Part shown: positions 1 through 51,865 of the stretch, in pieces
Layout: each line of letters opens with the position of its first letter
How positions within the stretch are numbered: position 1 is the first letter of the stretch
Virus record (IMG/VR): IMGVR_UViG_3300013093_000065
Coordinates: 1 to 51,865 of that record
DNA from: a virus
Reading direction: 5' to 3' (one strand)
DNA: 51,865 nt
Position numbers and translations under genes: made by a program
Notes under the pieces: generated by a model
What the model saw: only the letters and a program-made list of their open reading frames with translations
Database searches by the model: none
Told to the model about the DNA's origin: nothing

Positions 1-16
1 ATAAACGGGTGAAATT

Positions 17-1354
17 ATGGCAAATACCAAACCAGAAGTAACAGCAGAAGAACTAATTGAAATTATCAAATTCACACCTCGCACTTACAAGATTAGTATG
101 TGGGGCTATGGTGGCGAAAAAGTTATGGGTACAGTACCTCGAGAATCTTGGGATTACTGTATGGCTAACCAAGTTGACCTGAGTGATATTGCTTGGAACA
201 GTGATGCCGCAGAAGACATGGGTCTTGATGCCGATAAATTACCATTTCCACCGGGATCCTGGTACGAGTGTGATGATTTAGCACACGTCAATGGTGTTAG
301 TCGCACAGCAGGTACACTACAGATTACAGACGAAAATGATGAAGTGGTATTTGAACGATCATTGGATGACTGCGACGGGGGAGATGACAGTCCAGAATTG
401 CATTGCGATGACGAAATCTGGATCGGGCAAGAAGAAGCCGGTAAGGTTGTGTTTGTTGGATCCAGCAATGAAAAAGGCACATTCTTTGAAGGTGAAATTG
501 AACTTACTCAACCCTTTGATATCGAAAAGCTGGAACTACACTACGACGAAGTTGACGGTGAAGAAATTGTCAACGGTGTTGTCTACGATGGTGAAGACAT
601 TGACAACTGGGGTGGTAGTACTGATGGTAAGAGTTCAGACTTTACCATGGCCCTGGTTGGCGAAGATGGCGAATGGGAACGATATGAGCCAGAAGAAAAA
701 GATTGGGGTCATCCCGAATATGGCACAAGCCCAGAGTCTTGGGAATCGAGTCCTAAGTTTAAATTTAAAAAAGACAAACCAGTGCATCCAGGTTACTATA
801 GTGTAAATTGGGGTTATGGGTCAACATACGGATCATTGTATTGGGACGGTGAAAATTTTGGCGAGTGGGAGTATGGCAAGTTTAATCCTGTAACGCAAGC
901 AGGAGTTGTTACGTGGCAAGGCTTTAATTGGGATACCAGCACCTGGGCTAATCGTCCACCTGAGCCAGTAAACGCTGAATGTAGTAATAAAAAATGCGGT
1001 TGGGTAGGTATGCGTGATGACATGCGTGAAGATGATGACTACAATAGTCATTGCCCGGCGTGTGATGGTACAGACTGGGAATGGATTGATTATGACCCAG
1101 ATACCAAAAAGGGTTTAAAGAACCGCGAGAAGTATTGCTTACCAGCGGCACCCGACGCAGATGTAGCTCATTTAGAGCAGGCGTTAGAAGAACTTAAAGA
1201 AGAATTTGAACGACTTTGCGAAGAAGAACCCGAAGCACAAGCAGAGTGTGTACAATGTTCATGGAAGGGTTTTATTGAAGACTTAGCCTACCCAGATGAT
1301 GGGAAAGGTGATGGTGTGTGTCCTGCTTGTGGTGAACCAGTGGAATTGTTATAA
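17..1354 (+). CDS. Acidic protein with two C-terminal zinc-ribbon-like clusters, unknown function
   Basis: I do not recognise this 445-residue protein. It is strongly acidic and rich in Asp, Glu, Trp and Gly. The last third carries two four-cysteine sets spaced like zinc knuckles: C322/C327 with C346/C349 (CPAC), and C411/C414 (CVQC) with C435/C438 (CPAC), separated by a Glu/Leu-rich helical stretch. Zinc binding is inferred from this spacing only. An in-frame TAA at 2-4 means base 17 is the first possible start. It is followed after 11 bases by another acidic gene with a good ribosome site, so the two are probably co-transcribed. Acidic phage proteins sometimes act as DNA mimics or host-factor binders, but nothing here proves that. 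Confidence 0.8.
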   Translation: MANTKPEVTAEELIEIIKFTPRTYKISMWGYGGEKVMGTVPRESWDYCMANQVDLSDIAWNSDAAEDMGLDADKLPFPPGSWYECDDLAHVNGVSRTAGTLQITDENDEVVFERSLDDCDGGDDSPELHCDDEIWIGQEEAGKVVFVGSSNEKGTFFEGEIELTQPFDIEKLELHYDEVDGEEIVNGVVYDGEDIDNWGGSTDGKSSDFTMALVGEDGEWERYEPEEKDWGHPEYGTSPESWESSPKFKFKKDKPVHPGYYSVNWGYGSTYGSLYWDGENFGEWEYGKFNPVTQAGVVTWQGFNWDTSTWANRPPEPVNAECSNKKCGWVGMRDDMREDDDYNSHCPACDGTDWEWIDYDPDTKKGLKNREKYCLPAAPDADVAHLEQALEELKEEFERLCEEEPEAQAECVQCSWKGFIEDLAYPDDGKGDGVCPACGEPVELL

Positions 1355-1365
1355 GGAGAATTAAA

Positions 1366-1872
1366 ATGGCTTGGTATACAGTTAAAACTTATCATAAAAA
1401 GAATGTAGAGCAACATGAGTATTTCCGTCATCGTGAAACCGGTGCCACTATTTGTGTTAAAGACGGTTTCCGTTTCGCCGAATACAATGTAGAAACTAAC
1501 GATGATAATCCGCCGGAGTTTAATTTTACACAATGCCCGGGTGGTAGTGCAGATGCAGATAGCATTGATTTAAACTCATGTTTTGGCGATAACGTAGAGT
1601 CAACAGAATTAGTAGAAATGTTTGACGGCGGTTGTTGGGGAGACATCGAAATTGAAGGTGTGGACGATGAAGAAGAGGAAGATCGCTTGCGTGAGCTGAT
1701 CGAAGAAGAAGGTTCATATGCCTTAGAAGAAGATGGTGATGGAGAATGGTACTTAGACGAAACCGAAGTTTGGGTATGGGGACCAATTGAAATTACCAAC
1801 GATGAAGGATATCAACGTATTGTTATCGCCGACGAAGATGGTAGTGCCATTGACTTTGTTGAAGAAGACTGA
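1366..1872 (+). CDS. Very acidic hypothetical protein
   Basis: This 168-residue protein is not recognised. The centre (about residues 95-135) is a dense Asp/Glu run, and the rest has scattered Trp and Gly, much like the preceding gene. AAGGAG lies 6-7 bases before the ATG, a strong ribosome site. The C-terminal end overlaps the next small gene in another frame, which is common in this compact genome. No transmembrane segment or metal motif is visible. The charge pattern alone would fit a DNA-mimic or inhibitor protein, but that is speculation. Confidence 0.8.
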   Translation: MAWYTVKTYHKKNVEQHEYFRHRETGATICVKDGFRFAEYNVETNDDNPPEFNFTQCPGGSADADSIDLNSCFGDNVESTELVEMFDGGCWGDIEIEGVDDEEEEDRLRELIEEEGSYALEEDGDGEWYLDETEVWVWGPIEITNDEGYQRIVIADEDGSAIDFVEED

Positions 1873-2032
1873 TTGGTTTAATCGTAGATACAAGCCACGA
1901 TACGATGGCTTGTACGAAGTACGTACCGAGCATTGGCCATGGCCATTCTTTTGTGAATGGAACCAGACTCACGAATGGAACTCGCCGGTGAAAATCAAAC
2001 AGTGGCGTGGGTTAGCAAAGGAACCAAAATGA
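1838..2032 (+). CDS. Small Trp/Arg-rich hypothetical protein
   Basis: About 64 residues, unknown. The convincing part begins near 1862 and reads as a compact basic/aromatic domain (RRYKPRYDGLYEV, then a WPWPFF segment and a WNSPVKIKQW segment), unlike random translation. The start is uncertain: ATG 1838 or GTG 1844, both inside the end of the previous gene, with the GAAG at 1834-1837 as the only ribosome-site-like sequence. The stop overlaps the next ATG as ATGA, suggesting translational coupling. Confidence 0.6.
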   Translation: MVVPLTLLKKTDWFNRRYKPRYDGLYEVRTEHWPWPFFCEWNQTHEWNSPVKIKQWRGLAKEPK

Positions 2033-2214
2033 AAGATAAATTGATTTTTGTATCAGTATTTTTGTCTATTGCAGTAATGTCGACTATTTTTGCTTTGGTA
2101 TTGCCCAAGCATGGTGAAGTAGTGTATAATTGTAGCATCGCAGAAATTAGCCCCGACATTCCGGTTGAGGTTAAAGAACAATGTCGTAAACTTAGAATGG
2201 AACAGGTAAAATAA
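2029..2214 (+). CDS. Small single-pass membrane protein
   Basis: A 61-residue protein with one clear hydrophobic helix (about residues 4-24) after a short positive N-terminus (MKDK), then a soluble acidic/basic tail with two cysteines. This is the topology of a small inner-membrane protein with its C-terminus in the periplasm, or of an uncleaved signal anchor. The start at 2029 is chosen because AAGGAA lies just upstream and the ATG overlaps the preceding stop as ATGA. Function unknown. Confidence 0.7.
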   Translation: MKDKLIFVSVFLSIAVMSTIFALVLPKHGEVVYNCSIAEISPDIPVEVKEQCRKLRMEQVK

Positions 2215-2375
2215 TGGGATATGATCCACGTGCAGTAAAAGTACCAAAGTCGGTTAAACGATTAGCCGCAACAATCACAGATAAAAGTCAGCGTCGTAGT
2301 CTTATTAAAAGCTATGCCAATGCTATCCGTGTAAATCAAAGCTATCGCCCAAGCAAGGCCACTAAAGCTGAGTAA
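2214..2375 (+). CDS. Small basic hypothetical protein (53 aa)
   Basis: A short gene held by TAATG overlaps at both ends: its ATG shares an A with the upstream TAA, and its own TAA shares an A with the next ATG. The 53-residue product is basic (many Lys/Arg, with a KSQRRSLIKSY segment) and mostly helical in character. No motif is recognised; charge suggests a nucleic-acid or ribosome-binding role, which is only a guess. Confidence 0.65.
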   Translation: MGYDPRAVKVPKSVKRLAATITDKSQRRSLIKSYANAIRVNQSYRPSKATKAE

Positions 2376-2977
2376 TGGGCCGTGTATTTGAACGTGCCGA
2401 AGCTTACTTAGATCAACTTGTTCCCTATGGAGAATTTGTTGAAATAGGCACCAGTCGCAATGGCGATGATGGCAGTACTCGTACTATTTCCCAATGGCCA
2501 AGCCACTCACACTTATTCACAGTGGATGTAGATCCCGCAAACTGTGAATTGGTCCAAGGCTGGAATTTGCCCAACACCACAGTGATCAATTCTACTGGCG
2601 AAGATTATCTCCGTCATAGAATTTATGGTATGCGTCCCATTACACTCTTGTATTTGGATAACTTTGATTGGGATTGGCATCCAGAACACACAGAAAGTTT
2701 CGTTCAAGAACAACAACAACGATACCAAGAACTTGGTCTTACTATGACCAATGTCAACAGCCAAGCGGCGCATTTACAACAGATGATATGGGCATTACCC
2801 CATATGGCAGAAACATCACTTGTGATCTGCGACGATACATGGTATAATAAATGGTGGGGACACTACAGTGGCAAAAGTGGTGCTGTAGTTCCTTACTTGA
2901 TATCACAAGGGTTTCAAGTTCTTTATACCGAAGAACAACCCGTTTATGGAACCATCTTAGGAAGAAACATCAAATGA
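2375..2977 (+). CDS. Class I SAM methyltransferase-like protein
   Basis: A 200-residue protein with a Rossmann-type start: a glycine-containing loop after a beta strand (FVEIGTSRNGDDGST, about residues 20-34) followed by a strand ending in acidic residues (LFTVDVDP, about 47-54) that would hold the ribose of S-adenosylmethionine. A later strand (ITLLYLDNFDWDW) resembles motif IV of the methyltransferase 24 type. A D-D-T-W segment near 150 gives a further strand end. Substrate unknown; small-molecule or sugar methylation would fit. The start shares TAATG with the upstream gene, and the stop overlaps the next ATG. Confidence 0.65.
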   Translation: MGRVFERAEAYLDQLVPYGEFVEIGTSRNGDDGSTRTISQWPSHSHLFTVDVDPANCELVQGWNLPNTTVINSTGEDYLRHRIYGMRPITLLYLDNFDWDWHPEHTESFVQEQQQRYQELGLTMTNVNSQAAHLQQMIWALPHMAETSLVICDDTWYNKWWGHYSGKSGAVVPYLISQGFQVLYTEEQPVYGTILGRNIK

Positions 2978-3249
2978 ACATTACAGAATTAGCTACAGCA
3001 GAAGAACGTAACCAGTATCTACGCAACTTACTCTGGACAAATGATTGCGAAATTACTTTTACCAAAGTCAACGGCGAGTTGCGTACCATGCCTTGTACAC
3101 TAAGAGCCGAAGCCATGCCCAAGCGTGAAGCAGATACTCTACACGAAACTCGTTTGTATAAACCCGAAACTCTCAGCGTGTTCTGCTTAGATAAAAACGA
3201 GTGGCGTAGTTTTCGTGTTATGAATGTAACTGAGGTTCGCGTGTTGTAG
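2974..3249 (+). CDS. Sm/SH3-barrel small protein, WYL_2 (DUF2693)-like
   Basis: A 91-residue protein. A beta-strand-rich core (ITFTKVNGELRTMPCTL, then LSVFCLDKNEWRSFRVM and a VTEVRVL end) matches the small Sm-like SH3 barrel called WYL_2 or DUF2693, common in T4-like phages. WYL-type barrels elsewhere bind nucleic acid or nucleotides and regulate effectors; a regulatory role here is inference. The start is the ATG that overlaps the preceding TGA as ATGA. Confidence 0.65.
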   Translation: MNITELATAEERNQYLRNLLWTNDCEITFTKVNGELRTMPCTLRAEAMPKREADTLHETRLYKPETLSVFCLDKNEWRSFRVMNVTEVRVL

Positions 3250-3250
3250 T

Positions 3251-3628
3251 ATGGAATACGATATGTATCAAGACATGCAGGACTCAACTTGGTTCAAACA
3301 TAAAGTCCGAACCAGTGATAGCTATGCCCAAAACTTATATGCCGCATTGTGCAATATGCAATGGCAAAAGTTAGATGTAATGCCGATACTTAAAGATGAG
3401 TATTGGCATTGTAGTTGGCGTAGTGCTGGCGGTATTGTTGCTGACCTGCGATGCGAGGGCGACTATATGGATTGGTATTGTAGTGGTATACAGGATTTTG
3501 GCACTGATGAAGCCGATCCCAGATTCTATGTTGGCGGGCATGTGGCCGAAGGCCATGTGACCGAGGAGATCAAGCATGACCTTGGTTTGCTTGGATGGAA
3601 ACCCGTGCCATATGAAAAGGACGAATAG
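3251..3628 (+). CDS. Conserved phage protein, paralogue of the gene at 4061
   Basis: A 125-residue protein of unknown function. It shares with the gene at 4061-4435 the blocks SYAQNLYAALCN / IYAQNLYAALCN, W(H/D)C(S/T)WR, then DW YCSG, a VTEEI near the end and a final LGW/IGW. The pair is therefore a duplication. From memory the same block pattern occurs in T4-like phages of aquatic bacteria, where it has no assigned role. The conserved Trp, Cys and Tyr suggest a compact globular fold. No clear ribosome site precedes the ATG, which lies one base after the preceding stop. Confidence 0.75.
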   Translation: MEYDMYQDMQDSTWFKHKVRTSDSYAQNLYAALCNMQWQKLDVMPILKDEYWHCSWRSAGGIVADLRCEGDYMDWYCSGIQDFGTDEADPRFYVGGHVAEGHVTEEIKHDLGLLGWKPVPYEKDE

Positions 3629-3653
3629 TCAACTGAAATGGTTAAACTAATCG

Positions 3654-3682
3654 TTGCAATATTCCAAAAGTTAGTGCATAAT
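3654..3682 (+). promoter_or_regulatory. Host-type sigma70 promoter for the HTH gene
   Basis: TTGCAA (3654-3659), a 17-base spacer and CATAAT (3677-3682), preceded by GTG as in the other promoters of this window. It lies in a 96-base gap and points at the gene at 3725, with a predicted start near 3689 and a leader that carries AAGGAG. Confidence 0.65.
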
Positions 3683-3724
3683 AACATCAGCTGACAAATT
3701 TCAGCAAATATTAAGGAGAATTAA

Positions 3725-3991
3725 ATGTTTAATTTAGAAACTAAAACTGGTAAGGCTTTTAAAGCATTGGTACTCGAAGGTCAAACTTTGACTGCCTCAG
3801 AAGCACGTAAGCGTTTTGGCATTGGCAATTTAAGTGCTGAAGTATCACGTATCCGTCAAAGCGGTTTTGCTATCCATGCAAATGGTCGTAAAGCTGGCAA
3901 TGGCGTTCATGTTACTGAGTATGTACATGGCAAACCAAGCCGTAAGGTAATTGCTGCTGGTTACAAAGCATTGGCAGCTGGCTTAGTTTAA
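3725..3991 (+). CDS. Small helix-turn-helix DNA-binding protein
   Basis: An 88-residue basic protein. Residues 18-55 fit a helix-turn-helix: an ALVLEGQTLTASEARKRF first part, a GIG turn, and a recognition-like helix with SAEVSRIRQSGF, followed by a short beta wing (IHANGRK). Phage proteins of this type are small transcription regulators. It is a monocistronic unit with its own promoter (3654), a strong AAGGAG site and a terminator at 4011, which fits a highly expressed regulator. Targets are unknown; the inverted repeats near other promoters in this window are candidates. Confidence 0.75.
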   Translation: MFNLETKTGKAFKALVLEGQTLTASEARKRFGIGNLSAEVSRIRQSGFAIHANGRKAGNGVHVTEYVHGKPSRKVIAAGYKALAAGLV

Positions 3992-4010
3992 TCTAACCCA
4001 GTCTTACCCA

Positions 4011-4035
4011 AAAGCACCGTTCGCGGTGCTTTTTT
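4011..4035 (+). terminator. Rho-independent terminator with TTCG loop
   Basis: AAAGCACCG, loop TTCG, CGGTGCTTT, then a run of T. A perfect nine-pair stem with a very stable UUCG-type tetraloop, 19 bases after the stop of the HTH gene. Confidence 0.92.
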
Positions 4036-4060
4036 CTTGGTTGTAGTAAATATGTAATAT

Positions 4061-4435
4061 ATGCCAAGAAAAGTGTTTAATTTAGAACGCGATTTACGCA
4101 GTACGGATTGGATTATTTCAAAAGTCCGTGCCCATGAGATCTACGCTCAAAATTTATACGCCGCACTATGTAACAATGCCTATGCTCCAAGAGATGTTTG
4201 GGGTTTACTAAGCAATATTACCTGGGACTGTACTTGGCGATATGCGGCTACCTTGGTGTCGGACATTCGCGAAGACGAAAGCTATATTGATTGGTACTGT
4301 TCAGGTACCGGTTTTAAAGGTACAGACTTTACTGGTTTTGTAGAAGAAAGTTATGTTACCGAAGAAATAGAAAAGGATTTCAATACTATTGGATGGTTGT
4401 TAACAACCAGAAGATTTTACGAGTTTCCAGGTTAA
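4061..4435 (+). CDS. Conserved phage protein, paralogue of the gene at 3251
   Basis: A 124-residue protein, clearly homologous to the gene at 3251-3628 (shared YAQNLYAALCN, CTWR/CSWR, DWYCSG and VTEEI blocks). The two copies flank the HTH gene. A GTAAATA late-type motif at 4046-4052 lies upstream, but its distance to the ATG (8 bases) would put the start point just inside the leader. No ribosome site is visible. Function unknown. Confidence 0.75.
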   Translation: MPRKVFNLERDLRSTDWIISKVRAHEIYAQNLYAALCNNAYAPRDVWGLLSNITWDCTWRYAATLVSDIREDESYIDWYCSGTGFKGTDFTGFVEESYVTEEIEKDFNTIGWLLTTRRFYEFPG

Positions 4436-4457
4436 CTATGAATTATAGTAGCCGTTA

Positions 4458-4480
4458 ACGAAATAATTTTTTTATTTCGT
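4458..4480. repeat. AT-rich inverted repeat upstream of the porin gene
   Basis: ACGAAATAA, five-base T loop, TTATTTCGT: a perfect nine-pair arm. It could end transcription from the gene at 4061, but the T run is in the loop rather than after the stem, so a terminator role is doubtful. It sits just before the late-type motif at 4485. Confidence 0.5.
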
Positions 4481-4484
4481 CTGG

Positions 4485-4492
4485 GCTAAATA
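4485..4492 (+). promoter_or_regulatory. T4-like late promoter motif (GCTAAATA) upstream of porin
   Basis: GCTAAATA, identical to the octamer ahead of several virion genes here. Predicted start near 4498. With the sigma70 promoter at 4511 it would give the porin gene both early and late expression. Confidence 0.4.
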
Positions 4493-4510
4493 AATTTGTA
4501 GTTCAAATTA

Positions 4511-4539
4511 TTGACATATATATTTTAGTATGTTAATAT
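4511..4539 (+). promoter_or_regulatory. Strong sigma70-type promoter of the porin gene
   Basis: Consensus TTGACA (4511-4516), 17-base spacer, TAATAT (4534-4539). Predicted start near 4546, giving a leader of about 94 bases before the porin ATG. Confidence 0.8.
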
Positions 4540-4569
4540 CAACCAGTAATTAACACATTACTAACTTTA

Positions 4570-4622
4570 CGAAAATAACATTGAAGATAGTATGATACTA
4601 TCGAATATGCGAAAATAACATT
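4570..4622 (+). repeat. Direct repeat pair around a palindrome in the porin leader
   Basis: CGAAAATAACATT occurs at 4570-4582 and again at 4610-4622, exactly 40 bases apart. Between them is the perfect palindrome GATAGTAT-G-ATACTATC (4586-4602). The second copy directly precedes the AAGG ribosome site. The arrangement suits a regulator binding site or a leader RNA structure controlling porin synthesis. Confidence 0.55.
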
Positions 4623-4639
4623 TAAAAAGGAATTAAACA

Positions 4640-5818
4640 ATGAAGAAGTTATTACTTGCTCTTGGCTTAACCATGTCTATTGGTTTCGCGCAAGCTCAAT
4701 CAAATGTTACCGTATACGGTATCTTGGACGTAGGATATGTTGGTAGTAGTCAACAACTTACTTCCACAGCAGGACAAGCCGCTACTAAAACCACAATCAA
4801 TCAGTTTGGTCAATCAGCAGAACAAACTTCACGGATTGGTTTTAAAGGCAATGAAGACCTTGGTGGCGGAACAAGTGCGTTCTTTACAACTGAGTTTCAG
4901 TTATATCCAGAAGACAATAATCTCTCTGGTAGTACAAATTCAGGTTTGTTGAACCGTCAAACTTTTGTTGGACTTAAACAAACAGGCATTGGCTCTTTTG
5001 CTGTTGGCCGTCAATATACTCCATTGTTTAATGCTGCGGCAGTGACAAATCCCGGTGGATACAACAACGTTGTTGGTGACGTAGTCTATCTGGCCAGTGG
5101 TTCAGGTGCTGCAGGTACAAGTACAGCAACAACTATCACAGGTCAAGAAAACGGTCTTGGTTTTACCAACCGTGCTAACAATGCTATTACATTCCAAACA
5201 GATACTTTCAAAGGTTTTTCTGCTAACGGTATGTATCAGCTAAACAACAAGAACACAACACAGACTGGTGCAGCCGCTGGTGGTGAAACTAATCAATATG
5301 GTTATGGCTTGGCAGTTACTTATGTCTACGACAAATTGTTAATCAATGCCGCTAAACAATCATTCACACAATACACAACAGGCACAGCTGCATCATTCAC
5401 TGATATGAATATTGCTTCTTTTGTAAGTATCAAGGATAGTCAAAACTATGCTGGTGCTACTTATGACTTTGGCATTTTAAAAGCCTATGCTCAATATGTT
5501 AGCCGCACTTTAACATCTACTTTAGATGGTAGTCAGTTTGGTAAACGTACAGCACAACAAATTGGTGTTCGTGGTTACTTTACACCAAAGATTGAAGGTT
5601 GGGCAAGCGTAGGTAACGGTAAATGGGACCAATATGGTTCAAATGCTGGTAGCGTTCCATTCACAGCTTATCAACTTGGTACTAACTACTGGTTAAGCAA
5701 GCGTACTAACTTGTATGCAATCTTTGGTAGTACACAATCGTCTGGCAATGCAGCAACTACCGCTGGTGCAGACAGTTCAAAAGATATGTATGCTGTAGGT
5801 ATGCGTCATACTTTCTAA
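4640..5818 (+). CDS. Outer-membrane porin (Gram-negative porin family)
   Basis: A 392-residue trimeric-porin-type protein. A signal peptide (residues 1-20, MKKLLLALGLTMSIGFAQAQ) is followed by the porin opening NVTVYGILDVGY, a SRIGFKGNEDLGGG block, an NRQTFVGLKQTGIGSFAVGRQY block, alternating beta strands with periplasmic turns, and the C-terminal phenylalanine (MRHTF) needed for outer-membrane insertion. This matches betaproteobacterial porins. It should form a diffusion pore in the host outer membrane. The gene has its own promoter, AAAGGAA ribosome site and terminator. Some lambdoid phages carry porins (for example Lc of PA-2), where the new porin excludes other phages; that role, or improved solute uptake, is inference here. 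Base composition matches the neighbours. Confidence 0.92.
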   Translation: MKKLLLALGLTMSIGFAQAQSNVTVYGILDVGYVGSSQQLTSTAGQAATKTTINQFGQSAEQTSRIGFKGNEDLGGGTSAFFTTEFQLYPEDNNLSGSTNSGLLNRQTFVGLKQTGIGSFAVGRQYTPLFNAAAVTNPGGYNNVVGDVVYLASGSGAAGTSTATTITGQENGLGFTNRANNAITFQTDTFKGFSANGMYQLNNKNTTQTGAAAGGETNQYGYGLAVTYVYDKLLINAAKQSFTQYTTGTAASFTDMNIASFVSIKDSQNYAGATYDFGILKAYAQYVSRTLTSTLDGSQFGKRTAQQIGVRGYFTPKIEGWASVGNGKWDQYGSNAGSVPFTAYQLGTNYWLSKRTNLYAIFGSTQSSGNAATTAGADSSKDMYAVGMRHTF

Positions 5819-5838
5819 TTTAATTTAGATTAAACACT

Positions 5839-5861
5839 AAACCCACTTAGGTGGGTTTTTT
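5839..5861 (+). terminator. Rho-independent terminator after the porin gene
   Basis: ACCCAC, TTAG loop, GTGGGT followed by six T. The next promoter begins directly after the T run. Confidence 0.9.
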
Positions 5862-5862
5862 G

Positions 5863-5891
5863 TTGACTTTGTTTTTTCAAGAGTTTATAAT
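5863..5891 (+). promoter_or_regulatory. Sigma70-type promoter with predicted leaderless start
   Basis: TTGACT (5863-5868), 17-base spacer, TATAAT (5886-5891). With the -10 box at -12 to -7, +1 is base 5898, the A of the ATG of the next gene, so the mRNA should have no leader. Confidence 0.8.
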
Positions 5892-5897
5892 CATTGA

Positions 5898-6329
5898 ATG
5901 TCATATATTCCCACAACTTTTCCTGCAAACATAACAGTACCAAACGGCGGAACCAGTCATTCATTATACGGTGCCGTTCCACCAACTGGTAACGTAACCC
6001 TAACTGCCGGTACAGGTGTTACAAATTGGGCCACCACCGCCGGTTACAATTACAATACTGCCATAGCCGAACTTGGTGACAAAGGCGGGTCGGGTAAACT
6101 CATACTCAAAGGACCAGATGCCGATATTGAAATGAATGGTAAAAGTTTAGGCGAAGCTATAACAGCAATCGAAGAAGCATTACTAATTCCGGGCAGACTG
6201 AATCGAAATACCGAACTTGAAAAGGAATTTGCTGATCTTAAAGCCTTGGGCGAACAATATGTAGCAATGGAAAAGAAGTATCAAGAACAAAAACGGGTAT
6301 GGGACATACTCAAAAAGCAAGACCAGTAA
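5898..6329 (+). CDS. Hypothetical protein with coiled-coil C-terminus
   Basis: A 143-residue protein. The N-terminal half is Gly/Thr/Asn-rich with beta character (VPNGGTSHSL, LTAGTGVTNW). A block LILKGPDADIEMNGKSL follows, and the last 60 residues are helical and charged with Glu/Lys heptads ending in WDILKKQ. From memory the IEMNGKSL and ALGEQY blocks recur in T4-like phages of aquatic bacteria, without known function; a virion or assembly role is possible. There is no ribosome site: the -10 box ends six bases before the ATG, so the transcript is predicted to be leaderless. Confidence 0.75.
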   Translation: MSYIPTTFPANITVPNGGTSHSLYGAVPPTGNVTLTAGTGVTNWATTAGYNYNTAIAELGDKGGSGKLILKGPDADIEMNGKSLGEAITAIEEALLIPGRLNRNTELEKEFADLKALGEQYVAMEKKYQEQKRVWDILKKQDQ

Positions 6330-6348
6330 TTGCTTTTCGTGCTATAAT
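6319..6348 (+). promoter_or_regulatory. Extended -10 promoter, predicted start at the ATG
   Basis: TGCTATAAT (6340-6348) with a poor -35 (AAGACC, 18-base spacer). The GTGCTATAATA core is identical to those at 10371 and 35017. Predicted +1 is base 6355, within one base of the ATG at 6354. Confidence 0.65.
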
Positions 6349-6353
6349 AGTCT

Positions 6354-6569
6354 ATGGACTCTAAATCAAATTGCGTAGTACTTAATACATTTCACCTTAA
6401 ACCTAATCAAATTGAAAACATCATACACTGGTGTAATCGACATTTTGGATCAGATAAATGGAACTTTATAACAGACTTCCCCAGTTACCATTGGAGGTTC
6501 TATTTACCCGACTCGCGATCAGAAACATTATTTAGATTAAAATGGAGTGGAAATGCCAATAACAATTAG
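6354..6569 (+). CDS. Small protein, tandem paralogue family member 1
   Basis: A 71-residue protein and the first of five adjacent genes whose products end alike: an aromatic strand followed by an acidic turn and (E/D)-A/T-LFRLKW. Here the end is WRFYLPDSRSETLFRLKW. The family is small (71-92 residues) and looks like an alpha/beta fold whose C-terminal helix is the conserved part. Function unknown. There is no ribosome site, and the promoter lies almost on the ATG. Confidence 0.7.
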   Translation: MDSKSNCVVLNTFHLKPNQIENIIHWCNRHFGSDKWNFITDFPSYHWRFYLPDSRSETLFRLKWSGNANNN

Positions 6570-6807
6570 AGTAGATTGGGACACCAAGCGAAGTACAGGT
6601 CAAGAGTGGAATGAACTATTAGCCTGGACTGTGGAAACTTATGGTTTACCTGGGGAGAAGGTAAGTTTTCATCCTACACACAATTGGATGGACTTTACAT
6701 TTGATGATGAAAAAGATGCACTTATGTTTCAACTCAAAACAGGCGGACACCAACGTACCAAACAAGAATACACAATAGAATTTGTAAACGGGATAATCAA
6801 TGGTTAG
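6553..6807 (+). CDS. Small protein, tandem paralogue family member 2
   Basis: 84 residues from ATG 6553, chosen because GGAG lies five bases upstream (an in-frame GTG at 6547 is possible). It contains the family signature MDFTFDDEKDALMFQLKTGG near residues 55-75, then an extra C-terminal tail. It overlaps the previous gene by 17 bases. Function unknown. Confidence 0.7.
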   Translation: MPITIRVDWDTKRSTGQEWNELLAWTVETYGLPGEKVSFHPTHNWMDFTFDDEKDALMFQLKTGGHQRTKQEYTIEFVNGIING

Positions 6808-7078
6808 AGAAGGTATATTGGTTAAAGAAATACTCATGGGCGACTGTGATGATCCTTACCTGTATGCGGCTTTTCCTATACACGAATGGGAAAAGACTGA
6901 AGAGTGTGCCTACATTAAAAAAAATTTAGACGAAGGCGACGAACTTGTATTTTTTGTCGACAATGATACATCACATTGGGGTTTTATAGTTCGCATATAT
7001 GCCCCTTTAAAAGGCGAAGCTCTGACATTTTATCGTTTGAAGTATATGGGAGTAAATCAACATGTACGTATGGGATGA
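6800..7078 (+). CDS. Small protein, tandem paralogue family member 3
   Basis: 92 residues, with the signature in the form FIVRIYAPLKGEALTFYRLKYMG near the C-terminus, here with an inserted PLKG turn. Overlaps the upstream gene by 8 bases and the downstream gene by 17. Divergent from its neighbours outside the final 25 residues. Function unknown. Confidence 0.65.
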   Translation: MVREGILVKEILMGDCDDPYLYAAFPIHEWEKTEECAYIKKNLDEGDELVFFVDNDTSHWGFIVRIYAPLKGEALTFYRLKYMGVNQHVRMG

Positions 7079-7319
7079 GGAGAGTCGCAAAAAGTTTGAG
7101 CCAACGCAGGACATGCTCAGTCGATGCCATCGAGTCTTGATCGGCGATCCTGCGTTTCGTATGTGGCAAATGAAACGTTGGTGTCGCGAACAAGATTTAA
7201 GTTTGTTATGGTCCGAGATAATAGAAACAGCCGATGTTAGTATAGAGTTTGATCACGTGGCGGCCTTTTACTTTATCGATGCTAAGGATGCTACTTTGTT
7301 TAGTTTAAAATATCGATGA
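7062..7319 (+). CDS. Small protein, tandem paralogue family member 4
   Basis: 85 residues, ending in FYFIDAKDATLFSLKYR, nearly the same as the end of member 5. The N-terminal half is helical and basic (MWQMKRWCREQDL). Overlaps both neighbours. Function unknown. Confidence 0.7.
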   Translation: MYVWDEESRKKFEPTQDMLSRCHRVLIGDPAFRMWQMKRWCREQDLSLLWSEIIETADVSIEFDHVAAFYFIDAKDATLFSLKYR

Positions 7320-7540
7320 CAAAAGTTGAATTATGGCCGCCGCCTGCTTGGACAGAAGTTATAATTCTGTGGAAGGATATTACAGAAGGGCCACGCTATC
7401 CAATTAAAGAGATACTTGAATGGCTCAGTAGTCATCCAGGTGGCCGATATCATGTACACGGATATAAAAGTACTGAAGGGTTTGCTTTTAGATTTGAAAG
7501 CGAAAATGATGCAACATTATTTAGATTGAGATGGGAATGA
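7316..7540 (+). CDS. Small protein, tandem paralogue family member 5
   Basis: 74 residues, ending in FRFESENDATLFRLRWE. A helix with IKEILEWLSSHP precedes the beta strand, giving the same helix-strand-helix plan as member 4. Its ATG overlaps the previous stop as ATGA, so the set is probably translated in a coupled way. Function unknown. Confidence 0.7.
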   Translation: MTKVELWPPPAWTEVIILWKDITEGPRYPIKEILEWLSSHPGGRYHVHGYKSTEGFAFRFESENDATLFRLRWE

Positions 7541-7809
7541 TAGATTACTATTACGAAATTCGGCCTGATGTAACAGTATTTGGTTGTAGTGTACGCTACC
7601 TTGCACGTTACGAGTTTCATCCTGGTGAAGCAAGTCGCGGTGAATTTAAGTTGCACGACGAAGCTCTAAGGAATAGTCATCGTGTATGGATGCAAAATCG
7701 CAATGGCACATTTTTAGTACAAGAGCGTGGCAGAGATGTACTACGGCCTATTGCTGAACGAGAGTTTGCCTGGATTAAACTACAAGCTCGGGACATTGAA
7801 CAGTTATGA
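7531..7809 (+). CDS. Hypothetical protein, 92 aa
   Basis: Not recognised. The last residues (REFAWIKLQAR) vaguely resemble the LFRLRW end of the five preceding products, so a sixth, more diverged member is possible but not shown. ATG 7531 or ATG 7537 could start it; both lie inside the previous gene. The next ATG overlaps the stop as ATGA. Confidence 0.6.
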   Translation: MGMIDYYYEIRPDVTVFGCSVRYLARYEFHPGEASRGEFKLHDEALRNSHRVWMQNRNGTFLVQERGRDVLRPIAEREFAWIKLQARDIEQL

Positions 7810-8048
7810 ATCCCTATCAGTATCGGATAACCCGGGAGCAATACGAAGAGTTTCTTAAGGACTTGGTGTGGACACGTCTTAAGGCGCCCGACTACCGTTT
7901 TGGACAAGCATTCCTTAACTACTTTCCCGAGATCAGTAAGATTATGCGTGAAGATGGAGACCTGGGCACCCAAAGTGAATATGTATTGTACAATGAAGAA
8001 TGGGAACCAACGGCACGTATGCGATGTGAGCAGTGGGTGGAGAAATGA
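7806..8048 (+). CDS. Hypothetical protein, 80 aa
   Basis: A charged, mostly helical protein (an REQYEEFLKDLVWTRLK segment, then QAFLNYFPEI). Not recognised. ATGA overlaps at both ends place it firmly in the operon that ends with the transporter genes. Confidence 0.65.
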   Translation: MNPYQYRITREQYEEFLKDLVWTRLKAPDYRFGQAFLNYFPEISKIMREDGDLGTQSEYVLYNEEWEPTARMRCEQWVEK

Positions 8049-8284
8049 CTGTAGCTTATAAAGTAGCCGCTGGTTTCGCTGGTAAACGCAGAAGTGCCAG
8101 CTCACGATTTGAGGAGCCGGTAAAGAATCCTTGGGAGCCATATCAGCTAAAGATATTTCCTAAAAAAATTAATGATCGTTGGTATGCGCCAGGAGACATG
8201 GTCTATCGTCGATTTGTATCCAGTCCCGGTGGTGGTTACTGGCAGTATGGTGACGATTTTGACTATTTAAAGTGGCGCTCGTGA
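8045..8284 (+). CDS. Small basic hypothetical protein
   Basis: 79 residues from ATG 8045, favoured over GTG 8033 because GGTGGAG lies just upstream and the ATG overlaps the preceding TGA. The N-terminus is basic (AGKRRSASSRF); the rest is aromatic and beta-like (RWYAPGDMVYRRF, GGGYWQYGDDF). Function unknown. Confidence 0.65.
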   Translation: MTVAYKVAAGFAGKRRSASSRFEEPVKNPWEPYQLKIFPKKINDRWYAPGDMVYRRFVSSPGGGYWQYGDDFDYLKWRS

Positions 8285-8487
8285 TCAATTGGTCTTGGTT
8301 AATTGCTCGTTTTATTTCGGCCCTGGGATCATGGTTAGATGCCAGCAACCTAAGAAATCGTGTATATAAACTTGAACAAGAGAAGGAAATCATGTATACT
8401 GCATTAGAGGATGTACGACGCATGGACCCAGAAGGGCGCATTGGCTGGTATGCCAAATCAGTATTGGATAATATAGATGGGAAATAA
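8281..8487 (+). CDS. Small membrane-anchored coiled-coil protein
   Basis: 68 residues if started at GTG 8281, which overlaps the preceding TGA (GTG 8272 is the alternative). A hydrophobic amphipathic segment (WSWLIARFISALGSWL) is followed by a charged helix (LRNRVYKLEQEKEIMYTALEDV). It overlaps the start of tctB by 11 bases. Whether it helps the transporter is unknown. Confidence 0.55.
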   Translation: MINWSWLIARFISALGSWLDASNLRNRVYKLEQEKEIMYTALEDVRRMDPEGRIGWYAKSVLDNIDGK

Positions 8488-8893
8488 ACAATTACTAATC
8501 GGAGTTACATTTATAGCAATCTCACTGGCCTTTGGCTTGGGAGGATTTGCCTATACTGTCGGAACTCCAGATGATGCGGGGCCCGGGTTCTTTCCCTTGG
8601 TAGTCAGCGTGTCGTTGGGACTTCTTGGCGTATGTTCAGTTATTAAAAGTTTTTTTAACAGAGACACAGTAACATTAAAATTAAGAAACCTTGCAATAAT
8701 TACCGCTTCATTATTGGCCTTTGCTGTTGCAACAGAATATATTAACATTGTTGTTGGTATTGTATTGTTGGTAATTACATCATCGTTTGCCAGTGAAAAA
8801 TATTCAATAAAAAATGTTGTATTGATTTCTGCAGGATTAGTTGTAGTTGCATATCTATTTAAATATCTTTTAGGGCTAAATTTACCACTATGA
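8477..8893 (+). CDS. tctB: Tripartite tricarboxylate transporter small membrane subunit (TctB family)
   Basis: A 138-residue integral membrane protein with four hydrophobic segments (about 6-26, 39-56, 71-104 as a pair, 113-133). The loop after the first segment carries DDAGPGFFPLVVS, close to the family block in which G-P-(G/A)-x-(F/L/W)-P begins the second helix. Length and topology match TctB. It partners TctA in a secondary transporter that takes substrate from a periplasmic binding protein. Its end overlaps the tctA start as ATGA. It sits inside the phage small-gene operon with no gap, which argues against host contamination. Confidence 0.85.
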   Translation: MGNKQLLIGVTFIAISLAFGLGGFAYTVGTPDDAGPGFFPLVVSVSLGLLGVCSVIKSFFNRDTVTLKLRNLAIITASLLAFAVATEYINIVVGIVLLVITSSFASEKYSIKNVVLISAGLVVVAYLFKYLLGLNLPL

Positions 8894-10389
8894 TAGACAC
8901 CTTAAATTATCTTGTAATGGGATTTGGCCATGCCCTTACTGTTCAAAATTTACTTTATTGCGCCATTGGGTGTTTCATCGGAACGTTAATAGGGCTACTA
9001 CCTGGTCTTGGACCAATTTCTACTATTAGCCTATTATTGCCACTGACTTATACAATGCCCACTACAGGTGCCCTTATTATGCTTGCCGGCATTTACTATG
9101 GCGCACAGTATGGAGATAGTGTCAGTGCTATTACTATGAAGATTCCCCACGCATCAAGCATAGTTGCCTGTATAGATGGATATCAAATGCATCTCAATGG
9201 GCAAACAGGTCTGGCCTTGTTTACTGCCGGTGTTAGTAGTTTCATAGGCGGAACAGTTGCTGCTGTAGTAATTGTATTTTTTGCACCTGTGTTGGGAGAA
9301 ATGTCATTCTTATTTGGCCCAAATGAATACTGTATGCTGATGCTGTTGGGCTTTGTCTGCGTTAGTTTGATTACCACAGGAAGTCTGCTCAATGGACTTG
9401 GCATGGTGTCTATAGGAATATTAGTCGGCATGGTTGGTACAGATGTCAACAGTGGTGTGACTCGTTACGCCATGGGCCTACCATTCTTAATGGACGGAAT
9501 AGGAATCATCAGTGTAGCAATAGGTAGCTTTGGCCTGGCTGAAATAATTAAAAATTTAGACAATCGAGATGAACGTACACCCTTTACAGGCAATATCAAA
9601 TTGATTCCAACCTGGGCAGAGTTTAAACGTATCATACCTTCGGCATTGCGTGGTAGCGTTGTTGGTAGTTTCTTGGGATTATTACCTGGAGGTGGCCCGA
9701 CTATTGCTCAGTACGGTGCTTATGCTGTAGACAAAAAGTTTAGTCGATATCGAGATGAAATGGGCAAGGGTGCAATAGAAGGAGTTGCCGGACAGGCCGC
9801 TGCAGATGAAGCCGCAGCTCGTACAAGTTTTATTCCTTTATTATCAATTGGCATTCCTGAAAATGCTGTTATGGCCTTGATGTTAGGTGCGTTAATGATC
9901 AAAGGCATCACACCAGGTCCGCAGATGATTACCAAACACTCAGAAGTGTTTTGGGGTCTGATTGCTTCCATGTGGATTGGCAATGTGTTCTTGTTGATAT
10001 TAAACGTGCCACTGGTCAAATACTGGTTAAGTATTTTTAAGATTCCTTATAGTGTACTTTTTCCTTGTATTTTATTCTTTTGTTGCTTAGGTACATTCAG
10101 TGGCAATAACAATATCAGCGACATCTATACTACGGCTATATTTGGTATCATGGGCTATTGGTTTTTAAAATTGGGACTTGAAGCGGCTCCGCTGATGTTG
10201 GGCTATATTTTAGGACCCATGCTGGAAGAACACTTTAGACGTGCTATGATGATCAGCAGGGGTAGCTTCAGCCCGTTTTGGGAACGCCCAATTAGCTGTA
10301 CTATGTTGATTTTAATAGGATTTTTTATTGTTTATAGCCTATATTCCTGGTTGACCAATAAAGGAAGAAGTGCTATAATAAAAGTGTAG
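8890..10389 (+). CDS. tctA: Tripartite tricarboxylate transporter large membrane subunit (TctA family)
   Basis: A 499-residue polytopic inner-membrane protein of the usual TctA length. The two signature loops of the inverted repeat are present: GLLPGLGP (35-42) and GLLPGGGP (263-270). The block IPLLSIGIPENAVMALMLGALMIKGITPGPQ (about 315-345) corresponds to the conserved substrate-translocation region. TctA uses ion gradients to import carboxylates such as citrate delivered by TctC. No TctC gene is present in the window; a host TctC could serve. The region 298-312, where host proteins often have an ESANNAA-type string, reads ADEAAAR here, a divergence worth noting. Last gene of its operon; a promoter for the next gene lies inside its 3' end. 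Confidence 0.92.
   Translation: MIDTLNYLVMGFGHALTVQNLLYCAIGCFIGTLIGLLPGLGPISTISLLLPLTYTMPTTGALIMLAGIYYGAQYGDSVSAITMKIPHASSIVACIDGYQMHLNGQTGLALFTAGVSSFIGGTVAAVVIVFFAPVLGEMSFLFGPNEYCMLMLLGFVCVSLITTGSLLNGLGMVSIGILVGMVGTDVNSGVTRYAMGLPFLMDGIGIISVAIGSFGLAEIIKNLDNRDERTPFTGNIKLIPTWAEFKRIIPSALRGSVVGSFLGLLPGGGPTIAQYGAYAVDKKFSRYRDEMGKGAIEGVAGQAAADEAAARTSFIPLLSIGIPENAVMALMLGALMIKGITPGPQMITKHSEVFWGLIASMWIGNVFLLILNVPLVKYWLSIFKIPYSVLFPCILFFCCLGTFSGNNNISDIYTTAIFGIMGYWFLKLGLEAAPLMLGYILGPMLEEHFRRAMMISRGSFSPFWERPISCTMLILIGFFIVYSLYSWLTNKGRSAIIKV
10351..10379 (+). promoter_or_regulatory. Sigma70-type promoter inside the 3' end of tctA
   Basis: TTGACC (10351-10356), 17-base spacer, extended TGC-TATAAT (10374-10379). 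It shares TTGACCAATAAA and GTGCTATAATA with the promoter at 34996. Predicted +1 about 10386, serving the gene at 10422. Confidence 0.75.
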
Positions 10390-10421
10390 TAAAAGATTAA
10401 CTTAACTTCGGAAAGTAAAAT

Positions 10422-10670
10422 ATGGTAAAATTAAATAAGTATGTAGTAAAAGCAACAATTCAAACTGCGGCATTCTTTGCTGTAGCGGTTACAATATCAT
10501 CCGTGACCGCTTTGATATTAGAATATCTTCAACCCACAGGAACCCAAATTTTGGGAACCTTGGCTATTGTGGCCATGTTGTTTTGCATCTATAATATGAT
10601 CAAAATACAAGCTGGTATTTTAGAATCACGAGACAAATTAAATAAACAAATCGACAAAGTAGTAAAATGA
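10422..10670 (+). CDS. Small two-helix membrane protein
   Basis: 82 residues with two hydrophobic segments (about 13-33 and 43-61) and a charged C-terminal helix (ILESRDKLNKQIDKVVK). GGAAAG lies upstream of the ATG. Holins can look like this, but the lysis genes are 30 kb away and its promoter is early-type, so I do not call it one. Function unknown; it may modify the inner membrane. Confidence 0.65.
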   Translation: MVKLNKYVVKATIQTAAFFAVAVTISSVTALILEYLQPTGTQILGTLAIVAMLFCIYNMIKIQAGILESRDKLNKQIDKVVK

Positions 10671-11338
10671 AAATCTATATCTCTAACTATCGCAATCATT
10701 GGCTGTCACCCTATACAATCCTAAAGACTGTATGTTTTTGGGAACGGGACGAGGACGTATTTTACAACCACGAAGATAAACCCGGACACAAATATGATCG
10801 CTGGGTTGAACTTTTAGATCCCGTCTGTGGTGCATTACGCAAGTTTCTTGACCTTGTACACCCCAGGATTAACTATATTAAAATTGATCGTTATGACACT
10901 TGGTCAATGGATCATACACTAAGTCCCATTATCTTGCCTATGCTTCGACAGTTGCGTGATACCAAACACGGTGCTCCGCATGTCGATGACGAAGATGTTC
11001 CAGACTTGCTAAAGTCCACTTCAGCACCGCCCAAAGAAAATGATTGGGACACAGATGACAATTGGTTTAAGCGTTGGGACTATGTACTCAACGAAATGAT
11101 TTTTGCATTTGAACATAAAGTAGACGATTCGTGGGAAGATGCATTCCGTACAGGTAAAATGAGTCATCGAACAGTTGCCTGTGAATGGGACGAGAACGGT
11201 AAAGCTACAATGTACCAGTGGGAAGAACTACCGGACCATACTTACAAATATGACTATGATGGTGCTAACAAAGTATACGAACGTATTCAAAACGGCTTTT
11301 GCTTGTTTGGAAAATATTATCAAAACTTGTGGGATTAA
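10667..11338 (+). CDS. Conserved phage protein, unknown function
   Basis: A 223-residue acidic, aromatic-rich protein. Recognisable blocks are KIDRYDTWSMDHTLSPIILP, a GAPHVDDEDVP stretch and a WDYVLNEMIFAFEH helix. From memory these blocks recur in hypothetical proteins of T4-like phages from aquatic bacteria, always without a function. Asp/His/Glu in conserved blocks hint at a metal site. It overlaps the upstream membrane-protein gene as ATGA. Confidence 0.7.
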   Translation: MKIYISNYRNHWLSPYTILKTVCFWERDEDVFYNHEDKPGHKYDRWVELLDPVCGALRKFLDLVHPRINYIKIDRYDTWSMDHTLSPIILPMLRQLRDTKHGAPHVDDEDVPDLLKSTSAPPKENDWDTDDNWFKRWDYVLNEMIFAFEHKVDDSWEDAFRTGKMSHRTVACEWDENGKATMYQWEELPDHTYKYDYDGANKVYERIQNGFCLFGKYYQNLWD

Positions 11339-11340
11339 CA

Positions 11341-12171
11341 ATGCGTATTAACTTAATGTCAGACTTGCATCTTGAATTTGCGGACCTTACATTGCCCGGC
11401 GGTGATGTACTAATCTTGTCTGGTGACTTATGCGAAGCTAAAAATATTAAAAAAGAACTTTACAATCGAGATATGGTTTTACTTGAGCACGAACAACAAG
11501 ATCGTAGACCAGATCGCTGGTTCCGTTTCTTAGAAGAAGAGTGCAGTAAGTACCGAGAGGTTGTTTATGTAATGGGTAACCACGAACACTATGGCTTTCA
11601 GTTTCAAAAAACCTATGCCCATATTGCCAGTCAGTTGCCCGACAATGTACACCTGTTGGAAAATCAAACACACACTATAGACGATGTTACATTTGTAGGT
11701 GCTACCTTATGGACCGACATGAACAAGAAGGATCCCTTGACTATGTATCATATGCAACAGGCAATGAATGATTATCGTCAAGTTACCATGTTTAACGAAG
11801 CCAAATCAGTTTATCATCGTTTGACTCCAGAACGTACTGTAGAGGATCATTACCGATCTAAAAACTTTATTCGCGAAACAGTAGAAAATAAGTTTGATCA
11901 AAAGTTTGTTGTTGTTACACACCATGCACCCAGCAAGGCCAGCGTCAAGCCACGCTATGCCGATGATCATTTGATGAATGGTGCCTACAGTTCAGACCTA
12001 AGCGAATTTATTTTGGCTAACCCGCAGATCAAAGCATGGACTCACGGGCACACGCACGATCTGTTTGATTACATGGTTGGATCAACACGTATTATGTGTA
12101 ACCCACGTGGTTATAAATATTATGAGGAACGTGCCGAAGAATTTGACCCCAGCTTTGGATTTGATATTTAA
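11341..12171 (+). CDS. Calcineurin-like metallophosphoesterase
   Basis: 276 residues from ATG 11341. All core motifs of the family are present: DLH (D8, H10), LSGDL (D29), GNHEH (N80, H81), VVTHHAP near 200 and GHTHD near 236. These ligands hold two metal ions that hydrolyse phosphomonoesters or diesters. Substrate cannot be deduced; nucleotide or RNA phosphate turnover is typical for phages. Only a weak GGGA precedes the start. It follows the previous stop by two bases. Confidence 0.88.
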   Translation: MRINLMSDLHLEFADLTLPGGDVLILSGDLCEAKNIKKELYNRDMVLLEHEQQDRRPDRWFRFLEEECSKYREVVYVMGNHEHYGFQFQKTYAHIASQLPDNVHLLENQTHTIDDVTFVGATLWTDMNKKDPLTMYHMQQAMNDYRQVTMFNEAKSVYHRLTPERTVEDHYRSKNFIRETVENKFDQKFVVVTHHAPSKASVKPRYADDHLMNGAYSSDLSEFILANPQIKAWTHGHTHDLFDYMVGSTRIMCNPRGYKYYEERAEEFDPSFGFDI

Positions 12172-13121
12172 TGACACAAGCTCATCTAACTACGCGAGAC
12201 AATTCAAAAATTCTAATCGAATTTCTTGATAATCCGTTTGTGGATGAGTTTGTTGCTCACCTTAAAATCATAAAAGATCTTTTTAAATTATCCAGTCGCC
12301 CACAGACTATTCCTCCGGCGCATTGCCAGACATGGTCGCCGACTCGGGTTGAACGATGCCAGCAAGACATTGTTGATGCTGTTAATAGATTAAACACCCT
12401 GGGATTGAAATTTCCTATTCCTGTAGAAGAAATAGTTTTTAAACAAGGTGAGTACGATAGTAGACAATTATTAAATCGTCTACACCGACATTTTACTACC
12501 AGTCATCGTAGTGTAAGTCATTTTGAACCTGTTTACACCTGGCAGGATAATACTGATTTTACTTTTGAGTTAGATTTTTCACAAGTAGATGAATTTACTC
12601 AACAAGTACACCGTATTAACACAGCCGTACACTCAATTGAACCTTTTTATGTTGGCGGCGCCGATATTCGTGGCAATATGCGTATACGCAGATTTCCTTA
12701 TCATACCGAATATCAAGTCTTGTTTGACAGCTTTAGGCCGATAGACCCTGCTAACAATCCGCAGGAAATTTATTTTCAAGATATCAAGCAAGAACACTAT
12801 CAGTATGCTTCTGACAAGTTGGAATATGATGTTTGGCTACCTTTACATCAGATACAGGGCAAAAATTATTGGGTGTGCTATTTTGATGATGATAATCCTG
12901 CCCACTGGGACGTTAGTATCAACGTACAATACAGTGGTAGTATGTCGCTGGGTGATAGGTCTGCGGCCAAAGAACCTATACTATTAGATTGGTTAAGAGG
13001 TTGGGGTATTGAACCAGGTCCATTACAATGCGGTTTTCCCTTGGGCCATATTACTGCAGGTAAAGACCTTGTGCCTGCGTTGAAAGAAAATGACATAATA
13101 GGTATCGAAATTGTTGAATAA
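12171..13121 (+). CDS. Large hypothetical protein, possible pair with the next gene
   Basis: 316 residues, not recognised. The first 100 residues are helical; the middle is beta-rich and aromatic (FTFELDFSQVDEFTQ, an ADIRGNMRIRRFPYHTEY segment). The C-terminal part has an HWDVSINVQYSGSM strand set and a WLRGWGIEPG turn. The HWD and conserved-looking Arg could belong to an oxygenase-type jelly roll, but the spacing is not convincing. Its ATG overlaps the preceding stop. Confidence 0.65.
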   Translation: MTQAHLTTRDNSKILIEFLDNPFVDEFVAHLKIIKDLFKLSSRPQTIPPAHCQTWSPTRVERCQQDIVDAVNRLNTLGLKFPIPVEEIVFKQGEYDSRQLLNRLHRHFTTSHRSVSHFEPVYTWQDNTDFTFELDFSQVDEFTQQVHRINTAVHSIEPFYVGGADIRGNMRIRRFPYHTEYQVLFDSFRPIDPANNPQEIYFQDIKQEHYQYASDKLEYDVWLPLHQIQGKNYWVCYFDDDNPAHWDVSINVQYSGSMSLGDRSAAKEPILLDWLRGWGIEPGPLQCGFPLGHITAGKDLVPALKENDIIGIEIVE

Positions 13122-14445
13122 TGCACTGGTCATATACGACCATATTACAATCCCTGATGTAGACTACAAACAACGCATAGTTGACATTACAGAATTCTTT
13201 GTAAAACCCGTTGTGGGATTTGATCTATATCGCACTGGTAATTTAACTGAAACGCTGTCGGGGTTAGCACAACGGGGATATCAGTGGGCTGTAGTCAATG
13301 CCCTGGGACACGCTGTTAATAGTCCAACAATTTACAAAGAAATTATCGACTATAGTGTTGAAAATAATTATCCTGTAACGGCACATATTATTTTTAGACC
13401 AGAAAATTATCCCTCGATTGATCCTCAATTTGTAGTGGTCAATCTAAAGACCTGGCAAGACTTAGGCAGTCCAGCATTTGAAGAGCGTCGTATACCGGCA
13501 GTATTTGATTCTTTTGAAGTTGACAGAAGTCCCGAAAACGCACACCACGATTACACACCCTATTGGATCAAGGCTCTGCCAAACACTAATAAATCATATG
13601 GTATATCTACAAGACCGTTTGGCAGTCTGGTTGTACAAAAATTTTTAGAAGCAGGCCATACAGTCAACGGTATCAGTCAGTCTATTAGACAATCTAAATG
13701 GAACTTGTATCCAAACATTAACTATGAAAAATTACAACCATTTTTCAAAGACGGAACAGTAACCTATAACGTAGGACAAGTACCTGAAATAATTGAAAGA
13801 GTACTGGGCGAAAAAGAATCGTTAAAAAATACAGTCTACATACTTAACAGTGAAAAATTGTATTCACCGAGCCCACAGTTGTCTGGACCTATTGATCACT
13901 TTATAGGTGTTGCCAGCGGATTTAAGACCGTACTACTGTTAAACAAACACGGATTTGCTGACCATACAAAAGTTACTTATGTAGACGTCAGCACAGCAGG
14001 ACTTGATTATCAACAGTACCTGATCAATGAATGGGACGGAGATATTGACCTATATCAGCAGACTGTTGACCTTTATCAAAGTCGACACCCTGAATATAGA
14101 TATGCCTGGAGAGATTGGCTTGAATGGAATAATGAAATCGATGCATTCTTAGCAGGATCTAATTTGACCAAGAGTCAATTTAAAGACCTTTGGTCAAGAT
14201 ATCGCAAACTGACATTTAATTTTGTTGTTGTAGATGTATTAAACAATCCCGAACAATTAGTCAACGAATTAACAACAGACTCTAAAAATGTTTACATATG
14301 GTTGAGCAATGCATTTGATATGCAGTATACAAGATTTTTGTTTGGCAAAGAATATACACAGCAAAAATTCAATCAACTACTTGATCAATTAAAAACTCAT
14401 AATTGCCTGGTTGAGTCCTGCGGCAGATTTTATACTGTATCGTAG
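13111..14445 (+). CDS. Large hypothetical protein, Rossmann-like character
   Basis: 444 residues with no recognised family. The first 130 residues alternate strand and helix (LVIYDHITIP, WAVVNALGHA, PQFVVVNLK). A middle segment (residues 240-330) contains TVYILNSEKLY, FKTVLLLNKHGF and TKVTYVDVSTAGLDYQQYL, which looks like a nucleotide or SAM-binding alpha/beta domain with an acidic strand end. Methyltransferase or sugar-transfer activity is a guess. The start is a TTG (13111) overlapping the previous gene; no in-frame ATG exists nearby. It converges with the minus-strand gene at 14430, overlapping by 16 bases. Confidence 0.65.
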   Translation: MLNNALVIYDHITIPDVDYKQRIVDITEFFVKPVVGFDLYRTGNLTETLSGLAQRGYQWAVVNALGHAVNSPTIYKEIIDYSVENNYPVTAHIIFRPENYPSIDPQFVVVNLKTWQDLGSPAFEERRIPAVFDSFEVDRSPENAHHDYTPYWIKALPNTNKSYGISTRPFGSLVVQKFLEAGHTVNGISQSIRQSKWNLYPNINYEKLQPFFKDGTVTYNVGQVPEIIERVLGEKESLKNTVYILNSEKLYSPSPQLSGPIDHFIGVASGFKTVLLLNKHGFADHTKVTYVDVSTAGLDYQQYLINEWDGDIDLYQQTVDLYQSRHPEYRYAWRDWLEWNNEIDAFLAGSNLTKSQFKDLWSRYRKLTFNFVVVDVLNNPEQLVNELTTDSKNVYIWLSNAFDMQYTRFLFGKEYTQQKFNQLLDQLKTHNCLVESCGRFYTVS

Positions 14446-15122
14446 CTGTTGACTACAATACTGCGCCACTGTGGCAAGTACTGTCCGTGGACAATCATAT
14501 GATACCTTGCTTCGGTGCTGTTATTCCAGACCATATGGTCATAGCTGGTATTAAAGGCCATGACAGATCCAGCAGAGTCAAACGGAACTGGCCCCGCATC
14601 TTTTAATATCATTTCGCACCCTGCAGGATTATTCAGACTAATGTTTACCGCCCCTAATCTAAATGTTTGACTGTCATGATGTGGAGCAATGTAACCACCG
14701 GCATCAATCTTCATAAATCGTAATCTAAAATACTTAGAATAAGGAAATTGTGTTTTAAAATATTTGGTAGCCACAGGACACAGATCGCTGATTTCAGTCC
14801 AGGCGTAGGGTAATTGATCGTCGGGAATTCCGCGATACTCGGGATAGGCGGAAGGACTGTCTGTTTTGGTTGCACCAAGTCCGTGCAGACATAGACTGGA
14901 CCATCCTTGACTTTCTCCATCATCTCGATGTGGCACGAATAGATGATCTAACATCTCTGCTTCTTTGAGTATTTCCTGCCAGGGCCCTGCTAAATTTATT
15001 TTTAAGTAAGGAATGCGTCCTGGGCCCACAATCCAGCTGAATTTATCAACCCCATCGGGTATTTTGGGGTATACATACTGAATATTATGGTATTTTTGGT
15101 AGAAATTTTGGAGGGCTTCCAT
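14430..15122 (-). CDS. Fe(II)/2-oxoglutarate oxygenase of the aspartyl/asparaginyl beta-hydroxylase type
   Basis: 230 residues from ATG 15122. The C-terminal half has the jelly-roll ligands: HHD (H148, D150), then H196 in SYDHMVWNNS and R206, which would bind 2-oxoglutarate. Between them are LGAVNISLNNPAGCEM and a glycine-Ser-V-MAFN strand, as in the AspH family. Such enzymes hydroxylate protein side chains or small molecules. The start at 15122 is preferred over 15149 because a late-type CAATAAATA ends six bases ahead, placing +1 on the A of this ATG. No ribosome site exists. It converges with the large unknown gene upstream on the map. Confidence 0.75.
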   Translation of the reverse strand: MEALQNFYQKYHNIQYVYPKIPDGVDKFSWIVGPGRIPYLKINLAGPWQEILKEAEMLDHLFVPHRDDGESQGWSSLCLHGLGATKTDSPSAYPEYRGIPDDQLPYAWTEISDLCPVATKYFKTQFPYSKYFRLRFMKIDAGGYIAPHHDSQTFRLGAVNISLNNPAGCEMILKDAGPVPFDSAGSVMAFNTSYDHMVWNNSTEARYHMIVHGQYLPQWRSIVVNSYDTV

Positions 15123-15127
15123 AGAAG

Positions 15128-15135
15128 TATTTATT
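15128..15135 (-). promoter_or_regulatory. Late-type promoter motif, predicted leaderless start
   Basis: On the minus strand, AATAAATA, five bases, then ATG (15122). In T4 the TATAAATA box occupies -13 to -6, which puts +1 exactly on this start codon. Confidence 0.55.
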
Positions 15136-15162
15136 GACCAAAAAATCAATTTGTTGTATAAT
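15134..15162 (+). promoter_or_regulatory. Sigma70-type promoter for the genes at 15186 onward
   Basis: TTGACC (15134-15139), 17-base spacer, TATAAT (15157-15162). Predicted +1 about 15169. It is back to back with the minus-strand late motif, which overlaps its -35 box. Confidence 0.75.
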
Positions 15163-15185
15163 GTTACTATAGTTAAATAAAATAT

Positions 15186-15569
15186 ATGATAGAATTTTTA
15201 AACGAATTTACTGAATTCTTTTTGAAGATGGTATTCTTCTACTTTATTGCGTGGACTGCTACTCTGTTTGTACAAGGATGGCTCGAGGCAAAGAATAAAG
15301 AGTTAGAAGCGGTTGTCCGCCACTTAGACAATTTGATTCGTGCTGTCAAAGTCGAAACTCATGGAGAAATGACCTATTGGTTTGATGCCGAGAATGATCG
15401 TTTTATTGCCCAGGGTCGTACACAAGATGAAATTGTTGCTATTCTCAAAGAACGATTTCCAAAAAATATCTTTTTACTTGAAAAGGTACTTTTAGCTGGT
15501 CCAGATTTTAAACCTGTTCCAGTAACCGACGAAGACGCTCACAAACTTTCTATCAAATTCAAATTATGA
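15186..15569 (+). CDS. Membrane-anchored conserved phage protein
   Basis: 127 residues. One N-terminal transmembrane helix (about 10-30, MVFFYFIAWTATLFVQG) follows an acidic amphipathic start. The cytoplasmic remainder has a heptad-like helix and a beta pair (EMTYWFDAENDRFIAQG) before a TQDEIVAILKERFP helix. From memory similar proteins occur in T4-like aquatic phages; function unknown. The leader is about 17 bases and lacks a ribosome site. Confidence 0.7.
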   Translation: MIEFLNEFTEFFLKMVFFYFIAWTATLFVQGWLEAKNKELEAVVRHLDNLIRAVKVETHGEMTYWFDAENDRFIAQGRTQDEIVAILKERFPKNIFLLEKVLLAGPDFKPVPVTDEDAHKLSIKFKL

Positions 15570-15961
15570 CAATGCACCTCGAAGGTCCGTGGCTCAGTAC
15601 CACTGGTAAGAAAAAAGGCAAGCAAAAGTGGGCATCAGCTGAAGCCAAACGTAAGTATGAGCAACAGCAAGAATCCTGGTCAAATCTACTTAAATCTCAC
15701 GGTATTACAAAGAATACTCCCAAGGTCAAGGCTAAAAATACTGTAGGTAATTTAGCTGATTCTTACAGGTTTACCGTGCCTCCCGGGCGTGAAATGCCTC
15801 GTATTAACAGTCGAGACACAGGGTGGGTACCATGTACCAAGTCCGCTGATAAAGTATATACTGGTACCAAAGTTAAAGGTATTGGTACTATGCACAAATC
15901 CAATGCCGTTCCTATCTTCTCAGATGACGAAGCAGTTGAGATAAGTAAAATGCGACGTTAA
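15566..15961 (+). CDS. Conserved basic phage protein
   Basis: 131 residues, strongly basic at the N-terminus (STTGKKKGKQKWASAEAKRK), then a helix with QQQESW and an RDTGWVPC stretch. The HLEGPWLSTTG opening is one I associate with hypothetical proteins of T4-like phages, where no function is known. ATG 15566 or ATG 15572 may start it; the first overlaps the previous stop. Nucleic-acid binding would suit the charge. Confidence 0.7.
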   Translation: MTMHLEGPWLSTTGKKKGKQKWASAEAKRKYEQQQESWSNLLKSHGITKNTPKVKAKNTVGNLADSYRFTVPPGREMPRINSRDTGWVPCTKSADKVYTGTKVKGIGTMHKSNAVPIFSDDEAVEISKMRR

Positions 15962-15975
15962 GGAGATAAACGCAC

Positions 15976-16197
15976 TTGAGCAAAAAAGATGATATCATCG
16001 AAATGAGCGGGGTAGTAGACGAAGTTCTACCAAATGCTATGTTTCGTGTAATTTTAGAAAATGGGCATAAAATCACTGCCACACTTGGTGGTAGACTTAG
16101 ACAGAATAATATACGCATATTATTAGGTGATAGTGTAGACGTTGAAATGTCAACTTACGACCTAAGCCGCGGACGAGTTGTTTACCGCAACAAATAA
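15976..16197 (+). CDS. infA: Translation initiation factor IF-1
   Basis: 73 residues, against 71-72 in bacteria. The whole OB fold is readable: [49 protein letters not shown], then [11 protein letters not shown], each block aligning with bacterial IF-1. IF-1 occupies the 30S A site, helps IF-2 and IF-3 set the initiator tRNA and affects start selection. Start is TTG 15976 with AAGGAG about ten bases upstream. A phage copy could bias host ribosomes towards phage messages; note the predicted leaderless phage genes in this window. A host-contaminant origin is unlikely because phage genes flank it tightly. Confidence 0.92.
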
Positions 16198-16199
16198 TC

Positions 16200-17075
16200 A
16201 TGTTTCAAATAATTCCCACATTATCCAGGCAGGATACACTATGGCCCGGCATTACCAATGAGCCAAGAAGTTGGTATCACGAACGTGTAGTGGGATCCAA
16301 TGAATTACTAATCACTGTTGGCGACTCTTGGACCTGGGGCGATGCCTTGGGAAATATATTTTTTCAATCCCCGGGATCGCCAAACAATGTCAACGACGAT
16401 TACGAGCACAGAACTACACATGTTTATGGTGCATTGTTAGCTGATCGTCTTGGCACAGACTTTTTGAACTTGGCATTTTGTGGTTGCGGTAACAGTTGGA
16501 TGAGTGAAAAGTTAGCCCTATTCTTACCCGACTTGGTCAAACGCTATTCAAAAATTACAGTAGTCATAACACTGACAGAAATTGGACGTGATGTAGCCAG
16601 CAGATATTGGGTCACGTCTGACCTGGACATGACTACATTAACTGGATTTTTAGAAAGTCTTGAACGCACAAGCCTGCGTCGATTCAAAGACCTGTTTGAT
16701 CAATATCCCAATGTTGACTTTTTAGTTGGACGTAATTTTACTTTTACTTACCCAGACAATTATCAATACTGTCAACAACACCTGCTTAAAACCTGGGTTG
16801 AAATAATTGAGGAGCAACAGGATATAGGACAGTATCCACGAGATCTACGCATGATGTCGGGTATCGCTTTTACTCCGGTTACAGAAACAATCAACGTCCA
16901 CGGACTGCAAAACAAATTCAAAGAAGAACTTTTACGTGAAATGACTCTGGCCACAGAAGCAATTACCTGGCTTGAACGGTCGGCCCTTAACAGCCGTTGG
17001 GCCACTAAACACCCCACAGAACCAGCACACGAGCTCTGGGCAAATTATCTTTATAATACTATTACAAATAAATAG
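16200..17075 (+). CDS. SGNH/GDSL-type hydrolase
   Basis: 291 residues. Block I is VGDSWTWGD with the nucleophile Ser (about residue 43). A GCGNSW block near residue 100 supplies the Gly and Asn of the oxyanion hole, and a C-terminal HPTEPAHELWANYL supplies the catalytic His. These residues define SGNH esterases, which remove acyl or acetyl groups from sugars, lipids or peptidoglycan. Substrate unknown; in a phage, modification of surface polysaccharide is plausible. It begins three bases after the IF-1 stop. Confidence 0.78.
   Translation: MFQIIPTLSRQDTLWPGITNEPRSWYHERVVGSNELLITVGDSWTWGDALGNIFFQSPGSPNNVNDDYEHRTTHVYGALLADRLGTDFLNLAFCGCGNSWMSEKLALFLPDLVKRYSKITVVITLTEIGRDVASRYWVTSDLDMTTLTGFLESLERTSLRRFKDLFDQYPNVDFLVGRNFTFTYPDNYQYCQQHLLKTWVEIIEEQQDIGQYPRDLRMMSGIAFTPVTETINVHGLQNKFKEELLREMTLATEAITWLERSALNSRWATKHPTEPAHELWANYLYNTITNK
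17067..17074 (+). promoter_or_regulatory. Late-type promoter motif, predicted leaderless start of SOD
   Basis: AATAAATA (17067-17074), five bases (GTAGT), then ATG 17080. By the T4 late-promoter rule +1 is the A of the start codon. Confidence 0.5.
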
Positions 17076-17079
17076 TAGT

Positions 17080-17625
17080 ATGAATGATATTCGCGAAACA
17101 ATAGACCTATTAGAAGCTAAAAATAAGCACACATTAGAGCAGATTAAACTGCCCTATAGCTATACAGCTTTAAGCCCTGTACTAAGCCAAACTAATTTGG
17201 ATTTACACTATGGCAAACTTTATAAAGGTTATGTTGACCGTTATAATTCCGGCGAGGGCGATCCTGCATTTAACGAAGCAGGTGCCTATCTACACGACAT
17301 ATTTTTTAGCCAATTCCGTCATCCAACCCCAGTACGCCCAACAGGTCGAGTCAGTGATTTAATCAATCGTCACTATGGTACATTTTTAGATTTTAAAGCA
17401 GAATTTAAAAAAGTAGCAATGACAGTCCAAGGATCGGGCTGGTGCTACCTGGCCCGCAACGGACAGGTTAAAAAAATATCAAATCATGCTAAACGTGCAG
17501 ATATTGTTATCTTAGTTGACATGTGGGAACACAGCTATCAAACAGACTACAGTTCAAACAAATCCAAATACTTAGACAATATTTGGAGAATAATGGATTG
17601 GTCTGTTATCAGTCAGAGAGTATAA
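17080..17625 (+). CDS. sod: Iron/manganese superoxide dismutase
   Basis: 181 residues, a little shorter than the usual 190-205. The opening IKLPYSYTALSPVLS aligns with the family start. Metal ligands are H43 (LDLHYGK), H72 (AYLHDIFF), D147 and H151 (VDMWEHSYQTDY); GSGWCYLA is the expected core turn. The gateway Tyr (Y51) is kept, but the His usually four residues after the first ligand is Leu (L47). The enzyme converts superoxide to hydrogen peroxide and oxygen in the cytoplasm. It is directly followed by an Fe-S assembly gene. Start 17080 is chosen because the protein begins there and because a late-type box is six bases upstream; no ribosome site is seen. Confidence 0.9.
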   Translation: MNDIRETIDLLEAKNKHTLEQIKLPYSYTALSPVLSQTNLDLHYGKLYKGYVDRYNSGEGDPAFNEAGAYLHDIFFSQFRHPTPVRPTGRVSDLINRHYGTFLDFKAEFKKVAMTVQGSGWCYLARNGQVKKISNHAKRADIVILVDMWEHSYQTDYSSNKSKYLDNIWRIMDWSVISQRV

Positions 17626-17952
17626 ATGCTAACTATTACCAATTCAGCAGTAGAAAAAATTCAAGACATTTTAGCCGAAGAAAATAACCCAAGTTTAAAA
17701 CTACGTGTTTTTGTACAAGGTGGTGGTTGCTCGGGTATGCAATACGGCTTTACGTTAGATGAAGCAGTTAACGAAGATGACTTTGATCTTGACATTGATG
17801 GTATACACGTTTTAGTAGATTCAATGAGTGGCACATATTTACAAGGTGCTGAAATTGACTACAAAGACGATGTTATGGGTGCCAGTTTTACTATCAAAAA
17901 TCCTAACGCACAGACTACCTGCGGGTGCGGCTCAAGTTTTAGCCCTTATTAA
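17626..17952 (+). CDS. erpA: Fe-S cluster carrier/insertion protein of the ErpA/IscA (HesB) family
   Basis: 108 residues, full family length. The three conserved cysteines are C35 ([10 protein letters not shown]), C99 and C101 (TTCGCGSSF). These proteins receive an Fe-S cluster and pass it to client apoproteins. The ATG follows the superoxide dismutase stop without a gap, so the two are co-expressed. Clients in this genome could include the two radical SAM proteins. IscA-like genes are known in some marine T4-like phages. Confidence 0.93.
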
Positions 17953-17983
17953 AATTTCCCAATAACCTAATATCAGCTTTGGT

Positions 17984-17991
17984 GCTAAATA
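17984..17991 (+). promoter_or_regulatory. T4-like late promoter motif before the first fibre gene
   Basis: GCTAAATA, with predicted +1 near 17997 and AAGGA at 17999 ahead of ATG 18015. Confidence 0.55.
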
Positions 17992-18014
17992 CAGCATACA
18001 AGGACTATATTTCT

Positions 18015-21000
18015 ATGGCTTTTGCTAACGTAAACATTGGCGCACACACTTCGGATGGTACCGGTGACTCTCTAAGAGTTGCCTTCCAAAAAATAAATCA
18101 GAATTTTGCTAACATAGCATCCATGGGCAATCCGGGTCCAGTTCAATCTGTAAATGGTCATTCCGGAAATGTTGTATTAACAGCTGCTGATATTGTTGGT
18201 GTAGCATCTGTAGGCTATGCCGATGGAGTAGGTTATGCTGGTAATACCTATACTAATTTTGTATTTGATAACATACAGTCTAACGTTTATAATTTTGTAG
18301 CTGGAAACTTAGCCTCCTCTATCAGTCAAACTGCTACCAATTTGGTCATCACCGGAGATTTATTATCTCCGATTAATGCTAACATAGCCGGTGCTAATGC
18401 TGCCATTGCTTCGTTACAAAGTACTGTTGGCGGTTATTCATCGAGCATTTCTTCGTTGAGTAATAATTTAAGCAACCAACAAGGATTGATTTCAGCATTA
18501 CAGGCAAATGCTGCTACTCAAGCTGGTCAGATTGCCGGAGTTAGTTCTGCAATCGTCACAGCTAACACACAATTAAAAGGCTACACAGACACAGCGATTT
18601 CTACAGCAATCAACACAGCAATTAATAATTTGATTAATTCTGCACCAGGTACCTTAGATACCTTGGGAGAAATTGCTGCCAACTTAGCCACTGATGCTGG
18701 AGCAATTGGCGGTATACTAAACAGTATTACCAATATTAACAGCAATATCAATGCTACTAATTCAGCAATTATATCTGCAAACACAGATATGAAGGCCTAT
18801 GTCGATACTGCAAACAGCATCCAAGCTGGACAGATTTCTACTTTAATTTCTAATACTGGTGTAATTGCCGGTGAATTAAATTCTCTATTGACTAACTTTA
18901 GCAACACACAAAATCTTGTTAGTCAAAACACGTCAGACATTGAAACAATTAATACCAGATTAGAAGGCGGAAATACTGCTATCATTGTTTCTAACTCAGC
19001 TGTGGTTAGTTATGTAAACGACAAGGTCTCTTTATTACAAGCTGGACTTAACGGAGCCAATGCGGCCATAGTAACTGCCAACACAACAATGAAAGGTTAT
19101 GTTGATGCTGTTACTGCGGCGTGGACTGCAAACGCTGTTGAACAGCTTAGTCAGATTACCGGAGCCAATGCGGCCATAGTAACTGCTAACACAGCATTAA
19201 AATCCTATGTTGACGACAACATTGGATCTACCAATAGCAATGTAGCATCTGTCAACTCTAACATCGGTGCAATAAATTCTACCATTGCATCCATTGAAAC
19301 AAATTTAAATGGCTACTCAGATTTATTTGGCTACATTACATCTAATATAAATCAAATTAATTCCAACGTTACTGCTACAAATGCCGCAATCGTTACAGCC
19401 AATTCTGCGATGCAATTATATGTTGTTGACTATGTCGATCAGCAGATCATTGCTGTTGGCAATTACGGTAACATCAATGTTGCTGCCTATTTGCCAACTC
19501 ATACCGGTAACGTTGCAGGCCAAAACTTTATTACTTCGCAGGGTATATTCTGGTCTAATGGTGCACCATTTACGTCGGCTAATTTAACACACGACTTGCC
19601 TTTATACTCCGGCAACGTTTCGGCAAAAACTTTATTAGTAACAGGTGATAGTACCACAGGTTTCTATCCTATCTATTCAGGACTACAATCTGGTTACTTT
19701 ATAATTCCAAACTTGCTTGGACAGTTCAGTGCCAACGCAAACAGTTACGCACAGTTAAACATTACAAATATTAATAGCGGTAGTGAAGCAACAACAGACT
19801 ACGTTGCTACCGCCAACAACGGAACTGACAGTTCTTTTTATGTTGACGTAGGTATTGCTGGCAGTAACTACGATGGTACACACCCAGCAAACAATTTAGG
19901 TACTGCAATTTTCCCTAATGATGCTTACATTTATACTCAGGGCAATAATCCATCAGACACCGGAGGTAATTTATTAGTCGGTGCTGTTACTCCTGGTAAG
20001 GGAATTTTCTTTATAGCTGGCGGTCACGATCAGGCAAATATTGCTGTTGCAATTCATAATCCAAATACCGCACCAATCAGCAGTGGTACAGGTACGTTGG
20101 TAGTTAAAGGTGGCGTGGGCATTGGCGGAAATATCAACGCCGGTCTGTTTAATACCAGCCTACACAATATTAAAGGTAATTTATTACTTGGTCAAGGTAA
20201 TGTCATTGCATCTGCCGATACAGTTTTAACTATTAATTTAAACACTGACACACCAATCACATCGGCTAACAATACCGTTCATCTTAGCGGAGCAAGTGGT
20301 CACAGTACTTTCTTAGGTATAGATTCCTTTGGCACAGGATTTGTGTCCGGTATTAATTTACGTACTTCCAGAGGTAATTCCGGTTCTCCATCGGCTTCGC
20401 AGGCAGGTGACATATTAGGAATTGTTGTTTCCAGAGGCTATGGTAGCACTGGATATTCTGCGGTAACTGGTTCTGGTAGCCAAGTTAGTTTCTCAGCAGC
20501 AGAAAACTATACCGATACGGCACAGGGTTCTTACATTAACCTACGTCCAGTACCAATTGGTTCTAACGTAGCTACAACGGCTGTAAATATCAGCGCAACT
20601 ACTACAACTATTGCCGCATCTACCGCAAGTACAAGTTTCCTAAATGGTGCCTTGGTAGTTGGTGGTGGAGCAGGTATAAATGGTAATTTAAATGTATTGG
20701 CCAACGTTGGTGCAGGAAATATCAGTGCTGGCGGTAGCATCACATCTACAAATAACGTTACTGCTGCTAATTATTTCTTTGCCAACGGTACAAACATTTT
20801 AAGTACTATCAGCAAGCCATCCAGAACTATATTAACAGCAACTACGGCAACATTGGCCGCAGGTGCCAGCGCAAACGTATTGCTTGGTGGCTACAAAGGC
20901 TATTACCTGTACAGTATTCAAGTTGATAATGCTGCCTGGGTAACTTTATATACATCAAACTCCTCGGCTACAACAGACTATAGTCGTTCAATATCAACTG

Positions 21001-21194
21001 ATCCAACGCCAGGATCTGGCGTTATTGCTGAAGCTATTACCAGTGGCGCTGCTACACAATACTTTACACCAGGCGTAATAGGATACAATGCTGAATCGCC
21101 AGCAACTGCAATTATTCCAATGAAGGTCTACAACAACGGTGGATCAAGTGCAACCATTACTGTACAGTTAACTTTAGTACAAACGGAGCAGTAA
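18015..21194 (+). CDS. Large tail-fibre-like virion protein
   Basis: 1059 residues from ATG 18015 (AAGGA 11 bases upstream; an upstream TTG at 17979 lies before the late motif and is rejected). The N-terminus has the GDSLRVAFQKINQNFANI module, shared in looser form with the gene at 22855. Residues 90-480 are a low-complexity helical repeat built on GANAAIVTANTxxKxYVD, likely a trimeric coiled coil. Later come beta-repeat blocks (TGTLVVKGGVGIGGNI, GALVVGGGAGINGNL) and a beta-sandwich-like end. Function in host attachment is inferred from this architecture and the neighbours. Confidence 0.82.
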   Translation: MAFANVNIGAHTSDGTGDSLRVAFQKINQNFANIASMGNPGPVQSVNGHSGNVVLTAADIVGVASVGYADGVGYAGNTYTNFVFDNIQSNVYNFVAGNLASSISQTATNLVITGDLLSPINANIAGANAAIASLQSTVGGYSSSISSLSNNLSNQQGLISALQANAATQAGQIAGVSSAIVTANTQLKGYTDTAISTAINTAINNLINSAPGTLDTLGEIAANLATDAGAIGGILNSITNINSNINATNSAIISANTDMKAYVDTANSIQAGQISTLISNTGVIAGELNSLLTNFSNTQNLVSQNTSDIETINTRLEGGNTAIIVSNSAVVSYVNDKVSLLQAGLNGANAAIVTANTTMKGYVDAVTAAWTANAVEQLSQITGANAAIVTANTALKSYVDDNIGSTNSNVASVNSNIGAINSTIASIETNLNGYSDLFGYITSNINQINSNVTATNAAIVTANSAMQLYVVDYVDQQIIAVGNYGNINVAAYLPTHTGNVAGQNFITSQGIFWSNGAPFTSANLTHDLPLYSGNVSAKTLLVTGDSTTGFYPIYSGLQSGYFIIPNLLGQFSANANSYAQLNITNINSGSEATTDYVATANNGTDSSFYVDVGIAGSNYDGTHPANNLGTAIFPNDAYIYTQGNNPSDTGGNLLVGAVTPGKGIFFIAGGHDQANIAVAIHNPNTAPISSGTGTLVVKGGVGIGGNINAGLFNTSLHNIKGNLLLGQGNVIASADTVLTINLNTDTPITSANNTVHLSGASGHSTFLGIDSFGTGFVSGINLRTSRGNSGSPSASQAGDILGIVVSRGYGSTGYSAVTGSGSQVSFSAAENYTDTAQGSYINLRPVPIGSNVATTAVNISATTTTIAASTASTSFLNGALVVGGGAGINGNLNVLANVGAGNISAGGSITSTNNVTAANYFFANGTNILSTISKPSRTILTATTATLAAGASANVLLGGYKGYYLYSIQVDNAAWVTLYTSNSSATTDYSRSISTDPTPGSGVIAEAITSGAATQYFTPGVIGYNAESPATAIIPMKVYNNGGSSATITVQLTLVQTEQ
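19054..19197 (+). repeat. Near-identical DNA repeat inside the fibre gene
   Basis: A 25-base block beginning GGAGCCAATGCGGCC occurs at about 19054 and again at about 19162, 108 bases apart, encoding the GANAAIVTAN unit of the coiled-coil repeat. Recent duplication or exchange of repeat units is likely. Confidence 0.7.
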
Positions 21195-21195
21195 C

Positions 21196-22794
21196 ATGGC
21201 AACCACTGTGCCATCCGATATCAGTAAACAACTACTGATCAGCATCTACGTTAAACGAGACGTTCACGACAACGGCATGACCTTAAAGGAATATGCCGAT
21301 GCTGTTATTGCCGGTACACATCCAATTTTAGATCATGATGAATATGTGTATCAATTTGGCGCCATACAAGAAGAAATTGATTTGGTAGTTAATTGGGCAA
21401 CTGCCAATGGTCTACAGGTTATTTCGTCTGATGCAGGAATAGCAACAGTTAAACTACAAGGTACCGTAGGATTGTTCAACAGTTTGTTTAATATCACATT
21501 AGTTGATGTAACTGATGACACAAGAACTTATGTAAATTATACAGGGACTGTTACTATTCCCAGTGCCATCATAGGCGTTGTAGAAAATGTATTGGGCTTT
21601 GATCAAAGTTTTGTGGCCACCAAACACGCAGTTACCGTTCCGCTCAACGCTACTAACCCCGATACAGTCAATCCAAACTACTCTGGTGCTGTTACTCCTG
21701 TTGACGTAGCTACAGCATATAATTTACCCGCAGGCGATGGTTATGGTGGATGTATTGGAATTTTTGAATTAACATATTCTGGTTACGTCACCGGATATAG
21801 TACAACCGATGTAACCAATAGTTTTAGTCGCATTGGTTTGACTGCTCCAACTATTGTAAACATAAATGTCGACGGAGCCTCTGCAAGTACTACCAGCGAC
21901 GCTGAAAGTATGTTAGACATTTACTGTGCTGGTGCAGTTGCACCTCGAGCAAAAATAGCCTACTATACAGCACCCAACGGCGGAACAACCGGCATTAATG
22001 ATAATATTCTTGCTGCTGCTGCGGATACTGTAAATAATCCCAGCGTGTTGAGTATTAGTTGGGGAATAGGCGATGGCAATTCTTTTGACACCGCCATGCA
22101 AACTTGTGTAGTCAAGGGAATTACAGTTATTGTAAGTTCCGGAGACCACGGGGCAACGGGCGGTGCAATCGATTCCAGCAGTTGTACCAGCCCTTACATG
22201 ATCAGTGCAGGTGGCACAAATATTGGAATTACCAGTGGTACAAAAATAGGCGAGTATGCCTGGGTCAGCAGTGGCGGCGGAGTTAGTTCTTCTCAACCAA
22301 GACCAAGTTGGCAAAATGGATTGACCTATACTACTAAAACCAACACCGGAACTTTGGGTACACCAACTGCCCTACCGCGTCGAGGTATTCCCGATATCAG
22401 TGCACCAGCAGATCCTTACACAGGATATCAATTTTATGTAAACGGTATACTACAACAATATGGTGGAACCAGTGCTGCCGCTCCGTTTTTAGCCGGGGCT
22501 ATAGTTAGATTAAATCAATTATTGGGCAAAAGAATTAGTTTACCAATGTCTACTTTTTACGGAAATACCACAGCATTTACAGACATTACCGGAGGCGATA
22601 ACATCAGCGGTTATTCAATTGGTTATGCAGCTACCACTGGATGGGACGCTGCCACTGGGTTAGGTGTTATAAATGGCCCTAATTTCTACAAATTATTTAA
22701 AACTGGCTCGACTTTTCCAAGACAAAACTACGGTTTTAGACCCACAACTGGCGTCGGTTATCCCAGACCTTATCAGAAACTTACCGGTCGTTAA
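21196..22794 (+). CDS. Peptidase S53 (sedolisin/kumamolisin family) with propeptide
   Basis: 532 residues. Residues 1-145 resemble the pro-kumamolisin activation domain, with a FGFxQ-like junction. The catalytic residues of the family are all present: E237 and D241 (DAESMLDIYCAG, the normal four-residue spacing), D317 (VSSGDHGATGG, oxyanion Asp) and S426 (YGGTSAAAPFLAG). SISWGIGD and a C-terminal DITGG...DAATGLG calcium site complete the fold. S53 enzymes are acid endopeptidases that self-activate. No signal peptide is visible. It lies between two fibre genes, two bases after the first, with GGAG before its ATG, so it is probably a virion protein that processes fibres or digests host surface protein. 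Either role is inference. Confidence 0.9.
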   Translation: MATTVPSDISKQLLISIYVKRDVHDNGMTLKEYADAVIAGTHPILDHDEYVYQFGAIQEEIDLVVNWATANGLQVISSDAGIATVKLQGTVGLFNSLFNITLVDVTDDTRTYVNYTGTVTIPSAIIGVVENVLGFDQSFVATKHAVTVPLNATNPDTVNPNYSGAVTPVDVATAYNLPAGDGYGGCIGIFELTYSGYVTGYSTTDVTNSFSRIGLTAPTIVNINVDGASASTTSDAESMLDIYCAGAVAPRAKIAYYTAPNGGTTGINDNILAAAADTVNNPSVLSISWGIGDGNSFDTAMQTCVVKGITVIVSSGDHGATGGAIDSSSCTSPYMISAGGTNIGITSGTKIGEYAWVSSGGGVSSSQPRPSWQNGLTYTTKTNTGTLGTPTALPRRGIPDISAPADPYTGYQFYVNGILQQYGGTSAAAPFLAGAIVRLNQLLGKRISLPMSTFYGNTTAFTDITGGDNISGYSIGYAATTGWDAATGLGVINGPNFYKLFKTGSTFPRQNYGFRPTTGVGYPRPYQKLTGR

Positions 22795-22820
22795 GCAACG
22801 CACCTAACATATCCAATTGA

Positions 22821-22828
22821 GCTAAATA
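22821..22828 (+). promoter_or_regulatory. T4-like late promoter motif
   Basis: GCTAAATA, predicted +1 near 22834, ahead of the fibre gene at 22855 whose leader carries AGGA. Confidence 0.55.
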
Positions 22829-22854
22829 TACATAATATTGGATAAACCAGGACT

Positions 22855-24891
22855 ATGACCGTATCAATCGTTACCGTTAACACCAGCACACCAAACAGCG
22901 GTGGTGGCGACACTATCTATACCGCTTTTAGCAAAGTTAATAATAATACCGGCAATTTGGCCTTAGCAGTTAATAATCTGCAGGCAACCTATGCTAACAC
23001 AAGCTATGGTGTATTTGCCAACATTACTGTTACCAATCAAGTAATTGGACGTATGAACTTTAGTTCGGCAGGCGGCGGCGGCGTGTTTGTTGATGGTAGC
23101 CCTGTTGCAACTTCTGCTGCTTCGTTTACGGGCGGTAATGTACCAAGTCAAGCTAATTTTATCGCAACTACCAGCAGCACAAGCAAAACAACTGGTGCCG
23201 TTGTAGTCTATGGTGGCATGGGCGTTGCTCAAGATGTAAACATAGGTGGCTCAGTTAATTCTACAGGCGACAGTACAATTGGTGGTAACTTAACTGTCCA
23301 AGGAGCAAAAGACAGTTCAAACAGCTCTACTGGAGCAATAGTTGTTACTGGTGGTTTGGGTGTAGGTAAAAATCTAAACGCTGGACAAAATATATATGTT
23401 GGCGGTGCAGCCAGTGTTACTGGTACACTCAGCGCAGGTGGTGACACAACTATATCATCTACAACAATAAGCGTTGGTTCTACATCAGGTGCATTAATTG
23501 TGTCCGGTGGTACAGGTATCGCTGGCAACCTATACATTGGCGGAACAACTAACACTCAAGATTTAAATGTCGCTGGTAATATTACCGTTACTGGTAACGC
23601 GGTATTAGGATCGCAAACTGTTACTGTTACAGACAATTTAATTGAATTACACACTTATGCAAATTTGGCACCGTTAACGTCCGACGATGGCAAAGACATT
23701 GGTATTCGTTTCCATTATTATCGTGCAGGTGGACTTGGTGACAAAGAAGCAGCGTTAACCCTTGCACACGATACCAACGCAATGGAATTTTATATCACTG
23801 CAACCGAAACAGCAGGACAAATTTCAGGCACCTATGGTACTTACAAAGGCGGTGCTGTTATTGCTGCAAATACTACAGCGGCCACAAGTACCTCAACAGG
23901 TGCTCTACAAGTAGCAGGTGGCGCAGGTATTGTTGGAAATTTATATGTTGGTGGAAATATTATATCCACCAGCACTGGCTTTACACAAGTTGCTTCTGGT
24001 AATTCAGCACAACGTCCAAATGGTCCAAACAATGGTATGATACGCTATAACAGCGACATTACCAGCTTTGAAGGTTACTATGCTGGTGCATGGTCAAGTC
24101 TTGGCGGGGTTAAATCAGTTGATGGCAAGGCATATATACAAGCAGAAAATTCTGCGGGTGCCGGTGACGATGTATTACGTTTTTATGCTGGAGATTCTGG
24201 ATCAAGTACACAGGTAATGTGGGCCAGCACAAGTAACATTAAAATATTACCCACTACAACATCAACCAGTACTACTACCGGCGCACTTCAAGTAGCTGGT
24301 GGCGTTGGTGTTGCCGGTAATATCTACTCTGGCGGTACTGTTAGTGCTACTTCTGTTACAGCAACAAACTTAACAGGAACTCTGCAAACAGCCTCACAAA
24401 CAAATATTACATCAGTAGGTACCTTAAGTGGATTAACAGTCAGCGCCGCTATTGTACCAAATGGTAACGGTACGGTTACATTGGGCTCATCAGGCGCTTG
24501 GTGGAGTAGCATTTACGGTACTGCTGTTCACGCACAGTACGCTGACTTAGCAGAAAAATATCTTGCCGACGCAGATTATGATGTTGGTACTGTTGTTGCT
24601 GTTGGTGGCAATAAAGAAGTTACAGCCTGCCAAGCAGGTGATTTGGCAATTGGAGCTGTTAGTGCTAATCCAGCATTTAAAATGAATGACGGCCTAACCA
24701 ACGGAACATTTATTGCACTTAAAGGTCGTGTGCCAGTTAAGGTAGTTGGTCCCGTAGTCAAAGGACAACGATTAATAGCCGGCGCCAGTGGATGTGCTAC
24801 CGCAGTTTTGCAATCCAATGATGTATTTGCTATAGCATTAGAAACTAATAATGATACTGGTGTTAAATTAGTTGAAGCAGTAATTCTTTAA
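22855..24891 (+). CDS. Tail-fibre-like protein with repeated beta modules
   Basis: 678 residues. The N-terminus (GGGDTIYTAFSKVNNNTGNL) resembles the GDxLxxAFxKxNxN module of the gene at 18015. At least five repeats follow of the form (S)TSTGALxVxGGxGVxGNLYxGG, about residues 98-125, 155-185, 200-228, 337-365 and 470-500, likely beta-helical or triple-stranded. The C-terminal domain (YADLAEKYLADADYDVGTVV to the end) is the shape I associate with fibre and G2-type C-terminal domains of phages; self-cleavage is possible but no catalytic pair is identified. Confidence 0.82.
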   Translation: MTVSIVTVNTSTPNSGGGDTIYTAFSKVNNNTGNLALAVNNLQATYANTSYGVFANITVTNQVIGRMNFSSAGGGGVFVDGSPVATSAASFTGGNVPSQANFIATTSSTSKTTGAVVVYGGMGVAQDVNIGGSVNSTGDSTIGGNLTVQGAKDSSNSSTGAIVVTGGLGVGKNLNAGQNIYVGGAASVTGTLSAGGDTTISSTTISVGSTSGALIVSGGTGIAGNLYIGGTTNTQDLNVAGNITVTGNAVLGSQTVTVTDNLIELHTYANLAPLTSDDGKDIGIRFHYYRAGGLGDKEAALTLAHDTNAMEFYITATETAGQISGTYGTYKGGAVIAANTTAATSTSTGALQVAGGAGIVGNLYVGGNIISTSTGFTQVASGNSAQRPNGPNNGMIRYNSDITSFEGYYAGAWSSLGGVKSVDGKAYIQAENSAGAGDDVLRFYAGDSGSSTQVMWASTSNIKILPTTTSTSTTTGALQVAGGVGVAGNIYSGGTVSATSVTATNLTGTLQTASQTNITSVGTLSGLTVSAAIVPNGNGTVTLGSSGAWWSSIYGTAVHAQYADLAEKYLADADYDVGTVVAVGGNKEVTACQAGDLAIGAVSANPAFKMNDGLTNGTFIALKGRVPVKVVGPVVKGQRLIAGASGCATAVLQSNDVFAIALETNNDTGVKLVEAVIL

Positions 24892-24900
24892 GGTTTAACA

Positions 24901-27789
24901 ATGGAACACCCATACCCAATTTGGACTACTCCCGCAGGAAGCCTTGGGATATTACCCGAGAACAATTTCTATGAGTTCCAATTGGCAGCTAACAGCCAAG
25001 GTACTGGCGCCTTAACCTACAGTCATATTTCAGGAACTTTACCTCCAGGCATACACCTAACTCCAGCAGGCCTATTAGAAGGTGTGCCAGTGGTAGTTGA
25101 TGCTACTACACCGAGCAATAGAGATTATTCGTTTACTATTCGTGCTAAAAATCAATATTTGAATGTTGCCGACCGTACATTTTCAATCACAGTTAGTAAT
25201 ATTCTTCCTCCACAGATTACACCAAGAACTACAAACTTAGGTGACTATTTTGATGGATCATTTTTTAGCCTACAGTTATACGCAACAGAAGTAGATCCAA
25301 ATGCCACACTGACCTGGACACTACTCAATGGAACTTTACCCAATGGTATTTCGTTATCACCATCGGGCCTGTTGTCGGGATTTTTGTATCCTGTACCAAC
25401 AGTCGGGGCAGCCGGATTAACCAACTACGATAATACTGCCTATAACGATTTTGGCTACGACAATGATCCATTGTACAGAACTCAAAATTATTCGTTTACA
25501 ATTTCTGTAAATGATGGCGCTAATACCGATTCTTTAAATTACAAATTAAAAGTTACAGCCAAGGGAACTTGGACTGCCGATGATAACATAGATACAGTCG
25601 ATGACAGTCTTACCATTGACCACGATAATATATATTTGCCTATTGTAACAACACCTCCGGGTAGTTTACCTACTTTACGTTGTGGCAGTAATTTTGCATT
25701 TCAATTTAAAGCCATTGACCCCAACGGAGATAGTATATCATTCCAATTAACTAATCCTGGTACAAGCCCATTTGACGAAAACGGTATTGATAATCAAACC
25801 TTAACCGGTGGCCATTGGGTATTTTCTGGTGGCGGATTGGCTATTAACGCAGGCGGAACAACACCCGGTACTGGCTTTGATTCTACAGCATTTGACCAAG
25901 AAGCATTATCTTTACCAGCAGGGTTAACACTTGATTCAAATACTGGTTGGTTCTCTGGTCATTTGCCACTACAGACAGAATCGTCAATTACCTACAGTTT
26001 TATCGTACAAGTATACAAAACCGATAGACCTTTATATGTTAGCCTTCCACAGATTTATTATCTAACTGTTATAGGTGACATAAACAATACAATTACATGG
26101 ACAACCCCCAGCGACCTTGGCACTATTGACAACGGTGCTGTTAGTGAACTGTCCATTTCAGCAGTTAGCGAAACAGGCAAAGACTTAATTTATACACTGG
26201 CTCCACCAAGTAATCAAAACAAAAAAGATTATGGTATTAGAGATAGTAGCATAGTCAGTAAATTACCACAGGGATTAAAACTGTTACCGTCAGGATTAAT
26301 TTCAGGTCGAGCAAGTTTTGAATATTTTAGTTTAGATGCTGGAACAACTACTATCGATGGTAACAAGTCTACCTTTGATGATACTTATAAATTTACAGTA
26401 TTAGCCGAAGCGTCAGACAAATCTGTATCAAGCACAAAAACATTTACTATTCAATTAAAGAATTATAACTTAAAACCATACGAAAACTTATACTTAAAAG
26501 CATTGCCAACGCTTGATCAACGCCAGACATTCCTGGACATTGTTAATAATAAAGACATATTCCCAGACAATTTAATTTATCGCTCTGATGATCCTTGGTT
26601 TGGCCGTGCCCGAGATATTCGTAGTTTATTCTTACCAGGCATAGAACCAAGTATGTTAGCGGACTATGCGGCGGCAATGGGAACCAACCATTTTAATAAA
26701 CGTATAGAGTTCGGCGATGTCAGAACTGCACGAGCAGTTGATGCCAACTTTAATGTCAAGTATGAAGTGGTATACATTCCTTTGTTAGATAACGAAACTT
26801 ATAAAGGCAATAGTCCAGCAAATATAAGTAAGGTCAATTACGGTATTAATTATACCAATGGCTCGTCAACTGGATTTTCTGCTAATGTTTATCCAAACAG
26901 TTTCCAAAATATGCAGTCGGCAATTAGCAGTCATTTAGGCTATGCTAACCAAGGCGCATTACCAGACTGGATGTCCAGCCCGCAAACTGACAAAAAAGTA
27001 TTAGGCTTCACTCGAGCTATTGTTTTAGCCTACACAGTACCAGGGGCCAGCTCATTGATCGCATATCGCTTGAAAGCCAATGGCATTGAATTTAACAATA
27101 TTGACTTTGTAGCCGATAGATATGACCTTGATAATACCTATAGTTCTCACTTTGATATTAATCGAGGTAAATTTAAAGTCAGTACAGAAACTACATTTGA
27201 TCGAATCTATAGAGTTGGTGCTGTTAGTCACGTGGTAGACTATGCTATTTCTATATTACCGTTTAATCGTGTAAACAATCAAACCTTAGATTCAATACAG
27301 GCAGTGGGCGGATTTGACGGAGTATTAAATATTACCGACGGACAAACATTAATTTTTTATCAACAAGAAAATTTCTTCAATGCCGGCGCTAACGACGGAT
27401 GGACATTACCAAATTCTTCAGTGATTCCGGGGTACTTAGAAAACTTAGCCAACCCATCTGTACCTAACGAACGAGGCGGAATCTGGAGAATTAACATTGA
27501 TCCAACAACTAACATAGTAACGCTGACATTTGTAACACCGGTAACTATAAGTAGTCAAATCCAGGTTAATTTAGGTAAAACACACGCATCCAGCATATTG
27601 TATTATAATCCTGTGGTGCAACCTGGGCAAACTGTGCCGGCATATAGTTTGGTATTGCATACCAATACAGCAAAACCAACGGTATTTGATAACCATGCAA
27701 CTGTATTCCTCACCAACCGAGATCAATACGGCAAACCTGAAGTTGGCGACACTTACTTAAAATTTCCTAAAACCCAAGTTTTACAATAA
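24901..27789 (+). CDS. Large virion protein with putative-Ig (He_PIG) repeats
   Basis: 962 residues. The first 500 residues hold four modules ending in LPPGIHLTPAGLLEG, LPNGISLSPSGLLSG, LPAGLTLDSNTGWFSG and LPQGLKLLPSGLISG, which is the He_PIG-type immunoglobulin-like repeat. The second half is different, with a DDPWFGRARDIRSLF stretch, YxL-rich strands and an ending with a KFPKTQVLQ tail. Ig-like repeats in phage virions bind carbohydrates weakly on the host surface. AAGG precedes its ATG by eight bases. Located between fibre genes, so a tail or decoration protein is inferred. Confidence 0.8.
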   Translation: MEHPYPIWTTPAGSLGILPENNFYEFQLAANSQGTGALTYSHISGTLPPGIHLTPAGLLEGVPVVVDATTPSNRDYSFTIRAKNQYLNVADRTFSITVSNILPPQITPRTTNLGDYFDGSFFSLQLYATEVDPNATLTWTLLNGTLPNGISLSPSGLLSGFLYPVPTVGAAGLTNYDNTAYNDFGYDNDPLYRTQNYSFTISVNDGANTDSLNYKLKVTAKGTWTADDNIDTVDDSLTIDHDNIYLPIVTTPPGSLPTLRCGSNFAFQFKAIDPNGDSISFQLTNPGTSPFDENGIDNQTLTGGHWVFSGGGLAINAGGTTPGTGFDSTAFDQEALSLPAGLTLDSNTGWFSGHLPLQTESSITYSFIVQVYKTDRPLYVSLPQIYYLTVIGDINNTITWTTPSDLGTIDNGAVSELSISAVSETGKDLIYTLAPPSNQNKKDYGIRDSSIVSKLPQGLKLLPSGLISGRASFEYFSLDAGTTTIDGNKSTFDDTYKFTVLAEASDKSVSSTKTFTIQLKNYNLKPYENLYLKALPTLDQRQTFLDIVNNKDIFPDNLIYRSDDPWFGRARDIRSLFLPGIEPSMLADYAAAMGTNHFNKRIEFGDVRTARAVDANFNVKYEVVYIPLLDNETYKGNSPANISKVNYGINYTNGSSTGFSANVYPNSFQNMQSAISSHLGYANQGALPDWMSSPQTDKKVLGFTRAIVLAYTVPGASSLIAYRLKANGIEFNNIDFVADRYDLDNTYSSHFDINRGKFKVSTETTFDRIYRVGAVSHVVDYAISILPFNRVNNQTLDSIQAVGGFDGVLNITDGQTLIFYQQENFFNAGANDGWTLPNSSVIPGYLENLANPSVPNERGGIWRINIDPTTNIVTLTFVTPVTISSQIQVNLGKTHASSILYYNPVVQPGQTVPAYSLVLHTNTAKPTVFDNHATVFLTNRDQYGKPEVGDTYLKFPKTQVLQ

Positions 27790-27817
27790 ATATTGGTGTA
27801 ACACCAGCGAAATGTAA

Positions 27818-27825
27818 GCTAAATA
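27818..27825 (+). promoter_or_regulatory. T4-like late promoter motif
   Basis: GCTAAATA, predicted +1 near 27831. A TGGAG ribosome site and ATG 27853 follow. Confidence 0.55.
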
Positions 27826-27852
27826 ATAAGATAATACTGGAGTATTTAAATA

Positions 27853-29109
27853 ATGGCATCAAACATTAACCCTTTTAACATTGACGGCACATATCCTGTT
27901 GCTGGTCAAGATAATGATTCTCAAGGTTTTAGAGATAATTTTACCAACACAGCTACTAACTTTAGTATAGCAGCTACAGAACTTACCGATTTACAGTCTA
28001 AAGTACTTTTAAAGTCTGCCTTGACTGGTCAATCATTAAACAATAACATGGGCGGTGCCAGCATTGCTGCCGTTAACTTAAATGGCGCTGGCTACAATAT
28101 TAACAACCAAGGTACTTTAACTGGTGCTGTTACATTAGATTTTTCTACTGGTAATGTACAAAAAGTTACAACTGGTGCACCAATTAGTTTAACATTTGCA
28201 AACTGGCCGACTACTGGTGTATTCGGCGAAATTTTATTGTGGGTATACATATCTAATGTTAGCCATACTGTCACTGTAAATACTACCGCTCCGGGTGTTA
28301 CTGTTGGCCTGGCTGACGTTGCTGGTGCAATTCCATCATCTGGGGTGATTACTTTTGATACCACAGGTGATTTCTTCTTGTCTTTTAGCACAATCGACGG
28401 TGGACAAAATATTGTTATTAACGATGTAAACCGCAACTCTGCTACTTTCCGTGATCCAAATTTTTATTTTAATGATAATATAAGCAGTACATTCTTTGTC
28501 GGATATGATACCAACTTGCCAGTGGCACTTGCATCAGATTCTGGACAAAATAGAGTAAGCATTTACGGATCCGTGGTATCAACATCTGTTGGTAACTTGA
28601 CTCTTGCAAACTTACGTAACAACCAATTGGATACCGGCACATTAGCTGGATATACAATTACCAGTGCTCGCGGCAATTTAGCCACAGCTACCATTGCGCC
28701 TGTTAACAGCAATGACTATTTGGGTTATGTTAATGCTGTTACTTTCACAGGCAACGGTGCAGGCAACGTATTCCAACAGTTATCAAGTATCGATTTCTAT
28801 GCTACTGGTTCTAACGTAACCTATGGTTTGGGTGGTAATATTGCTTTCTTCACTGGTAAAGACGGTGACGTGGCTTCACAACATACCGTTTATCAAGCAG
28901 TAGGCATCGAAAACGACCAAAGTACTCATATGTTTGGTAACGTATTATTAAGTGCTACAGCTACCAGTGGCGGCACAAGTAGTTATGTTCCAGCAACATC
29001 TGGTGCCAAAGGTACCGCTGGTCAAATTGCCTGGGACCAAACATACTTCTATGTTTGTACAGCAACCAATACTTGGAAACGGGTCGCTCTAAACGTAACA
29101 AGTTGGTAA
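27853..29109 (+). CDS. Tail-fibre or virion structural protein
   Basis: 418 residues. N-terminus with SQGFRDNFTNTATNFSIA, a looser copy of the module in the other fibre genes. The middle has VTLDFSTGNVQKVTTG and FANWPTTGVFGEILLWV strands, typical of fibre shafts where a Gaussian-like beta repeat measures a signal-free surface. The end, AGQIAWDQTYFYVCTATNTWKRV, is a common C-terminal phage-fibre motif. GGAG nine bases before the ATG. Last of the fibre block, followed by a terminator-like hairpin. Confidence 0.8.
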   Translation: MASNINPFNIDGTYPVAGQDNDSQGFRDNFTNTATNFSIAATELTDLQSKVLLKSALTGQSLNNNMGGASIAAVNLNGAGYNINNQGTLTGAVTLDFSTGNVQKVTTGAPISLTFANWPTTGVFGEILLWVYISNVSHTVTVNTTAPGVTVGLADVAGAIPSSGVITFDTTGDFFLSFSTIDGGQNIVINDVNRNSATFRDPNFYFNDNISSTFFVGYDTNLPVALASDSGQNRVSIYGSVVSTSVGNLTLANLRNNQLDTGTLAGYTITSARGNLATATIAPVNSNDYLGYVNAVTFTGNGAGNVFQQLSSIDFYATGSNVTYGLGGNIAFFTGKDGDVASQHTVYQAVGIENDQSTHMFGNVLLSATATSGGTSSYVPATSGAKGTAGQIAWDQTYFYVCTATNTWKRVALNVTSW

Positions 29110-29127
29110 TTAAACCAAAATTAAATC

Positions 29128-29156
29128 TTGACTCCCAACAAAAAATAGTATATACT
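29128..29156 (+). promoter_or_regulatory. Sigma70-type promoter inside a terminator-like hairpin
   Basis: TTGACT (29128-29133), 17-base spacer, TATACT (29151-29156), with +1 near 29163. The -10 box sits inside the palindrome ATAGTATATACTAT (29145-29158). Confidence 0.75.
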
Positions 29157-29180
29157 ATGTAAAGTTGGGAGTTTTCTTTT
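29132..29180 (+). terminator. Hairpin and T-rich tail after the fibre genes
   Basis: CTCCCAAC (29132-29139) pairs with GTTGGGAG (29164-29171), followed by TTTTCTTTT; the loop holds a second, smaller palindrome. It can terminate the fibre transcript while containing the next promoter. GGGAG in the right arm is also the ribosome site of the next gene. Confidence 0.65.
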
Positions 29181-29438
29181 ATGCATCCATTAGGCACAGA
29201 TTTAAGTAATTTAAAAGACGAAGAATTACAAACAAAATTTAGTGAGTTATCCAAACGGCTAACTCAATGCTATCGGTTTGGCCCTCAATCGGTTATACCA
29301 CAATTACAAATGCTTATGGGCGACTACCAAGAAGAAATTCAACGTCGTAATCAAAAGACCATGGACGAGCTAATGAAAAAAGGCGAAAAGGGTGGCGATG
29401 GCAAAAATGGTTACAAAGGTATTATTGACATTTCATGA
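29181..29438 (+). CDS. Small helical hypothetical protein
   Basis: 85 residues, charged and helical (LKDEELQTKFSELSKRL, then LMGDYQEEIQRRNQK) with a Gly/Lys-rich tail. Its GGGAG ribosome site lies in the right arm of the upstream hairpin. Transcripts starting at the promoter here lack the left arm, so the site is free; read-through RNA would mask it. Function unknown. Confidence 0.7.
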   Translation: MHPLGTDLSNLKDEELQTKFSELSKRLTQCYRFGPQSVIPQLQMLMGDYQEEIQRRNQKTMDELMKKGEKGGDGKNGYKGIIDIS

Positions 29439-29959
29439 ACTATAACAAGTTTGGACAAGCCTATACAACAGAGGCTGAACTCTGCGACCTGTTGTATCAA
29501 AATCCCGAGTTGGATATCAGCCGCTTTATGGTTGAAGACCCAGGAGTTTATAATCAAAGCAGAGAACAAACCTATAGTGACTTACCAATACTACGACGCT
29601 ATGTACCAGTTGACTACAAGGATGATGTTCCTGTAGAGTTGTTTGACCATGCACAACAGAGTCGTTGGTATATGCCAGAAGAATATCAAACATTAGACAT
29701 AGCCAAACATGTTTTAAGTTTATGCCAAACTGATGCAGAATTACAACGTGTGGGCGAAGAATTAATACTTTACCAAGAACGTGATTTATTCAACTTATTG
29801 CGTTACCTAAAATATTTTGTTGATACTATGCGTAAAAATTCAGTATTATGGGGCCTGGGACGAGGTAGTAGTGTAGCAAGTTATGTTTTATACTTGTTAG
29901 GAGTACATCGTGTCAATTCAATGTATTACGATTTAGACATTAAAGAATTTTTAAAATAG
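29435..29959 (+). CDS. DNA polymerase III alpha-like fragment, non-polymerase role likely
   Basis: 174 residues. The C-terminus (residues 140-174) reads WGLGRGSSVASYVLYLLGVHRVNS then YDLDIKEFL, which parallels the palm entry of bacterial DnaE/PolC (GRGSxxGSxVxYxLxIxxxxPxxxxLxFERFL). The catalytic aspartates of the palm, normally far downstream, are absent because the protein stops. No PHP metal motif is seen. It cannot be a polymerase by itself; a decoy or regulator of replication, or a relic, are possible. ATGA overlap with the upstream gene. Confidence 0.55.
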   Translation: MNYNKFGQAYTTEAELCDLLYQNPELDISRFMVEDPGVYNQSREQTYSDLPILRRYVPVDYKDDVPVELFDHAQQSRWYMPEEYQTLDIAKHVLSLCQTDAELQRVGEELILYQERDLFNLLRYLKYFVDTMRKNSVLWGLGRGSSVASYVLYLLGVHRVNSMYYDLDIKEFLK

Positions 29960-29971
29960 GCAATTTTGTCC

Positions 29972-29979
29972 TATAAATA
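29972..29979 (+). promoter_or_regulatory. T4 late promoter motif, exact TATAAATA
   Basis: TATAAATA, predicted +1 near 29985; CAGGAG and ATG 30002 follow. Confidence 0.65.
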
Positions 29980-30001
29980 TTAGAATAACAGGAGTAATAA
30001 A

Positions 30002-30466
30002 ATGGGAAGAGTATACAGATCAGCACAAGGAAAACCAGTAGATATTGATAGTCTGCGTTTGGTTAATGAAGAAACTATTGCTGTAGGCAATATGAGAGTT
30101 AATGCACGTGGTGATTTGCTGGGGCAGGGTGGACAGGTTTTAAAAACTCGTAACCAATCAATGGACGAGCAGTATCAAATTAACACCGCTCAAGCTCATA
30201 AACAACGAGCTCATGCTGCACAACAAGCACAACGTCGTGCTGGGGCTACTGTTACTCCTAACGTGCCTAAAGTAGAAGTTCCGCAGGTTGATCCAAGCGG
30301 ACAGGCATTTGACAATCCAGAACAACAGGCAGTATTAGAAGCTACAGAACCACTGGAGCCACAAATGCGTGGTAGTTTAGCAGACAGCATTGCCAAACAA
30401 GTTACTGTAAATCAAGAAGTACTTGATCCAAACAAGTACAAACCAAAAGGTCCACAACGTATCTAA
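30002..30466 (+). CDS. Conserved phage protein, probable virion component
   Basis: 154 residues. N-terminal RVYRSAQGKPVDIDSLRL and AVGNMRVNARGDLLGQGG are blocks I associate with T4-like phages of aquatic bacteria. The middle is Ala/Gln-rich and helical (AQAHKQRAHAAQQAQRR) and the rest is Pro-rich and disordered. A late promoter and good ribosome site ahead of it support a structural role. Exact function unknown. Confidence 0.7.
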   Translation: MGRVYRSAQGKPVDIDSLRLVNEETIAVGNMRVNARGDLLGQGGQVLKTRNQSMDEQYQINTAQAHKQRAHAAQQAQRRAGATVTPNVPKVEVPQVDPSGQAFDNPEQQAVLEATEPLEPQMRGSLADSIAKQVTVNQEVLDPNKYKPKGPQRI

Positions 30467-30475
30467 GAGGAAAGA

Positions 30476-30850
30476 ATGGCATCATACGAATATACACAAA
30501 TCACAGGTATTAAAGCATTAAAGGATCACGTTATTGTACGTGACATGAACTTTTCAGGCCGCACACTCAGTAGCGGTATTGTACTGTTAAGCGATGATTT
30601 AAAGAGTTCTGGTATTCGCCCACGATGGGCACAGGTGTATAAAACAGGCCCAGATCAAAAAGATGTTCAAGAAGGGCAATGGATTTTAGTTGAGCACGGT
30701 CGATGGACACGCGGTGCTAAAGTAGAAATCAATGGCGAAGAAATTACAATTCGCAGAGTTGACCCAGGCAATATTATCTTTGTTTCTGATGAGCCATTAT
30801 CAGACGACAACCTTTCAACAGCAATAGACGCACAAGCCAAGAGCCTATAA
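30476..30850 (+). CDS. GroES-like co-chaperonin (gp31-type)
   Basis: 124 residues. LKDHVIVRDMNFSGRTLSSGIVL corresponds to the GroES opening and the mobile loop that contacts GroEL. GIRPRWAQVYKTGP and QWILVEHGRWTRG are signature blocks of the phage co-chaperonins. T4 gp31 replaces GroES so that GroEL can fold the large capsid protein; the same role here is inference. Good GAGGAAAG ribosome site. The mobile loop is longer than in host GroES, as in gp31. Confidence 0.82.
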   Translation: MASYEYTQITGIKALKDHVIVRDMNFSGRTLSSGIVLLSDDLKSSGIRPRWAQVYKTGPDQKDVQEGQWILVEHGRWTRGAKVEINGEEITIRRVDPGNIIFVSDEPLSDDNLSTAIDAQAKSL

Positions 30851-30999
30851 TGCCTATGTACGAAACCGAAGTGCGTACACCTACCGGTCCACAAAAGGAT
30901 CGTGTCTACGCCAAGGATGCACAAGAAGCAAAAATGATTTTTGAACAACGTCACGGTCCTCGTAACGTTCCTTATATCCCACATATGATCCCAAGTTAA
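30850..30999 (+). CDS. Small conserved hypothetical protein (49 aa)
   Basis: The ATG shares its A with the TAA of the co-chaperonin gene. The 49-residue product (TEVRTPTGPQKDRVYAKDA, then a helix and PRNVPYIPHM) is probably beta-strand plus helix. No function recognised. Confidence 0.65.
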   Translation: MPMYETEVRTPTGPQKDRVYAKDAQEAKMIFEQRHGPRNVPYIPHMIPS

Positions 31000-31000
31000 T

Positions 31001-31222
31001 ATGGGATTTCGTAAACCTGACCTCAATGAGGCATACTCTGCCATACGTCGAAGTTTGGGCGAAATACATAGCCCTTACAACGACGGTTTTACCAGTTCCT
31101 GTTGCAAACAAGAACTTTATATGTTAAAATGTTGGTTAGATGATGAATATACAAAGTTACCAACATTTGCCGGGGAAGATAAATGGGAACAAGACAGACT
31201 GGTTCAGCTACTCAAGCAGTAG
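31001..31222 (+). CDS. Hypothetical protein, 73 aa
   Basis: Not recognised. Mostly helical, with a central CC pair and a third Cys (SSCCKQELYMLKCWLDDEY). One base after the previous stop; overlaps the next gene by 40 bases, which is unusually long for this window and may mean that one of the two starts is later than shown. Confidence 0.55.
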   Translation: MGFRKPDLNEAYSAIRRSLGEIHSPYNDGFTSSCCKQELYMLKCWLDDEYTKLPTFAGEDKWEQDRLVQLLKQ

Positions 31223-31398
31223 CACGAATAACCAAACCACCTAAATGCAGTATTTGCCGCCAGGTAATCACAGACTCCTGTACCTGGCGCCAGGGCCGTT
31301 GCCCTCACGTACCAAGTATGTTAGATAATATCTTAGCAGATGGTTACAAATCACGTTTTTACAATTTAATTAAATTTTTTAAAGGAAAATCAAAATGA
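31183..31398 (+). CDS. Small putative zinc-finger protein
   Basis: 71 residues. KCSICRQVITDSCTWRQGRCPHVP has CxxC, then Cys and CPH, consistent with a small zinc knuckle. The N-terminal 18 residues overlap the previous gene in another frame, and the tail is basic (FKGKSK). Function unknown. Confidence 0.6.
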   Translation: MGTRQTGSATQAVARITKPPKCSICRQVITDSCTWRQGRCPHVPSMLDNILADGYKSRFYNLIKFFKGKSK

Positions 31399-31571
31399 AA
31401 GATATTAATCAACTTAAAAATGATCACCACTTCCAGATCAGTGCTGTAAAAAGCGCATTCCGTTTAATAGCCTGCGGTGCTGTAATATTAGCCGGAGTGG
31501 ATGCTCTTGGCGTTGCAGCACTTTTGTTTGGCCTAAGCGAAGTATTGGGTGTGCTTGAAGAGCTTGTATGA
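31395..31571 (+). CDS. Small hydrophobic protein (58 aa)
   Basis: Overlaps its neighbours as ATGA at both ends. After about 20 polar residues it is a long Ala/Leu/Gly helix (about 22-55), suggesting a small inner-membrane protein. Not recognised. Confidence 0.6.
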   Translation: MKDINQLKNDHHFQISAVKSAFRLIACGAVILAGVDALGVAALLFGLSEVLGVLEELV

Positions 31572-31759
31572 GAAACCTCAAGTTAGTCGATGCAGTTATA
31601 CAATTACACGATATTGCTCGGTTGGTTGAGGAAGAAATTGGAAACGGATCATTGAGTCAAGAAATCCGTTTAGTAGCAGATCGGTTACATGAGTACTCGA
31701 TTCAAGACGACAAAGCTAATACAATAGCACATGCAATTATTAATCAGGTAAAAGAATGA
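31568..31759 (+). CDS. Small helical hypothetical protein (63 aa)
   Basis: Amphipathic helices (AVIQLHDIARLVEEEI, then EIRLVADRLHEY). Overlaps both neighbours as ATGA. Not recognised. Confidence 0.65.
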   Translation: MRNLKLVDAVIQLHDIARLVEEEIGNGSLSQEIRLVADRLHEYSIQDDKANTIAHAIINQVKE

Positions 31760-31980
31760 CAACCTTTACAACAGAAGATAGATTAGCAGCTGCCGACGAT
31801 GGTCGTGCTCGCTGTGGATGTGGCAAAAGTCTACATCAACCTTATTGCGATGGTAGCCATGCCCGCAATGATCAAGAAATGAAAGAGTGGCAAGATAAGG
31901 TAGAATTAGAACGCTATCGTCAAGAAGCGTTGAATACGTGGTTTGATGGCGGTAGTTGCACTGGAGGCAAACCCAAATGA
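31756..31980 (+). CDS. CDGSH iron-sulfur domain protein
   Basis: 74 residues. CGCGKSLHQPYCDGSH satisfies the CDGSH pattern exactly: ligands C20, C22, C31 and H35 bind a [2Fe-2S] cluster. A single CDGSH motif is followed by a helical tail. Family members act in electron transfer or as redox-labile cluster donors. It lies directly before the clamp-loader gene and overlaps it as ATGA. The SOD and ErpA genes elsewhere in the window make a redox or Fe-S role more likely. Confidence 0.9.
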   Translation: MTTFTTEDRLAAADDGRARCGCGKSLHQPYCDGSHARNDQEMKEWQDKVELERYRQEALNTWFDGGSCTGGKPK

Positions 31981-32900
31981 TAGAACTATGGACAGAAAAA
32001 TATCGTCCCAAGACTGTTGGCGAATATGTATTCACGGATGAAAATCAAAAACAACAGGTAGAAGAATGGGTTAAAACAAAATCAATTCCGCATTTGATGT
32101 TAAGTGGTGGCCCGGGTACAGGTAAAACAACCTTGGCTAAAGTATTGATTAATGAGTTGGGCATTCAAGACTACGATGTACTACAGATTAACGCAAGTCG
32201 CGACAACGGTGTAGATTTTATTAAAACCAAAGTCGAAGGCTTTGTACAAACTATGCCATTTGGTGATTTTAAAGTTGTGCTGTTAGACGAAGCGGATTAC
32301 TTGTCTCACAACGCACAGGGCATTATGCGTGGGCTATTAGAAACCTATGCCAGCCAGGCACGTTTTATCTTTACTTGCAATATGCCACACAAGATTATGC
32401 CGGCACTACACAGTCGTTGCCAGGGTTTCCATATCGAAAAACCCGACACTACAGAATTTACTGCTCGTGTAGCAACTATCTTGGTAACTGAGGGTGTGCA
32501 GTTTGATTTAGATACCTTAGATTCGTATGTTAAAGCTACCTATCCAGACTTACGCAAGTGCTTGAATCTTCTGCAACCAAACAGCAAAAATAACGTATTA
32601 GGTAAACCTGGATCAAATGATCGTGCGGTTCAAGACTGGAAATTAGAAGCAGTCGATTTACTTAAACAGAAAAAGATTCGTGAAGCAAGAACTGTGATCT
32701 GTGCTCAAGCAGGCGTAGAAGAAATCAATGAAATGTTCCGCTGGATGTACGATAACTTAGAGTTATGGTCAAAAACACAAGAAGGACAAGATGAAGCAAT
32801 TAAAGCTATTCGTAAAGGCATGGTAAGTCATAGTCAAGTAGCAGATCCTGAAATTAATCTTTCAGCAACTTTAGTGGAGTTAACCCAAATTGAACAATAA
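31977..32900 (+). CDS. Clamp-loader ATPase (gp44-like, RFC small-subunit type)
   Basis: 307 residues from ATG 31977, close to the T4 gp44 length. WTEKYRPKTVGEYV is the typical RFC opening. Walker A is GGPGTGKT (44-51), Walker B VVLLDEADYL (about 103), sensor I TCN, and SRC (HSRCQGF) is the arginine-finger box. It loads the phage sliding clamp for DNA synthesis and, in T4, for late transcription. The gp62 partner is not recognised downstream. Confidence 0.92.
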   Translation: MIELWTEKYRPKTVGEYVFTDENQKQQVEEWVKTKSIPHLMLSGGPGTGKTTLAKVLINELGIQDYDVLQINASRDNGVDFIKTKVEGFVQTMPFGDFKVVLLDEADYLSHNAQGIMRGLLETYASQARFIFTCNMPHKIMPALHSRCQGFHIEKPDTTEFTARVATILVTEGVQFDLDTLDSYVKATYPDLRKCLNLLQPNSKNNVLGKPGSNDRAVQDWKLEAVDLLKQKKIREARTVICAQAGVEEINEMFRWMYDNLELWSKTQEGQDEAIKAIRKGMVSHSQVADPEINLSATLVELTQIEQ

Positions 32901-33276
32901 AAATATCAATCTTGTAGCGTTTTATTATATGAAACCACGTGCTGGTGTAAACACTACGGTCAAAGGCTGGATGGATAATCCCAATAATGTTCGTTGGGAC
33001 GAGCGAGTAGAAATCACCCGTGGTCTTAAAAAAGACAGCGTTCATGCTAAAGTCATTATGGACCTTAGTAATAAAACTGTTACCAAAAATGCCTGGGGCG
33101 ATAATAAAGATTTTGACGGATTGTTTAAGCATTTCTTTACAGGATATCATCAATATATCACAACTGTAATGACCCAGTTGGATCCTGAATATTTTAATAA
33201 AATGCTCGACGAGATGCAGGCAGAATTAGACGCCGAGAAAGAACCAGAAGCAAGTGCAGAGCCCGTTGCCCAGTAA
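32890..33276 (+). CDS. Conserved phage protein after the clamp loader
   Basis: 128 residues with TTG start 32890 (a later ATG at 32929 is possible). The beta-rich core NTTVKGWMDNPNNVRWDERVEITRGLK and VHAKVIMDLSNKTVTKN is well conserved from memory in T4-like phages; the Glu/Ala tail is disordered. It occupies the position of the gp62 subunit, but I see no gp62 signature. Function unknown. Confidence 0.65.
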   Translation: MNNKNINLVAFYYMKPRAGVNTTVKGWMDNPNNVRWDERVEITRGLKKDSVHAKVIMDLSNKTVTKNAWGDNKDFDGLFKHFFTGYHQYITTVMTQLDPEYFNKMLDEMQAELDAEKEPEASAEPVAQ

Positions 33277-34447
33277 TACCTTTTGTGTATTACCCTGGAC
33301 TCATTTTTTTCACGAGCCCAACGGCAAAATTATGCCCTGTTGTTCTGCCAATAGCCGTTCAGCAGATTTTGGAAATATCCAGGACTTTAATTCTGCAGAC
33401 CAAATTGTCAACACCGACGCTATGAAACAACTGCGTCAAGATATGTTAGCAGGACGTCAAAATCCTGCGTGTAGTCAATGTTATCGAGAAGAATCCCATG
33501 GTCTAACCAGTTTTAGGCAACATAAGAATAACGACATCATTGATGTTAATCTCAAAGCCTTACTCGATAACACCCAACAAGACGGAACTTTGGACAACTT
33601 TAAAATACAGTATTGGGATTCAAGGTTCAGCAACGTATGTAATTATAAATGCCGTATGTGTGGCCCAGATTATAGTCATACCTGGGCCGAGGAATCATAT
33701 CGCGGATCCAATCGCAAAGATTATGTAATCAAAGCACACAATACAGACAATTGGTCAACTATTATTAATCGTTATGGCGATTTGACTCAATTGAAAGAAG
33801 TGTACTTTGCCGGTGGAGAATCACTTTATCAAGTCGAACACTGGTCTATGCTTGATCAATTAGACCAATTGGGCCTACACAATATAAAAATAACCTATAC
33901 TACTAATCTTAGTAAACTTGGATTTGGGCAACGTAGGTTAGAAGATTATTTAAAAAGATTTACAAATGTATTGTTTATTGTAAGTTTAGATGCCGTTGGG
34001 CCGCTGTTGGAATATATACGTTCTGGAAGTAGTTGGACTACTACACAAAACAATATCAATACTATACTTCCATTAGCAAGATTAAAATACAATATTGTAA
34101 TAACAGTTTACAATGTATTACACTTATCGGAGTTAATTGATTTTGCAGTTGATCATACAACAAATTTTGCAGGCACTGATTTTACAGTAGCACACGAACC
34201 TGTTGCACAAAATATTACTAATCTTCCAACAGAATTAAAAGATTTGGCCAGGGATAGATTATTATCCAACCGCAACTATTCAATTCTTAAAGATAAGATA
34301 GATGCTGTGATAAATTATATGTACGACTCGCCGGTCAGCAGTTGGCAGGCAACTATTGCAGAAACCAATCAATTAGACATAATTAGAAACGAAAGCGTAT
34401 TATCAGTAGTACCAGAATTTAAGGAATATTGGCATGAAAAGATTTAA
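33254..34447 (+). CDS. Radical SAM enzyme with twitch/SPASM-like cysteines
   Basis: 397 residues. The 4Fe-4S cluster motif CX3CX2C is at C129, C133 and C136 (CNYKCRMCG). VYFAGGESL is the GGE motif for SAM methionine binding. Further cysteines in the N-terminus (C11, C29, C30, C73, C76: FCVLPWTH, MPCCSA, ACSQC) suggest an auxiliary cluster domain placed before the core rather than after it. Substrate unknown; peptide or small-molecule modification is typical. Start GTG 33254 (TTG 33266 is possible), overlapping the upstream gene. A cupin gene overlaps its end. Confidence 0.88.
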   Translation: MQSPLPSNTFCVLPWTHFFHEPNGKIMPCCSANSRSADFGNIQDFNSADQIVNTDAMKQLRQDMLAGRQNPACSQCYREESHGLTSFRQHKNNDIIDVNLKALLDNTQQDGTLDNFKIQYWDSRFSNVCNYKCRMCGPDYSHTWAEESYRGSNRKDYVIKAHNTDNWSTIINRYGDLTQLKEVYFAGGESLYQVEHWSMLDQLDQLGLHNIKITYTTNLSKLGFGQRRLEDYLKRFTNVLFIVSLDAVGPLLEYIRSGSSWTTTQNNINTILPLARLKYNIVITVYNVLHLSELIDFAVDHTTNFAGTDFTVAHEPVAQNITNLPTELKDLARDRLLSNRNYSILKDKIDAVINYMYDSPVSSWQATIAETNQLDIIRNESVLSVVPEFKEYWHEKI

Positions 34448-34757
34448 ACAAACAGATCACGGTGACAGAGGTTGGTTTGTAGGGCAATGGGAAAAGGCTG
34501 TGTTTAGAACCGATCTATTTGAAGTAGCTCACGGTTTTAATGTAGCCGGTGAACACAGTCCAAATCACTATCATCAAAAAGCCACAGAAATTAATTTAAT
34601 AACATCGGGCAAGGTCAAAGTAAATGGCGAAATATTTACAGCCGGTGAAGGTTTTATCATGGAACCCGGCGACACTTGTGAATGCTATTATATAGAAGAT
34701 ACCTATACATTGGTTGTTAAAACTCCATCAGTACCCAGCGATAAATATTACATATGA
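34434..34757 (+). CDS. Cupin-fold protein
   Basis: 107 residues. The first cupin box is H45-x-H47 with E52 (NHYHQKATEINLITSG), and the second is EPGDTCECYY, where the usual His is a Cys. A metal site of two His and one Glu is therefore plausible. Cupins include dioxygenases, isomerases and sugar epimerases. It overlaps the radical SAM gene by 14 bases and probably acts in the same pathway. Confidence 0.85.
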   Translation: MKRFKQTDHGDRGWFVGQWEKAVFRTDLFEVAHGFNVAGEHSPNHYHQKATEINLITSGKVKVNGEIFTAGEGFIMEPGDTCECYYIEDTYTLVVKTPSVPSDKYYI

Positions 34758-34999
34758 ATCCGTTCTTTAAATCAATGCAACCTCCCAAAAAGCGTCCAGT
34801 GGATCCAAATGCTCCACCTCGCCCAAACTTGCTTAGTCACGAAAAGGTTATTAAAGAAGCCAATGCTACAATTACTCGCCTTGAGAATGAACTATCAAGA
34901 TTAAATCAACGTGTTAACGAGTTAGAACGCAAATTAACCAGTCAAACCTCCTATTTACAAGCACTACATCAAACAGTTACAAGCAAAAACCGCGGTTGA
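34754..34999 (+). CDS. Small coiled-coil protein
   Basis: 81 residues: a Pro-rich basic N-terminus (MQPPKKRPVDPNAPPRP), then a heptad-rich helix (ITRLENELSRLNQRVNELERKL, with L/I/V at a and d). Likely oligomerises. Not recognised. The next promoter begins inside its last codons. Confidence 0.7.
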   Translation: MNPFFKSMQPPKKRPVDPNAPPRPNLLSHEKVIKEANATITRLENELSRLNQRVNELERKLTSQTSYLQALHQTVTSKNRG

Positions 35000-35025
35000 C
35001 CAATAAATCCGTTTTGTGCTATAAT
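34996..35025 (+). promoter_or_regulatory. Sigma70-type promoter with palindromic -10
   Basis: TTGACC (34996-35001), 18-base spacer, TGC-TATAAT (35020-35025). The 15-base palindrome TGCTATAATATAGCA (35017-35031) covers the -10. Predicted +1 about 35032, and ACGGAG before ATG 35055 is the ribosome site. Confidence 0.75.
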
Positions 35026-35054
35026 ATAGCATAGAGTAAAAAAACGGAGTTAAA

Positions 35055-35723
35055 ATGGTAGCTAATCAAAAATTTACAGTCAATACAATAGACGCTGTAG
35101 TAGCAGCAATTTTAGCCTATCGTCAAAATCAAAATAAGATCTTGCGCCATTCCGTGCAGTTCCTTGAAGAAAATCAAAAAGAAAATAAGCAATTGATCTA
35201 CGATTTTTTTGCTGAAAATAAGTCGGTGCCCACTGACCTACGTGCCGAAGCCGAATCAATTCGTAGTAGCCTTAATCAGCGTGTTATGATGAACAATCTG
35301 GTTGGGGTTAAGAATAGCGACTTTTTAGCAGACGTCAACTCTATACTCCAAAGCGAAACAGTAAGTAGCAGTAAATTTGGATTAGTGGCTTGGTCTCCAA
35401 AATTATTTGACGATCACGTTCGTGCAGATTCTGAACGCGAACAAGTAATTTCTTTAAGTATAGGTAGCACATATCTTGGTAAAGTTTCGAAAGCAATCGA
35501 ATTAACCTGGCATTCAATTAGTGCCACTTATTTGCAGAGCTATGATAGTTTTGTACTTATTGGGCACGATGGTGCAGGTAATTTGATTAATACGTGGTCC
35601 AAAACACGTATCGATGATGGTGCTCGTATTAAAGCAAGAGTAAAGGCGCACAAGGCTGATGAACGTTTTAGCCGAGCAAAGTTTACAGTTTTAAATTATG
35701 TAAAGGTAGTTAATGAAAAATAA
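35055..35723 (+). CDS. Hypothetical protein, 222 aa
   Basis: Not recognised. Residues 1-60 are helical with DAVVAAILAYRQNQNK; the second half is beta-rich (FGLVAWSPKLFDDH, SLSIGSTYLGKV, FVLIGHDGAGNLINTW) and the tail basic. It has its own early-type promoter and overlaps the next gene by 11 bases. Confidence 0.7.
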   Translation: MVANQKFTVNTIDAVVAAILAYRQNQNKILRHSVQFLEENQKENKQLIYDFFAENKSVPTDLRAEAESIRSSLNQRVMMNNLVGVKNSDFLADVNSILQSETVSSSKFGLVAWSPKLFDDHVRADSEREQVISLSIGSTYLGKVSKAIELTWHSISATYLQSYDSFVLIGHDGAGNLINTWSKTRIDDGARIKARVKAHKADERFSRAKFTVLNYVKVVNEK

Positions 35724-36297
35724 GATTATATTAGTTGATGCAGATGGTGTGTTGTTAGATTGGGAATATGCGTTTGACGTTTACCTACAGCAACACGGTT
35801 TCAACAAAATAGAAGGCGGCAATTTAAAATATGATATTGGCAAGCGGTACGGCATTGATCGTGAACAAGGTAAACGATTAATAAAACTGTTCAACGAGTC
35901 GGCACATATTGGATTCCTGCCAGCATTACGTGACAGTATGTTTTATGTAAAACGTCTACATGAAGAACATGGTTATGTATTTCACTGTATTACAAGTCTA
36001 AGTCGAGATGAAAATAGTCAAGAGTTGCGTAGAATGAATTTGCGTAAACTGTTTGGCAAAACAGCATTTGAAAAGTTTGTATTTTTAGACACTGGTGCTG
36101 ACAAAGATTTAGCATTAGAACCTTATCGCAACAGTGGTTATTACTGGATCGAAGATAAAATTACCAATGCCCAAGTTGGACATAGCCTGGGACTTAAGAG
36201 CCTGTTAATGGAACACGGACACAATATGGATTTTGTTGATCCCAATATTCCACTTGTTAAAAACTGGAAAGAAGTTTACGAACGTATAGTGGGTTAA
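35713..36297 (+). CDS. HAD-superfamily hydrolase, deoxyribonucleotidase-like
   Basis: 194 residues. Motif I is VDADGVLLDWE with the nucleophile D9 and acid D11. CITSLSRD is a motif II-like strand, and YWIEDK near 155 is motif IV-like. The DxDGVLxDW opening is that of the 5'(3')-deoxyribonucleotidase group, which controls nucleotide pools. It ends in TTAA, shared with the stop of the convergent gene. Confidence 0.75.
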   Translation: MKNKIILVDADGVLLDWEYAFDVYLQQHGFNKIEGGNLKYDIGKRYGIDREQGKRLIKLFNESAHIGFLPALRDSMFYVKRLHEEHGYVFHCITSLSRDENSQELRRMNLRKLFGKTAFEKFVFLDTGADKDLALEPYRNSGYYWIEDKITNAQVGHSLGLKSLLMEHGHNMDFVDPNIPLVKNWKEVYERIVG

Positions 36298-37313
36298 CTA
36301 CCACAGGTTTCATTGCAAGTGTAATGGCGCCCATTGGCTACAGAATCGATTGACCAGGTTTTTTCTAATTCATTAAACCAGTCAATTGATTTTTCAATAC
36401 CAATTTCTAAAGCATTATTTTCTTTTAATACCGCACGAGTGTGATCCGTTCCAGGACGTATTACGTTGGTGCGTGGAGAAAATCCAATCCAACAACAAGG
36501 ATAAACTTCTCCATTGCTTTGTACATATATTTCTCGTCCTTGCAGTATCTGACATTTAATTTCTTTTGCAGGCGTATCTTTATAAAGCATATCCACGTGA
36601 TTGTCTAAATTTTGTTTTAGACGATCTGTCATTATTTTTCGATAATCTAATAACTTTGTAAAATTTAATTCGTGTGTTGGCTCACCAATGCTGTGTTGAT
36701 AGTTGCCGTCTCTATCATAAACTGCGGTATTATTCCTACCGTGATTTACAAGATTAAAACTGGCAAATCCCATGTCTTGACTGCGTTGTTTGGCTTCGGC
36801 TCTTTGATGTTCATTAAAATCAAATTCGATCATGACCCACATAGCTCGTCCACCAGCATTGATAAATTTTTGAGCATTGCTCATTATTAAATTAAAGTCG
36901 GTGTATTGTCTGTATAGATGGTGCGTATCCTCGAGACCGTCAATTCTAAACCCTACACTGACACGTGGAATCTGTCCCAGTGCTTCCCATATCTTGGGTT
37001 GCCCTGATCCGTTTGTACTAATATCTATGTTTAATTGTGGGTTAGATTCAGCAAAATATTGAACAATAGGTAAAGCATCACGACAAGTAACAAAGTCGCC
37101 ATAATTACCATTAATGTATAGTCTGCGTAGTTGTTTTAGAAATTCAACGGGAAAGATTTTTTTGGCTTCAGCCAAGGTCATGTCATGCACTACGAAATCG
37201 CCCAGGTCTTCAATGTCAACCCCGCGAAGATTGCGTGGACACTCAGGACAGGCTGCGTTGCATCGGCTACTTATTTCAAGATGAACTACTCTTATATCGG
37301 AATATGAAAACAT
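36294..37313 (-). CDS. Radical SAM/SPASM protein
   Basis: 339 residues. The radical SAM cluster motif is C18, C22, C25 (SRCNAACPECPRN), near the N-terminus as usual. The C-terminal SPASM-like part has CQILQGREIYVQSNGEVYPCCWIG and a final CNETCGS, which would hold auxiliary clusters. SPASM enzymes often modify peptides. Start 37313 is preceded on the minus strand by an exact TATAAATA six bases ahead, so the mRNA may be leaderless; no ribosome site is present. It needs reduced Fe-S clusters, linking it to the ErpA gene in function. Confidence 0.85.
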   Translation of the reverse strand: MFSYSDIRVVHLEISSRCNAACPECPRNLRGVDIEDLGDFVVHDMTLAEAKKIFPVEFLKQLRRLYINGNYGDFVTCRDALPIVQYFAESNPQLNIDISTNGSGQPKIWEALGQIPRVSVGFRIDGLEDTHHLYRQYTDFNLIMSNAQKFINAGGRAMWVMIEFDFNEHQRAEAKQRSQDMGFASFNLVNHGRNNTAVYDRDGNYQHSIGEPTHELNFTKLLDYRKIMTDRLKQNLDNHVDMLYKDTPAKEIKCQILQGREIYVQSNGEVYPCCWIGFSPRTNVIRPGTDHTRAVLKENNALEIGIEKSIDWFNELEKTWSIDSVANGRHYTCNETCGS

Positions 37314-37318
37314 TCAAA

Positions 37319-37326
37319 TATTTATA
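37319..37326 (-). promoter_or_regulatory. T4 late promoter motif, predicted leaderless start
   Basis: Minus-strand TATAAATA (exact T4 consensus), five bases, then ATG 37313; +1 predicted on the A of the start codon. Confidence 0.65.
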
Positions 37327-37351
37327 GAGTAGTTCCCTGTCAATTTATATT

Positions 37352-38179
37352 TTAGACCTCCCCATAAATTTTTAGTATTTCCACAACAGCAGCATGACGA
37401 TGTATATCGCGCCCCGCAAACTCGATTCCGTCTACAAATTTACAGTTGTCATATTGAGCAACAAGACGTTTAAAGTCCAGTAGTCCGTTATTATTTTCCT
37501 TGCGGTCTGCTTGTTGTGTATCGCCGGTTACTACCATCTTACTATTATCACCTAAACGTGTGAGCAGCATTTTCATCTGATTGGGAGTCGCGTTTTGCAT
37601 TTCATCTGCAATAATCCACGAGTTTTTAAATGTCCGTCCACGCATGTATGCCAGGGGAGATATCTCAATTGTTGATTCATCTAACATACGAGTGATTTCG
37701 CTTTGCCGATAGTAGTCAGCAAATACATCCATGATAGGTCTTGTCCATGGAGCCATTTTTGCATTCAGGTCACCTGGTAAGAAGCCATGTTCTTCGTCGT
37801 CCACTCCTACAGCTGGACGTGTTATTATTATTTTTTGTATTACTCCTTCTTGATAAGCTCTAATAGCTGCCATTACAGCCAGCATGGTTTTACCCGTGCC
37901 AGCAGGTCCGGTAGCAAATATAATAAGTTTACTTGGGTCGGTAAGCAAGTCTATGTAAGTTTCTTGGTTTAGACTTTTGGGTATTAATTCTACTTTTCGT
38001 CTCTGACTGTGCTGGGGTTCATCAGCGGTTACTAATCTTAAGTCAGGTGTTGGTTTTTTTCTTTGTTTTTGATAGTGAGTTGGTTGATTGTAAAACTGTG
38101 ATGTTTCTACTGATCGATTACGACGCTTGGACAAGTGATCCTCCTTGGATTCAAAAAATGCGGACTTGCCATATTCCAT
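37352..38179 (-). CDS. phoH: PhoH-family ATPase
   Basis: 275 residues from ATG 38179. After a basic linker (SKRRNRSVETSQFYN) the ATPase domain has Walker A FATGPAGTGKT, TRPAVGVDDEEHGFLPGDL, Walker B SWIIADEMQNATP and VVTGDTQQ, all PhoH signatures. PhoH is an ATPase with proposed RNA helicase-type functions, found in many phages. A TTG at 38215 could extend it by 12 residues, but a late-type GTAAATA (38217-38223) would start transcription near 38211, so the ATG is preferred. No ribosome site. Confidence 0.88.
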   Translation of the reverse strand: MEYGKSAFFESKEDHLSKRRNRSVETSQFYNQPTHYQKQRKKPTPDLRLVTADEPQHSQRRKVELIPKSLNQETYIDLLTDPSKLIIFATGPAGTGKTMLAVMAAIRAYQEGVIQKIIITRPAVGVDDEEHGFLPGDLNAKMAPWTRPIMDVFADYYRQSEITRMLDESTIEISPLAYMRGRTFKNSWIIADEMQNATPNQMKMLLTRLGDNSKMVVTGDTQQADRKENNNGLLDFKRLVAQYDNCKFVDGIEFAGRDIHRHAAVVEILKIYGEV

Positions 38180-38216
38180 TTTTATTTGCGAACTGGAATA
38201 TACCGGTCCACGCAAA

Positions 38217-38223
38217 TATTTAC
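38217..38223 (-). promoter_or_regulatory. Possible late-type promoter motif for phoH
   Basis: Minus-strand GTAAATA; predicted +1 near 38211, leaving about 32 bases of leader before ATG 38179. A small palindrome GATAC-A-GTATC (38231-38241) lies just upstream. Confidence 0.4.
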
Positions 38224-38281
38224 GGCCTACGATACAGTATCATTTAACAGGGTTTAAATATGAACCCAAACTGGCTAAGTA

Positions 38282-38839
38282 TTAAACTGGGCTGCGATTA
38301 TTAGTCAACCACTCAGCATAAATTGAGTTATTTGCGTCCGGGTACATTTCAACAACTGAAAAATTAAACAATTCTGCAAACTCTACGTGCTTGTCAAATG
38401 TCCAAGGATAATAGGGATTTCCTGCTTGATCAGTTCCGCCAGCAAAACAACGCCAGTAGATTCTTGAGTCGCGTTTTTTAAGTACATCAATTACAGTAGC
38501 AATTTGACGTTGTATATCTGCATCAGTACCGTAGTTAATACTACCCAAGCAAAAAGCTACATCAAACTTTTGAGATTTAAACGAATAGGCAAACTGCTCC
38601 ATTGTCATTACTTGATCGGCAGCTGAATTAACAGGATCTACCCCAACTAAATTTGCTATCATTCCTTTAAAGGGATTATTAGCACAGCCCACGTGTACCA
38701 CACGTTCTGCTATTAGTATTTTTTCACCCAGAGTATAGCCCGAATATTCATAGTCATCGAGCGTAATATCGCGTGTTTGATAGTTAGGTCCGTAAAATAT
38801 GTTAAGTTGCGTTTGAGCAAAATCTTCTTGTGTAGTCAT
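38282..38839 (-). CDS. SAM-dependent methyltransferase-like protein
   Basis: 185 residues. Motif I is VVHVGCANNPF (about residues 47-57), followed by an acidic strand end LVGVDP and a FDVAFCLGSINYG motif IV strand, as in methyltransferase 11 proteins. A C-terminal FNFSVVEMYPD strand completes the fold. Substrate unknown. The start is ATG 38839, six bases after the end of a minus-strand TTAAATA, so it too is predicted leaderless. Confidence 0.72.
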   Translation of the reverse strand: MTTQEDFAQTQLNIFYGPNYQTRDITLDDYEYSGYTLGEKILIAERVVHVGCANNPFKGMIANLVGVDPVNSAADQVMTMEQFAYSFKSQKFDVAFCLGSINYGTDADIQRQIATVIDVLKKRDSRIYWRCFAGGTDQAGNPYYPWTFDKHVEFAELFNFSVVEMYPDANNSIYAEWLTNNRSPV

Positions 38840-38844
38840 AGTAT

Positions 38845-38852
38845 TATTTAAC
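38845..38852 (-). promoter_or_regulatory. Late-type promoter motif, predicted leaderless start
   Basis: Minus-strand GTTAAATA, five bases (ATACT), then ATG 38839. Confidence 0.5.
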
Positions 38853-38873
38853 GATTGCTACAAACGTACCAGC

Positions 38874-38881
38874 GATAAATA
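38874..38881 (+). promoter_or_regulatory. T4-like late promoter motif
   Basis: GATAAATA, predicted +1 near 38887, ahead of ATG 38902. Divergent from the minus-strand box at 38845. Confidence 0.5.
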
Positions 38882-38901
38882 AAGTATAAGCGAATACAAC
38901 T

Positions 38902-39498
38902 ATGACCGAATTATCTAAATCCTGTAAAACTATTAAAGATGTTATTGAAAATACCAAGAATATTTTCATGACAGACAGTAGCATTAATACACTATTAGAC
39001 TTTGAACGTATTATCGACGAACTTGATATCTATGCGTTTGATCACTGGAAACAAGGTGAATTAGTTGAAGGCCCTGTATACGAAAAGTATTTTGTAACCT
39101 GTACTTTTATGTGGCCATTTAAGACCAAGCCCGACACACGCGGCGCAAAGCGTTTAGCAGACTATGGCTGTGTTATCAAATACAAACGCGACGCTTTAGA
39201 ATACCCAATGAAGTTAAAAACACCCAACGATTTTGTACCAGGTACAAAAATGCCAAAAATGGCTAAAGCACCAATTTGGTTGGTTACAGTTACAGTACCT
39301 AAAAAATTAATGCAGGATATCCACCAAGGTAGCTTAGAGTTAGAAAACGAAAACTTAAACTCCGAAGATATTGAACAAAGCTACGAACAAGGTCTGGATG
39401 ATAAGATGTATCAACAGGGCAATCGAGCACCCGAGCAACAAGCACAAGCACCTGCACCTAACGCAGGCGCTGCTCCACAACCCGGTCAAGGAATGTAA
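38902..39498 (+). CDS. Hypothetical protein, possible virion component
   Basis: 198 residues. Residues 25-150 form a mixed fold (DELDIYAFDHWKQGELVEG, then FVTCTFMWPFKTKPDTRG) and the last 35 residues are Gln/Ala/Pro-rich and disordered. Late-type promoter and adjacency to the next gene suggest a structural or assembly role. Not recognised. Confidence 0.65.
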   Translation: MTELSKSCKTIKDVIENTKNIFMTDSSINTLLDFERIIDELDIYAFDHWKQGELVEGPVYEKYFVTCTFMWPFKTKPDTRGAKRLADYGCVIKYKRDALEYPMKLKTPNDFVPGTKMPKMAKAPIWLVTVTVPKKLMQDIHQGSLELENENLNSEDIEQSYEQGLDDKMYQQGNRAPEQQAQAPAPNAGAAPQPGQGM

Positions 39499-39499
39499 T

Positions 39500-40039
39500 A
39501 TGTTAAACGAAGGCTTAGAAAAAGACGATTTAAAACGCTTGGTACACACAGAGCTACATATCGACGAGTTTAAAAGCAAACTTGGCCGCGACGAGGACGT
39601 AGTAGTTATTAGCTTCAAAGTTAGAGGTAAAGAGCCCGGTAACGATTTGGTAAACTTTATTGAAAAAGGCTACGAGTGGGTTATTGACGCCGATGTTAGT
39701 TCCGGCGAAATGGACGACGGCGATTACATTGTTTTTGTTGAATGCGAACGCAAACCTGAAGTCGTTAACAACATCATAGTCATGATGGAAGACATTATGA
39801 ACTTAACTGGACAAAAATTAAGTGACTGGCGTGTACGCTATTACCACGATACAAAAGACCATGACTTAACCAGCGAATCGCTGAAAAAATTAATTCCAGT
39901 TACTGGTAAAGAATATGATCGCCGCTTTGGCAAAGATGACATTGACGCTATGAAAGCAGCTGCTGGTGTTAAAATTGATACCAAAGCTCCTAAAAACGAT
40001 TATACCGAGTCTCTACGCAGACTTGCTCGTATTATCTAA
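39500..40039 (+). CDS. Hypothetical protein, possible virion component
   Basis: 179 residues from ATG 39500 (AAGGA eight bases upstream), one base after the preceding stop. The N-terminal part is a charged helix-strand domain (VVVISFKVRGKEPGNDLVNF, then DADVSSGEMDDGDYIVFVE) and the end has a KLIPVTGKEYDRRF segment. Similar blocks occur, from memory, in T4-like phages of aquatic bacteria; function unknown. Confidence 0.65.
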   Translation: MLNEGLEKDDLKRLVHTELHIDEFKSKLGRDEDVVVISFKVRGKEPGNDLVNFIEKGYEWVIDADVSSGEMDDGDYIVFVECERKPEVVNNIIVMMEDIMNLTGQKLSDWRVRYYHDTKDHDLTSESLKKLIPVTGKEYDRRFGKDDIDAMKAAAGVKIDTKAPKNDYTESLRRLARII

Positions 40040-40045
40040 AAATTA

Positions 40046-40894
40046 ATGATTGATCTAATTACTGTTGTCTTTCGAGACGAAATACCTCTCCTGCAGATTC
40101 AAGCACAGTCCATAGCTGAGTATATACCAGCTGGCGAACTAAACTCTATTATAGTAGTAGTTAATGATTCTGCTGATGTTGTTGACCTTATCGATACCGC
40201 CTGGTGGAAACAATACCAAGACCGAGTTCGTATATCTGTTAGAACCTTTGAATCCAGAATCAATGGATGGGAAAGTCAACAACTATGTAAATTGTTAGCA
40301 GCCTCCCAAGCCGAGTGCAAATGGTCGGTTGTATTAGATACTAAAACTTGGTTTGTGAGACCGTTCGCTATGCTGGATATTGTTGACAGTCAGGGACGCC
40401 CTCGAGTTGGATTTGGAAGATTAAACAAAATTGGCATTGAAGATCACACAAGACACTACATTGAAAATTTGTACCGACTCAATGAACTACCACATGTAAT
40501 TGGCCCTGCTGGTGTTCCTTTCTTTTTTCATACTGAAACTGTAAAAAATATGATCAGCGAGCATGATGATTTTGTTGAGTTTTTTCAAACAAATGTACGT
40601 TACCCAAATTTAATAACAGAATTTGTTTTATATTCAGGATATGTAAAATCTAAGTATGGATCATTTGATGTATTATATGATACTATATCGATTCCTCCGT
40701 TTATAGCACTAAACATTGCCGACTACGAAGCACCCGACTTTGACTACAGATTTAACCTAATCGTAACAGAACCCAAGGTGTTAACTGCCAGTCTGCATCG
40801 TAAAGCCTACGCACAATTAAGCCCGGAACAACTTGCCCGCTGGCAAGATTTTTTAATAGATCGTAAGCTGACTGTAACAAAATTTACGTTCTAA
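40046..40894 (+). CDS. Glycosyltransferase-like protein (GT-A-type, DUF6492-like)
   Basis: 282 residues. The start IDLITVVFRDEIPLL with LLQIQAQSIAEYIP, and the block KWSVVLDTKTWFVRPF near residue 95, look like a GT-A fold in which the DxK/DxD-like element binds the metal and nucleotide sugar. A later FFFHTETVKNM helix and a YP-LITEFVLYSGY strand fit. The canonical DxD is not present as such (DTK), so activity is uncertain. It could glycosylate phage or host surface components. Confidence 0.6.
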   Translation: MIDLITVVFRDEIPLLQIQAQSIAEYIPAGELNSIIVVVNDSADVVDLIDTAWWKQYQDRVRISVRTFESRINGWESQQLCKLLAASQAECKWSVVLDTKTWFVRPFAMLDIVDSQGRPRVGFGRLNKIGIEDHTRHYIENLYRLNELPHVIGPAGVPFFFHTETVKNMISEHDDFVEFFQTNVRYPNLITEFVLYSGYVKSKYGSFDVLYDTISIPPFIALNIADYEAPDFDYRFNLIVTEPKVLTASLHRKAYAQLSPEQLARWQDFLIDRKLTVTKFTF

Positions 40895-40897
40895 AAC

Positions 40898-40905
40898 GGT
40901 AAATA
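40898..40905 (+). promoter_or_regulatory. T4-like late promoter motif before the lysis region
   Basis: GGTAAATA, predicted +1 near 40911; AAGGAG and ATG 40932 follow. Confidence 0.55.
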
Positions 40906-40931
40906 TTAGTATCAAATATTAAGGAGACAAT

Positions 40932-41555
40932 ATGTCATTCGAATTTAATTTTACAGTAGATCAGGTTCATCAAATGTTGGGGGAAAATCCACATGCTCAA
41001 GAATGGTTTCAAGCATTGAGCGATGTATTACCACGTTATGAAATTACTTCGGTTCCCCGTGTTGCTATGTTCATGGCACAATGTGGTCATGAATCTGGTA
41101 ATTTTACAGCACTTAAAGAAAACTTAAACTATCAGGCTCATGCTTTATCAAGCATTTGGCCAAGTCGTTTTCCACCAGACGTTGCACAGCAGTACGCTCA
41201 CAATCAAGAAGCTATTGCTAATCGCGCTTATTGCAATCGCATGGGCAATGGTGATGAAGCGTCAGGCGACGGTTGGAAATTCCACGGTCGTGGGTTAGTG
41301 CAACTTACAGGCCGAACAAATTATGAAAACTTTGCTCGAGAAATTGGCAAGGACTTAGACGAGGCAGTAGCATACTGTGAAACACCCGACGGTGCTGTTG
41401 AGTCTGCTTGTTTTTTCTGGAAGAACCACGGTCTAAATGCTATTAGCGATGCTGGTGATGTTTTACATGCTACTAAAGTTATCAACGGTGGCACATTAGG
41501 ATTAGATGATCGTACAGCTCGTTTTAATCATGCTATGCAGGTCCTACAGTCATAA
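40932..41555 (+). CDS. GH19 chitinase-like endolysin
   Basis: 207 residues. FMAQCGHESGNF carries the catalytic Glu (E54). YRGxx-like NRMGNGDEASGDGWKFHGRGLVQLTGRTNYENF is the substrate-cleft block, as in GH19 lysozymes of phages. It cleaves the peptidoglycan glycan strand at the end of infection. No signal peptide is seen, so release needs a holin. It opens a lysis cluster: membrane coiled coil, two lipoproteins and a holin-like gene follow. Confidence 0.92.
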   Translation: MSFEFNFTVDQVHQMLGENPHAQEWFQALSDVLPRYEITSVPRVAMFMAQCGHESGNFTALKENLNYQAHALSSIWPSRFPPDVAQQYAHNQEAIANRAYCNRMGNGDEASGDGWKFHGRGLVQLTGRTNYENFAREIGKDLDEAVAYCETPDGAVESACFFWKNHGLNAISDAGDVLHATKVINGGTLGLDDRTARFNHAMQVLQS

Positions 41556-42031
41556 TGTTTACATTTATAGTTAACCACTTCATGGGAAGCATACCAACTT
41601 GGGTCTGGCCCTTTGTTGCTGGTGGCGGGTTTGGATGTTACTTCTTGTTAGGGGTATTAGGCCATTTCCCACAATTTAAACTATACACAAACATTGGCCG
41701 ACCTGTTGCTTTTATTGTTTTTGTAATAGGTGTATTCTTTTATGGTAGTGCAGGAGTGTTAGCAATTCAACAACAAGCATTAGTAGAAGCCAATCATAAA
41801 GTTGAATTAGCAGAACAAGCTACTAAGGATGCCAATCTACAATTACAAACAGTATTAGACAATCAAAAGAATTTAGTCAAAGGTCGTAGTTACGGTGTTC
41901 ACGTAATTATTGAAAAAGATGCTTCTAAGATTGATGCCGACTGCCGACGTATTAACGACGATGCTTGGGAAGACTATAATCGTGCTGTTAAAAACTTTGG
42001 TAGTAAAATATTAACAGGGGATAAGAAATGA
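41555..42031 (+). CDS. Membrane protein with coiled coil, candidate inner-membrane spanin or holin
   Basis: 158 residues. Two transmembrane helices (about 16-36 and 49-70) are followed by a coiled coil (residues 75-110, LAIQQQALVEANHKVELAEQ) and a charged end. Inner-membrane spanins (Rz) usually have one helix and a periplasmic coiled coil, so this is an unusual two-helix form or a holin with a coiled-coil tail. Its position between endolysin and lipoprotein genes supports a lysis role. Starts in the stop of the endolysin gene. Confidence 0.65.
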   Translation: MFTFIVNHFMGSIPTWVWPFVAGGGFGCYFLLGVLGHFPQFKLYTNIGRPVAFIVFVIGVFFYGSAGVLAIQQQALVEANHKVELAEQATKDANLQLQTVLDNQKNLVKGRSYGVHVIIEKDASKIDADCRRINDDAWEDYNRAVKNFGSKILTGDKK

Positions 42032-42300
42032 AAAAATTAATTGTTATTTCCGCGTTCCTGCTATCTGCTTGTGCCGCAAGCGGCCCTGCACCTGTTTTAC
42101 CAAAGTGGCCTACAGCGCCTGCTGATCTGCAACAACCTGTTCCAGATTTAAAACCGCTTGATGCAAACAAAAGAAATTTGTCTGATTTGATCAGCAATGC
42201 CAATGACAACTATACAGAGTATTACATACTAAAAGAAAAGTATGAAGGCTGGCAACAATGGTATAACAGTCAACAAAAGATCTGGGAAGGACTCAAATGA
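42028..42300 (+). CDS. Lipoprotein, candidate outer-membrane spanin (Rz1-like)
   Basis: 90 residues. A lipobox signal (MKKLIVISAFLLSACAAS, lipid Cys about residue 15) is followed by a Pro-rich segment (PAPVLPKWPTAPADLQQP) and a short helix. Pro-rich lipoproteins beside a membrane coiled-coil gene are the classic Rz1 form, linking outer to inner membrane at lysis. ATGA overlap with the upstream gene. Confidence 0.75.
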   Translation: MKKLIVISAFLLSACAASGPAPVLPKWPTAPADLQQPVPDLKPLDANKRNLSDLISNANDNYTEYYILKEKYEGWQQWYNSQQKIWEGLK

Positions 42301-42695
42301 AACGATTAATATTGTCGTTGGTTGTTTTATTAAGTGGCTGTGCTGTGTCTGATGCTGTATTAATGACAAAATTTGACAGTAATGAATACCAATTGATGGC
42401 ACAAATTCGTGTTGATGCTCGCCATTTTGCAATGGGTTGTTCTAACCCTCTTATGAGTCAACCTAATGCTATAGCAATGGCAAACGAAACAGAACTATTT
42501 GTTGCCTATAGCGAATACTTGCCACATAATAGTGACGCAATCAAAGCTGCCATAGCATTAAATGAAATTGCACAAGGTCTAAAGGATAGATATATGTCCG
42601 GTCCTGTTAGTCCACTGTTTTGTAAATTGAAGTTCAACGGTATTGAGCATAGTGCAGACTTAATACAAAAAACTTTAGGGAATAGACCAAAATGA
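42297..42695 (+). CDS. Second lipoprotein of the lysis cluster
   Basis: 132 residues. Signal with lipobox LLSGCAV (lipid Cys about residue 15), then a helical Ala/Met-rich globular part with two further Cys (GCSNPL and FCKLKF) that could form a disulfide. Not Pro-rich, so not a typical spanin; could inhibit or assist lysis, or protect against infection. Function unknown. Confidence 0.7.
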   Translation: MKRLILSLVVLLSGCAVSDAVLMTKFDSNEYQLMAQIRVDARHFAMGCSNPLMSQPNAIAMANETELFVAYSEYLPHNSDAIKAAIALNEIAQGLKDRYMSGPVSPLFCKLKFNGIEHSADLIQKTLGNRPK

Positions 42696-42952
42696 CATTA
42701 GATGATATTAACCAACAACTTGCTAATCTGGCCAATTGCGGAGATCCTGTTTTTGCCAATGCTGCAAACTATATAGCACAGGCTACACAAGCTGCACAAT
42801 CAGGACAGATGAGCCCCCAAGAGTTAGCAGAAACTTTAAAAGATATGCAACGCCAAATATCTATTGTAGAAGACATGAGCCGTTTGCAGTTCAAAGAAAC
42901 ACTAAATACTTGCATCAACGGGCTGATAACAATTATCGGTGCTGTATATTAA
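42692..42952 (+). CDS. Small helical protein with hydrophobic C-terminus
   Basis: 86 residues: helical Gln/Ala-rich body and a hydrophobic end (TCINGLITIIGAVY) that may insert into membrane. ATGA overlap with the preceding lipoprotein gene. Not recognised. Confidence 0.65.
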   Translation: MTLDDINQQLANLANCGDPVFANAANYIAQATQAAQSGQMSPQELAETLKDMQRQISIVEDMSRLQFKETLNTCINGLITIIGAVY

Positions 42953-42967
42953 TCAAGGAGAAGTAAA

Positions 42968-43303
42968 ATGGGAATTATTAATACATTAATTAGTAAACTA
43001 CAAAATGCTGAAGCTACAGTTGTTGCTGAAGTTGAAAAGATCGAAGGCATAATTGTTAAAGATTTGCGTGGTGCATTTGACAAAGCTCGCACCGATGCAC
43101 TTGCTGCCAATGACCGAGTCAATCAACTTAAAGCAGATTTGCAAGCCGCTTTAGTATTAGCACGTGATTTACATCAGGCCGCAGCTGATGCTGCCGCTGC
43201 TGCACAAGCTGAAGCTGAAGCAGATGTTGCTAAGTTTAAAGCCGCGGTTGCCGCTCATACTGCTGACATGAATACTCAAGGTAATCAAGTTACAGCACAG
43301 TAG
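42968..43303 (+). CDS. Alanine-rich helical protein
   Basis: 111 residues, mainly a long Ala/Lys/Asp helix (VNQLKADLQAALVLARDL, then an AADAAAAAQAEAEAD stretch), probably a rod-like coiled coil. AAGGAG precedes the ATG by seven bases. Function unknown. Confidence 0.7.
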   Translation: MGIINTLISKLQNAEATVVAEVEKIEGIIVKDLRGAFDKARTDALAANDRVNQLKADLQAALVLARDLHQAAADAAAAAQAEAEADVAKFKAAVAAHTADMNTQGNQVTAQ

Positions 43304-43342
43304 TAGTAAAGAAAAATAATAAAAGTAAAAAGGAGCATTGTA

Positions 43343-44041
43343 GTGCCAAAACTCGATCCAGCTGACGCAGGTTCAGCATCTCTTACAACAGCGCCGGCTC
43401 CGTTGCCGGCATCAACTACACCAGCCGCATCAGCGTTTGGTAGCACATCAACTACACCAGCCGCAACAGGCTTTGGAGGAGCGTCTACATCGGGCTTTGG
43501 CGGTGCATCTACTTCAAGTTCCGGAGGCTTTGGCGGAAGTACCGGCGGATTTGGAGGAGCCAGCTCTGGCGGATTTGGCGGAAGTACTGGCGGATTTGGA
43601 GGAAGTACTGGCGGATTTGGAGGAACCAGCTCTGGCGGATTTGGCGGAAGCACAGGTGGCTTCGGTAGCACAATGGGTGGTGGCATGGGACAACCAGGAA
43701 TGGGCATGCCCGGAGGCCAGGCACAGATGCTACAATCAACTGGCGGTGCTATGCAAGAAGGCGGCGCAACTACAATTGAAACTTCAAAAGGTTTTGGTGA
43801 TTTCATCAACAGCAAATGGCGTCCGATGATGGCTGTCATTTATATGGTTACATGTATGACCGACTTTGTTATTTTCCCAGTTCTTTGGTCAGTATTACAA
43901 GCATTGTTTCACGGAACAGTCACAAGTCAATGGGCACCATTGACCTTACAAGGTGCAGGTTTGTATCACATTGCTATGGGTGCTGTTTTAGGTTTAGCGG
44001 CCTATGGTCGTAGCCAAGAAAAGATAGCAGGAAAGGCATAA
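43343..44041 (+). CDS. Phe-Gly-rich repeat protein fused to a holin-like membrane domain
   Basis: 232 residues, GTG start 43343 with AAGGAG at the right distance. Residues 30-115 are an intrinsically disordered Gly/Ser/Thr stretch with GFGG or FGG every seven or eight residues (GGFGGST, GGFGGAS). Residues 150-232 form a membrane domain (FINSKWRPMMAVIYMVTCMTDFVIFPVLW, then GLYHIAMGAVLGLAAYG), which looks like the three-helix holin type. Location in the lysis region agrees. The disordered part may tether or cluster; by analogy with FG nucleoporins it could phase-separate, but that is speculation. Simple linker is the conservative reading. Confidence 0.7.
   Translation: MPKLDPADAGSASLTTAPAPLPASTTPAASAFGSTSTTPAATGFGGASTSGFGGASTSSSGGFGGSTGGFGGASSGGFGGSTGGFGGSTGGFGGTSSGGFGGSTGGFGSTMGGGMGQPGMGMPGGQAQMLQSTGGAMQEGGATTIETSKGFGDFINSKWRPMMAVIYMVTCMTDFVIFPVLWSVLQALFHGTVTSQWAPLTLQGAGLYHIAMGAVLGLAAYGRSQEKIAGKA
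43482..43672 (+). repeat. Tandem minisatellite coding for FG repeats
   Basis: Repeated GGCGGATTTGG(A/C)GG(A) units, 21 or 24 bases apart, encode the GGFGGST-type repeats of the gene at 43343. Near-identical units suggest copy-number change by slippage or recombination. Confidence 0.8.
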
Positions 44042-44042
44042 T

Positions 44043-44324
44043 ATGGCAATTTCAATTTCAGTTTCACCACAGACTATTAACCTTGGCGAAACGGTTACTA
44101 TTACCTACAGTAGTACTGGTGCGTTAGATACACAGATATTGGCTGACAATATGGCTGGTTTACCAATTGATTTGGGCAGTGGTGATCAGTCTGGTAGTTT
44201 AAAACTGCTTCCATTATGGAGCGGAACATTTAACATTATTATCACTGGAGCCGGTCAATCATTTGGTGACAGCGAAACTATGGGTAAAATGCAAACTGCT
44301 ACAGCATCTGTACAAGTTAATTAA
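44043..44324 (+). CDS. Small beta-sandwich protein
   Basis: 93 residues. VSPQTINLGETVTITYSSTGA and LWSGTFNIIITGAG resemble the strand pattern of Ig-like or carbohydrate-binding sandwiches found on phage surfaces. Two bases after the preceding stop. Function unknown. Confidence 0.65.
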   Translation: MAISISVSPQTINLGETVTITYSSTGALDTQILADNMAGLPIDLGSGDQSGSLKLLPLWSGTFNIIITGAGQSFGDSETMGKMQTATASVQVN

Positions 44325-44344
44325 ATTTAAACCATTTTAATAAA

Positions 44345-44374
44345 GCCGGATATGTTGACTCTATCCGGTTTCTC
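44345..44374 (+). terminator. Terminator hairpin with a promoter -35 in its loop
   Basis: CCGGATA (44346-44352), loop TGTTGACTC, TATCCGG (44362-44368), then TTTCTC. It ends the lysis operon. The loop contains the -35 of the dnaJ promoter. The T tract is short. Confidence 0.6.
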
Positions 44375-44383
44375 ATTTATAAT
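44355..44383 (+). promoter_or_regulatory. Sigma70-type promoter with predicted leaderless start of dnaJ
   Basis: TTGACT (44355-44360), 17-base spacer, TATAAT (44378-44383). With -10 at -12 to -7, +1 is base 44390, the A of the dnaJ ATG. Confidence 0.85.
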
Positions 44384-44389
44384 AGCAAC

Positions 44390-45253
44390 ATGACTCATTA
44401 CGCAACTTTAGGTGTAGCCGAAAACGCATCACCCGAAGAAATCAAAAAAGCCTATAGACGACTTGCCAGCCAACATCATCCAGACAAGGGTGGTGATACC
44501 CAACGGTTTCAAGAAATTCAAACAGCCTACGATGTGTTAAGTGATTCCAGTCGGCGCCAGCAATATGATATGCAACGCCAAGGACCGGGGCCTGGATTTA
44601 GATTTACAGTCAACGGACAAGAGATGAGTGGCATGCCGGGTGGTATGGAAGATCTACTCAGAGGCTTTGGTTTTAACTTTGGCGGAGGATTTCCGGGTGG
44701 AGATCCATTTGGACATGTTAGACAGCCCAGACGTAATAAAGATTTACGTATAGATATTCCAGTTACATTAGCCAGCACATTTGAAGAACAAAAAAAGACA
44801 ATTAGTGTACAAACTACTAACGGGCACAGAGAAACAGTAGAAGTAACTATACCACGTGGGGTTACTACAGGAACACAAATTAAGTATTCTGGATTAGGTG
44901 ACAATTTCTTTGGAAGTTTAGCACGTGGTGATTTGTATGTAAACTTTGTAGTAACTCCGCCACCTGGATATTTTATTGATGGCCTGGATATTATAACCAC
45001 AGCCGAAGTTGATTGCTTGGATGCCATTACCGGTGGAGAGCTTGAAGTTGCTGGCATCGATGACACTAAGTTTAGCCTATCTATTCCGGCAGGTATACAA
45101 CACGGAACCATGCTACGAATTGCTGGACATGGTATTTGGCTATTAAATAGCTCGCAAAGAGGCAATTTACTTGTTAAAATACATGTTACTGTGCCTAAAA
45201 ACCTTAGTTCAGCACAAGTAGATTTAATCAAACAAATAAAGAATACACAATAA
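44390..45253 (+). CDS. DnaJ/CbpA-type co-chaperone (no zinc finger)
   Basis: 287 residues. J domain at residues 1-68: YATLGVAENASPEEIKKAYRRLA then HHPDKGG (H30-P31-D32). A Gly/Phe-rich linker (residues 75-110) precedes two C-terminal beta domains (IPVTLASTFEEQKKTISV and IPAGIQHGTMLRI). No CxxCxGxG zinc repeat is present, so it is CbpA-like. It stimulates host DnaK. The neighbour is a ClpA-like unfoldase, suggesting a joint remodelling unit. No ribosome site: the message is predicted leaderless. Confidence 0.9.
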   Translation: MTHYATLGVAENASPEEIKKAYRRLASQHHPDKGGDTQRFQEIQTAYDVLSDSSRRQQYDMQRQGPGPGFRFTVNGQEMSGMPGGMEDLLRGFGFNFGGGFPGGDPFGHVRQPRRNKDLRIDIPVTLASTFEEQKKTISVQTTNGHRETVEVTIPRGVTTGTQIKYSGLGDNFFGSLARGDLYVNFVVTPPPGYFIDGLDIITTAEVDCLDAITGGELEVAGIDDTKFSLSIPAGIQHGTMLRIAGHGIWLLNSSQRGNLLVKIHVTVPKNLSSAQVDLIKQIKNTQ

Positions 45254-45256
45254 ATA
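45249..45256 (+). promoter_or_regulatory. T4-like late promoter motif
   Basis: AATAAATA overlapping the dnaJ stop; predicted +1 near 45262, ahead of the ClpA-like gene. Confidence 0.45.
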
Positions 45257-45286
45257 TTTTTATGAGGCACTAACTTGGAAGACCGA

Positions 45287-47557
45287 ATGATCCAACCTAA
45301 TCCTGAGATAGAAGTAGTTATTAAAGCTGCTACAGATTCAGCAAAATCACTTAATCACGAATACGTAACCTTAGAACATCTGCTGAGAAGTTTAGTTGCT
45401 TATGATCCGTTCCGCGATTTGCTAAACGCCTATGGTGTTGATGTTGACGGATTACTTAGAGATCTCGATGAACATTTGGTTAGTCAAACATATCTAATCA
45501 GCGATAAAGAAAATTCAGAACCAAAGAAAACTCATGCGTTAGAGCGTGTGTTTAACCGTGCATTTACACAGGTACTATTTTCAGGACGCCAACACATGCA
45601 GGTTATCGACCTGTATGTTAGTATTCAAGCAGAACACAGTAGCCATGCTAATTACTTCTTGTTAAAATATGGCGTAGAGGATCGCCAGGCATTTATTGAT
45701 TTTTATAACAAAAACTATTCCGGATCGCGTGGACGTCGTGTTGCCGCTGGAATGAAAGCAACCGAAGTATTAAATGAATACTGCACTGATTTAAATGCTC
45801 ACGCTAAGAATGGAAAAATTGATCCAGTGATTGGCCGTGAGTTTGAAATTGATGAAATAGCACAGGTATTGGCTAAACGTAATAAGAGTAATGTACTATT
45901 AATCGGAGATCCAGGAGTTGGTAAAACAGCCATTGCCGAAGGACTTGCTCGTAACATTGTCAACGGTGAAGTGCCTGAATATCTAAAAGGGTATACTGTT
46001 TACAATTTAGACATTGGTACATTATTAGCTGGTAGTAAGTATCGCGGTGACTTTGAAGAAAAACTTAAAGATGTTATTGCCGCATTGATTGCCAAAGGCA
46101 AATGTATTTTGTTTATCGATGAAGCACATCAAATGCGTGGTGCTGGGTCAGCAAGTAATAGTTCAGTAGACTTTGGTAATATGATTAAACCAGCTCTGGG
46201 CAAAGGTCAACTTAAGGTTATTGCGTCAACTACCTGGGAAGAATACACACAGAGCTTTGAAAAGGATCGTGCTTTAATGCGCAGATTCTACCGCTTGACA
46301 GTTGAAGAGCCAACTCCAGCCGTGGCTAAAGATATTCTTAAAGGTCTACGTGGATACTTTGAAGAATTCCATGGCGGAATAATTGATGACTCGGCAATAG
46401 ATGCTGCCGTTGATTTATCGGTGCGTTATCAAACAGACAAACGTTTACCAGACAAAGCAATTGACCTATTAGATTCTGCCTGTGCTCGATTAAAAATTAA
46501 AGATACAGATTGGACTGTGTATAAGAGTCACATTGTTGATATTATCAGTAAGTTTACAAAAATTCCAGCAGATCAAATTGGCACCGAGTCTGCTAAAAAT
46601 TTAGATCAGTTAGAAAACAATATTAAAACTAAACTCTACGGCCAAGATCAAGTAGTAGATACTCTATTAGAAAAAATCTATGTTAGTCGAGCTGGATTAA
46701 AAGCATTAAACAAACCCATTGGTAGTTACTTATTTTTAGGACCCACAGGCACAGGTAAAACCGAGTTGGCGAAACTGTTGTCTGAGAACCTCGGGATGAA
46801 ACTGTTACGGTACGATATGAGTGAGTACCAAGAAAAGCATTCAGCCAGTAAGTTGATTGGTGCTCCCCCAGGGTACGTTGGGTACGACGATGGTAACTTA
46901 GGTGGTGGTCTGTTAATTTCAGATATTGAAAAAAATCCTAATTCGGTTATTTTGTTTGACGAAATTGAAAAAGCTCACCCCGATGTCGCCAGTGTACTAT
47001 TAAGTCTAATGGACGAAGGTGTAGTTACCAGTAGTAATGGTAAGAAAGCCGACTGTCGCAACTGTATTGTTATCATGACATCTAACTTAGGTGCTGCCGA
47101 TAACGAAAGAAAGAGCATTGGATTTGGCAGTATTGACAAAACCGACGAAGATGATAAAGCAGTCAAAGACTTTTTTAAACCTGAGTTCCGTAATCGTTTA
47201 GATGGTATTTGCAAGTTTAACAAGTTGGATTCTATCAGCATCAAGAAAATTGTTGCTAAGTTTATTAACGAAGTCAACGAATTACTAAGTGAAAAACTAA
47301 TACGCATTAGGCTAACCGAAGCCGCAGTTGATCATTTAGCTGAAGTTGGATATGATGCAAAAATGGGTGCTCGCCCATTGGCACGTAAGATCAATGACCT
47401 AATTAAAGTGCCATTGAGTAAGAAAATTTTATTTGAACGTATACCCGAAAGAAGTACGATCATAGTCGATTATGTCGATGAAAAGTTAGTGCTGAACTCT
47501 GTAACTAACACAAATCAAGCAACTGTGGACGAAGATGGATATATCGTATTGGAATAA
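45287..47557 (+). CDS. ClpA-like AAA+ unfoldase
   Basis: 756 residues from ATG 45287 (GGAAG lies 5-6 bases ahead; TTG 45275 is the alternative). An N domain (residues 5-145), then D1 with Walker A GDPGVGKT (207-214) and Walker B ILFIDEAHQMRG, and D2 with Walker A GPTGTGKT (485-492), Walker B ILFDEIEKAHPDV, an SRAG and a GAPPGYVGYDDG pore loop. There is no long middle domain, so it is ClpA-type rather than ClpB. The loop ERKSIGFG (IGF at 611-613) is where ClpA docks to ClpP; a phage unfoldase may therefore direct host ClpP. No ClpP gene is present in the window. Confidence 0.92.
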   Translation: MIQPNPEIEVVIKAATDSAKSLNHEYVTLEHLLRSLVAYDPFRDLLNAYGVDVDGLLRDLDEHLVSQTYLISDKENSEPKKTHALERVFNRAFTQVLFSGRQHMQVIDLYVSIQAEHSSHANYFLLKYGVEDRQAFIDFYNKNYSGSRGRRVAAGMKATEVLNEYCTDLNAHAKNGKIDPVIGREFEIDEIAQVLAKRNKSNVLLIGDPGVGKTAIAEGLARNIVNGEVPEYLKGYTVYNLDIGTLLAGSKYRGDFEEKLKDVIAALIAKGKCILFIDEAHQMRGAGSASNSSVDFGNMIKPALGKGQLKVIASTTWEEYTQSFEKDRALMRRFYRLTVEEPTPAVAKDILKGLRGYFEEFHGGIIDDSAIDAAVDLSVRYQTDKRLPDKAIDLLDSACARLKIKDTDWTVYKSHIVDIISKFTKIPADQIGTESAKNLDQLENNIKTKLYGQDQVVDTLLEKIYVSRAGLKALNKPIGSYLFLGPTGTGKTELAKLLSENLGMKLLRYDMSEYQEKHSASKLIGAPPGYVGYDDGNLGGGLLISDIEKNPNSVILFDEIEKAHPDVASVLLSLMDEGVVTSSNGKKADCRNCIVIMTSNLGAADNERKSIGFGSIDKTDEDDKAVKDFFKPEFRNRLDGICKFNKLDSISIKKIVAKFINEVNELLSEKLIRIRLTEAAVDHLAEVGYDAKMGARPLARKINDLIKVPLSKKILFERIPERSTIIVDYVDEKLVLNSVTNTNQATVDEDGYIVLE

Positions 47558-48254
47558 ACTATCCCCTACTGTAAAGTTTTGTAATACTACCAAGCAGTAT
47601 TTTGGGAAGTACCTCTGGCGCCTGGTAATCTACGCAGAAGGCGGACGTTTATTAGAATCAAATAAAAAGACTCTGGAAGAAGCATTAGAGTCAAGAATAG
47701 CAATTAATAAATCCTACAACTATGCAGGGTCTTGGTGGAATCAACGTAATACCAATTTGGACAAAGTTAACTTAGAGTTGTTGCGATCAGTACAACAGAT
47801 AAAAGTTAATTTTGGTGACAAGATACGTATGCGTACCGAAGAACCACACATACAGTTCTATGCCGAAGACGAAGCTATGTTAAAATCTATTGCTTCTATG
47901 TTAGAAAATACTGCCTGCATAGAATCAATTAATAGTCCAAAAAATGCCGAAGCAGAACGACTATTAATGTCGGGCGTAATTATACGTCGTGGACCGATTG
48001 ACTACAAATATAAAGTAATATTCCGGGACGGTCGTTATACTTCAACTATAAAACAACAAGTACTATCCTATTTGGATAATTTGGGCGATGAGATTAAACT
48101 GAGTAAAACCAGTCGAGATATGTTAACCAAAACCTATGCCAGTATGTGGGGAGTGTTCTTTTATACAAACGATCCAAAATTGGTTACTTTCATTAATTTG
48201 ATCGATCCAAAATTGATATCAAATATTCATCTCATAGTCAACGACACTGAATAA
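47535..48254 (+). CDS. Conserved phage protein, unknown function
   Basis: 239 residues. Overlaps the ClpA-like gene by 23 bases. FCNTTKQYFGKYLWRLVIYAEGGR and VIIRRGPIDYKYKVIFRDGRYT suggest beta-rich domains with basic surfaces, as in nucleic-acid or replication-associated proteins of T4-like phages, but no family is assigned. Confidence 0.65.
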   Translation: MDISYWNKLSPTVKFCNTTKQYFGKYLWRLVIYAEGGRLLESNKKTLEEALESRIAINKSYNYAGSWWNQRNTNLDKVNLELLRSVQQIKVNFGDKIRMRTEEPHIQFYAEDEAMLKSIASMLENTACIESINSPKNAEAERLLMSGVIIRRGPIDYKYKVIFRDGRYTSTIKQQVLSYLDNLGDEIKLSKTSRDMLTKTYASMWGVFFYTNDPKLVTFINLIDPKLISNIHLIVNDTE

Positions 48255-48257
48255 ATA
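48250..48257 (+). promoter_or_regulatory. T4-like late promoter motif
   Basis: AATAAATA, predicted +1 near 48263; AAGGAG and ATG 48283 follow. Confidence 0.5.
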
Positions 48258-48282
48258 ATAGCATATATTCAAGGAGCCCATG

Positions 48283-48447
48283 ATGGCAAAACTTCAAGAA
48301 GATACATTAGTAATTAAAATTAGCAAATTAATTAAAGACACGGATGAAGCTGGTACAGCCTTGTCTGAAGAAATAATTACCAGTTTAGAAGCAGTGGTAC
48401 AAGAATTAGCAGGTGCAGGCACACTTGTAGAAATTACCGTAGCCTAA
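48283..48447 (+). CDS. Small conserved hypothetical protein (54 aa)
   Basis: Starts at ATG 48283, which stands six bases after AAGGAG (an ATG at 48280 is too close). Helix-rich acidic body (LVIKISKLIKDTDEAG, then LEAVVQELAGAG) and a short beta end (TLVEITVA). Ahead of the glycosyltransferase gene. Not recognised. Confidence 0.7.
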   Translation: MAKLQEDTLVIKISKLIKDTDEAGTALSEEIITSLEAVVQELAGAGTLVEITVA

Positions 48448-48475
48448 AAATCAATTTAACCAAAGAGAGTAATCA

Positions 48476-49399
48476 ATGAGCACAAAAAAAGATGCTGGCA
48501 AACCAGTCAGCCAAACCGATGCTGTAGCATTAATCAAAGCCGCAGCAGCCAAACAAGCAGCGGCCGCTAAACAGCCACAAGCAGCACCACAAGGTCAGGC
48601 ATTTGACTTTAGTAAAGTACATCTACACATTGGCATTCCATGTTACGGTGGTATGGTGTCAGAACCAACAATGACCAGCTTCTTGCGTTTTGTTCTATTA
48701 GCACAACAGGCCGGACTTAATTGGTCATTGGATACCATGGTTAATGAGTCATTGGTTACTCGTGCTCGTAATAACCTAATGGCAAAAATGATGACTAATA
48801 CTGCAGCAACACATTTTATGTTTATTGATGCAGACATTCGTTTCCAACCAGAATCAATCTTACAGATGATTGCCTGTGATAAAGAAGTTATCGGCGGCCT
48901 GTATCCTAAGAAAGCCTTGCCAGTCAACTATGTTATTAATCTAAAGCCAGAAACTAAGATTCAAGGCGATATCTTTACAGTTGACACAACAGGCACAGGT
49001 TTCTTGTTGTTCAAGCGTCAAGTATATGAAAAAATGATCGCACAATTCCCAGAGACAAAATACGTTGATGATGTTGGATTGGGCAAACAGTACGAACCAA
49101 TGATGTATAGCATTTTTGACGTTAAGATTGACGAACGTGGTCACTATCTAAGTGAAGACTGGTTATTTTGCCGTCGTTGGCAAGAAATGGGCGGCGAGAT
49201 CTGGGTACACAGCAAAGTCCTGTTGAATCATATTGGACACTTTGAATTCCAAGGTGACCTTAGCAAGATTGATGTTATTGATCGCGCCAAGAATGCTCAA
49301 AGTGCCGAAGGTGCCGCGATGCCAGCTGGTATACCAGCAGCACTACGTGACGCTGTAGACATGGCTGTTGCTGGACAACCATCTGCAATTAAACAATAA
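48476..49399 (+). CDS. GT-A glycosyltransferase
   Basis: 307 residues. The nucleotide-sugar fold starts at VHLHIGIPCYGG (about residue 48); RARNNLMAKM and HFMFIDADIRF (D-x-D at 118-120) are metal and sugar binding. DTTGTGFLLFKR and a YLSEDWLFCRRW block give the acceptor side. The N-terminal 45 residues are Ala/Gln-rich and disordered. A phage glycosyltransferase may decorate virion protein, DNA or host surface; the substrate cannot be told. AGAGAG ribosome site. Confidence 0.85.
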   Translation: MSTKKDAGKPVSQTDAVALIKAAAAKQAAAAKQPQAAPQGQAFDFSKVHLHIGIPCYGGMVSEPTMTSFLRFVLLAQQAGLNWSLDTMVNESLVTRARNNLMAKMMTNTAATHFMFIDADIRFQPESILQMIACDKEVIGGLYPKKALPVNYVINLKPETKIQGDIFTVDTTGTGFLLFKRQVYEKMIAQFPETKYVDDVGLGKQYEPMMYSIFDVKIDERGHYLSEDWLFCRRWQEMGGEIWVHSKVLLNHIGHFEFQGDLSKIDVIDRAKNAQSAEGAAMPAGIPAALRDAVDMAVAGQPSAIKQ

Positions 49400-49405
49400 T
49401 ACAGC

Positions 49406-49873
49406 ATGGCAGATTTAGAAAAAGTTCATGTTAAATTAGGCATCAGTGGTACCTACTGGGATAGGAAACCACTGTATTCCGTTTTGTTTAATGATCAAGA
49501 AATTCAAACAGCCGAAGTAAGTGGAGCATCAGGCGAAATAGAATATGTAGAGTTTGATGCCGAGTACGACACCGAGTTGGCTGTTTTAAAAATTCGACTT
49601 TTTAATAAAGTGCCAACAGATACTGTTTTAACCAGAGATAGAACAGGCATAGAAAAGGATATGTTGCTCAACATTGTCAGTATAGAAATTGATAAAATTG
49701 ATCTTGGGCCAACATTACCTTGGAAATTAAGTGAATATCACACTGATCAGTCTGTTCAATTTCATGGTGAAAATACGCACCTGGTTAAGAATTGTGTAAA
49801 CTTGGGGTGGAACGGTACCTGGAGTTTAACCTGGTCTAACCCTTTCTACATTTGGTTGCTGGAAAACATTTAA
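49406..49873 (+). CDS. Carbohydrate-binding-like beta-sandwich protein
   Basis: 155 residues. Beta strands with LAVLKIRLFNKVPTDTV and LLNIVSIEIDKIDLG, a pattern I associate with small virion carbohydrate-binding sandwiches of T4-like aquatic phages. Aromatic residues at the end (TWSLTWSNPFYIWLLE) could form a sugar site. Next gene but one (50637) has the same kind of fold. Confidence 0.65.
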   Translation: MADLEKVHVKLGISGTYWDRKPLYSVLFNDQEIQTAEVSGASGEIEYVEFDAEYDTELAVLKIRLFNKVPTDTVLTRDRTGIEKDMLLNIVSIEIDKIDLGPTLPWKLSEYHTDQSVQFHGENTHLVKNCVNLGWNGTWSLTWSNPFYIWLLENI

Positions 49874-49874
49874 A

Positions 49875-49882
49875 GCTAAATA
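49875..49882 (+). promoter_or_regulatory. T4-like late promoter motif
   Basis: GCTAAATA, predicted +1 near 49888, ahead of ATG 49904. Confidence 0.5.
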
Positions 49883-49903
49883 CTGCTATAAACGGATATT
49901 ATT

Positions 49904-50650
49904 ATGTTTGTAGCAGAACTTTTTGAAGCACAAGAACTTAAAAAATTAGTTATCATGCCTGGCGGATTTCATCCGTTCCATACCGGGCATATGAGCCTAT
50001 ACAATTCTGCTGTTAAAGCATTTCCCGGCGCAGACATTTATGTAGCTGCTACTAACGACACCAGCGAACGTCCTTTCCCATTTGAAGCTAAAAAAGAATT
50101 AGCCGCATTGGCTGGAATTCCCAACGGCCATTTTGTACAGGTCAAGAGTCCATTCCAAGCTAAAGAAATAACCCAACATTATGATCCAAATACTACAGTA
50201 TTGATATTTGTTCGCAGTGAAAAAGATCGTGATGAACAGCCACAAGCAGGTGGCAATAAAAAAGACGGCACACCAGCATATCTACAACCAATTGGCACTA
50301 ATCTACAGCCAATGAGCAACCACGGCTATATGGCCTATTTGCCTACTGTAGAATTTCCAGCTGGACCAAGTGGTGTAACCAGTGCCAGTGAAATACGCAG
50401 TATGTGGCCCAAAGCTGATGATAATACCAAGCAACAAATAGCCATAGACTTATACCCTAAAAACCCCGCTCGTGCTATTGAAATACTCAACGGTGCAATT
50501 ACAGAAGATGCATCAGGAGTTATTGCTACAAAATCGCAGGCCAAAGATCCGCGTTATTCAATGAGTTTAACCAAGGATGTTCGTCCCGGTCAAATTGATA
50601 AAAATCTAAAAGCGTTTCATTTAGAGGGCAAGCACAATGGCACTGATTAG
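49904..50650 (+). CDS. Nucleotidyltransferase (cytidylyltransferase-like, HxGH)
   Basis: 248 residues. MPGGFHPFHTGHM holds the HxGH nucleotide-binding motif (H26-T-G-H29), and GVTSASEIRSMW the second (ISS-type) motif. The fold matches phage proteins annotated as cytidylyl- or nicotinamide-nucleotide adenylyltransferases. Residues 200-248 are an extra tail. Substrate not decided. A late promoter suggests it acts late or is packaged. Confidence 0.82.
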   Translation: MFVAELFEAQELKKLVIMPGGFHPFHTGHMSLYNSAVKAFPGADIYVAATNDTSERPFPFEAKKELAALAGIPNGHFVQVKSPFQAKEITQHYDPNTTVLIFVRSEKDRDEQPQAGGNKKDGTPAYLQPIGTNLQPMSNHGYMAYLPTVEFPAGPSGVTSASEIRSMWPKADDNTKQQIAIDLYPKNPARAIEILNGAITEDASGVIATKSQAKDPRYSMSLTKDVRPGQIDKNLKAFHLEGKHNGTD

Positions 50651-50921
50651 TCTTAATGTAGATGTCTATTGCGGAACTACCAGCGACGGCCCTCCCATTT
50701 ATAGAGTTTTTGTTGATGGTGAATTAGTAACCGAGCGTAGTTGGGCGTGGCCAGCGTATCAGGTCTATATTGAAGAAAATATTGTAGTTAATCTTGAGCC
50801 CGGAGCACACGAAGTTAGAGTAGAAAGTTTAAACAATATTGGTAAACTTACTGCTAAAAATTTAAGAGTAAACGGTCATCCAATGGACAATGATGATTTA
50901 ACGTTTATTACATATAGCTAA
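50637..50921 (+). CDS. Small Ig-like/carbohydrate-binding protein
   Basis: 94 residues, a compact beta sandwich with IYRVFVDGELVTERSW and VVNLEPGAHEVRVESLNN. Similar to the fold of the gene at 49406. Overlaps the nucleotidyltransferase gene by 14 bases. Probably a virion surface protein. Confidence 0.65.
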   Translation: MALISLNVDVYCGTTSDGPPIYRVFVDGELVTERSWAWPAYQVYIEENIVVNLEPGAHEVRVESLNNIGKLTAKNLRVNGHPMDNDDLTFITYS

Positions 50922-50924
50922 ATA
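50917..50924 (+). promoter_or_regulatory. T4-like late promoter motif
   Basis: GCTAAATA, predicted +1 near 50930, with TTGGAG before ATG 50947. Confidence 0.55.
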
Positions 50925-50946
50925 TACAATATATTGGAGTTTAGGC

Positions 50947-51417
50947 ATGAAACCAGCAGAATTTTTAAAAGAAAACGAATTTATTGGCGATGATGCACAT
51001 CAGATGCACAAGAGCCATCAACATCATATGTTGCGTGAGGAGTGCTATCACTCTGCTGCCAACGCAATTAAACTACACCAACTGTTGGGCGAACTACCAG
51101 AAGGTCACGAATTAGATGCTTGGGCTGCTGAAAAAATTAGTCTTGCTAACGACTACTTAAAAACTGTTGTTGAATGGTTAGAGTATGACGTATTGGCTAA
51201 AAATGAAGCAATGATGGCCGGCGGTATGGAAGCATTTAGTATGGAATCAGCTCAAAAGAAATTTGATGAGTTATTGGGCGAAAACAACGCAGGTAGTATT
51301 GCCACTGCACCAGCAGTAGGTGGCGGAACATTGTTTGGTGGTAGCTATACTAACCCCAACAATCCTTTTAAACAAAAGAAAAAATCTGCTAAAAAAGAAA
51401 GCATGATTAAACGCTAA
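50947..51417 (+). CDS. Conserved late phage protein
   Basis: 156 residues. HMLREECYHSAANAIKLHQLLG and AWAAEKISLANDYLKTVVEWLEYDVL are helical blocks that I recall from late operons of T4-like aquatic phages. The last 45 residues are Gly/Asn/Lys-rich. Function unknown; scaffold or internal virion protein is possible. Confidence 0.7.
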   Translation: MKPAEFLKENEFIGDDAHQMHKSHQHHMLREECYHSAANAIKLHQLLGELPEGHELDAWAAEKISLANDYLKTVVEWLEYDVLAKNEAMMAGGMEAFSMESAQKKFDELLGENNAGSIATAPAVGGGTLFGGSYTNPNNPFKQKKKSAKKESMIKR

Positions 51418-51865
51418 TGGATATTAAAAATTTACTTTCTCGTATAGATGGTATTGTTGCTGAAGACAGTATGAAGTCAGCAGTCAATAATCCACGCGGT
51501 CCAAAATTTGGCGGCTACTGGAAAGGCACTGATCCTAATCCTCCCAAACCTGGCCAGGGTGTAGGTGGCGAAGGCGAAGAAAACTTATTAAAAAGTTTTG
51601 AAAAAGAATTAAAAGAAAATCCTCGTCGTCAAGTTAAACGTGACTTGATGAAAGAATACAAAGAGTATGTTGCTGAATATGGTGGCGTAGGTGGTTACGG
51701 TGCTGCAAGTCAAGCACCACAAGGTAGCACCGCTGCCAATCCCGATCCTGAAGAACTACAGGCTAAATTAGATCAACAACAAATACAAAAAAGTACAAAT
51801 ACTCTATCGCCTGTGTTAAACGCACAAGGCGCACATGACCCAATGAACAAAGTTAAGTTTCAGGA
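51417..51865 (+). CDS. Conserved phage protein, cut by the window end
   Basis: The ATG shares its A with the preceding TAA, and the frame stays open to the window edge (149 codons). GPKFGGYWKGTDPNPPKPGQG is a Gly/Pro-rich block recalled from the same group of phages, followed by a charged helix (ENLLKSFEKELKENPRRQVKRDLM). Function unknown, probably virion-related. Confidence 0.65.
   Translation, partial: MDIKNLLSRIDGIVAEDSMKSAVNNPRGPKFGGYWKGTDPNPPKPGQGVGGEGEENLLKSFEKELKENPRRQVKRDLMKEYKEYVAEYGGVGGYGAASQAPQGSTAANPDPEELQAKLDQQQIQKSTNTLSPVLNAQGAHDPMNKVKFQ

Follow-up and report, generated by a model that had tools for sequence, protein, structure and literature searches.

A porin gene and Tct transporter genes in a large T4-type phage: a possible route of carboxylate uptake

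The porin gene described here is carried by a virus record of 51,865 bases that is a fragment of a larger genome, and the whole of this stretch is called the window below. We read the gene as a phage nutrient-uptake gene that would provide the outer-membrane step of a phage-encoded import of carboxylates across two membranes, and we give this reading a probability of roughly 0.58. A single phage genome, represented by the 127-kb sister contig G001, holds the porin, TctB, TctA and two TctC genes. This Tct set, together with the placement of TctC beside other phage porins, favours an uptake route as far as gene content can indicate. The virus is a freshwater one and, judged by its genes, the window is a piece of a large T4-type phage; the porin and TctA both indicate the Polynucleobacter group, and the host was most likely Polynucleobacter or a close relative. 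The features of the porin region, and the gene that served to place the phage, are as follows:

4061 to 4435, + strand: phage gene at the upstream edge of the porin slot, with 83-85% identical counterparts upstream of the porins of contigs L089 and L092
4485 to 4492, + strand: putative late-promoter box GCTAAATA, 154 nt before the porin ATG
4511 to 4539, + strand: sigma70-type promoter TTGACA-N17-TAATAT with an extended -10 TG, 10 of 12 matches
4586 to 4602, + strand: inverted repeat GATAGTATGATACTATC in the leader, flanked by two CGAAAATAACATT direct repeats, the whole element spanning 4570-4622
4640 to 5818, + strand: porin of 392 aa, signal peptide at about residues 1-20, C-terminal Phe, candidate pore residues R65, R106, R178 and E85
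5839 to 5858, + strand: intrinsic terminator of the porin, with an 8-bp stem, a 4-nt loop and a T run
5898 to 6329, + strand: phage gene at the downstream edge of the slot, with a 35% identical counterpart just after the porin of L089
31956 to 32900, + strand: DNA polymerase clamp loader (phrog_168, 4.8e-76), used to place the phage

The porin, its ancestry and the phage that carries it

The sequence-only reading of this DNA had described the range 4436-5861 as a cassette with a complete porin, a signal peptide and a terminal Phe, and this description was borne out. The encoded protein matches the Pfam family Porin_4 (PF13609) over residues 15-369, most of the barrel, with an E value of 4.6e-33 and 115.8 bits against a cut-off of 27, and it matches Porin_1 at 3.7e-12. 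By eye, the N-terminus MKKLLLALGLTMSIGFAQAQ is signal-peptide-like and ends in AQAQ, and the last residues of the protein are RHTF. Its PDB matches are Neisseria PorB and the beta-proteobacterial porin Omp32. The Omp32 residues R38, R75, R133 and E58, which we take to be pore-lining, align with the four candidate pore residues of the window porin, which are conserved; within its clade, phage and host porins alike retain the three aligned arginines. The alignment thus places in this protein the arginine cluster and the beta-3 glutamate of anion-selective porins. A porin anion pathway formed by a basic cluster and one glutamate has been described (PMC3723809). Because the candidate residues are common to host porins, they would fit a general porin as much as a carboxylate porin.

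The closest host porins are those of Polynucleobacter, whose general porins (Porin_4, PorB/Omp32-like) are 41-50% identical to the window porin over the full length by BLAST. In the phylogeny against host porins, which had been proposed as a check, the window porin groups among them: together with those of L003, L004, L005 and L081 it forms a phage-only group (100/100) nested in a larger, well-supported clade of Polynucleobacter-type porins. This clade contains a second phage group, L083-L086, at another position, and other phage porins fall outside it. That the nine phage porins of Polynucleobacter type go back to one origin was only marginally rejected (AU p 0.037), and in a wider tree the starred branches require three or more host-phage changes; the repeated capture of porins that these results suggest rests mainly on the wider tree. 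The dN/dS of the porin is 0.065 against the sister contig and 0.10-0.18 against its 72-74% identical relatives in L004 and L005. These values indicate purifying selection, and the open reading frame is therefore not a chance one. The gene thus has the marks of an auxiliary metabolic gene, being host-derived, located in a verified phage genome and under purifying selection. The nine phage porins are 376-397 aa long, whereas 12 host porins have 394-458 aa (P 1.8e-4). The stretches absent from the phage porins follow window residues 44, 209, 251 and 375 and were assigned by strand counting to the predicted extracellular loops L1, L4, L5 and L8.

The bacterial origin of the porin is clear, and the earlier reading had named host DNA joined by misassembly as the finding that would overturn it. 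That the segment is host DNA misjoined to phage, or a non-functional passenger gene, now has a next to negligible probability. Misassembly was rejected because separate IMG/VR records show these junctions at 99-100% identity: G001 matches the window at 99.3% across 31.8 kb including the porin and TctAB, and a separate 6.9-kb contig spans the porin at 99.9%. The arrangement also recurs in divergent phages, two of which bear the 72-74% identical porins, one of them on a contig that also has T4-type portal and baseplate genes. A passenger gene is further at odds with the dN/dS range of 0.065-0.18, with a base composition that is phage-like (GC 0.409 against a phage mean of 0.404), and with promoters that are phage-type. 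Near the left end, at window positions 1-1868, the two contigs differ: they are 80% identical up to about 1350, and the sister contig is without the next 500 or so bases, including the open reading frame 1366-1872. Beyond this region the identity is 99%.

As for the phage itself, relatives of the clamp loader are found on contigs of up to 374 kb, and the nearest isolates by this gene, at 58% identity, are the PA5oct-like Pseudomonas jumbo phages of about 285 kb. Further window genes encode tail and virion proteins and a PhoH-like protein. The sequence-only reading had drawn a parallel with lambdoid phages; the replication and virion genes here are T4-type, and the phage is large. Lc of the lambdoid phage PA-2 is a phage-carried outer-membrane porin, and it serves here as a functional precedent and not as a relative. 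Among 50,697 isolate-phage records we found no match for the window DNA or its porin; the same collection gave no match for TctC or for Polynucleobacter-type porins, and its TctA matches were all below 40% identity. The comparison therefore rests on uncultivated virus contigs. Among other genes in these genomes, the window encodes radical SAM-type proteins at 33254-34447 and 36294-37313, one with a SPASM domain, which have relatives in G002. Phage tmRNA genes lie at L004:8188-8636 and G001:44948-45350; in the L004 one, located directly upstream of the L004 porin, the predicted tag is unusually long.

The porin slot and its promoters

The window and L089 share a gene order that consists of an HTH gene, a 124-aa gene (85% identical), the porin, a gene of 140-160 aa and a pair of small genes, to which L089 adds further small ones. 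Most of these neighbours are 53-85% identical but the two porins are just 32% identical, so that one porin seems to have been replaced by another at a single slot, as far as the alignments can tell. Immediately upstream of the window porin, 3251-3628 and 4061-4435 are two related genes of one family. The downstream slot gene has its own strong promoter-like site at 5863-5891 (11 of 12 matches). It is one of several strong TTGAC-N17/18-TATAAT-like sites on the coding strand (5863, 10351, 15134, 29128, 34996 and 44355), mostly intergenic, which are likely the phage's host-type promoters. A string of genes after the porin is conserved in other contigs (L005:2205-6859, L081:5447-10200 and L084:9930-14967). 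Its members are a small gene family with 2OG-oxygenase-like motifs recognised by eye, TctC, an SGGTDS PP-loop-like gene and an AAA ATPase; in Pfam, neither the 2OG-oxygenase-like small genes nor the SGGTDS gene has a match.

The late box claimed for the porin was found, and the window as a whole makes it a credible late promoter on grounds of motif and position. All six copies of GCTAAATA in the window are on the + strand and none is on the - strand. Five of them stand 28-34 nt before a gene start: four ahead of the open reading frames starting at 22855 (virion/tail fibre), 27853 (tail), 49904 and 50947, and the fifth about 31 nt ahead of 18015, where a baseplate/tail fibre gene probably begins, so that three of the five genes are tail or virion genes. 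The sixth is the porin copy. Across 19 phage sequences, 6 of 14 occurrences of the box lay 25-40 nt before an open reading frame, where permuted 7-mers gave 1.4%, although the test is not fully independent because the box was picked from the window. The shorter CTAAATA is overall rarer than expected, and only its strand bias, its spacing and the GCTAAATA form are informative. The sites have the features of T4-type late promoters, namely a TAAATA-type -10, no -35 and a location near late genes. The porin copy, distant from the ATG and with the sigma70-type site between the two, is presumably used as a promoter as well.

The consensus sigma70 promoter of the earlier reading is present, yet at 10 of 12 matches it is by itself no better than chance, there being 9 such sites in the region against 8.0 expected. 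What makes the site credible is its conservation in other phages. CTAAATA also stands upstream of the porins of L004, L005, L081, L085, L086, L088, L089, L091 and L092, and a cassette of CTAAATA, then TTGACAT, then TATGTTAATATC precedes the porins of L085, L086 and L092 and, in degenerate form, that of L089; the phage porins with this common cassette are just 32-48% identical to the window porin. None of 12 Polynucleobacter-type host porins, which have another promoter, is preceded by the combination of late box and sigma70-type site. CTAAATA as such was considered as a phage-specific mark and rejected: in 9 of the 12 host porins CCTAAATA occurs at -100, within the conserved host promoter region. 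The arrangement differs, in that the box precedes TTGACA in the phages and comes after it in the hosts. A scan of all viral contigs for the tight version of the cassette gave one unrelated match. Since the cassette stands before distant phage porins and host porins have a different promoter, the promoter region appears to belong to the phages. A porin with both promoters would be expressed early and late.

In the alignment with related phage porins, their leaders lack the inverted repeat of the window leader and its CGAAAATAACATT repeats. The terminator of the sequence-only reading is present, and terminator hairpins also follow the porins of L004 and L005.

Tct genes in the window and in related phages

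Downstream of the porin the window encodes the two membrane subunits of a Tct transporter:

8477 to 8893, + strand: TctB, small membrane subunit (PF07331, 8.8e-15, 55.5 bits against a cut-off of 29.1)
8890 to 10389, + strand: TctA, large membrane subunit (PF01970, 4.4e-140), overlapping tctB by 4 nt

Of 41 host-genus genomes, 40 have a TctA that is 54-57% identical to the window TctA, and the remaining one gives a fragmentary match. TctC, the periplasmic binding protein that completes a tripartite tricarboxylate transporter (TTT) system, is not encoded within the window; the two TctC genes of the sister contig lie about 8-11 kb past the window's left end, so that the same genome carries all three components. 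TTT systems have been linked to terrestrial organic matter, and the known binding proteins include ones for adipate and terephthalate (PMC7597016).

The partnership with TctAB that had been suggested from sequence alone is strengthened by these TctC genes and by phages that place TctC beside the porin. In G002, G005 and G008 no more than 1.5 kb separates TctC from the porin, TctC is also near the porin in L005, L081, L083 and L084, and in L094/L097 (contigs of 105 and 315 kb) it starts 20 nt after the porin. This proximity is seen in separate porin lineages, and a combined test gave P ~0.006, a value to which one TctC under the Pfam threshold and contigs not wholly independent of one another contribute; the TctC of L094 is just below that threshold, and some TctC matches are weak. 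For the lineage of the window itself, about 12 kb separates the porin from TctC, which is not nearer than expected by chance (P 0.34). TctC is not clearly more frequent in contigs with porins than in their relatives, and therefore proximity alone was used as evidence.

Possible roles of the porin

From these data we infer a timing, an anion selectivity, a substrate and a physiological role as follows. The porin would have been captured from a Polynucleobacter-like host and adapted by the phage, and its synthesis would start from the sigma70-type promoter and be renewed from the late one. Organic anions would pass through the arginine-lined pore into the periplasm, be bound there by phage TctC proteins and be moved over the inner membrane by phage TctA and TctB. 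In this way the supply of carbon and energy could continue, or be redirected, as host gene expression fails.

The main competing explanation, superinfection exclusion in the terms of the earlier reading, is a remodelling of the cell surface, in which the phage porin replaces the host porin and hides a receptor from rivals, or from the phage's own progeny at lysing cells, while nutrients still pass and the Tct genes are a separate matter. We consider this less likely, at somewhat under half the weight of the uptake reading. The shorter phage porins, with their gaps in predicted surface loops, speak for it, as does the presence of different porins in the same slot (32% identity between the window and L089, next to a flanking protein at 85%), which is expected for a surface protein when selection changes. 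The host genomes of the closest group have only one or two matching porin genes, and there is a precedent in the PA-2 type porin transcript, which gives rise to the sRNA ipeX that controls host OmpC (PMC12197685). Such remodelling, however, leaves the TctC neighbours and the full Tct sets unexplained, and dN/dS stays low. The shorter loops could simply save coding length, and in the length comparison the phage porins do not count as independent. Uptake and surface remodelling could both be true together.

It is also conceivable, and in our view improbable, that the gene is a generic housekeeping porin that makes up for the loss of host porin mRNA during infection and has no link to Tct or to exclusion. 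It is indeed closest to the general host porin, in the window some 2.7 kb and a terminator separate it from tctBA, and Tct genes occur in many relatives without the window-porin family. The recurrence of porin-TctC adjacency in separate lineages argues against mere maintenance. The uptake reading has to be held against two further findings, namely that some porin contigs, several of them short, are without TctC and that TctC occurs in many relatives that have no porin of the window-porin family. A wider proposal, which we offer as tentative and hold to be doubtful in its entirety, is that huge freshwater phages keep a dedicated slot with an early and late promoter cassette of their own, into which loop-trimmed beta-proteobacterial porins are repeatedly captured and exchanged, and that with TctC, TctB and TctA these would make a full import line whose trimmed loops also remove the receptors of rivals.

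Several elements of this arrangement are already known, namely phage porins of the PA-2 type, viral tctA and a viral amtB-ompL pair. The Polynucleobacter general porin shares family, aligned pore arginines and tree clade with the phage porin, which differs in its shorter predicted extracellular loops, its phage promoters and its phage base composition. Lc of PA-2, associated with the sRNA ipeX (PMC12197685 for ipeX), is like the present porin in being located in the outer membrane, carried by a phage and provided with its own promoter; here, in contrast, the virus is large and T4-type, the porin is of beta-proteobacterial type and transporter genes lie alongside. The marine viral glnK-amtB-ompL cassette likewise combines an inner-membrane transporter with an outer-membrane porin, but its transporter is for ammonium, its porin is Bacteroidetes-type and its hosts are others (PMC8115048). 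A viral contig of SUP05 viruses carries a Tct component as well; in the passage on it tctA appears as a domain match only, with TctB, TctC and a porin not mentioned there (PMC4164917). Neither the open-licence papers searched nor the isolate-phage records yielded a phage porin combined with a full Tct set.

Phage auxiliary genes are usually seen as rerouting metabolism inside the cell. A virus that supplied the pore in the outer membrane, the binding proteins and the permease of the inner membrane would have control over the substances entering the infected cell, and the case sets two ideas on phage porins against each other, that they feed the cell and that they hide it from rivals. Uptake of this kind could bear on carbon flow in Polynucleobacter-rich lakes, because TctC and TctA are common in the window's large-phage clade: among 50 related records (L147-L222, comprising G013, G022, G023 and G026-G072), TctC is present in 22, 19 of them above the Pfam cut-off, and TctA in 13. 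As a separate observation, some records of this clade carry two or three copies of TctC.

Follow-up and report, generated by a model that had tools for sequence, protein, structure and literature searches.

The closest described relatives of the locus reported here are the TctCBA transporter of Salmonella and BctCBA of Bordetella pertussis, together with the stand-alone TctBA pairs of Burkholderiales such as Bordetella, Achromobacter and Variovorax, in which an expansion of orphan TctC (Bug) receptors is known (PMC5812351, PMC5994714). Our locus shares with TctCBA and BctCBA the TctA and TctB families, TctC-family proteins are encoded on sister phages, and the tctC-tctB-tctA order occurs in some phages. 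Unlike these systems, it is carried by a phage, its lineage keeps tctC many kilobases from tctBA and in two diverse copies, and no adjacent regulator was seen. The stand-alone Burkholderiales pairs provide the nearest bacterial relatives of its TctA (71-75% identical) and likewise consist of tctB-tctA without a neighbouring tctC. They are, however, chromosomal and accompanied by dozens of host receptors, whereas the phage proteins form a separate clade that is 82% identical internally.

Among viruses, SUP05 viral contigs have yielded a tctA domain hit that was listed as a putative auxiliary metabolic gene, its role being stated as unknown (Roux et al., 2014, PMC4164917), a statement repeated in a review (PMC6359870). 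Like the present case it places a TctA-type gene on a viral contig, and it differs in being a domain hit alone, with no TctB or TctC described. This was the sole phage-related mention in the literature searched, which comprised sources other than subscription papers and preprints. A first-pass annotation of the DNA analysed here, which knew of no established phage example, was thus nearly right with regard to the literature; IMG/VR, by contrast, holds dozens of contigs with TctA genes. Cyanophages encode PstS, a phosphate receptor. PstS compares with our locus as a phage-carried uptake component that may add to the import capacity of the infected host; it differs in being an ABC receptor for phosphate, whereas here the membrane carrier is phage-encoded and receptors and a porin occur in the same lineage. 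Other phosphorus-acquisition genes carried by phages are comparable in the same way (PMC10987575).

The DNA analysed here (the window) is the complete IMG/VR virus record IMGVR_UViG_3300013093_000065, 51,865 bases long, in which the phage genome itself is incomplete. The features of the transporter region are collected in Table 1.

Table 1. Features of the transporter region and the porin gene in the window
Feature	Coordinates	Strand	Evidence
General outer-membrane porin, Burkholderiales type	4640..5818	+	PF13609, E 5e-33
Short phage ORF, 3' end overlapping the tctB start (coupling)	8272..8487	+	ORF list; relatives in G003 and G002
tctB, small membrane subunit of tripartite tricarboxylate transporter	8477..8893	+	PF07331, 138 aa
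tctA, large membrane subunit, presumed solute carrier	8890..10389	+	PF01970 full length, 499 aa
Short ORF with hydrophobic segments, directly 3' of tctA, conserved neighbour	10422..10670	+	Relative in G003
ORF following 10422..10670, same strand as tctBA	10667..11338	+	ORF list

The two membrane subunits named in the first-pass annotation are genuine and intact by Pfam, and they lie amid phage genes. The translational coupling proposed there is fitted by the ATGA overlap of tctB and tctA (8890-8893) and by the start of tctB within the last 11 bases of the preceding ORF. The proposal that tctA ends the operon did not hold, since the two ORFs behind it continue the run on the same strand; as a run of short same-strand ORFs (6354-8487) also precedes tctBA, tctA lies inside the gene run. 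Phage genes recognized in the window using PHROGs encode a clamp loader (PHROG 168), PhoH (PHROG 170) and a ClpB-like ATPase (PHROG 4871); TctA, TctB and the porin fall in none of the PHROGs families. As a pair of host-derived transport genes set between phage genes on a phage genome, tctBA is a putative auxiliary metabolic gene pair. The nearest isolate relatives of the clamp loader belong to 285-288 kb Pseudomonas phages of the PA5oct group (58% identity), and the full phage genome may therefore far exceed the window. A search for the T4-type late promoter TATAAATA was uninformative, with 3 matches against 5.5 expected. Elsewhere in the window, an ORF amid tail-fibre-like genes (21196-22794) contains a GGTSAAAP serine-peptidase (sedolisin-like) motif, read by eye.

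The locus recurs in related IMG/VR contigs. Sister contig G001 (127 kb) is 99.3% identical to window positions 1868-33660 in one collinear block of 31.8 kb and extends beyond the left end of the window, base 1 of which corresponds to about G001:33158. Three further contigs, G003 (158 kb), G002 and G005, are about 65-80% identical to the window in their aligned stretches, and their TctA proteins are 82% identical to that of the window, compared with 59% for G004. In G003, about 70% identical, tctBA is followed by relatives of the 10422 and 10667 ORFs, as in the window, with the former (115100-115348) straight after tctA; the short ORF that overlaps tctB has its relative at 110635-110856, and another within the nucleotide match to G002. 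The first-pass annotation had raised the possibility of a chimera at 8477 or 10389. Both tctBA junctions fall inside the 31.8 kb match to the independent contig G001 and the gene order recurs in G003, which rules out assembly chimerism or host contamination. A tryptophan halogenase family gene (PF04820, E 1e-84) lies a few ORFs upstream of tctB in G003 (111099-112676).

We then assessed the integrity of the two subunits. TctB matched its profile with an E value of 8.8e-15 (55.5 bits against a cut-off of 29.1) and has four strongly hydrophobic segments, as expected of the small four-segment TTT membrane subunit. TctA matched the whole of its profile (E 4.4e-140, 467 bits, positions 1-423 of 423), and both glycine-rich stretches, GLLPGLGP (residue 35) and GLLPGGGP (residue 263), are there. 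Key residues, the loss of which had been raised as a possible objection, are kept at 131 of the 132 near-invariant positions (columns at least 97% conserved among 68 bacterial TctA), the sole exception being F275Y. Strict hydropathy gave eight hydrophobic segments, about 12 transmembrane helices being the trait of the TTT family, and an AlphaFold2 model (pLDDT 83.8, pTM 0.85) is almost entirely helical, many of its helices being long. Neither sequence nor fold searches of the PDB copy used returned a solved relative of TctA, and fold comparison with viral predicted structures likewise gave no match (fold, E <= 0.001 in both); the mechanism of TctA is thus not readable from the model.

Because synonymous sites are saturated in dN/dS comparisons of the diverged phages, selection was measured on the close pair of the window and G001 alone. 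All 17 differences in the transporter genes are synonymous (15 in tctA and 2 in tctB, none non-synonymous), which has a probability of about 2e-11 in the absence of constraint, given about 23% synonymous sites; the corresponding counts pooled over all shared ORFs were 148.5 synonymous versus 60.5 non-synonymous. The tctBA pair is maintained by purifying selection in the phage. The ORF directly behind tctA is unchanged between the two contigs.

The first-pass annotation described the operon as being without TctC, and a profile search with PF03401 indeed found none in the window. The same search of the entire sister records, however, returned two copies each in G001, G003 and G005, which rules out a true absence of TctC from the phage lineage; as the window record is incomplete and its continuation in G001 encodes two TctC, the lack of TctC in the window does not extend to the lineage. 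The G001 copies (42862-43842 and 41189-42151, on the strand corresponding to the window + strand) lie 8-11 kb past the left end of the window and are mutually about 21% identical, and TctC proteins are diverse across the sister phages. One of the two TctC-like ORFs in G003 falls under the Pfam cut-off, and in G005 one tctC is intact and the second split. Within the window lineage tctC is not adjacent to tctBA and sits at different places in G001 and G003. Since the leftmost 1.35 kb of the window is merely 80% identical to G001, TctC is established for the sister phage and unproven for the window phage itself.

All intact phage TctC proteins examined start with a positively charged, hydrophobic signal-like stretch, as judged from their N-terminal sequences. 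The first G001 protein (TctC_a) matched BugE (2dvz, E 2e-32) and ten more TctC-family receptors by sequence. The 17 best PDB matches to its AlphaFold2 model (pLDDT 88) were all TctC/Bug receptors (E <= 1.1e-17), led by BugE, the terephthalate-binding protein (TBP) and MatC and also including TphC and BugD, with the next match at 8e-8. The sister-phage TctC proteins are predicted, from these N-termini and the modelled fold, to be exported TctC/Bug-type receptors.

Genes of an SGGxDS (PP-loop-like) family and genes for HxD...H proteins recur interspersed with tctC (G001 39364-45019, G003 135514-142131, G005 23795-28261, L174:2205-5433 and L123:7722-9532). The names 'PP-loop ATPase' and '2OG dioxygenase' for these two groups were rejected as by-eye motif readings, as the proteins tested from G001 matched nothing in Pfam or PHROGs. 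A TRAP transporter in place of a TTT was likewise considered and rejected: DctP-like receptors occur in G003, G016 and G017, yet none of 15 records contains DctM. Such DctP-type genes are located at G003 3982-4953 and 138895-139873 (the second copy split) and at L128:6203-7144 and 13194-14150. The DctP-type receptors of these phages have no signal-like N-terminus and no DctM partner in their records; they would remain cytoplasmic, perhaps as small-molecule binders or sponges.

The porin encoded upstream of tctBA is common to the window, G001 and L171 (99-100% identical), differs between window and G001 by 18 synonymous and 4 non-synonymous changes, and recurs at 72-74% identity in phage contigs L173 and L174; it has no match among isolate phage records. 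In L174 it lies 1.2 kb from tctC (PF03401, E 2e-32), and that record gave no TctA match. It is possible that the porin and TctC/TctBA form a joint route from the outer to the inner membrane. Curli-type genes occur in the same phages (G001 80291-83067, G003 63029-65761 and L117:8628-12007), with CsgG (PF03783) accompanied in G001 by small exported and repeat proteins. Curli secretion genes of this kind, as present in G001 and G003, are known from the pelagimyophages and the methylophage Melnitz, which are aquatic myophages; a term search of both papers found no tricarboxylate transporter or porin (PMC7029224, PMC9004378). G001 also encodes a CHASE2 sensor fused to a guanylate/adenylate cyclase domain (72072-74126, i.e., L018:12072-14126), with a relative in G003 from 73632.

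To place the transporter we built a TctA tree of 83 proteins (IQ-TREE, 503 columns). The window, L003 and L004 proteins form one phage clade (support 100/97) beside 41 Burkholderiales-type sequences (100/99), the join between the two being weak (89/36). The relationship to host sequences for which the first-pass annotation had proposed a tree is thus one with Burkholderiales TctBA, from within a phage clade of its own. Phage TctA proteins are scattered over the tree, requiring five changes, four of them forced by well-supported branches, with the caution that some branches are long, and this suggests that phages captured TctA several times. A permuted tmRNA of the Betaproteobacteria family RF01850 was found in G001, G003 and G005 (138-166 bits, gathering threshold 84). 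Together with the TctA ancestry it points to a betaproteobacterial host, and the host of this large tailed phage is probably a member of the Burkholderiales. The tmRNAs, of the two-piece type, are located at L017:4979-5389 (G001), L019:9274-9668 (G003) and L023:8276-8627 (G005), just upstream of the tctC cluster in G001 and G005, and their tag peptides differ among the three sister phages (ANDEQFALAA, ANDSQFALAA and ANDSVYALAA).

IMG/VR was scanned with two alignments of phage TctA, of which the first gave 17 loci and the second 41. Once two partial records and those with TctA at contig base 1, which are likely provirus edges, are dropped, about 35 of the latter are left, several of them being copies of one phage from separate assemblies. 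An uninterrupted tctC-tctB-tctA arrangement is present in L117/L118, L180 and L208/L209, with the TctC and TctB of L117 and L208 exceeding the Pfam cut-offs; several phages thus have either tctCBA or a tctA accompanied by tctC, and some phage records contain TctA and no detectable TctC. In four records (182, 98, 316 and 168 kb) the contig with TctA also encodes the T4-type capsid protein Gp23, which places TctA in T4-like phages; Gp23 gave no match in G001, G003 and G005, all three of which are fragments. TctC-like ORFs in L207, L210, L211 and L212, detected by our own HMM only, were not counted as confirmed (L207 and L210 gave no Pfam match), and the score in L200 was just under the Pfam cut-off (26.7 versus 27). 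INPHARED matches to TctA were less than 40% identical and came from a 691 kb Salmonella contig, short unannotated fragments and faecal contigs; they were considered unsafe and not used. L123, which has a TctBA pair, also contains a second, distant TctA (571-2807, 25% identical) directly followed by a TctC-like gene.

Altogether, we consider it probable that the phage carries a tripartite tricarboxylate transporter by which the infected cell takes up carboxylates with the aid of receptors and a porin. TctBA would be made from the phage genome during infection and inserted into the inner membrane, where periplasmic TctC receptors, of which the sister phage has two, would capture small di- or tricarboxylates or acidic amino acids and TctA would import them using an ion or proton gradient. 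The imported acids may serve as a source of carbon, energy or precursors at a time when host gene expression is shut down. Entry through the outer membrane would be widened by the phage porin, and phage TctBA may also accept the many orphan TctC/Bug receptors of the host. It is tempting to go further and speculate on a whole envelope-spanning import line in large aquatic phages, made up of the porin, several exported TctC of differing specificity and a TctBA that also serves host receptors, which would be installed to redirect the carbon diet of the cell and would have been captured more than once by T4-like and larger phages; this fuller version we regard as possible, short of probable.

A narrower alternative is that the phage supplies just TctBA and relies on orphan TctC/Bug receptors of the host, its own TctC serving otherwise. 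The use of host Burkholderiales receptors, suggested in the first-pass annotation, is plausible in itself: tctB lies beside tctA in 79 of the 80 closest bacterial loci, with a tctC-like ORF within 5 kb in only a handful, and TctC proteins far outnumber TctA in five bacterial genomes (115/7, 64/5, 21/3, 26/4 and 11/2, i.e., 11-115 receptors against 2-7 permeases). For these reasons phage TctBA may use host receptors. A shared permease has been proposed for Bordetella-type expansions (PMC5994714), the tree sets the window TctA beside stand-alone bacterial TctBA, and TctA occurs without detectable TctC in some phages. Exclusive reliance on the host nevertheless seems unlikely, given the TctC with signal-like N-termini on the 99.3% identical sister phage and other relatives and the contiguous tctCBA of several phages. 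Phage TctBA appears to be of a kind that serves receptors encoded elsewhere; the lineage brings receptors as well, and the two uses are compatible.

Superinfection exclusion or membrane remodelling, in which the porin and TctBA would take the place of, or hide, envelope proteins of the host that rival phages exploit, any transport being incidental, is in our view very unlikely. A phage-borne porin is known from the lambdoid phage PA-2, and the co-occurrence of porin, curli-type and transporter genes does suggest envelope remodelling; an inner-membrane TctBA, however, is not a typical phage receptor, and exclusion fits poorly with the retained near-invariant TctA positions and the existence of TctC partners. 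Slightly less credible again is that phage TctC, perhaps with TctBA, reads the nutrient state of the host as a carboxylate sensor. Phage TctC could be sensors and not transport partners, since BctC acts as a receptor in signalling as well as in transport, working with a sensor kinase in Bordetella (PMC5812351), and G001 encodes the CHASE2-guanylate cyclase, which is a membrane protein and has a sensor domain; nothing was found, however, that links TctC to the cyclase, and sensing leaves the conserved, complete TctA carrier and the selection on TctA and TctB unexplained. Host DNA misjoined to a phage contig, or a decaying passenger gene, would accord with the bacterial ancestry of tctBA and with the TctA genes at contig position 1 in L119, L124 and L126, which look like host genes at provirus edges, but can largely be dismissed in view of the identical order in G001 and in contigs about 70% identical, the well-supported phage-only clade, the unbroken frames and the 17:0 ratio of synonymous to non-synonymous changes.

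Most known phage metabolic genes concern photosynthesis, nucleotides or phosphate. If phage-borne carboxylate import is borne out, a phage would come equipped with a secondary carrier, capture proteins and a porin for organic acids, and infected cells would be re-plumbed for different carbon, a point of relevance to the flow of carbon in waters. It also touches on the puzzle of betaproteobacteria with dozens of orphan receptors and few carriers, for which the small phage set, with its one carrier and two receptors, could provide a test. This group of phages probably rebuilds part of the feeding machinery of its host during infection.

Follow-up and report, generated by a model that had tools for sequence, protein, structure and literature searches.

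The gene at positions 21196 to 22794 of the window (the whole viral stretch of 51,865 nucleotides analyzed here) encodes an S53 sedolisin that is probably a fibre-associated virion protease, docked via its C-terminal tail and cutting a host-surface protein. This reading is based on sequence comparison, and draws on the position of the gene behind a fibre gene with a conserved end, on a tail common to two protease families, and on fusions in relatives. The relevant features are the following:

18015–21194, + strand: partner fibre gene with a variable body and a conserved C-terminal domain (phrog_9627/15343 at the C-terminus)
20859–21191, + strand: conserved fibre C-terminal domain (C-domain) of about 105–111 aa that marks the cassette (alignment)
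21185–21188, + strand: likely ribosome-binding site (GGAG) within the 3' end of the fibre gene, 7 nt ahead of the protease ATG (sequence)
21196–22794, + strand: S53 sedolisin of the kumamolisin type, 532 aa, ATG start (Pfam, phmmer and profile searches against the PDB, residue mapping)
21196–21615, + strand: Pro-kumamolisin activation domain, about residues 1–140 (Pfam match at residues 29–136)
21616–21684, + strand: variable linker, residues 141–163, the expected zone of propeptide cleavage (family alignment, pLDDT, kumamolisin alignment)
21685–22707, + strand: catalytic S53 domain, residues 164–504, with E237/D241/D317/S426 and calcium residues D463/D484 (alignment)
22708–22791, + strand: C-terminal tail beyond the S53 fold, residues 505–532, STFPRQNYGFRPTTGVGYPRPYQKLTGR, a putative docking or assembly peptide (common to phage S8 proteases)
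22855–24891, + strand: downstream virion structural or fibre protein (PHROG evidence)

The initial annotation described a complete sedolisin with a propeptide and intact catalytic and calcium sites, and this description holds: the reading frame runs from ATG to stop, and the Pfam and PDB matches agree. The Pfam model Pro-kuma_activ (PF09286) matches residues 29–136 with 46.5 bits (cut-off 23.5), and the Peptidase_S8 superfamily model matches residues 244–442 above its cut-off. Residues 36–494 align with pro-kumamolisin (1t1e) in a phmmer search of the PDB (E = 4.7e-63), and a profile of 49 phage relatives matches the same entry over residues 5–503 (E = 3.9e-118). E237, D241 and S426 and the oxyanion residue D317 align with kumamolisin E78, D82, S278 and D164; residue mapping further equates E191 with E32 and W289 with W129, and the calcium site (D463, I464, G482, D484) with D316, I317, G336 and D338. 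As judged from these alignments, four features of a kumamolisin-type S53 enzyme are present: the catalytic Glu-Asp-Ser, the oxyanion Asp, the calcium site and the activation domain. No PHROG match was found for the protein (P0001). The structure model is weak (mean pLDDT 58.5, and under 50 at residues 138–165), and a subtilisin-like fold is implied by the full-length homology.

Residue 1 of mature kumamolisin aligns near residue 161, and the mature sedolisin is expected to begin in the variable linker, around residues 141–163. The cleavage near residue 145 that had been proposed is accordingly only an approximate position. An N-terminal hydrophobic signal is absent from the 532-aa protein, as had been observed. 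This is not odd, however, since cellular kumamolisin-like relatives also lack an obvious signal peptide, so that the argument drawn from its absence is uninformative.

The placement of the gene in a fibre setting was also right, with a fibre gene carrying the conserved C-domain upstream and structural proteins downstream. The listed reading frame of the partner fibre opens at TTG 17979; the ATG at 18015 yields a fibre-like N-terminus (MAFANVNIGAHTSDGTGDSLRVAFQKINQNF). Directly upstream of the fibre gene lies a gene for an IscA-like Fe-S biogenesis protein (PF01521, 17626–17952). The C-domain is 44–58% identical to cyanophage and lake-phage domains and found no match in the PDB. The fibre gene stops at TAA 21192–21194, which leaves a gap of 1 nt to the protease ATG. 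A fibre gene with the same C-domain and a body of widely variable length precedes the sedolisin in 48 of the 54 loci that have upstream sequence, and the gap is 1 nt in 45 loci. In many relatives, the C-terminal domain of the 22855–24891 protein is conserved at a distance of approximately 6 kb past the sedolisin gene. The downstream fibre was considered as the partner in place of the upstream one and is not favoured, as the downstream neighbour varies.

A search of viral databases for S53 proteins had been suggested, and two scans of IMG/VR (30 and 71 loci) gave 57 distinct sedolisin relatives, a few of them truncated by contig ends; none was found in the INPHARED phages. The E/D/D/S tetrad is kept in every phage relative that covers these positions, and the calcium residue Asp463 is conserved with a single exception (L098, which has Glu). 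Pairwise dN/dS is 0.03–0.17 in most of the diverged pairs. The sedolisin is a true phage gene under purifying selection. Two classes can be distinguished, of which class I keeps the propeptide and the other (clade II, n = 17) is propeptide-less and forms one clade that the peptidase-domain tree fully supports. We rejected a loss of function in this second class, as its tetrad is intact and its dN/dS is 0.03–0.09. Self-activation, which the initial annotation had proposed, is plausible in the propeptide-bearing members but is not a required feature, because a whole clade has no propeptide. In some relatives the sedolisin is fused to other domains, namely a Gly-rich tail-fibre domain (L084) or Ig/cadherin-like repeats (L069 and L090). 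Cellular relatives, identified by tblastn against plasmids in Burkholderiaceae and others, are 27–34% identical; exact-pattern scans of genome contigs for such relatives gave zero matches.

The [G + C] content is 0.43 at the sedolisin locus and 0.40 for the window. An independent IMG/VR contig of 127 kb spans the locus and matches 19.6 kb at 99.5% identity, and the locus is therefore not a chimera; a host-like break in the flanks, which had been named as a possible refutation, is not seen. The clamp loader and ClpA-like ATPase of the window are closest to those of PA5oct-like Pseudomonas jumbo phages and Sinorhizobium phage Phosso, with best identities of 58% and 46%, respectively. The ATPase gene (45275–47557, phrog_4871) has Phosso, an Acinetobacter phage record and PA5oct-like jumbo phages as its nearest matches. 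Near the clamp loader, a 174-aa reading frame with a partial match to DNA polymerase III alpha (29435–29959; PF07733, phrog_11127) represents a short or split polymerase-like gene, and two radical-SAM-like proteins are encoded at 33254–34447 (+ strand) and 36294–37313 (− strand). Among long records with sedolisin relatives, a T4-type capsid protein Gp23 is present on 9 of the 17 searched and a terminase on 5 of 30.

Cyanophage fibre genes also carry this C-domain. The gene behind it is annotated as a peptidase or subtilisin-like protease in S-CREM1, S-H38, S-H9-1, S-WAM2 and Sf-FR1, and belongs to the same protease family, annotated as hypothetical, in S-RSM4, S-MbCM7, ACG-2014j and ACG-2014e. 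These cyanophage proteases are S8 subtilases with an intact D-H-S triad, and not sedolisins. Conversely, the window sedolisin carries the S53 tetrad instead of D-H-S and does not belong to the phrog_9158 group, though it occupies the same slot. Against the reading as a cassette, the C-domain is followed in ACG-2014i, Sf-CH1b and S-BM3 by a non-protease without the tail. S-BM3 has a separate gene of 7.9 kb, annotated as peptidase S8 (T4-GC_519), that encodes a giant protein with a protease domain (L157:1-1295).

We searched IMG/VR with the fibre C-domain alone, which gave at least 599 matching stretches, and analyzed the best 80; the sample leans towards the lineage of the window because only these best matches were kept. 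Among these best 80 of at least 599, the next gene encodes a serine protease in 67 loci (profile-based classes: S53 in 30 and S8 in 37), is of another kind in 10 and is absent in 3. Counted per distinct C-domain (n = 53), 26 are followed by an S8 protease, 20 by an S53 protease and 7 by neither, which gives a protease in 46 of 53. Elsewhere in the surveyed loci only two protease segments were found. The S8 partners keep D-H-S in 42 of the 42 cases where it is covered.

On the C-domain tree, which is built from a short alignment and has many weak forks, S53 and S8 partners alternate, with a total of 7 changes between them. Support is strong for one swap, in which a locus with an S8 protease (L222) groups with two S53 loci (L065 and L080) that have near-identical C-domains. 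Judging by these groupings, S53 and S8 proteases have evidently replaced each other behind near-identical fibre domains. In four loci (L219, L221, L223 and L224) the fibre with the C-domain is directly followed by a reading frame of 202 aa, which matches in size the usual next gene after the protease, an arrangement as if the protease had been cleanly deleted. In P-SSM2 (L244:3727-6323) and S-SCSM1 (L243:1684-9083), an S8 protease stands behind fibres with a different C-terminal domain, and the pairing may extend beyond the C-domain studied here.

The two protease families also have a C-terminal motif in common, G..FPK.N...RP..G..YPR. Residues 505–532 of the window sedolisin conform to the pattern G..[FY]PK.N...RP..G..[YFW]PR, and most phage sedolisins end in, or enter their fused part via, a tail of approximately 25 residues (TFPKxNYGFRPxxGxxYPRxTTGxR), which some fusions replace. 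In the S8 partners the tail sits 3–7 residues short of the C-terminus or immediately ahead of an additional domain (for example YPKKNMKKRPSSGAVWPRPRIR and FPKRNFKARPESGQAYPRSRIRR). A profile made from S53 tails only scores at least 8 bits in 26 of the 42 distinct S8 partners, compared with 0 of 42 reversed sequences and 0 of 253 other reading frames of the same loci, and none of the non-protease reading frames of the loci contains the motif. The tail is absent from cellular kumamolisin-like sedolisins, which stop where the peptidase fold ends; likewise, the S53 matches in the PDB stop at about residues 503–506 of the window protein. We also considered whether many structural proteins use this tail as a general virion anchor and rejected this, as all exact matches in IMG/VR are sedolisins. 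The strongest hint as to what the tail does is that two protease families of different catalytic class have one slot and one tail, which suggests an unchanging binding partner, most simply the fibre C-domain or virion components next to it.

Further indications of a link with the virion come from the cyanophages. The S8 relative of S-SCSM1 is a protein of 1411 aa with C-terminal extensions that is annotated as 'baseplate wedge subunit (virion protein)', and for this phage the published description gives 45 virion proteins detected by mass spectrometry (PMC9602691); the position of this protease behind a fibre with a different C-terminal domain limits the parallel. The main text of the S-CREM1 and S-CREM2 proteome papers does not name the partner protease. 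Cyanophage S8 partners are also found fused to phrog_677, a baseplate-to-fibre connector domain. The partner in S-MbCM7 (L149:4281-7205) joins a tailed S8 protease to an esterase-like domain (AXE1/BD-FAE) and ends in phrog_677, as a multi-enzyme fibre partner. A virion-borne, fibre-linked protease, as the initial annotation had it, remains the best reading in view of the cassette, the tail in common with S8 proteases, the fusions and the S-SCSM1 annotation, with the location on the virion being a likely rather than an observed part of it.

We propose a fibre cassette of two genes, in which this gene supplies the protease and the other a fibre that ends in the conserved C-domain. The protease, of the subtilisin-fold clan (S53 here and S8 elsewhere), would be translated straight after the fibre, and class I members would be made in the cytoplasm as zymogens that presumably activate themselves. 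The enzyme would use its conserved C-terminal tail to dock on the fibre or baseplate and would travel with the particle. Once at the surface of a cell, it might cut outer-membrane proteins, an S-layer, adhesins or matrix protein, and so clear a path or expose a receptor, as tailspike depolymerases do for sugars. S53 sedolisins usually act at acid pH, and the same preference would be expected here; in lake water (the presumed habitat), if neutral, it would count against a surface role.

A protease that matures the fibre, the main competing reading, could explain both why the gene lies 1 nt behind a fibre gene with a conserved C-domain and why protease and C-domain travel together. It would cleave the partner fibre, for example by removing a C-terminal domain that had served as a chaperone for folding or trimerisation, and would not have to remain part of the particle. 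We consider this unlikely. The C-domain occurs without any protease in 7 of 53 distinct domains and in several cyanophages, and fibre processing is therefore not obligatory. Moreover, one conserved cleavage site should keep one specificity, whereas S53 and S8 enzymes differ in catalysis and pH optimum, and the fusions to esterase-like, Ig-like and fibre domains are unsuited to such an enzyme.

It is less probable still that the protein is an injected or intracellular effector that targets proteins of the host, either following entry or in the course of takeover, and is found in the fibre operon by chance. Such a role would agree with the missing signal peptide and with the proteins without structural function reported in cyanophage virions (PMC10665884), but it accounts poorly for a near-invariant place behind one fibre domain in divergent phages, for the common tail and for the fusions to fibre domains. 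The loss of the propeptide in a whole clade, where regulation of activity may consequently not matter, could point to a fold without enzymatic function, serving as an assembly chaperone or fibre cap with catalysis incidental. This is very improbable, given that E/D/D/S (S53) and D/H/S (S8) are never lost, the propeptide-less clade included. A host-derived protease acquired by chance (a moron) or an assembly artefact, for which the cellular relatives in Burkholderiaceae and others could be cited, has a negligible chance of being correct in the face of 57 distinct phage relatives with conserved synteny, the independent contig and a phage-specific tail.

The fibre-associated protease that we favour can be compared with several known systems. 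It resembles kumamolisin and pro-kumamolisin (MEROPS S53; PDB 1t1e and 1gt9) over its full length, in the propeptide, E/D/D/S, oxyanion Asp and calcium site; unlike these, the phage protein continues past the S53 fold into a conserved tail and its gene follows a fibre gene, and one phage clade has no propeptide. With the cyanophage 'subtilisin-like serine protease' (phrog_9158/phrog_3677; S-CREM1, S-H38, S-RSM4 and S-WAM2; T4-GC_292) it has in common the slot, the C-domain, a spacing of 0–1 nt, a related tail, an N-terminal extension and the lack of a signal peptide. The cyanophage enzyme, however, has S8 D-H-S where the window sedolisin has S53 E-D-S, and is found in marine cyanophages as opposed to the lineage of the window. 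Virion-associated depolymerases and tailspikes are alike in the proposed role of a fibre-linked surface hydrolase exchanged between phages, but the substrate here would be protein and not polysaccharide, and the enzyme would be a separate polypeptide joined by its tail and not part of the fibre chain. A peptidase domain in the baseplate hub of phage A-1(L) has reported lytic activity on host cells (PMC10966104). Both peptidases would be tied to the tail machine, although the A-1(L) peptidase is a different domain that is located on the hub, acts on the cell wall, and is neither fibre-linked nor of the S53 or S8 family.

Individual cyanophage subtilisin-like genes were already annotated, and Sullivan et al. 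(PMC3037559) drew attention to peptidase genes that are syntenic in co-isolated cyanophages. Within the open-licence PMC literature, we found no link of sedolisins or kumamolisin with phages, and no description of the pairing of fibre domain and protease, of the S53–S8 exchange or of the common tail. Sugar-clearing virion enzymes are well established; to our knowledge, fibre-linked proteases have hardly been described. There is, in our estimation, an even chance that many T4-related phages carry a modular, fibre-mounted protease device for breaching protein barriers at the host surface, composed of a docking C-domain and interchangeable S53 or S8 enzymes on a common tail, with proteases swapped like receptor-binding tips. 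If so, this would be a widespread and overlooked module, with the C-domain present in at least 599 IMG/VR stretches, and it would assign a role to a large set of cyanophage genes now labelled 'hypothetical' or 'subtilisin-like'. It would also place sedolisins in phages, and a short tail may serve to dock enzymes onto phage fibres.

Follow-up and report, generated by a model that had tools for sequence, protein, structure and literature searches.

A putative class of leaderless late genes with T4-type promoter boxes in large environmental phages

TAAATA boxes and gene starts in the window

The window analysed here, a viral record from IMG/VR with a length of 51,865 bases, represents part of the genome of a T4-superfamily phage; its genes include a gp44-like clamp loader, PhoH, a Clp-like protease, an endolysin and structural genes. 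The assignment is based on replication and virion core genes: the gp44-like clamp loader lies in the window itself, and further core genes are found in its relatives, the larger of which encode gp41, gp43, uvsX, gp46, gp47 and a gp55-family late sigma factor; the relative G022 encodes gp18, gp20, gp21 and gp23. By DNA polymerase (with the polymerase of the relative G012 as query), the closest named phages, at about 50% identity, are Phosso, PA5oct-like phages and Atu_ph07. The 127-kb record G031 (IMGVR_UViG_3300006116_001117, also listed as L213) is 99.3% identical to positions 1868–33660 of the window and, judged by this identity, represents either the same phage or a very close one. Two further genes of the window are a full-length TctA subunit of a tripartite tricarboxylate transporter (8890–10389, plus strand; PF01970, 4.4e-140), likely an auxiliary metabolic gene in this phage record, and, amid the structural genes, a subtilase with a pro-kumamolisin activation domain (21196–22794, plus strand).

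A radical SAM gene of 339 amino acids is located on the minus strand at 36294–37313 (phrog_21308 radical SAM, 7.5e-15; the Pfam Radical_SAM match is marginal, 0.032). The minus strand at its start reads CTCTATAAATATTTGAATGTTTTCA, in which a perfect TATAAATA box (37326–37319) is followed by TTTGA and the ATG (37313–37311), exactly as described in the original prediction. A pattern scan recovered the two further minus-strand cases named there, with TAAATA again five bases from the ATG: the box at 15128–15133 precedes an aspartyl/asparaginyl beta-hydroxylase-like gene (14430–15122; PF05118, 1.6e-12), and the box at 38845–38850 precedes a conserved methyltransferase-like gene (38282–38839; weak Methyltransf_25 match, 0.012). 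The same spacing is found on the plus strand, where TAAATA at 17069–17074 precedes the ATG of an Fe/Mn superoxide dismutase gene (17080–17625; PF02777, 1.1e-22, with PF00081 matching too). At a spacing of six bases, TAAATA precedes ATG 15186 (box 15174–15179, plus strand), the divergent partner of the 15122 gene, and ATG 34754 (box 34742–34747, plus strand), a weaker leaderless candidate that lies within the preceding gene. The arrangements at 15122 (with identical sequence), 15186 and 17080 recur in G031. The three minus-strand genes had also been taken as the first genes of their units; the shared spacing of five bases holds for all three, and the 37313 gene is internal, behind the 38839 gene and PhoH. 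PhoH itself (37352–38215, minus strand) has an ambiguous start, as a TAAATA in the 38215–38222 region ends one base 5' of TTG 38215 and 37 bases 5' of ATG 38179.

Conservation of these cases differs. Relatives of the methyltransferase-like gene in L035, L036, L047 and L063 keep a [TC]TAAATA-type box followed by N5-ATG, and several others carry the one-base variant TATAAGTA-N5. For the beta-hydroxylase-like gene the search of viral homologs returned the near-identical record alone; the Mosig gene at 92996, of the same Pfam family (PF05118), also has TAAATA-N5-ATG. The radical SAM case is not conserved, as the box is missing in the five relatives L002–L006.

A second set of boxes lies at larger distances on the plus strand. 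The leadered positions comprise a TATAAATA late-promoter box at 29972–29979 (22 bases 5' of ATG 30002, with AGGA) and TAAATA at 27820–27825 (27 bases 5' of ATG 27853; GGAG), at 40900–40905 (26 bases 5' of the endolysin ATG 40932; AAGGAG), at 45251–45256 (18 bases 5' of the Clp-like TTG 45275; GAGG), at 50919–50924 (22 bases 5' of ATG 50947; GGAG) and at 38876–38881 (20 bases 5' of ATG 38902, the divergent partner of the 38839 gene).

Spacing classes in the window and its relatives

The proposed search for TAAATA-N5-ATG against background returned five sites in the window, compared with a mean of 1.31 in 100 shuffles (sd 1.17, maximum 4), and hence not an equal frequency. Long ORFs start at four of the five sites (15122, 37313 and 38839 on the minus strand, 17080 on the plus strand). 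The fifth, 45262 on the plus strand, was rejected as a gene start: its TAAATA is the box of the Clp-like TTG 45275, with GAGG in between. Within the window the motif as such shows no excess (TAAATA 44 observed versus 70.9 expected, TATAAATA 3 versus 5.48), and the signal therefore lies in the placement of the motif and not in its abundance. This lack of enrichment and the small number of sites are what speaks for the view that the three original cases arose by chance in A/T-rich DNA. Against it stand, besides the shuffles of the window, the summed counts from 30 related records (122 TAAATA-N5-ATG sites versus 39 for reversed-pattern controls) and the counts at called gene starts given below, and we regard chance as hardly credible.

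The spacing d is defined as the number of bases between TAAATA and the start codon; except in annotated phages, gene starts were taken from a simple in-house caller that considers coding potential alone. For ATGs of ORFs of at least 80 amino acids, the spacing profile of the window and of three large relatives with lengths of 329, 219 and 140 kb has two peaks: a spike at exactly 5 (4, 14, 6 and 5 cases) and a wide maximum at 17–24. The profile for ATGs of ORFs shorter than 40 amino acids is flat. Among the 1198 called genes of eight records, d = 5 occurs 30 times versus a mean of 2.35 in dinucleotide shuffles (maximum 8 of 300 shuffles). For d = 4–7 the counts are 53 observed and 9.2 in shuffles, for d = 16–36 they are 165 and 48.8, and between these classes lies a valley at d = 8–15 (12 versus 18.2); the broad leadered peak spans about 17–36 bases. 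With G031 and G022 added and stop-codon overlaps and duplicates removed, the ten records yield 35 sites at d = 5, 66 at d = 4–7, 18 at d = 8–15 and 170 at d = 16–36. An origin of the near peak in TAAATA motifs whose TAA ends the upstream gene was rejected, as such overlaps account for only 6 of 54 sites and the peak stays after their removal. When hexamers are ranked by their occurrence at d = 5, TAAATA is the sole member of the top twelve that is not of Shine-Dalgarno type.

The two classes also differ in their start regions. A Shine-Dalgarno motif is present in 3 of 54 starts of the d = 4–7 class versus 89 of 165 starts of the d = 16–36 class, and 53 of the 54 near starts are ATG; the near class thus combines a dearth of Shine-Dalgarno sites with AUG starts, as expected of leaderless genes. 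Position −1 is T at 34 of 37 sites with d = 5, compared with 328 of 1141 genes (29%) that lack the box; the usual bacterial initiator has a pyrimidine at −1 and an A at +1. Divergent neighbours are about equally frequent (11 of 54 leaderless versus 31 of 165 leadered genes), and together with the plus-strand superoxide dismutase gene this removes the claim that the rule is specific to the minus strand. With respect to gene content, the radical SAM, beta-hydroxylase-like, methyltransferase-like and superoxide dismutase genes of the window are joined in the relatives by virion genes, namely in G022 the portal gene at a spacing of 7 and the tape measure gene at a spacing of 5, and in G012 a baseplate wedge gene (spacing 5), as well as by several homing endonucleases and genes of unknown function.

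A/U-rich unstructured sites aid translation initiation in general, and TAAATA might accordingly be a translation signal, either a site of ribosome entry or an S1 site on a longer leader, with no promoter involved. The A/T-rich motif and the near absence of Shine-Dalgarno sites in the five-base class agree with such a role. The sharp optimum at 5 and the valley at 8–15, however, favour a fixed distance to +1 over an effect of composition, the identical box is found 17–36 bases 5' of other genes, often together with Shine-Dalgarno sites, and the T at −1 is specific to the five-base class. A translation signal is therefore an improbable explanation.

Late sigma factor, promoter geometry and occurrence among phages

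In T4 the late box spans −13 to −6 (PMC2988020), and five intervening bases therefore place +1 on the A of the ATG. Spacing, dearth of Shine-Dalgarno sites, T at −1 and T4 numbering all fit leaderless transcription. A gp55-family gene is present in G012 and G022 (phrog_12791, 2.9e-79 and 3.6e-72), and G006 likewise has a match to T4 gp55; none was detected in the window or the near-identical G031, both of which are partial genomes. We propose that the boxes at five bases very probably mark a set of leaderless late genes, confined to some lineages, with a T4-type late promoter read by a gp55-RNA polymerase. A gp55-family late sigma factor and the host RNA polymerase would recognise TAAATA/TATAAATA, and the RNA would start five bases downstream of the box, which at these genes coincides with the A of the start codon. 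The mRNA would be leaderless, or carry at most 1–3 leader bases, and its translation would have to do without a Shine-Dalgarno site. At other genes of these phages the box would be used from about 17–36 bases upstream, giving a leader that has a Shine-Dalgarno motif in about half of the cases. The 5' end at or near the start codon is a prediction from T4 numbering only; we infer it, and likewise the involvement of gp55 at such boxes and the leaderless mode of translation. As some sites have a spacing of 4, 6, 7 or 8 bases, a leader of 1–3 bases is possible at some of them.

The five-base class also occurs at annotated gene starts in HTVC008M, a cultured SAR11 (Pelagibacter) phage, in which 12 of 14 TAAATA-N5-ATG sites are annotated CDS starts, mostly of virion genes and including gp2, gp4, gp48, gp25, gp3 and the tape measure gene. 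The Pelagibacter phage Mosig and the methylophage Melnitz show the class at annotated starts as well, with far fewer sites. The box at the gp2 gene is kept in HTVC008M and Mosig, and the gene at the corresponding place in Melnitz (annotated as hypothetical) also has it; at the adenylate cyclase gene TAAATA-N5-ATG is kept in HTVC008M and Melnitz. Boxes 5' of late (virion) genes are thus exemplified by HTVC008M, G022 and G012. Together with the genome-wide counts and the gp55 genes of the relatives, the virion genes of HTVC008M support the original proposal that a T4-type late promoter stands at a leaderless distance from the start.

The class is not a universal trait of the T4 superfamily. The likeness to the T4 late promoters (gp55/gp33/gp45) consists in the TATAAATA box, an A/T-rich downstream segment and the gp55-family sigma factor of the window's relatives; in T4, however, no called gene has the box at 4–7 bases and 21 have it at 16–36, whereas the group of the window has a distinct class exactly at the start codon. 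Late promoters of the cyanomyoviruses S-PM2, Syn9 and P-SSM2 have been described as NATAAATA, with the same core box as here (PMC2984593). Neither Syn9 nor S-SKS1 has a box at 4–7 bases among called genes and P-SSM2 has four, all with A at −1; leadered sites number 55 in Syn9 and P-SSM2 together. Counts at 4–7 bases are 2 in PA5oct, 1 in Atu_ph07 and 2 in RHph_I1_18. A superfamily-wide trait was therefore rejected: T4, Syn9, S-SKS1, PA5oct and Atu_ph07 have no such sites or only background numbers of them, and P-SSM2 and RHph_I1_18 have a few. Given this absence or paucity in T4, the cyanophages and the jumbo phages tested, the leaderless class is restricted to some lineages.

The comparison also bears on whether the box might be a −10 element of the sigma-70 type, read by the host polymerase to yield leaderless transcripts and independent of gp55. 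Bacterial leaderless genes do have a −10 box at a similar distance. The −10 hexamer pattern TANNNT, however, does not match TATAAATATTTG at 37313, the hexamer is identical to that of the leadered class and precedes late genes in the T4 family and in HTVC008M, and T4-family phages that lack the leaderless class carry the same box in leadered position. We consider a host promoter of this type very improbable and retain the gp55-dependent late promoter as the preferred reading.

Leaderless phage messages have a precedent in phiYS40, a Thermus phage that is no relative of T4 and has different promoters. Most of its middle and late mRNAs are leaderless and are translated via a shifted balance of initiation factors (PMC3594737); leaderless messages of these classes are the point of likeness, and the group of the window differs in that it mixes leaderless with leadered late genes. 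Our search of the open-access literature, with most subscription journals outside its range, returned no description of leaderless transcripts combined with T4-type late promoters, nor one of the five-base class in HTVC008M, Mosig or Melnitz. The part of the Melnitz report that lists 15 late promoters does not mention their spacing (PMC9004378).

Divergent boxes, bS21 and two translation classes

In G021 (44667/44680; L107: 4667–4680) two divergent genes are only 12 bases apart on a common CATCTAAATATTTATATG, with both starts at a spacing of 5. The palindromic arrangement CAT-N-TAAATATTTA-N-ATG is also found in L214, L222, L255 and L289 and is possibly a minimal bidirectional leaderless promoter. 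Long ORFs flank 16 of the 81 examined matches to CATNTAAATATTTANATG on both sides, a count that stands without a control pattern.

Ribosomal protein bS21 is encoded by G031 (86376–86624, minus strand; L338), where the start of the bS21 gene itself has TAAATA-N5-ATG. Phage-encoded bS21 is present in G031, G012, G006, G009, HTVC008M, Mosig, PA5oct, Atu_ph07 and Phosso. It is conceivable, if on the whole unlikely, that the leaderless late mRNAs of this clade form a second late translation programme, favoured by a phage bS21 through a change of the ribosomes at late stages of infection. Since PA5oct, Atu_ph07 and Phosso combine bS21 with few five-base sites, a link between bS21 and leaderless starts is hypothetical only.

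Among T4-like phages, the leaderless late-promoter spacing is frequent in one group of large environmental members, with no sign of it in T4. Prediction of late promoters reportedly failed in pelagimyophages (PMC7029224), and the spacing described here would suggest one reason for that failure in SAR11 myophages. Calls of start codons and promoters would improve, as TAAATA at five bases would mark a start that lacks a Shine-Dalgarno site. If the proposed reading is true, transcription start and translation start are tied together in one fixed element of 14–16 bases in large phages, and the late genes of these phages would split into two translation classes.
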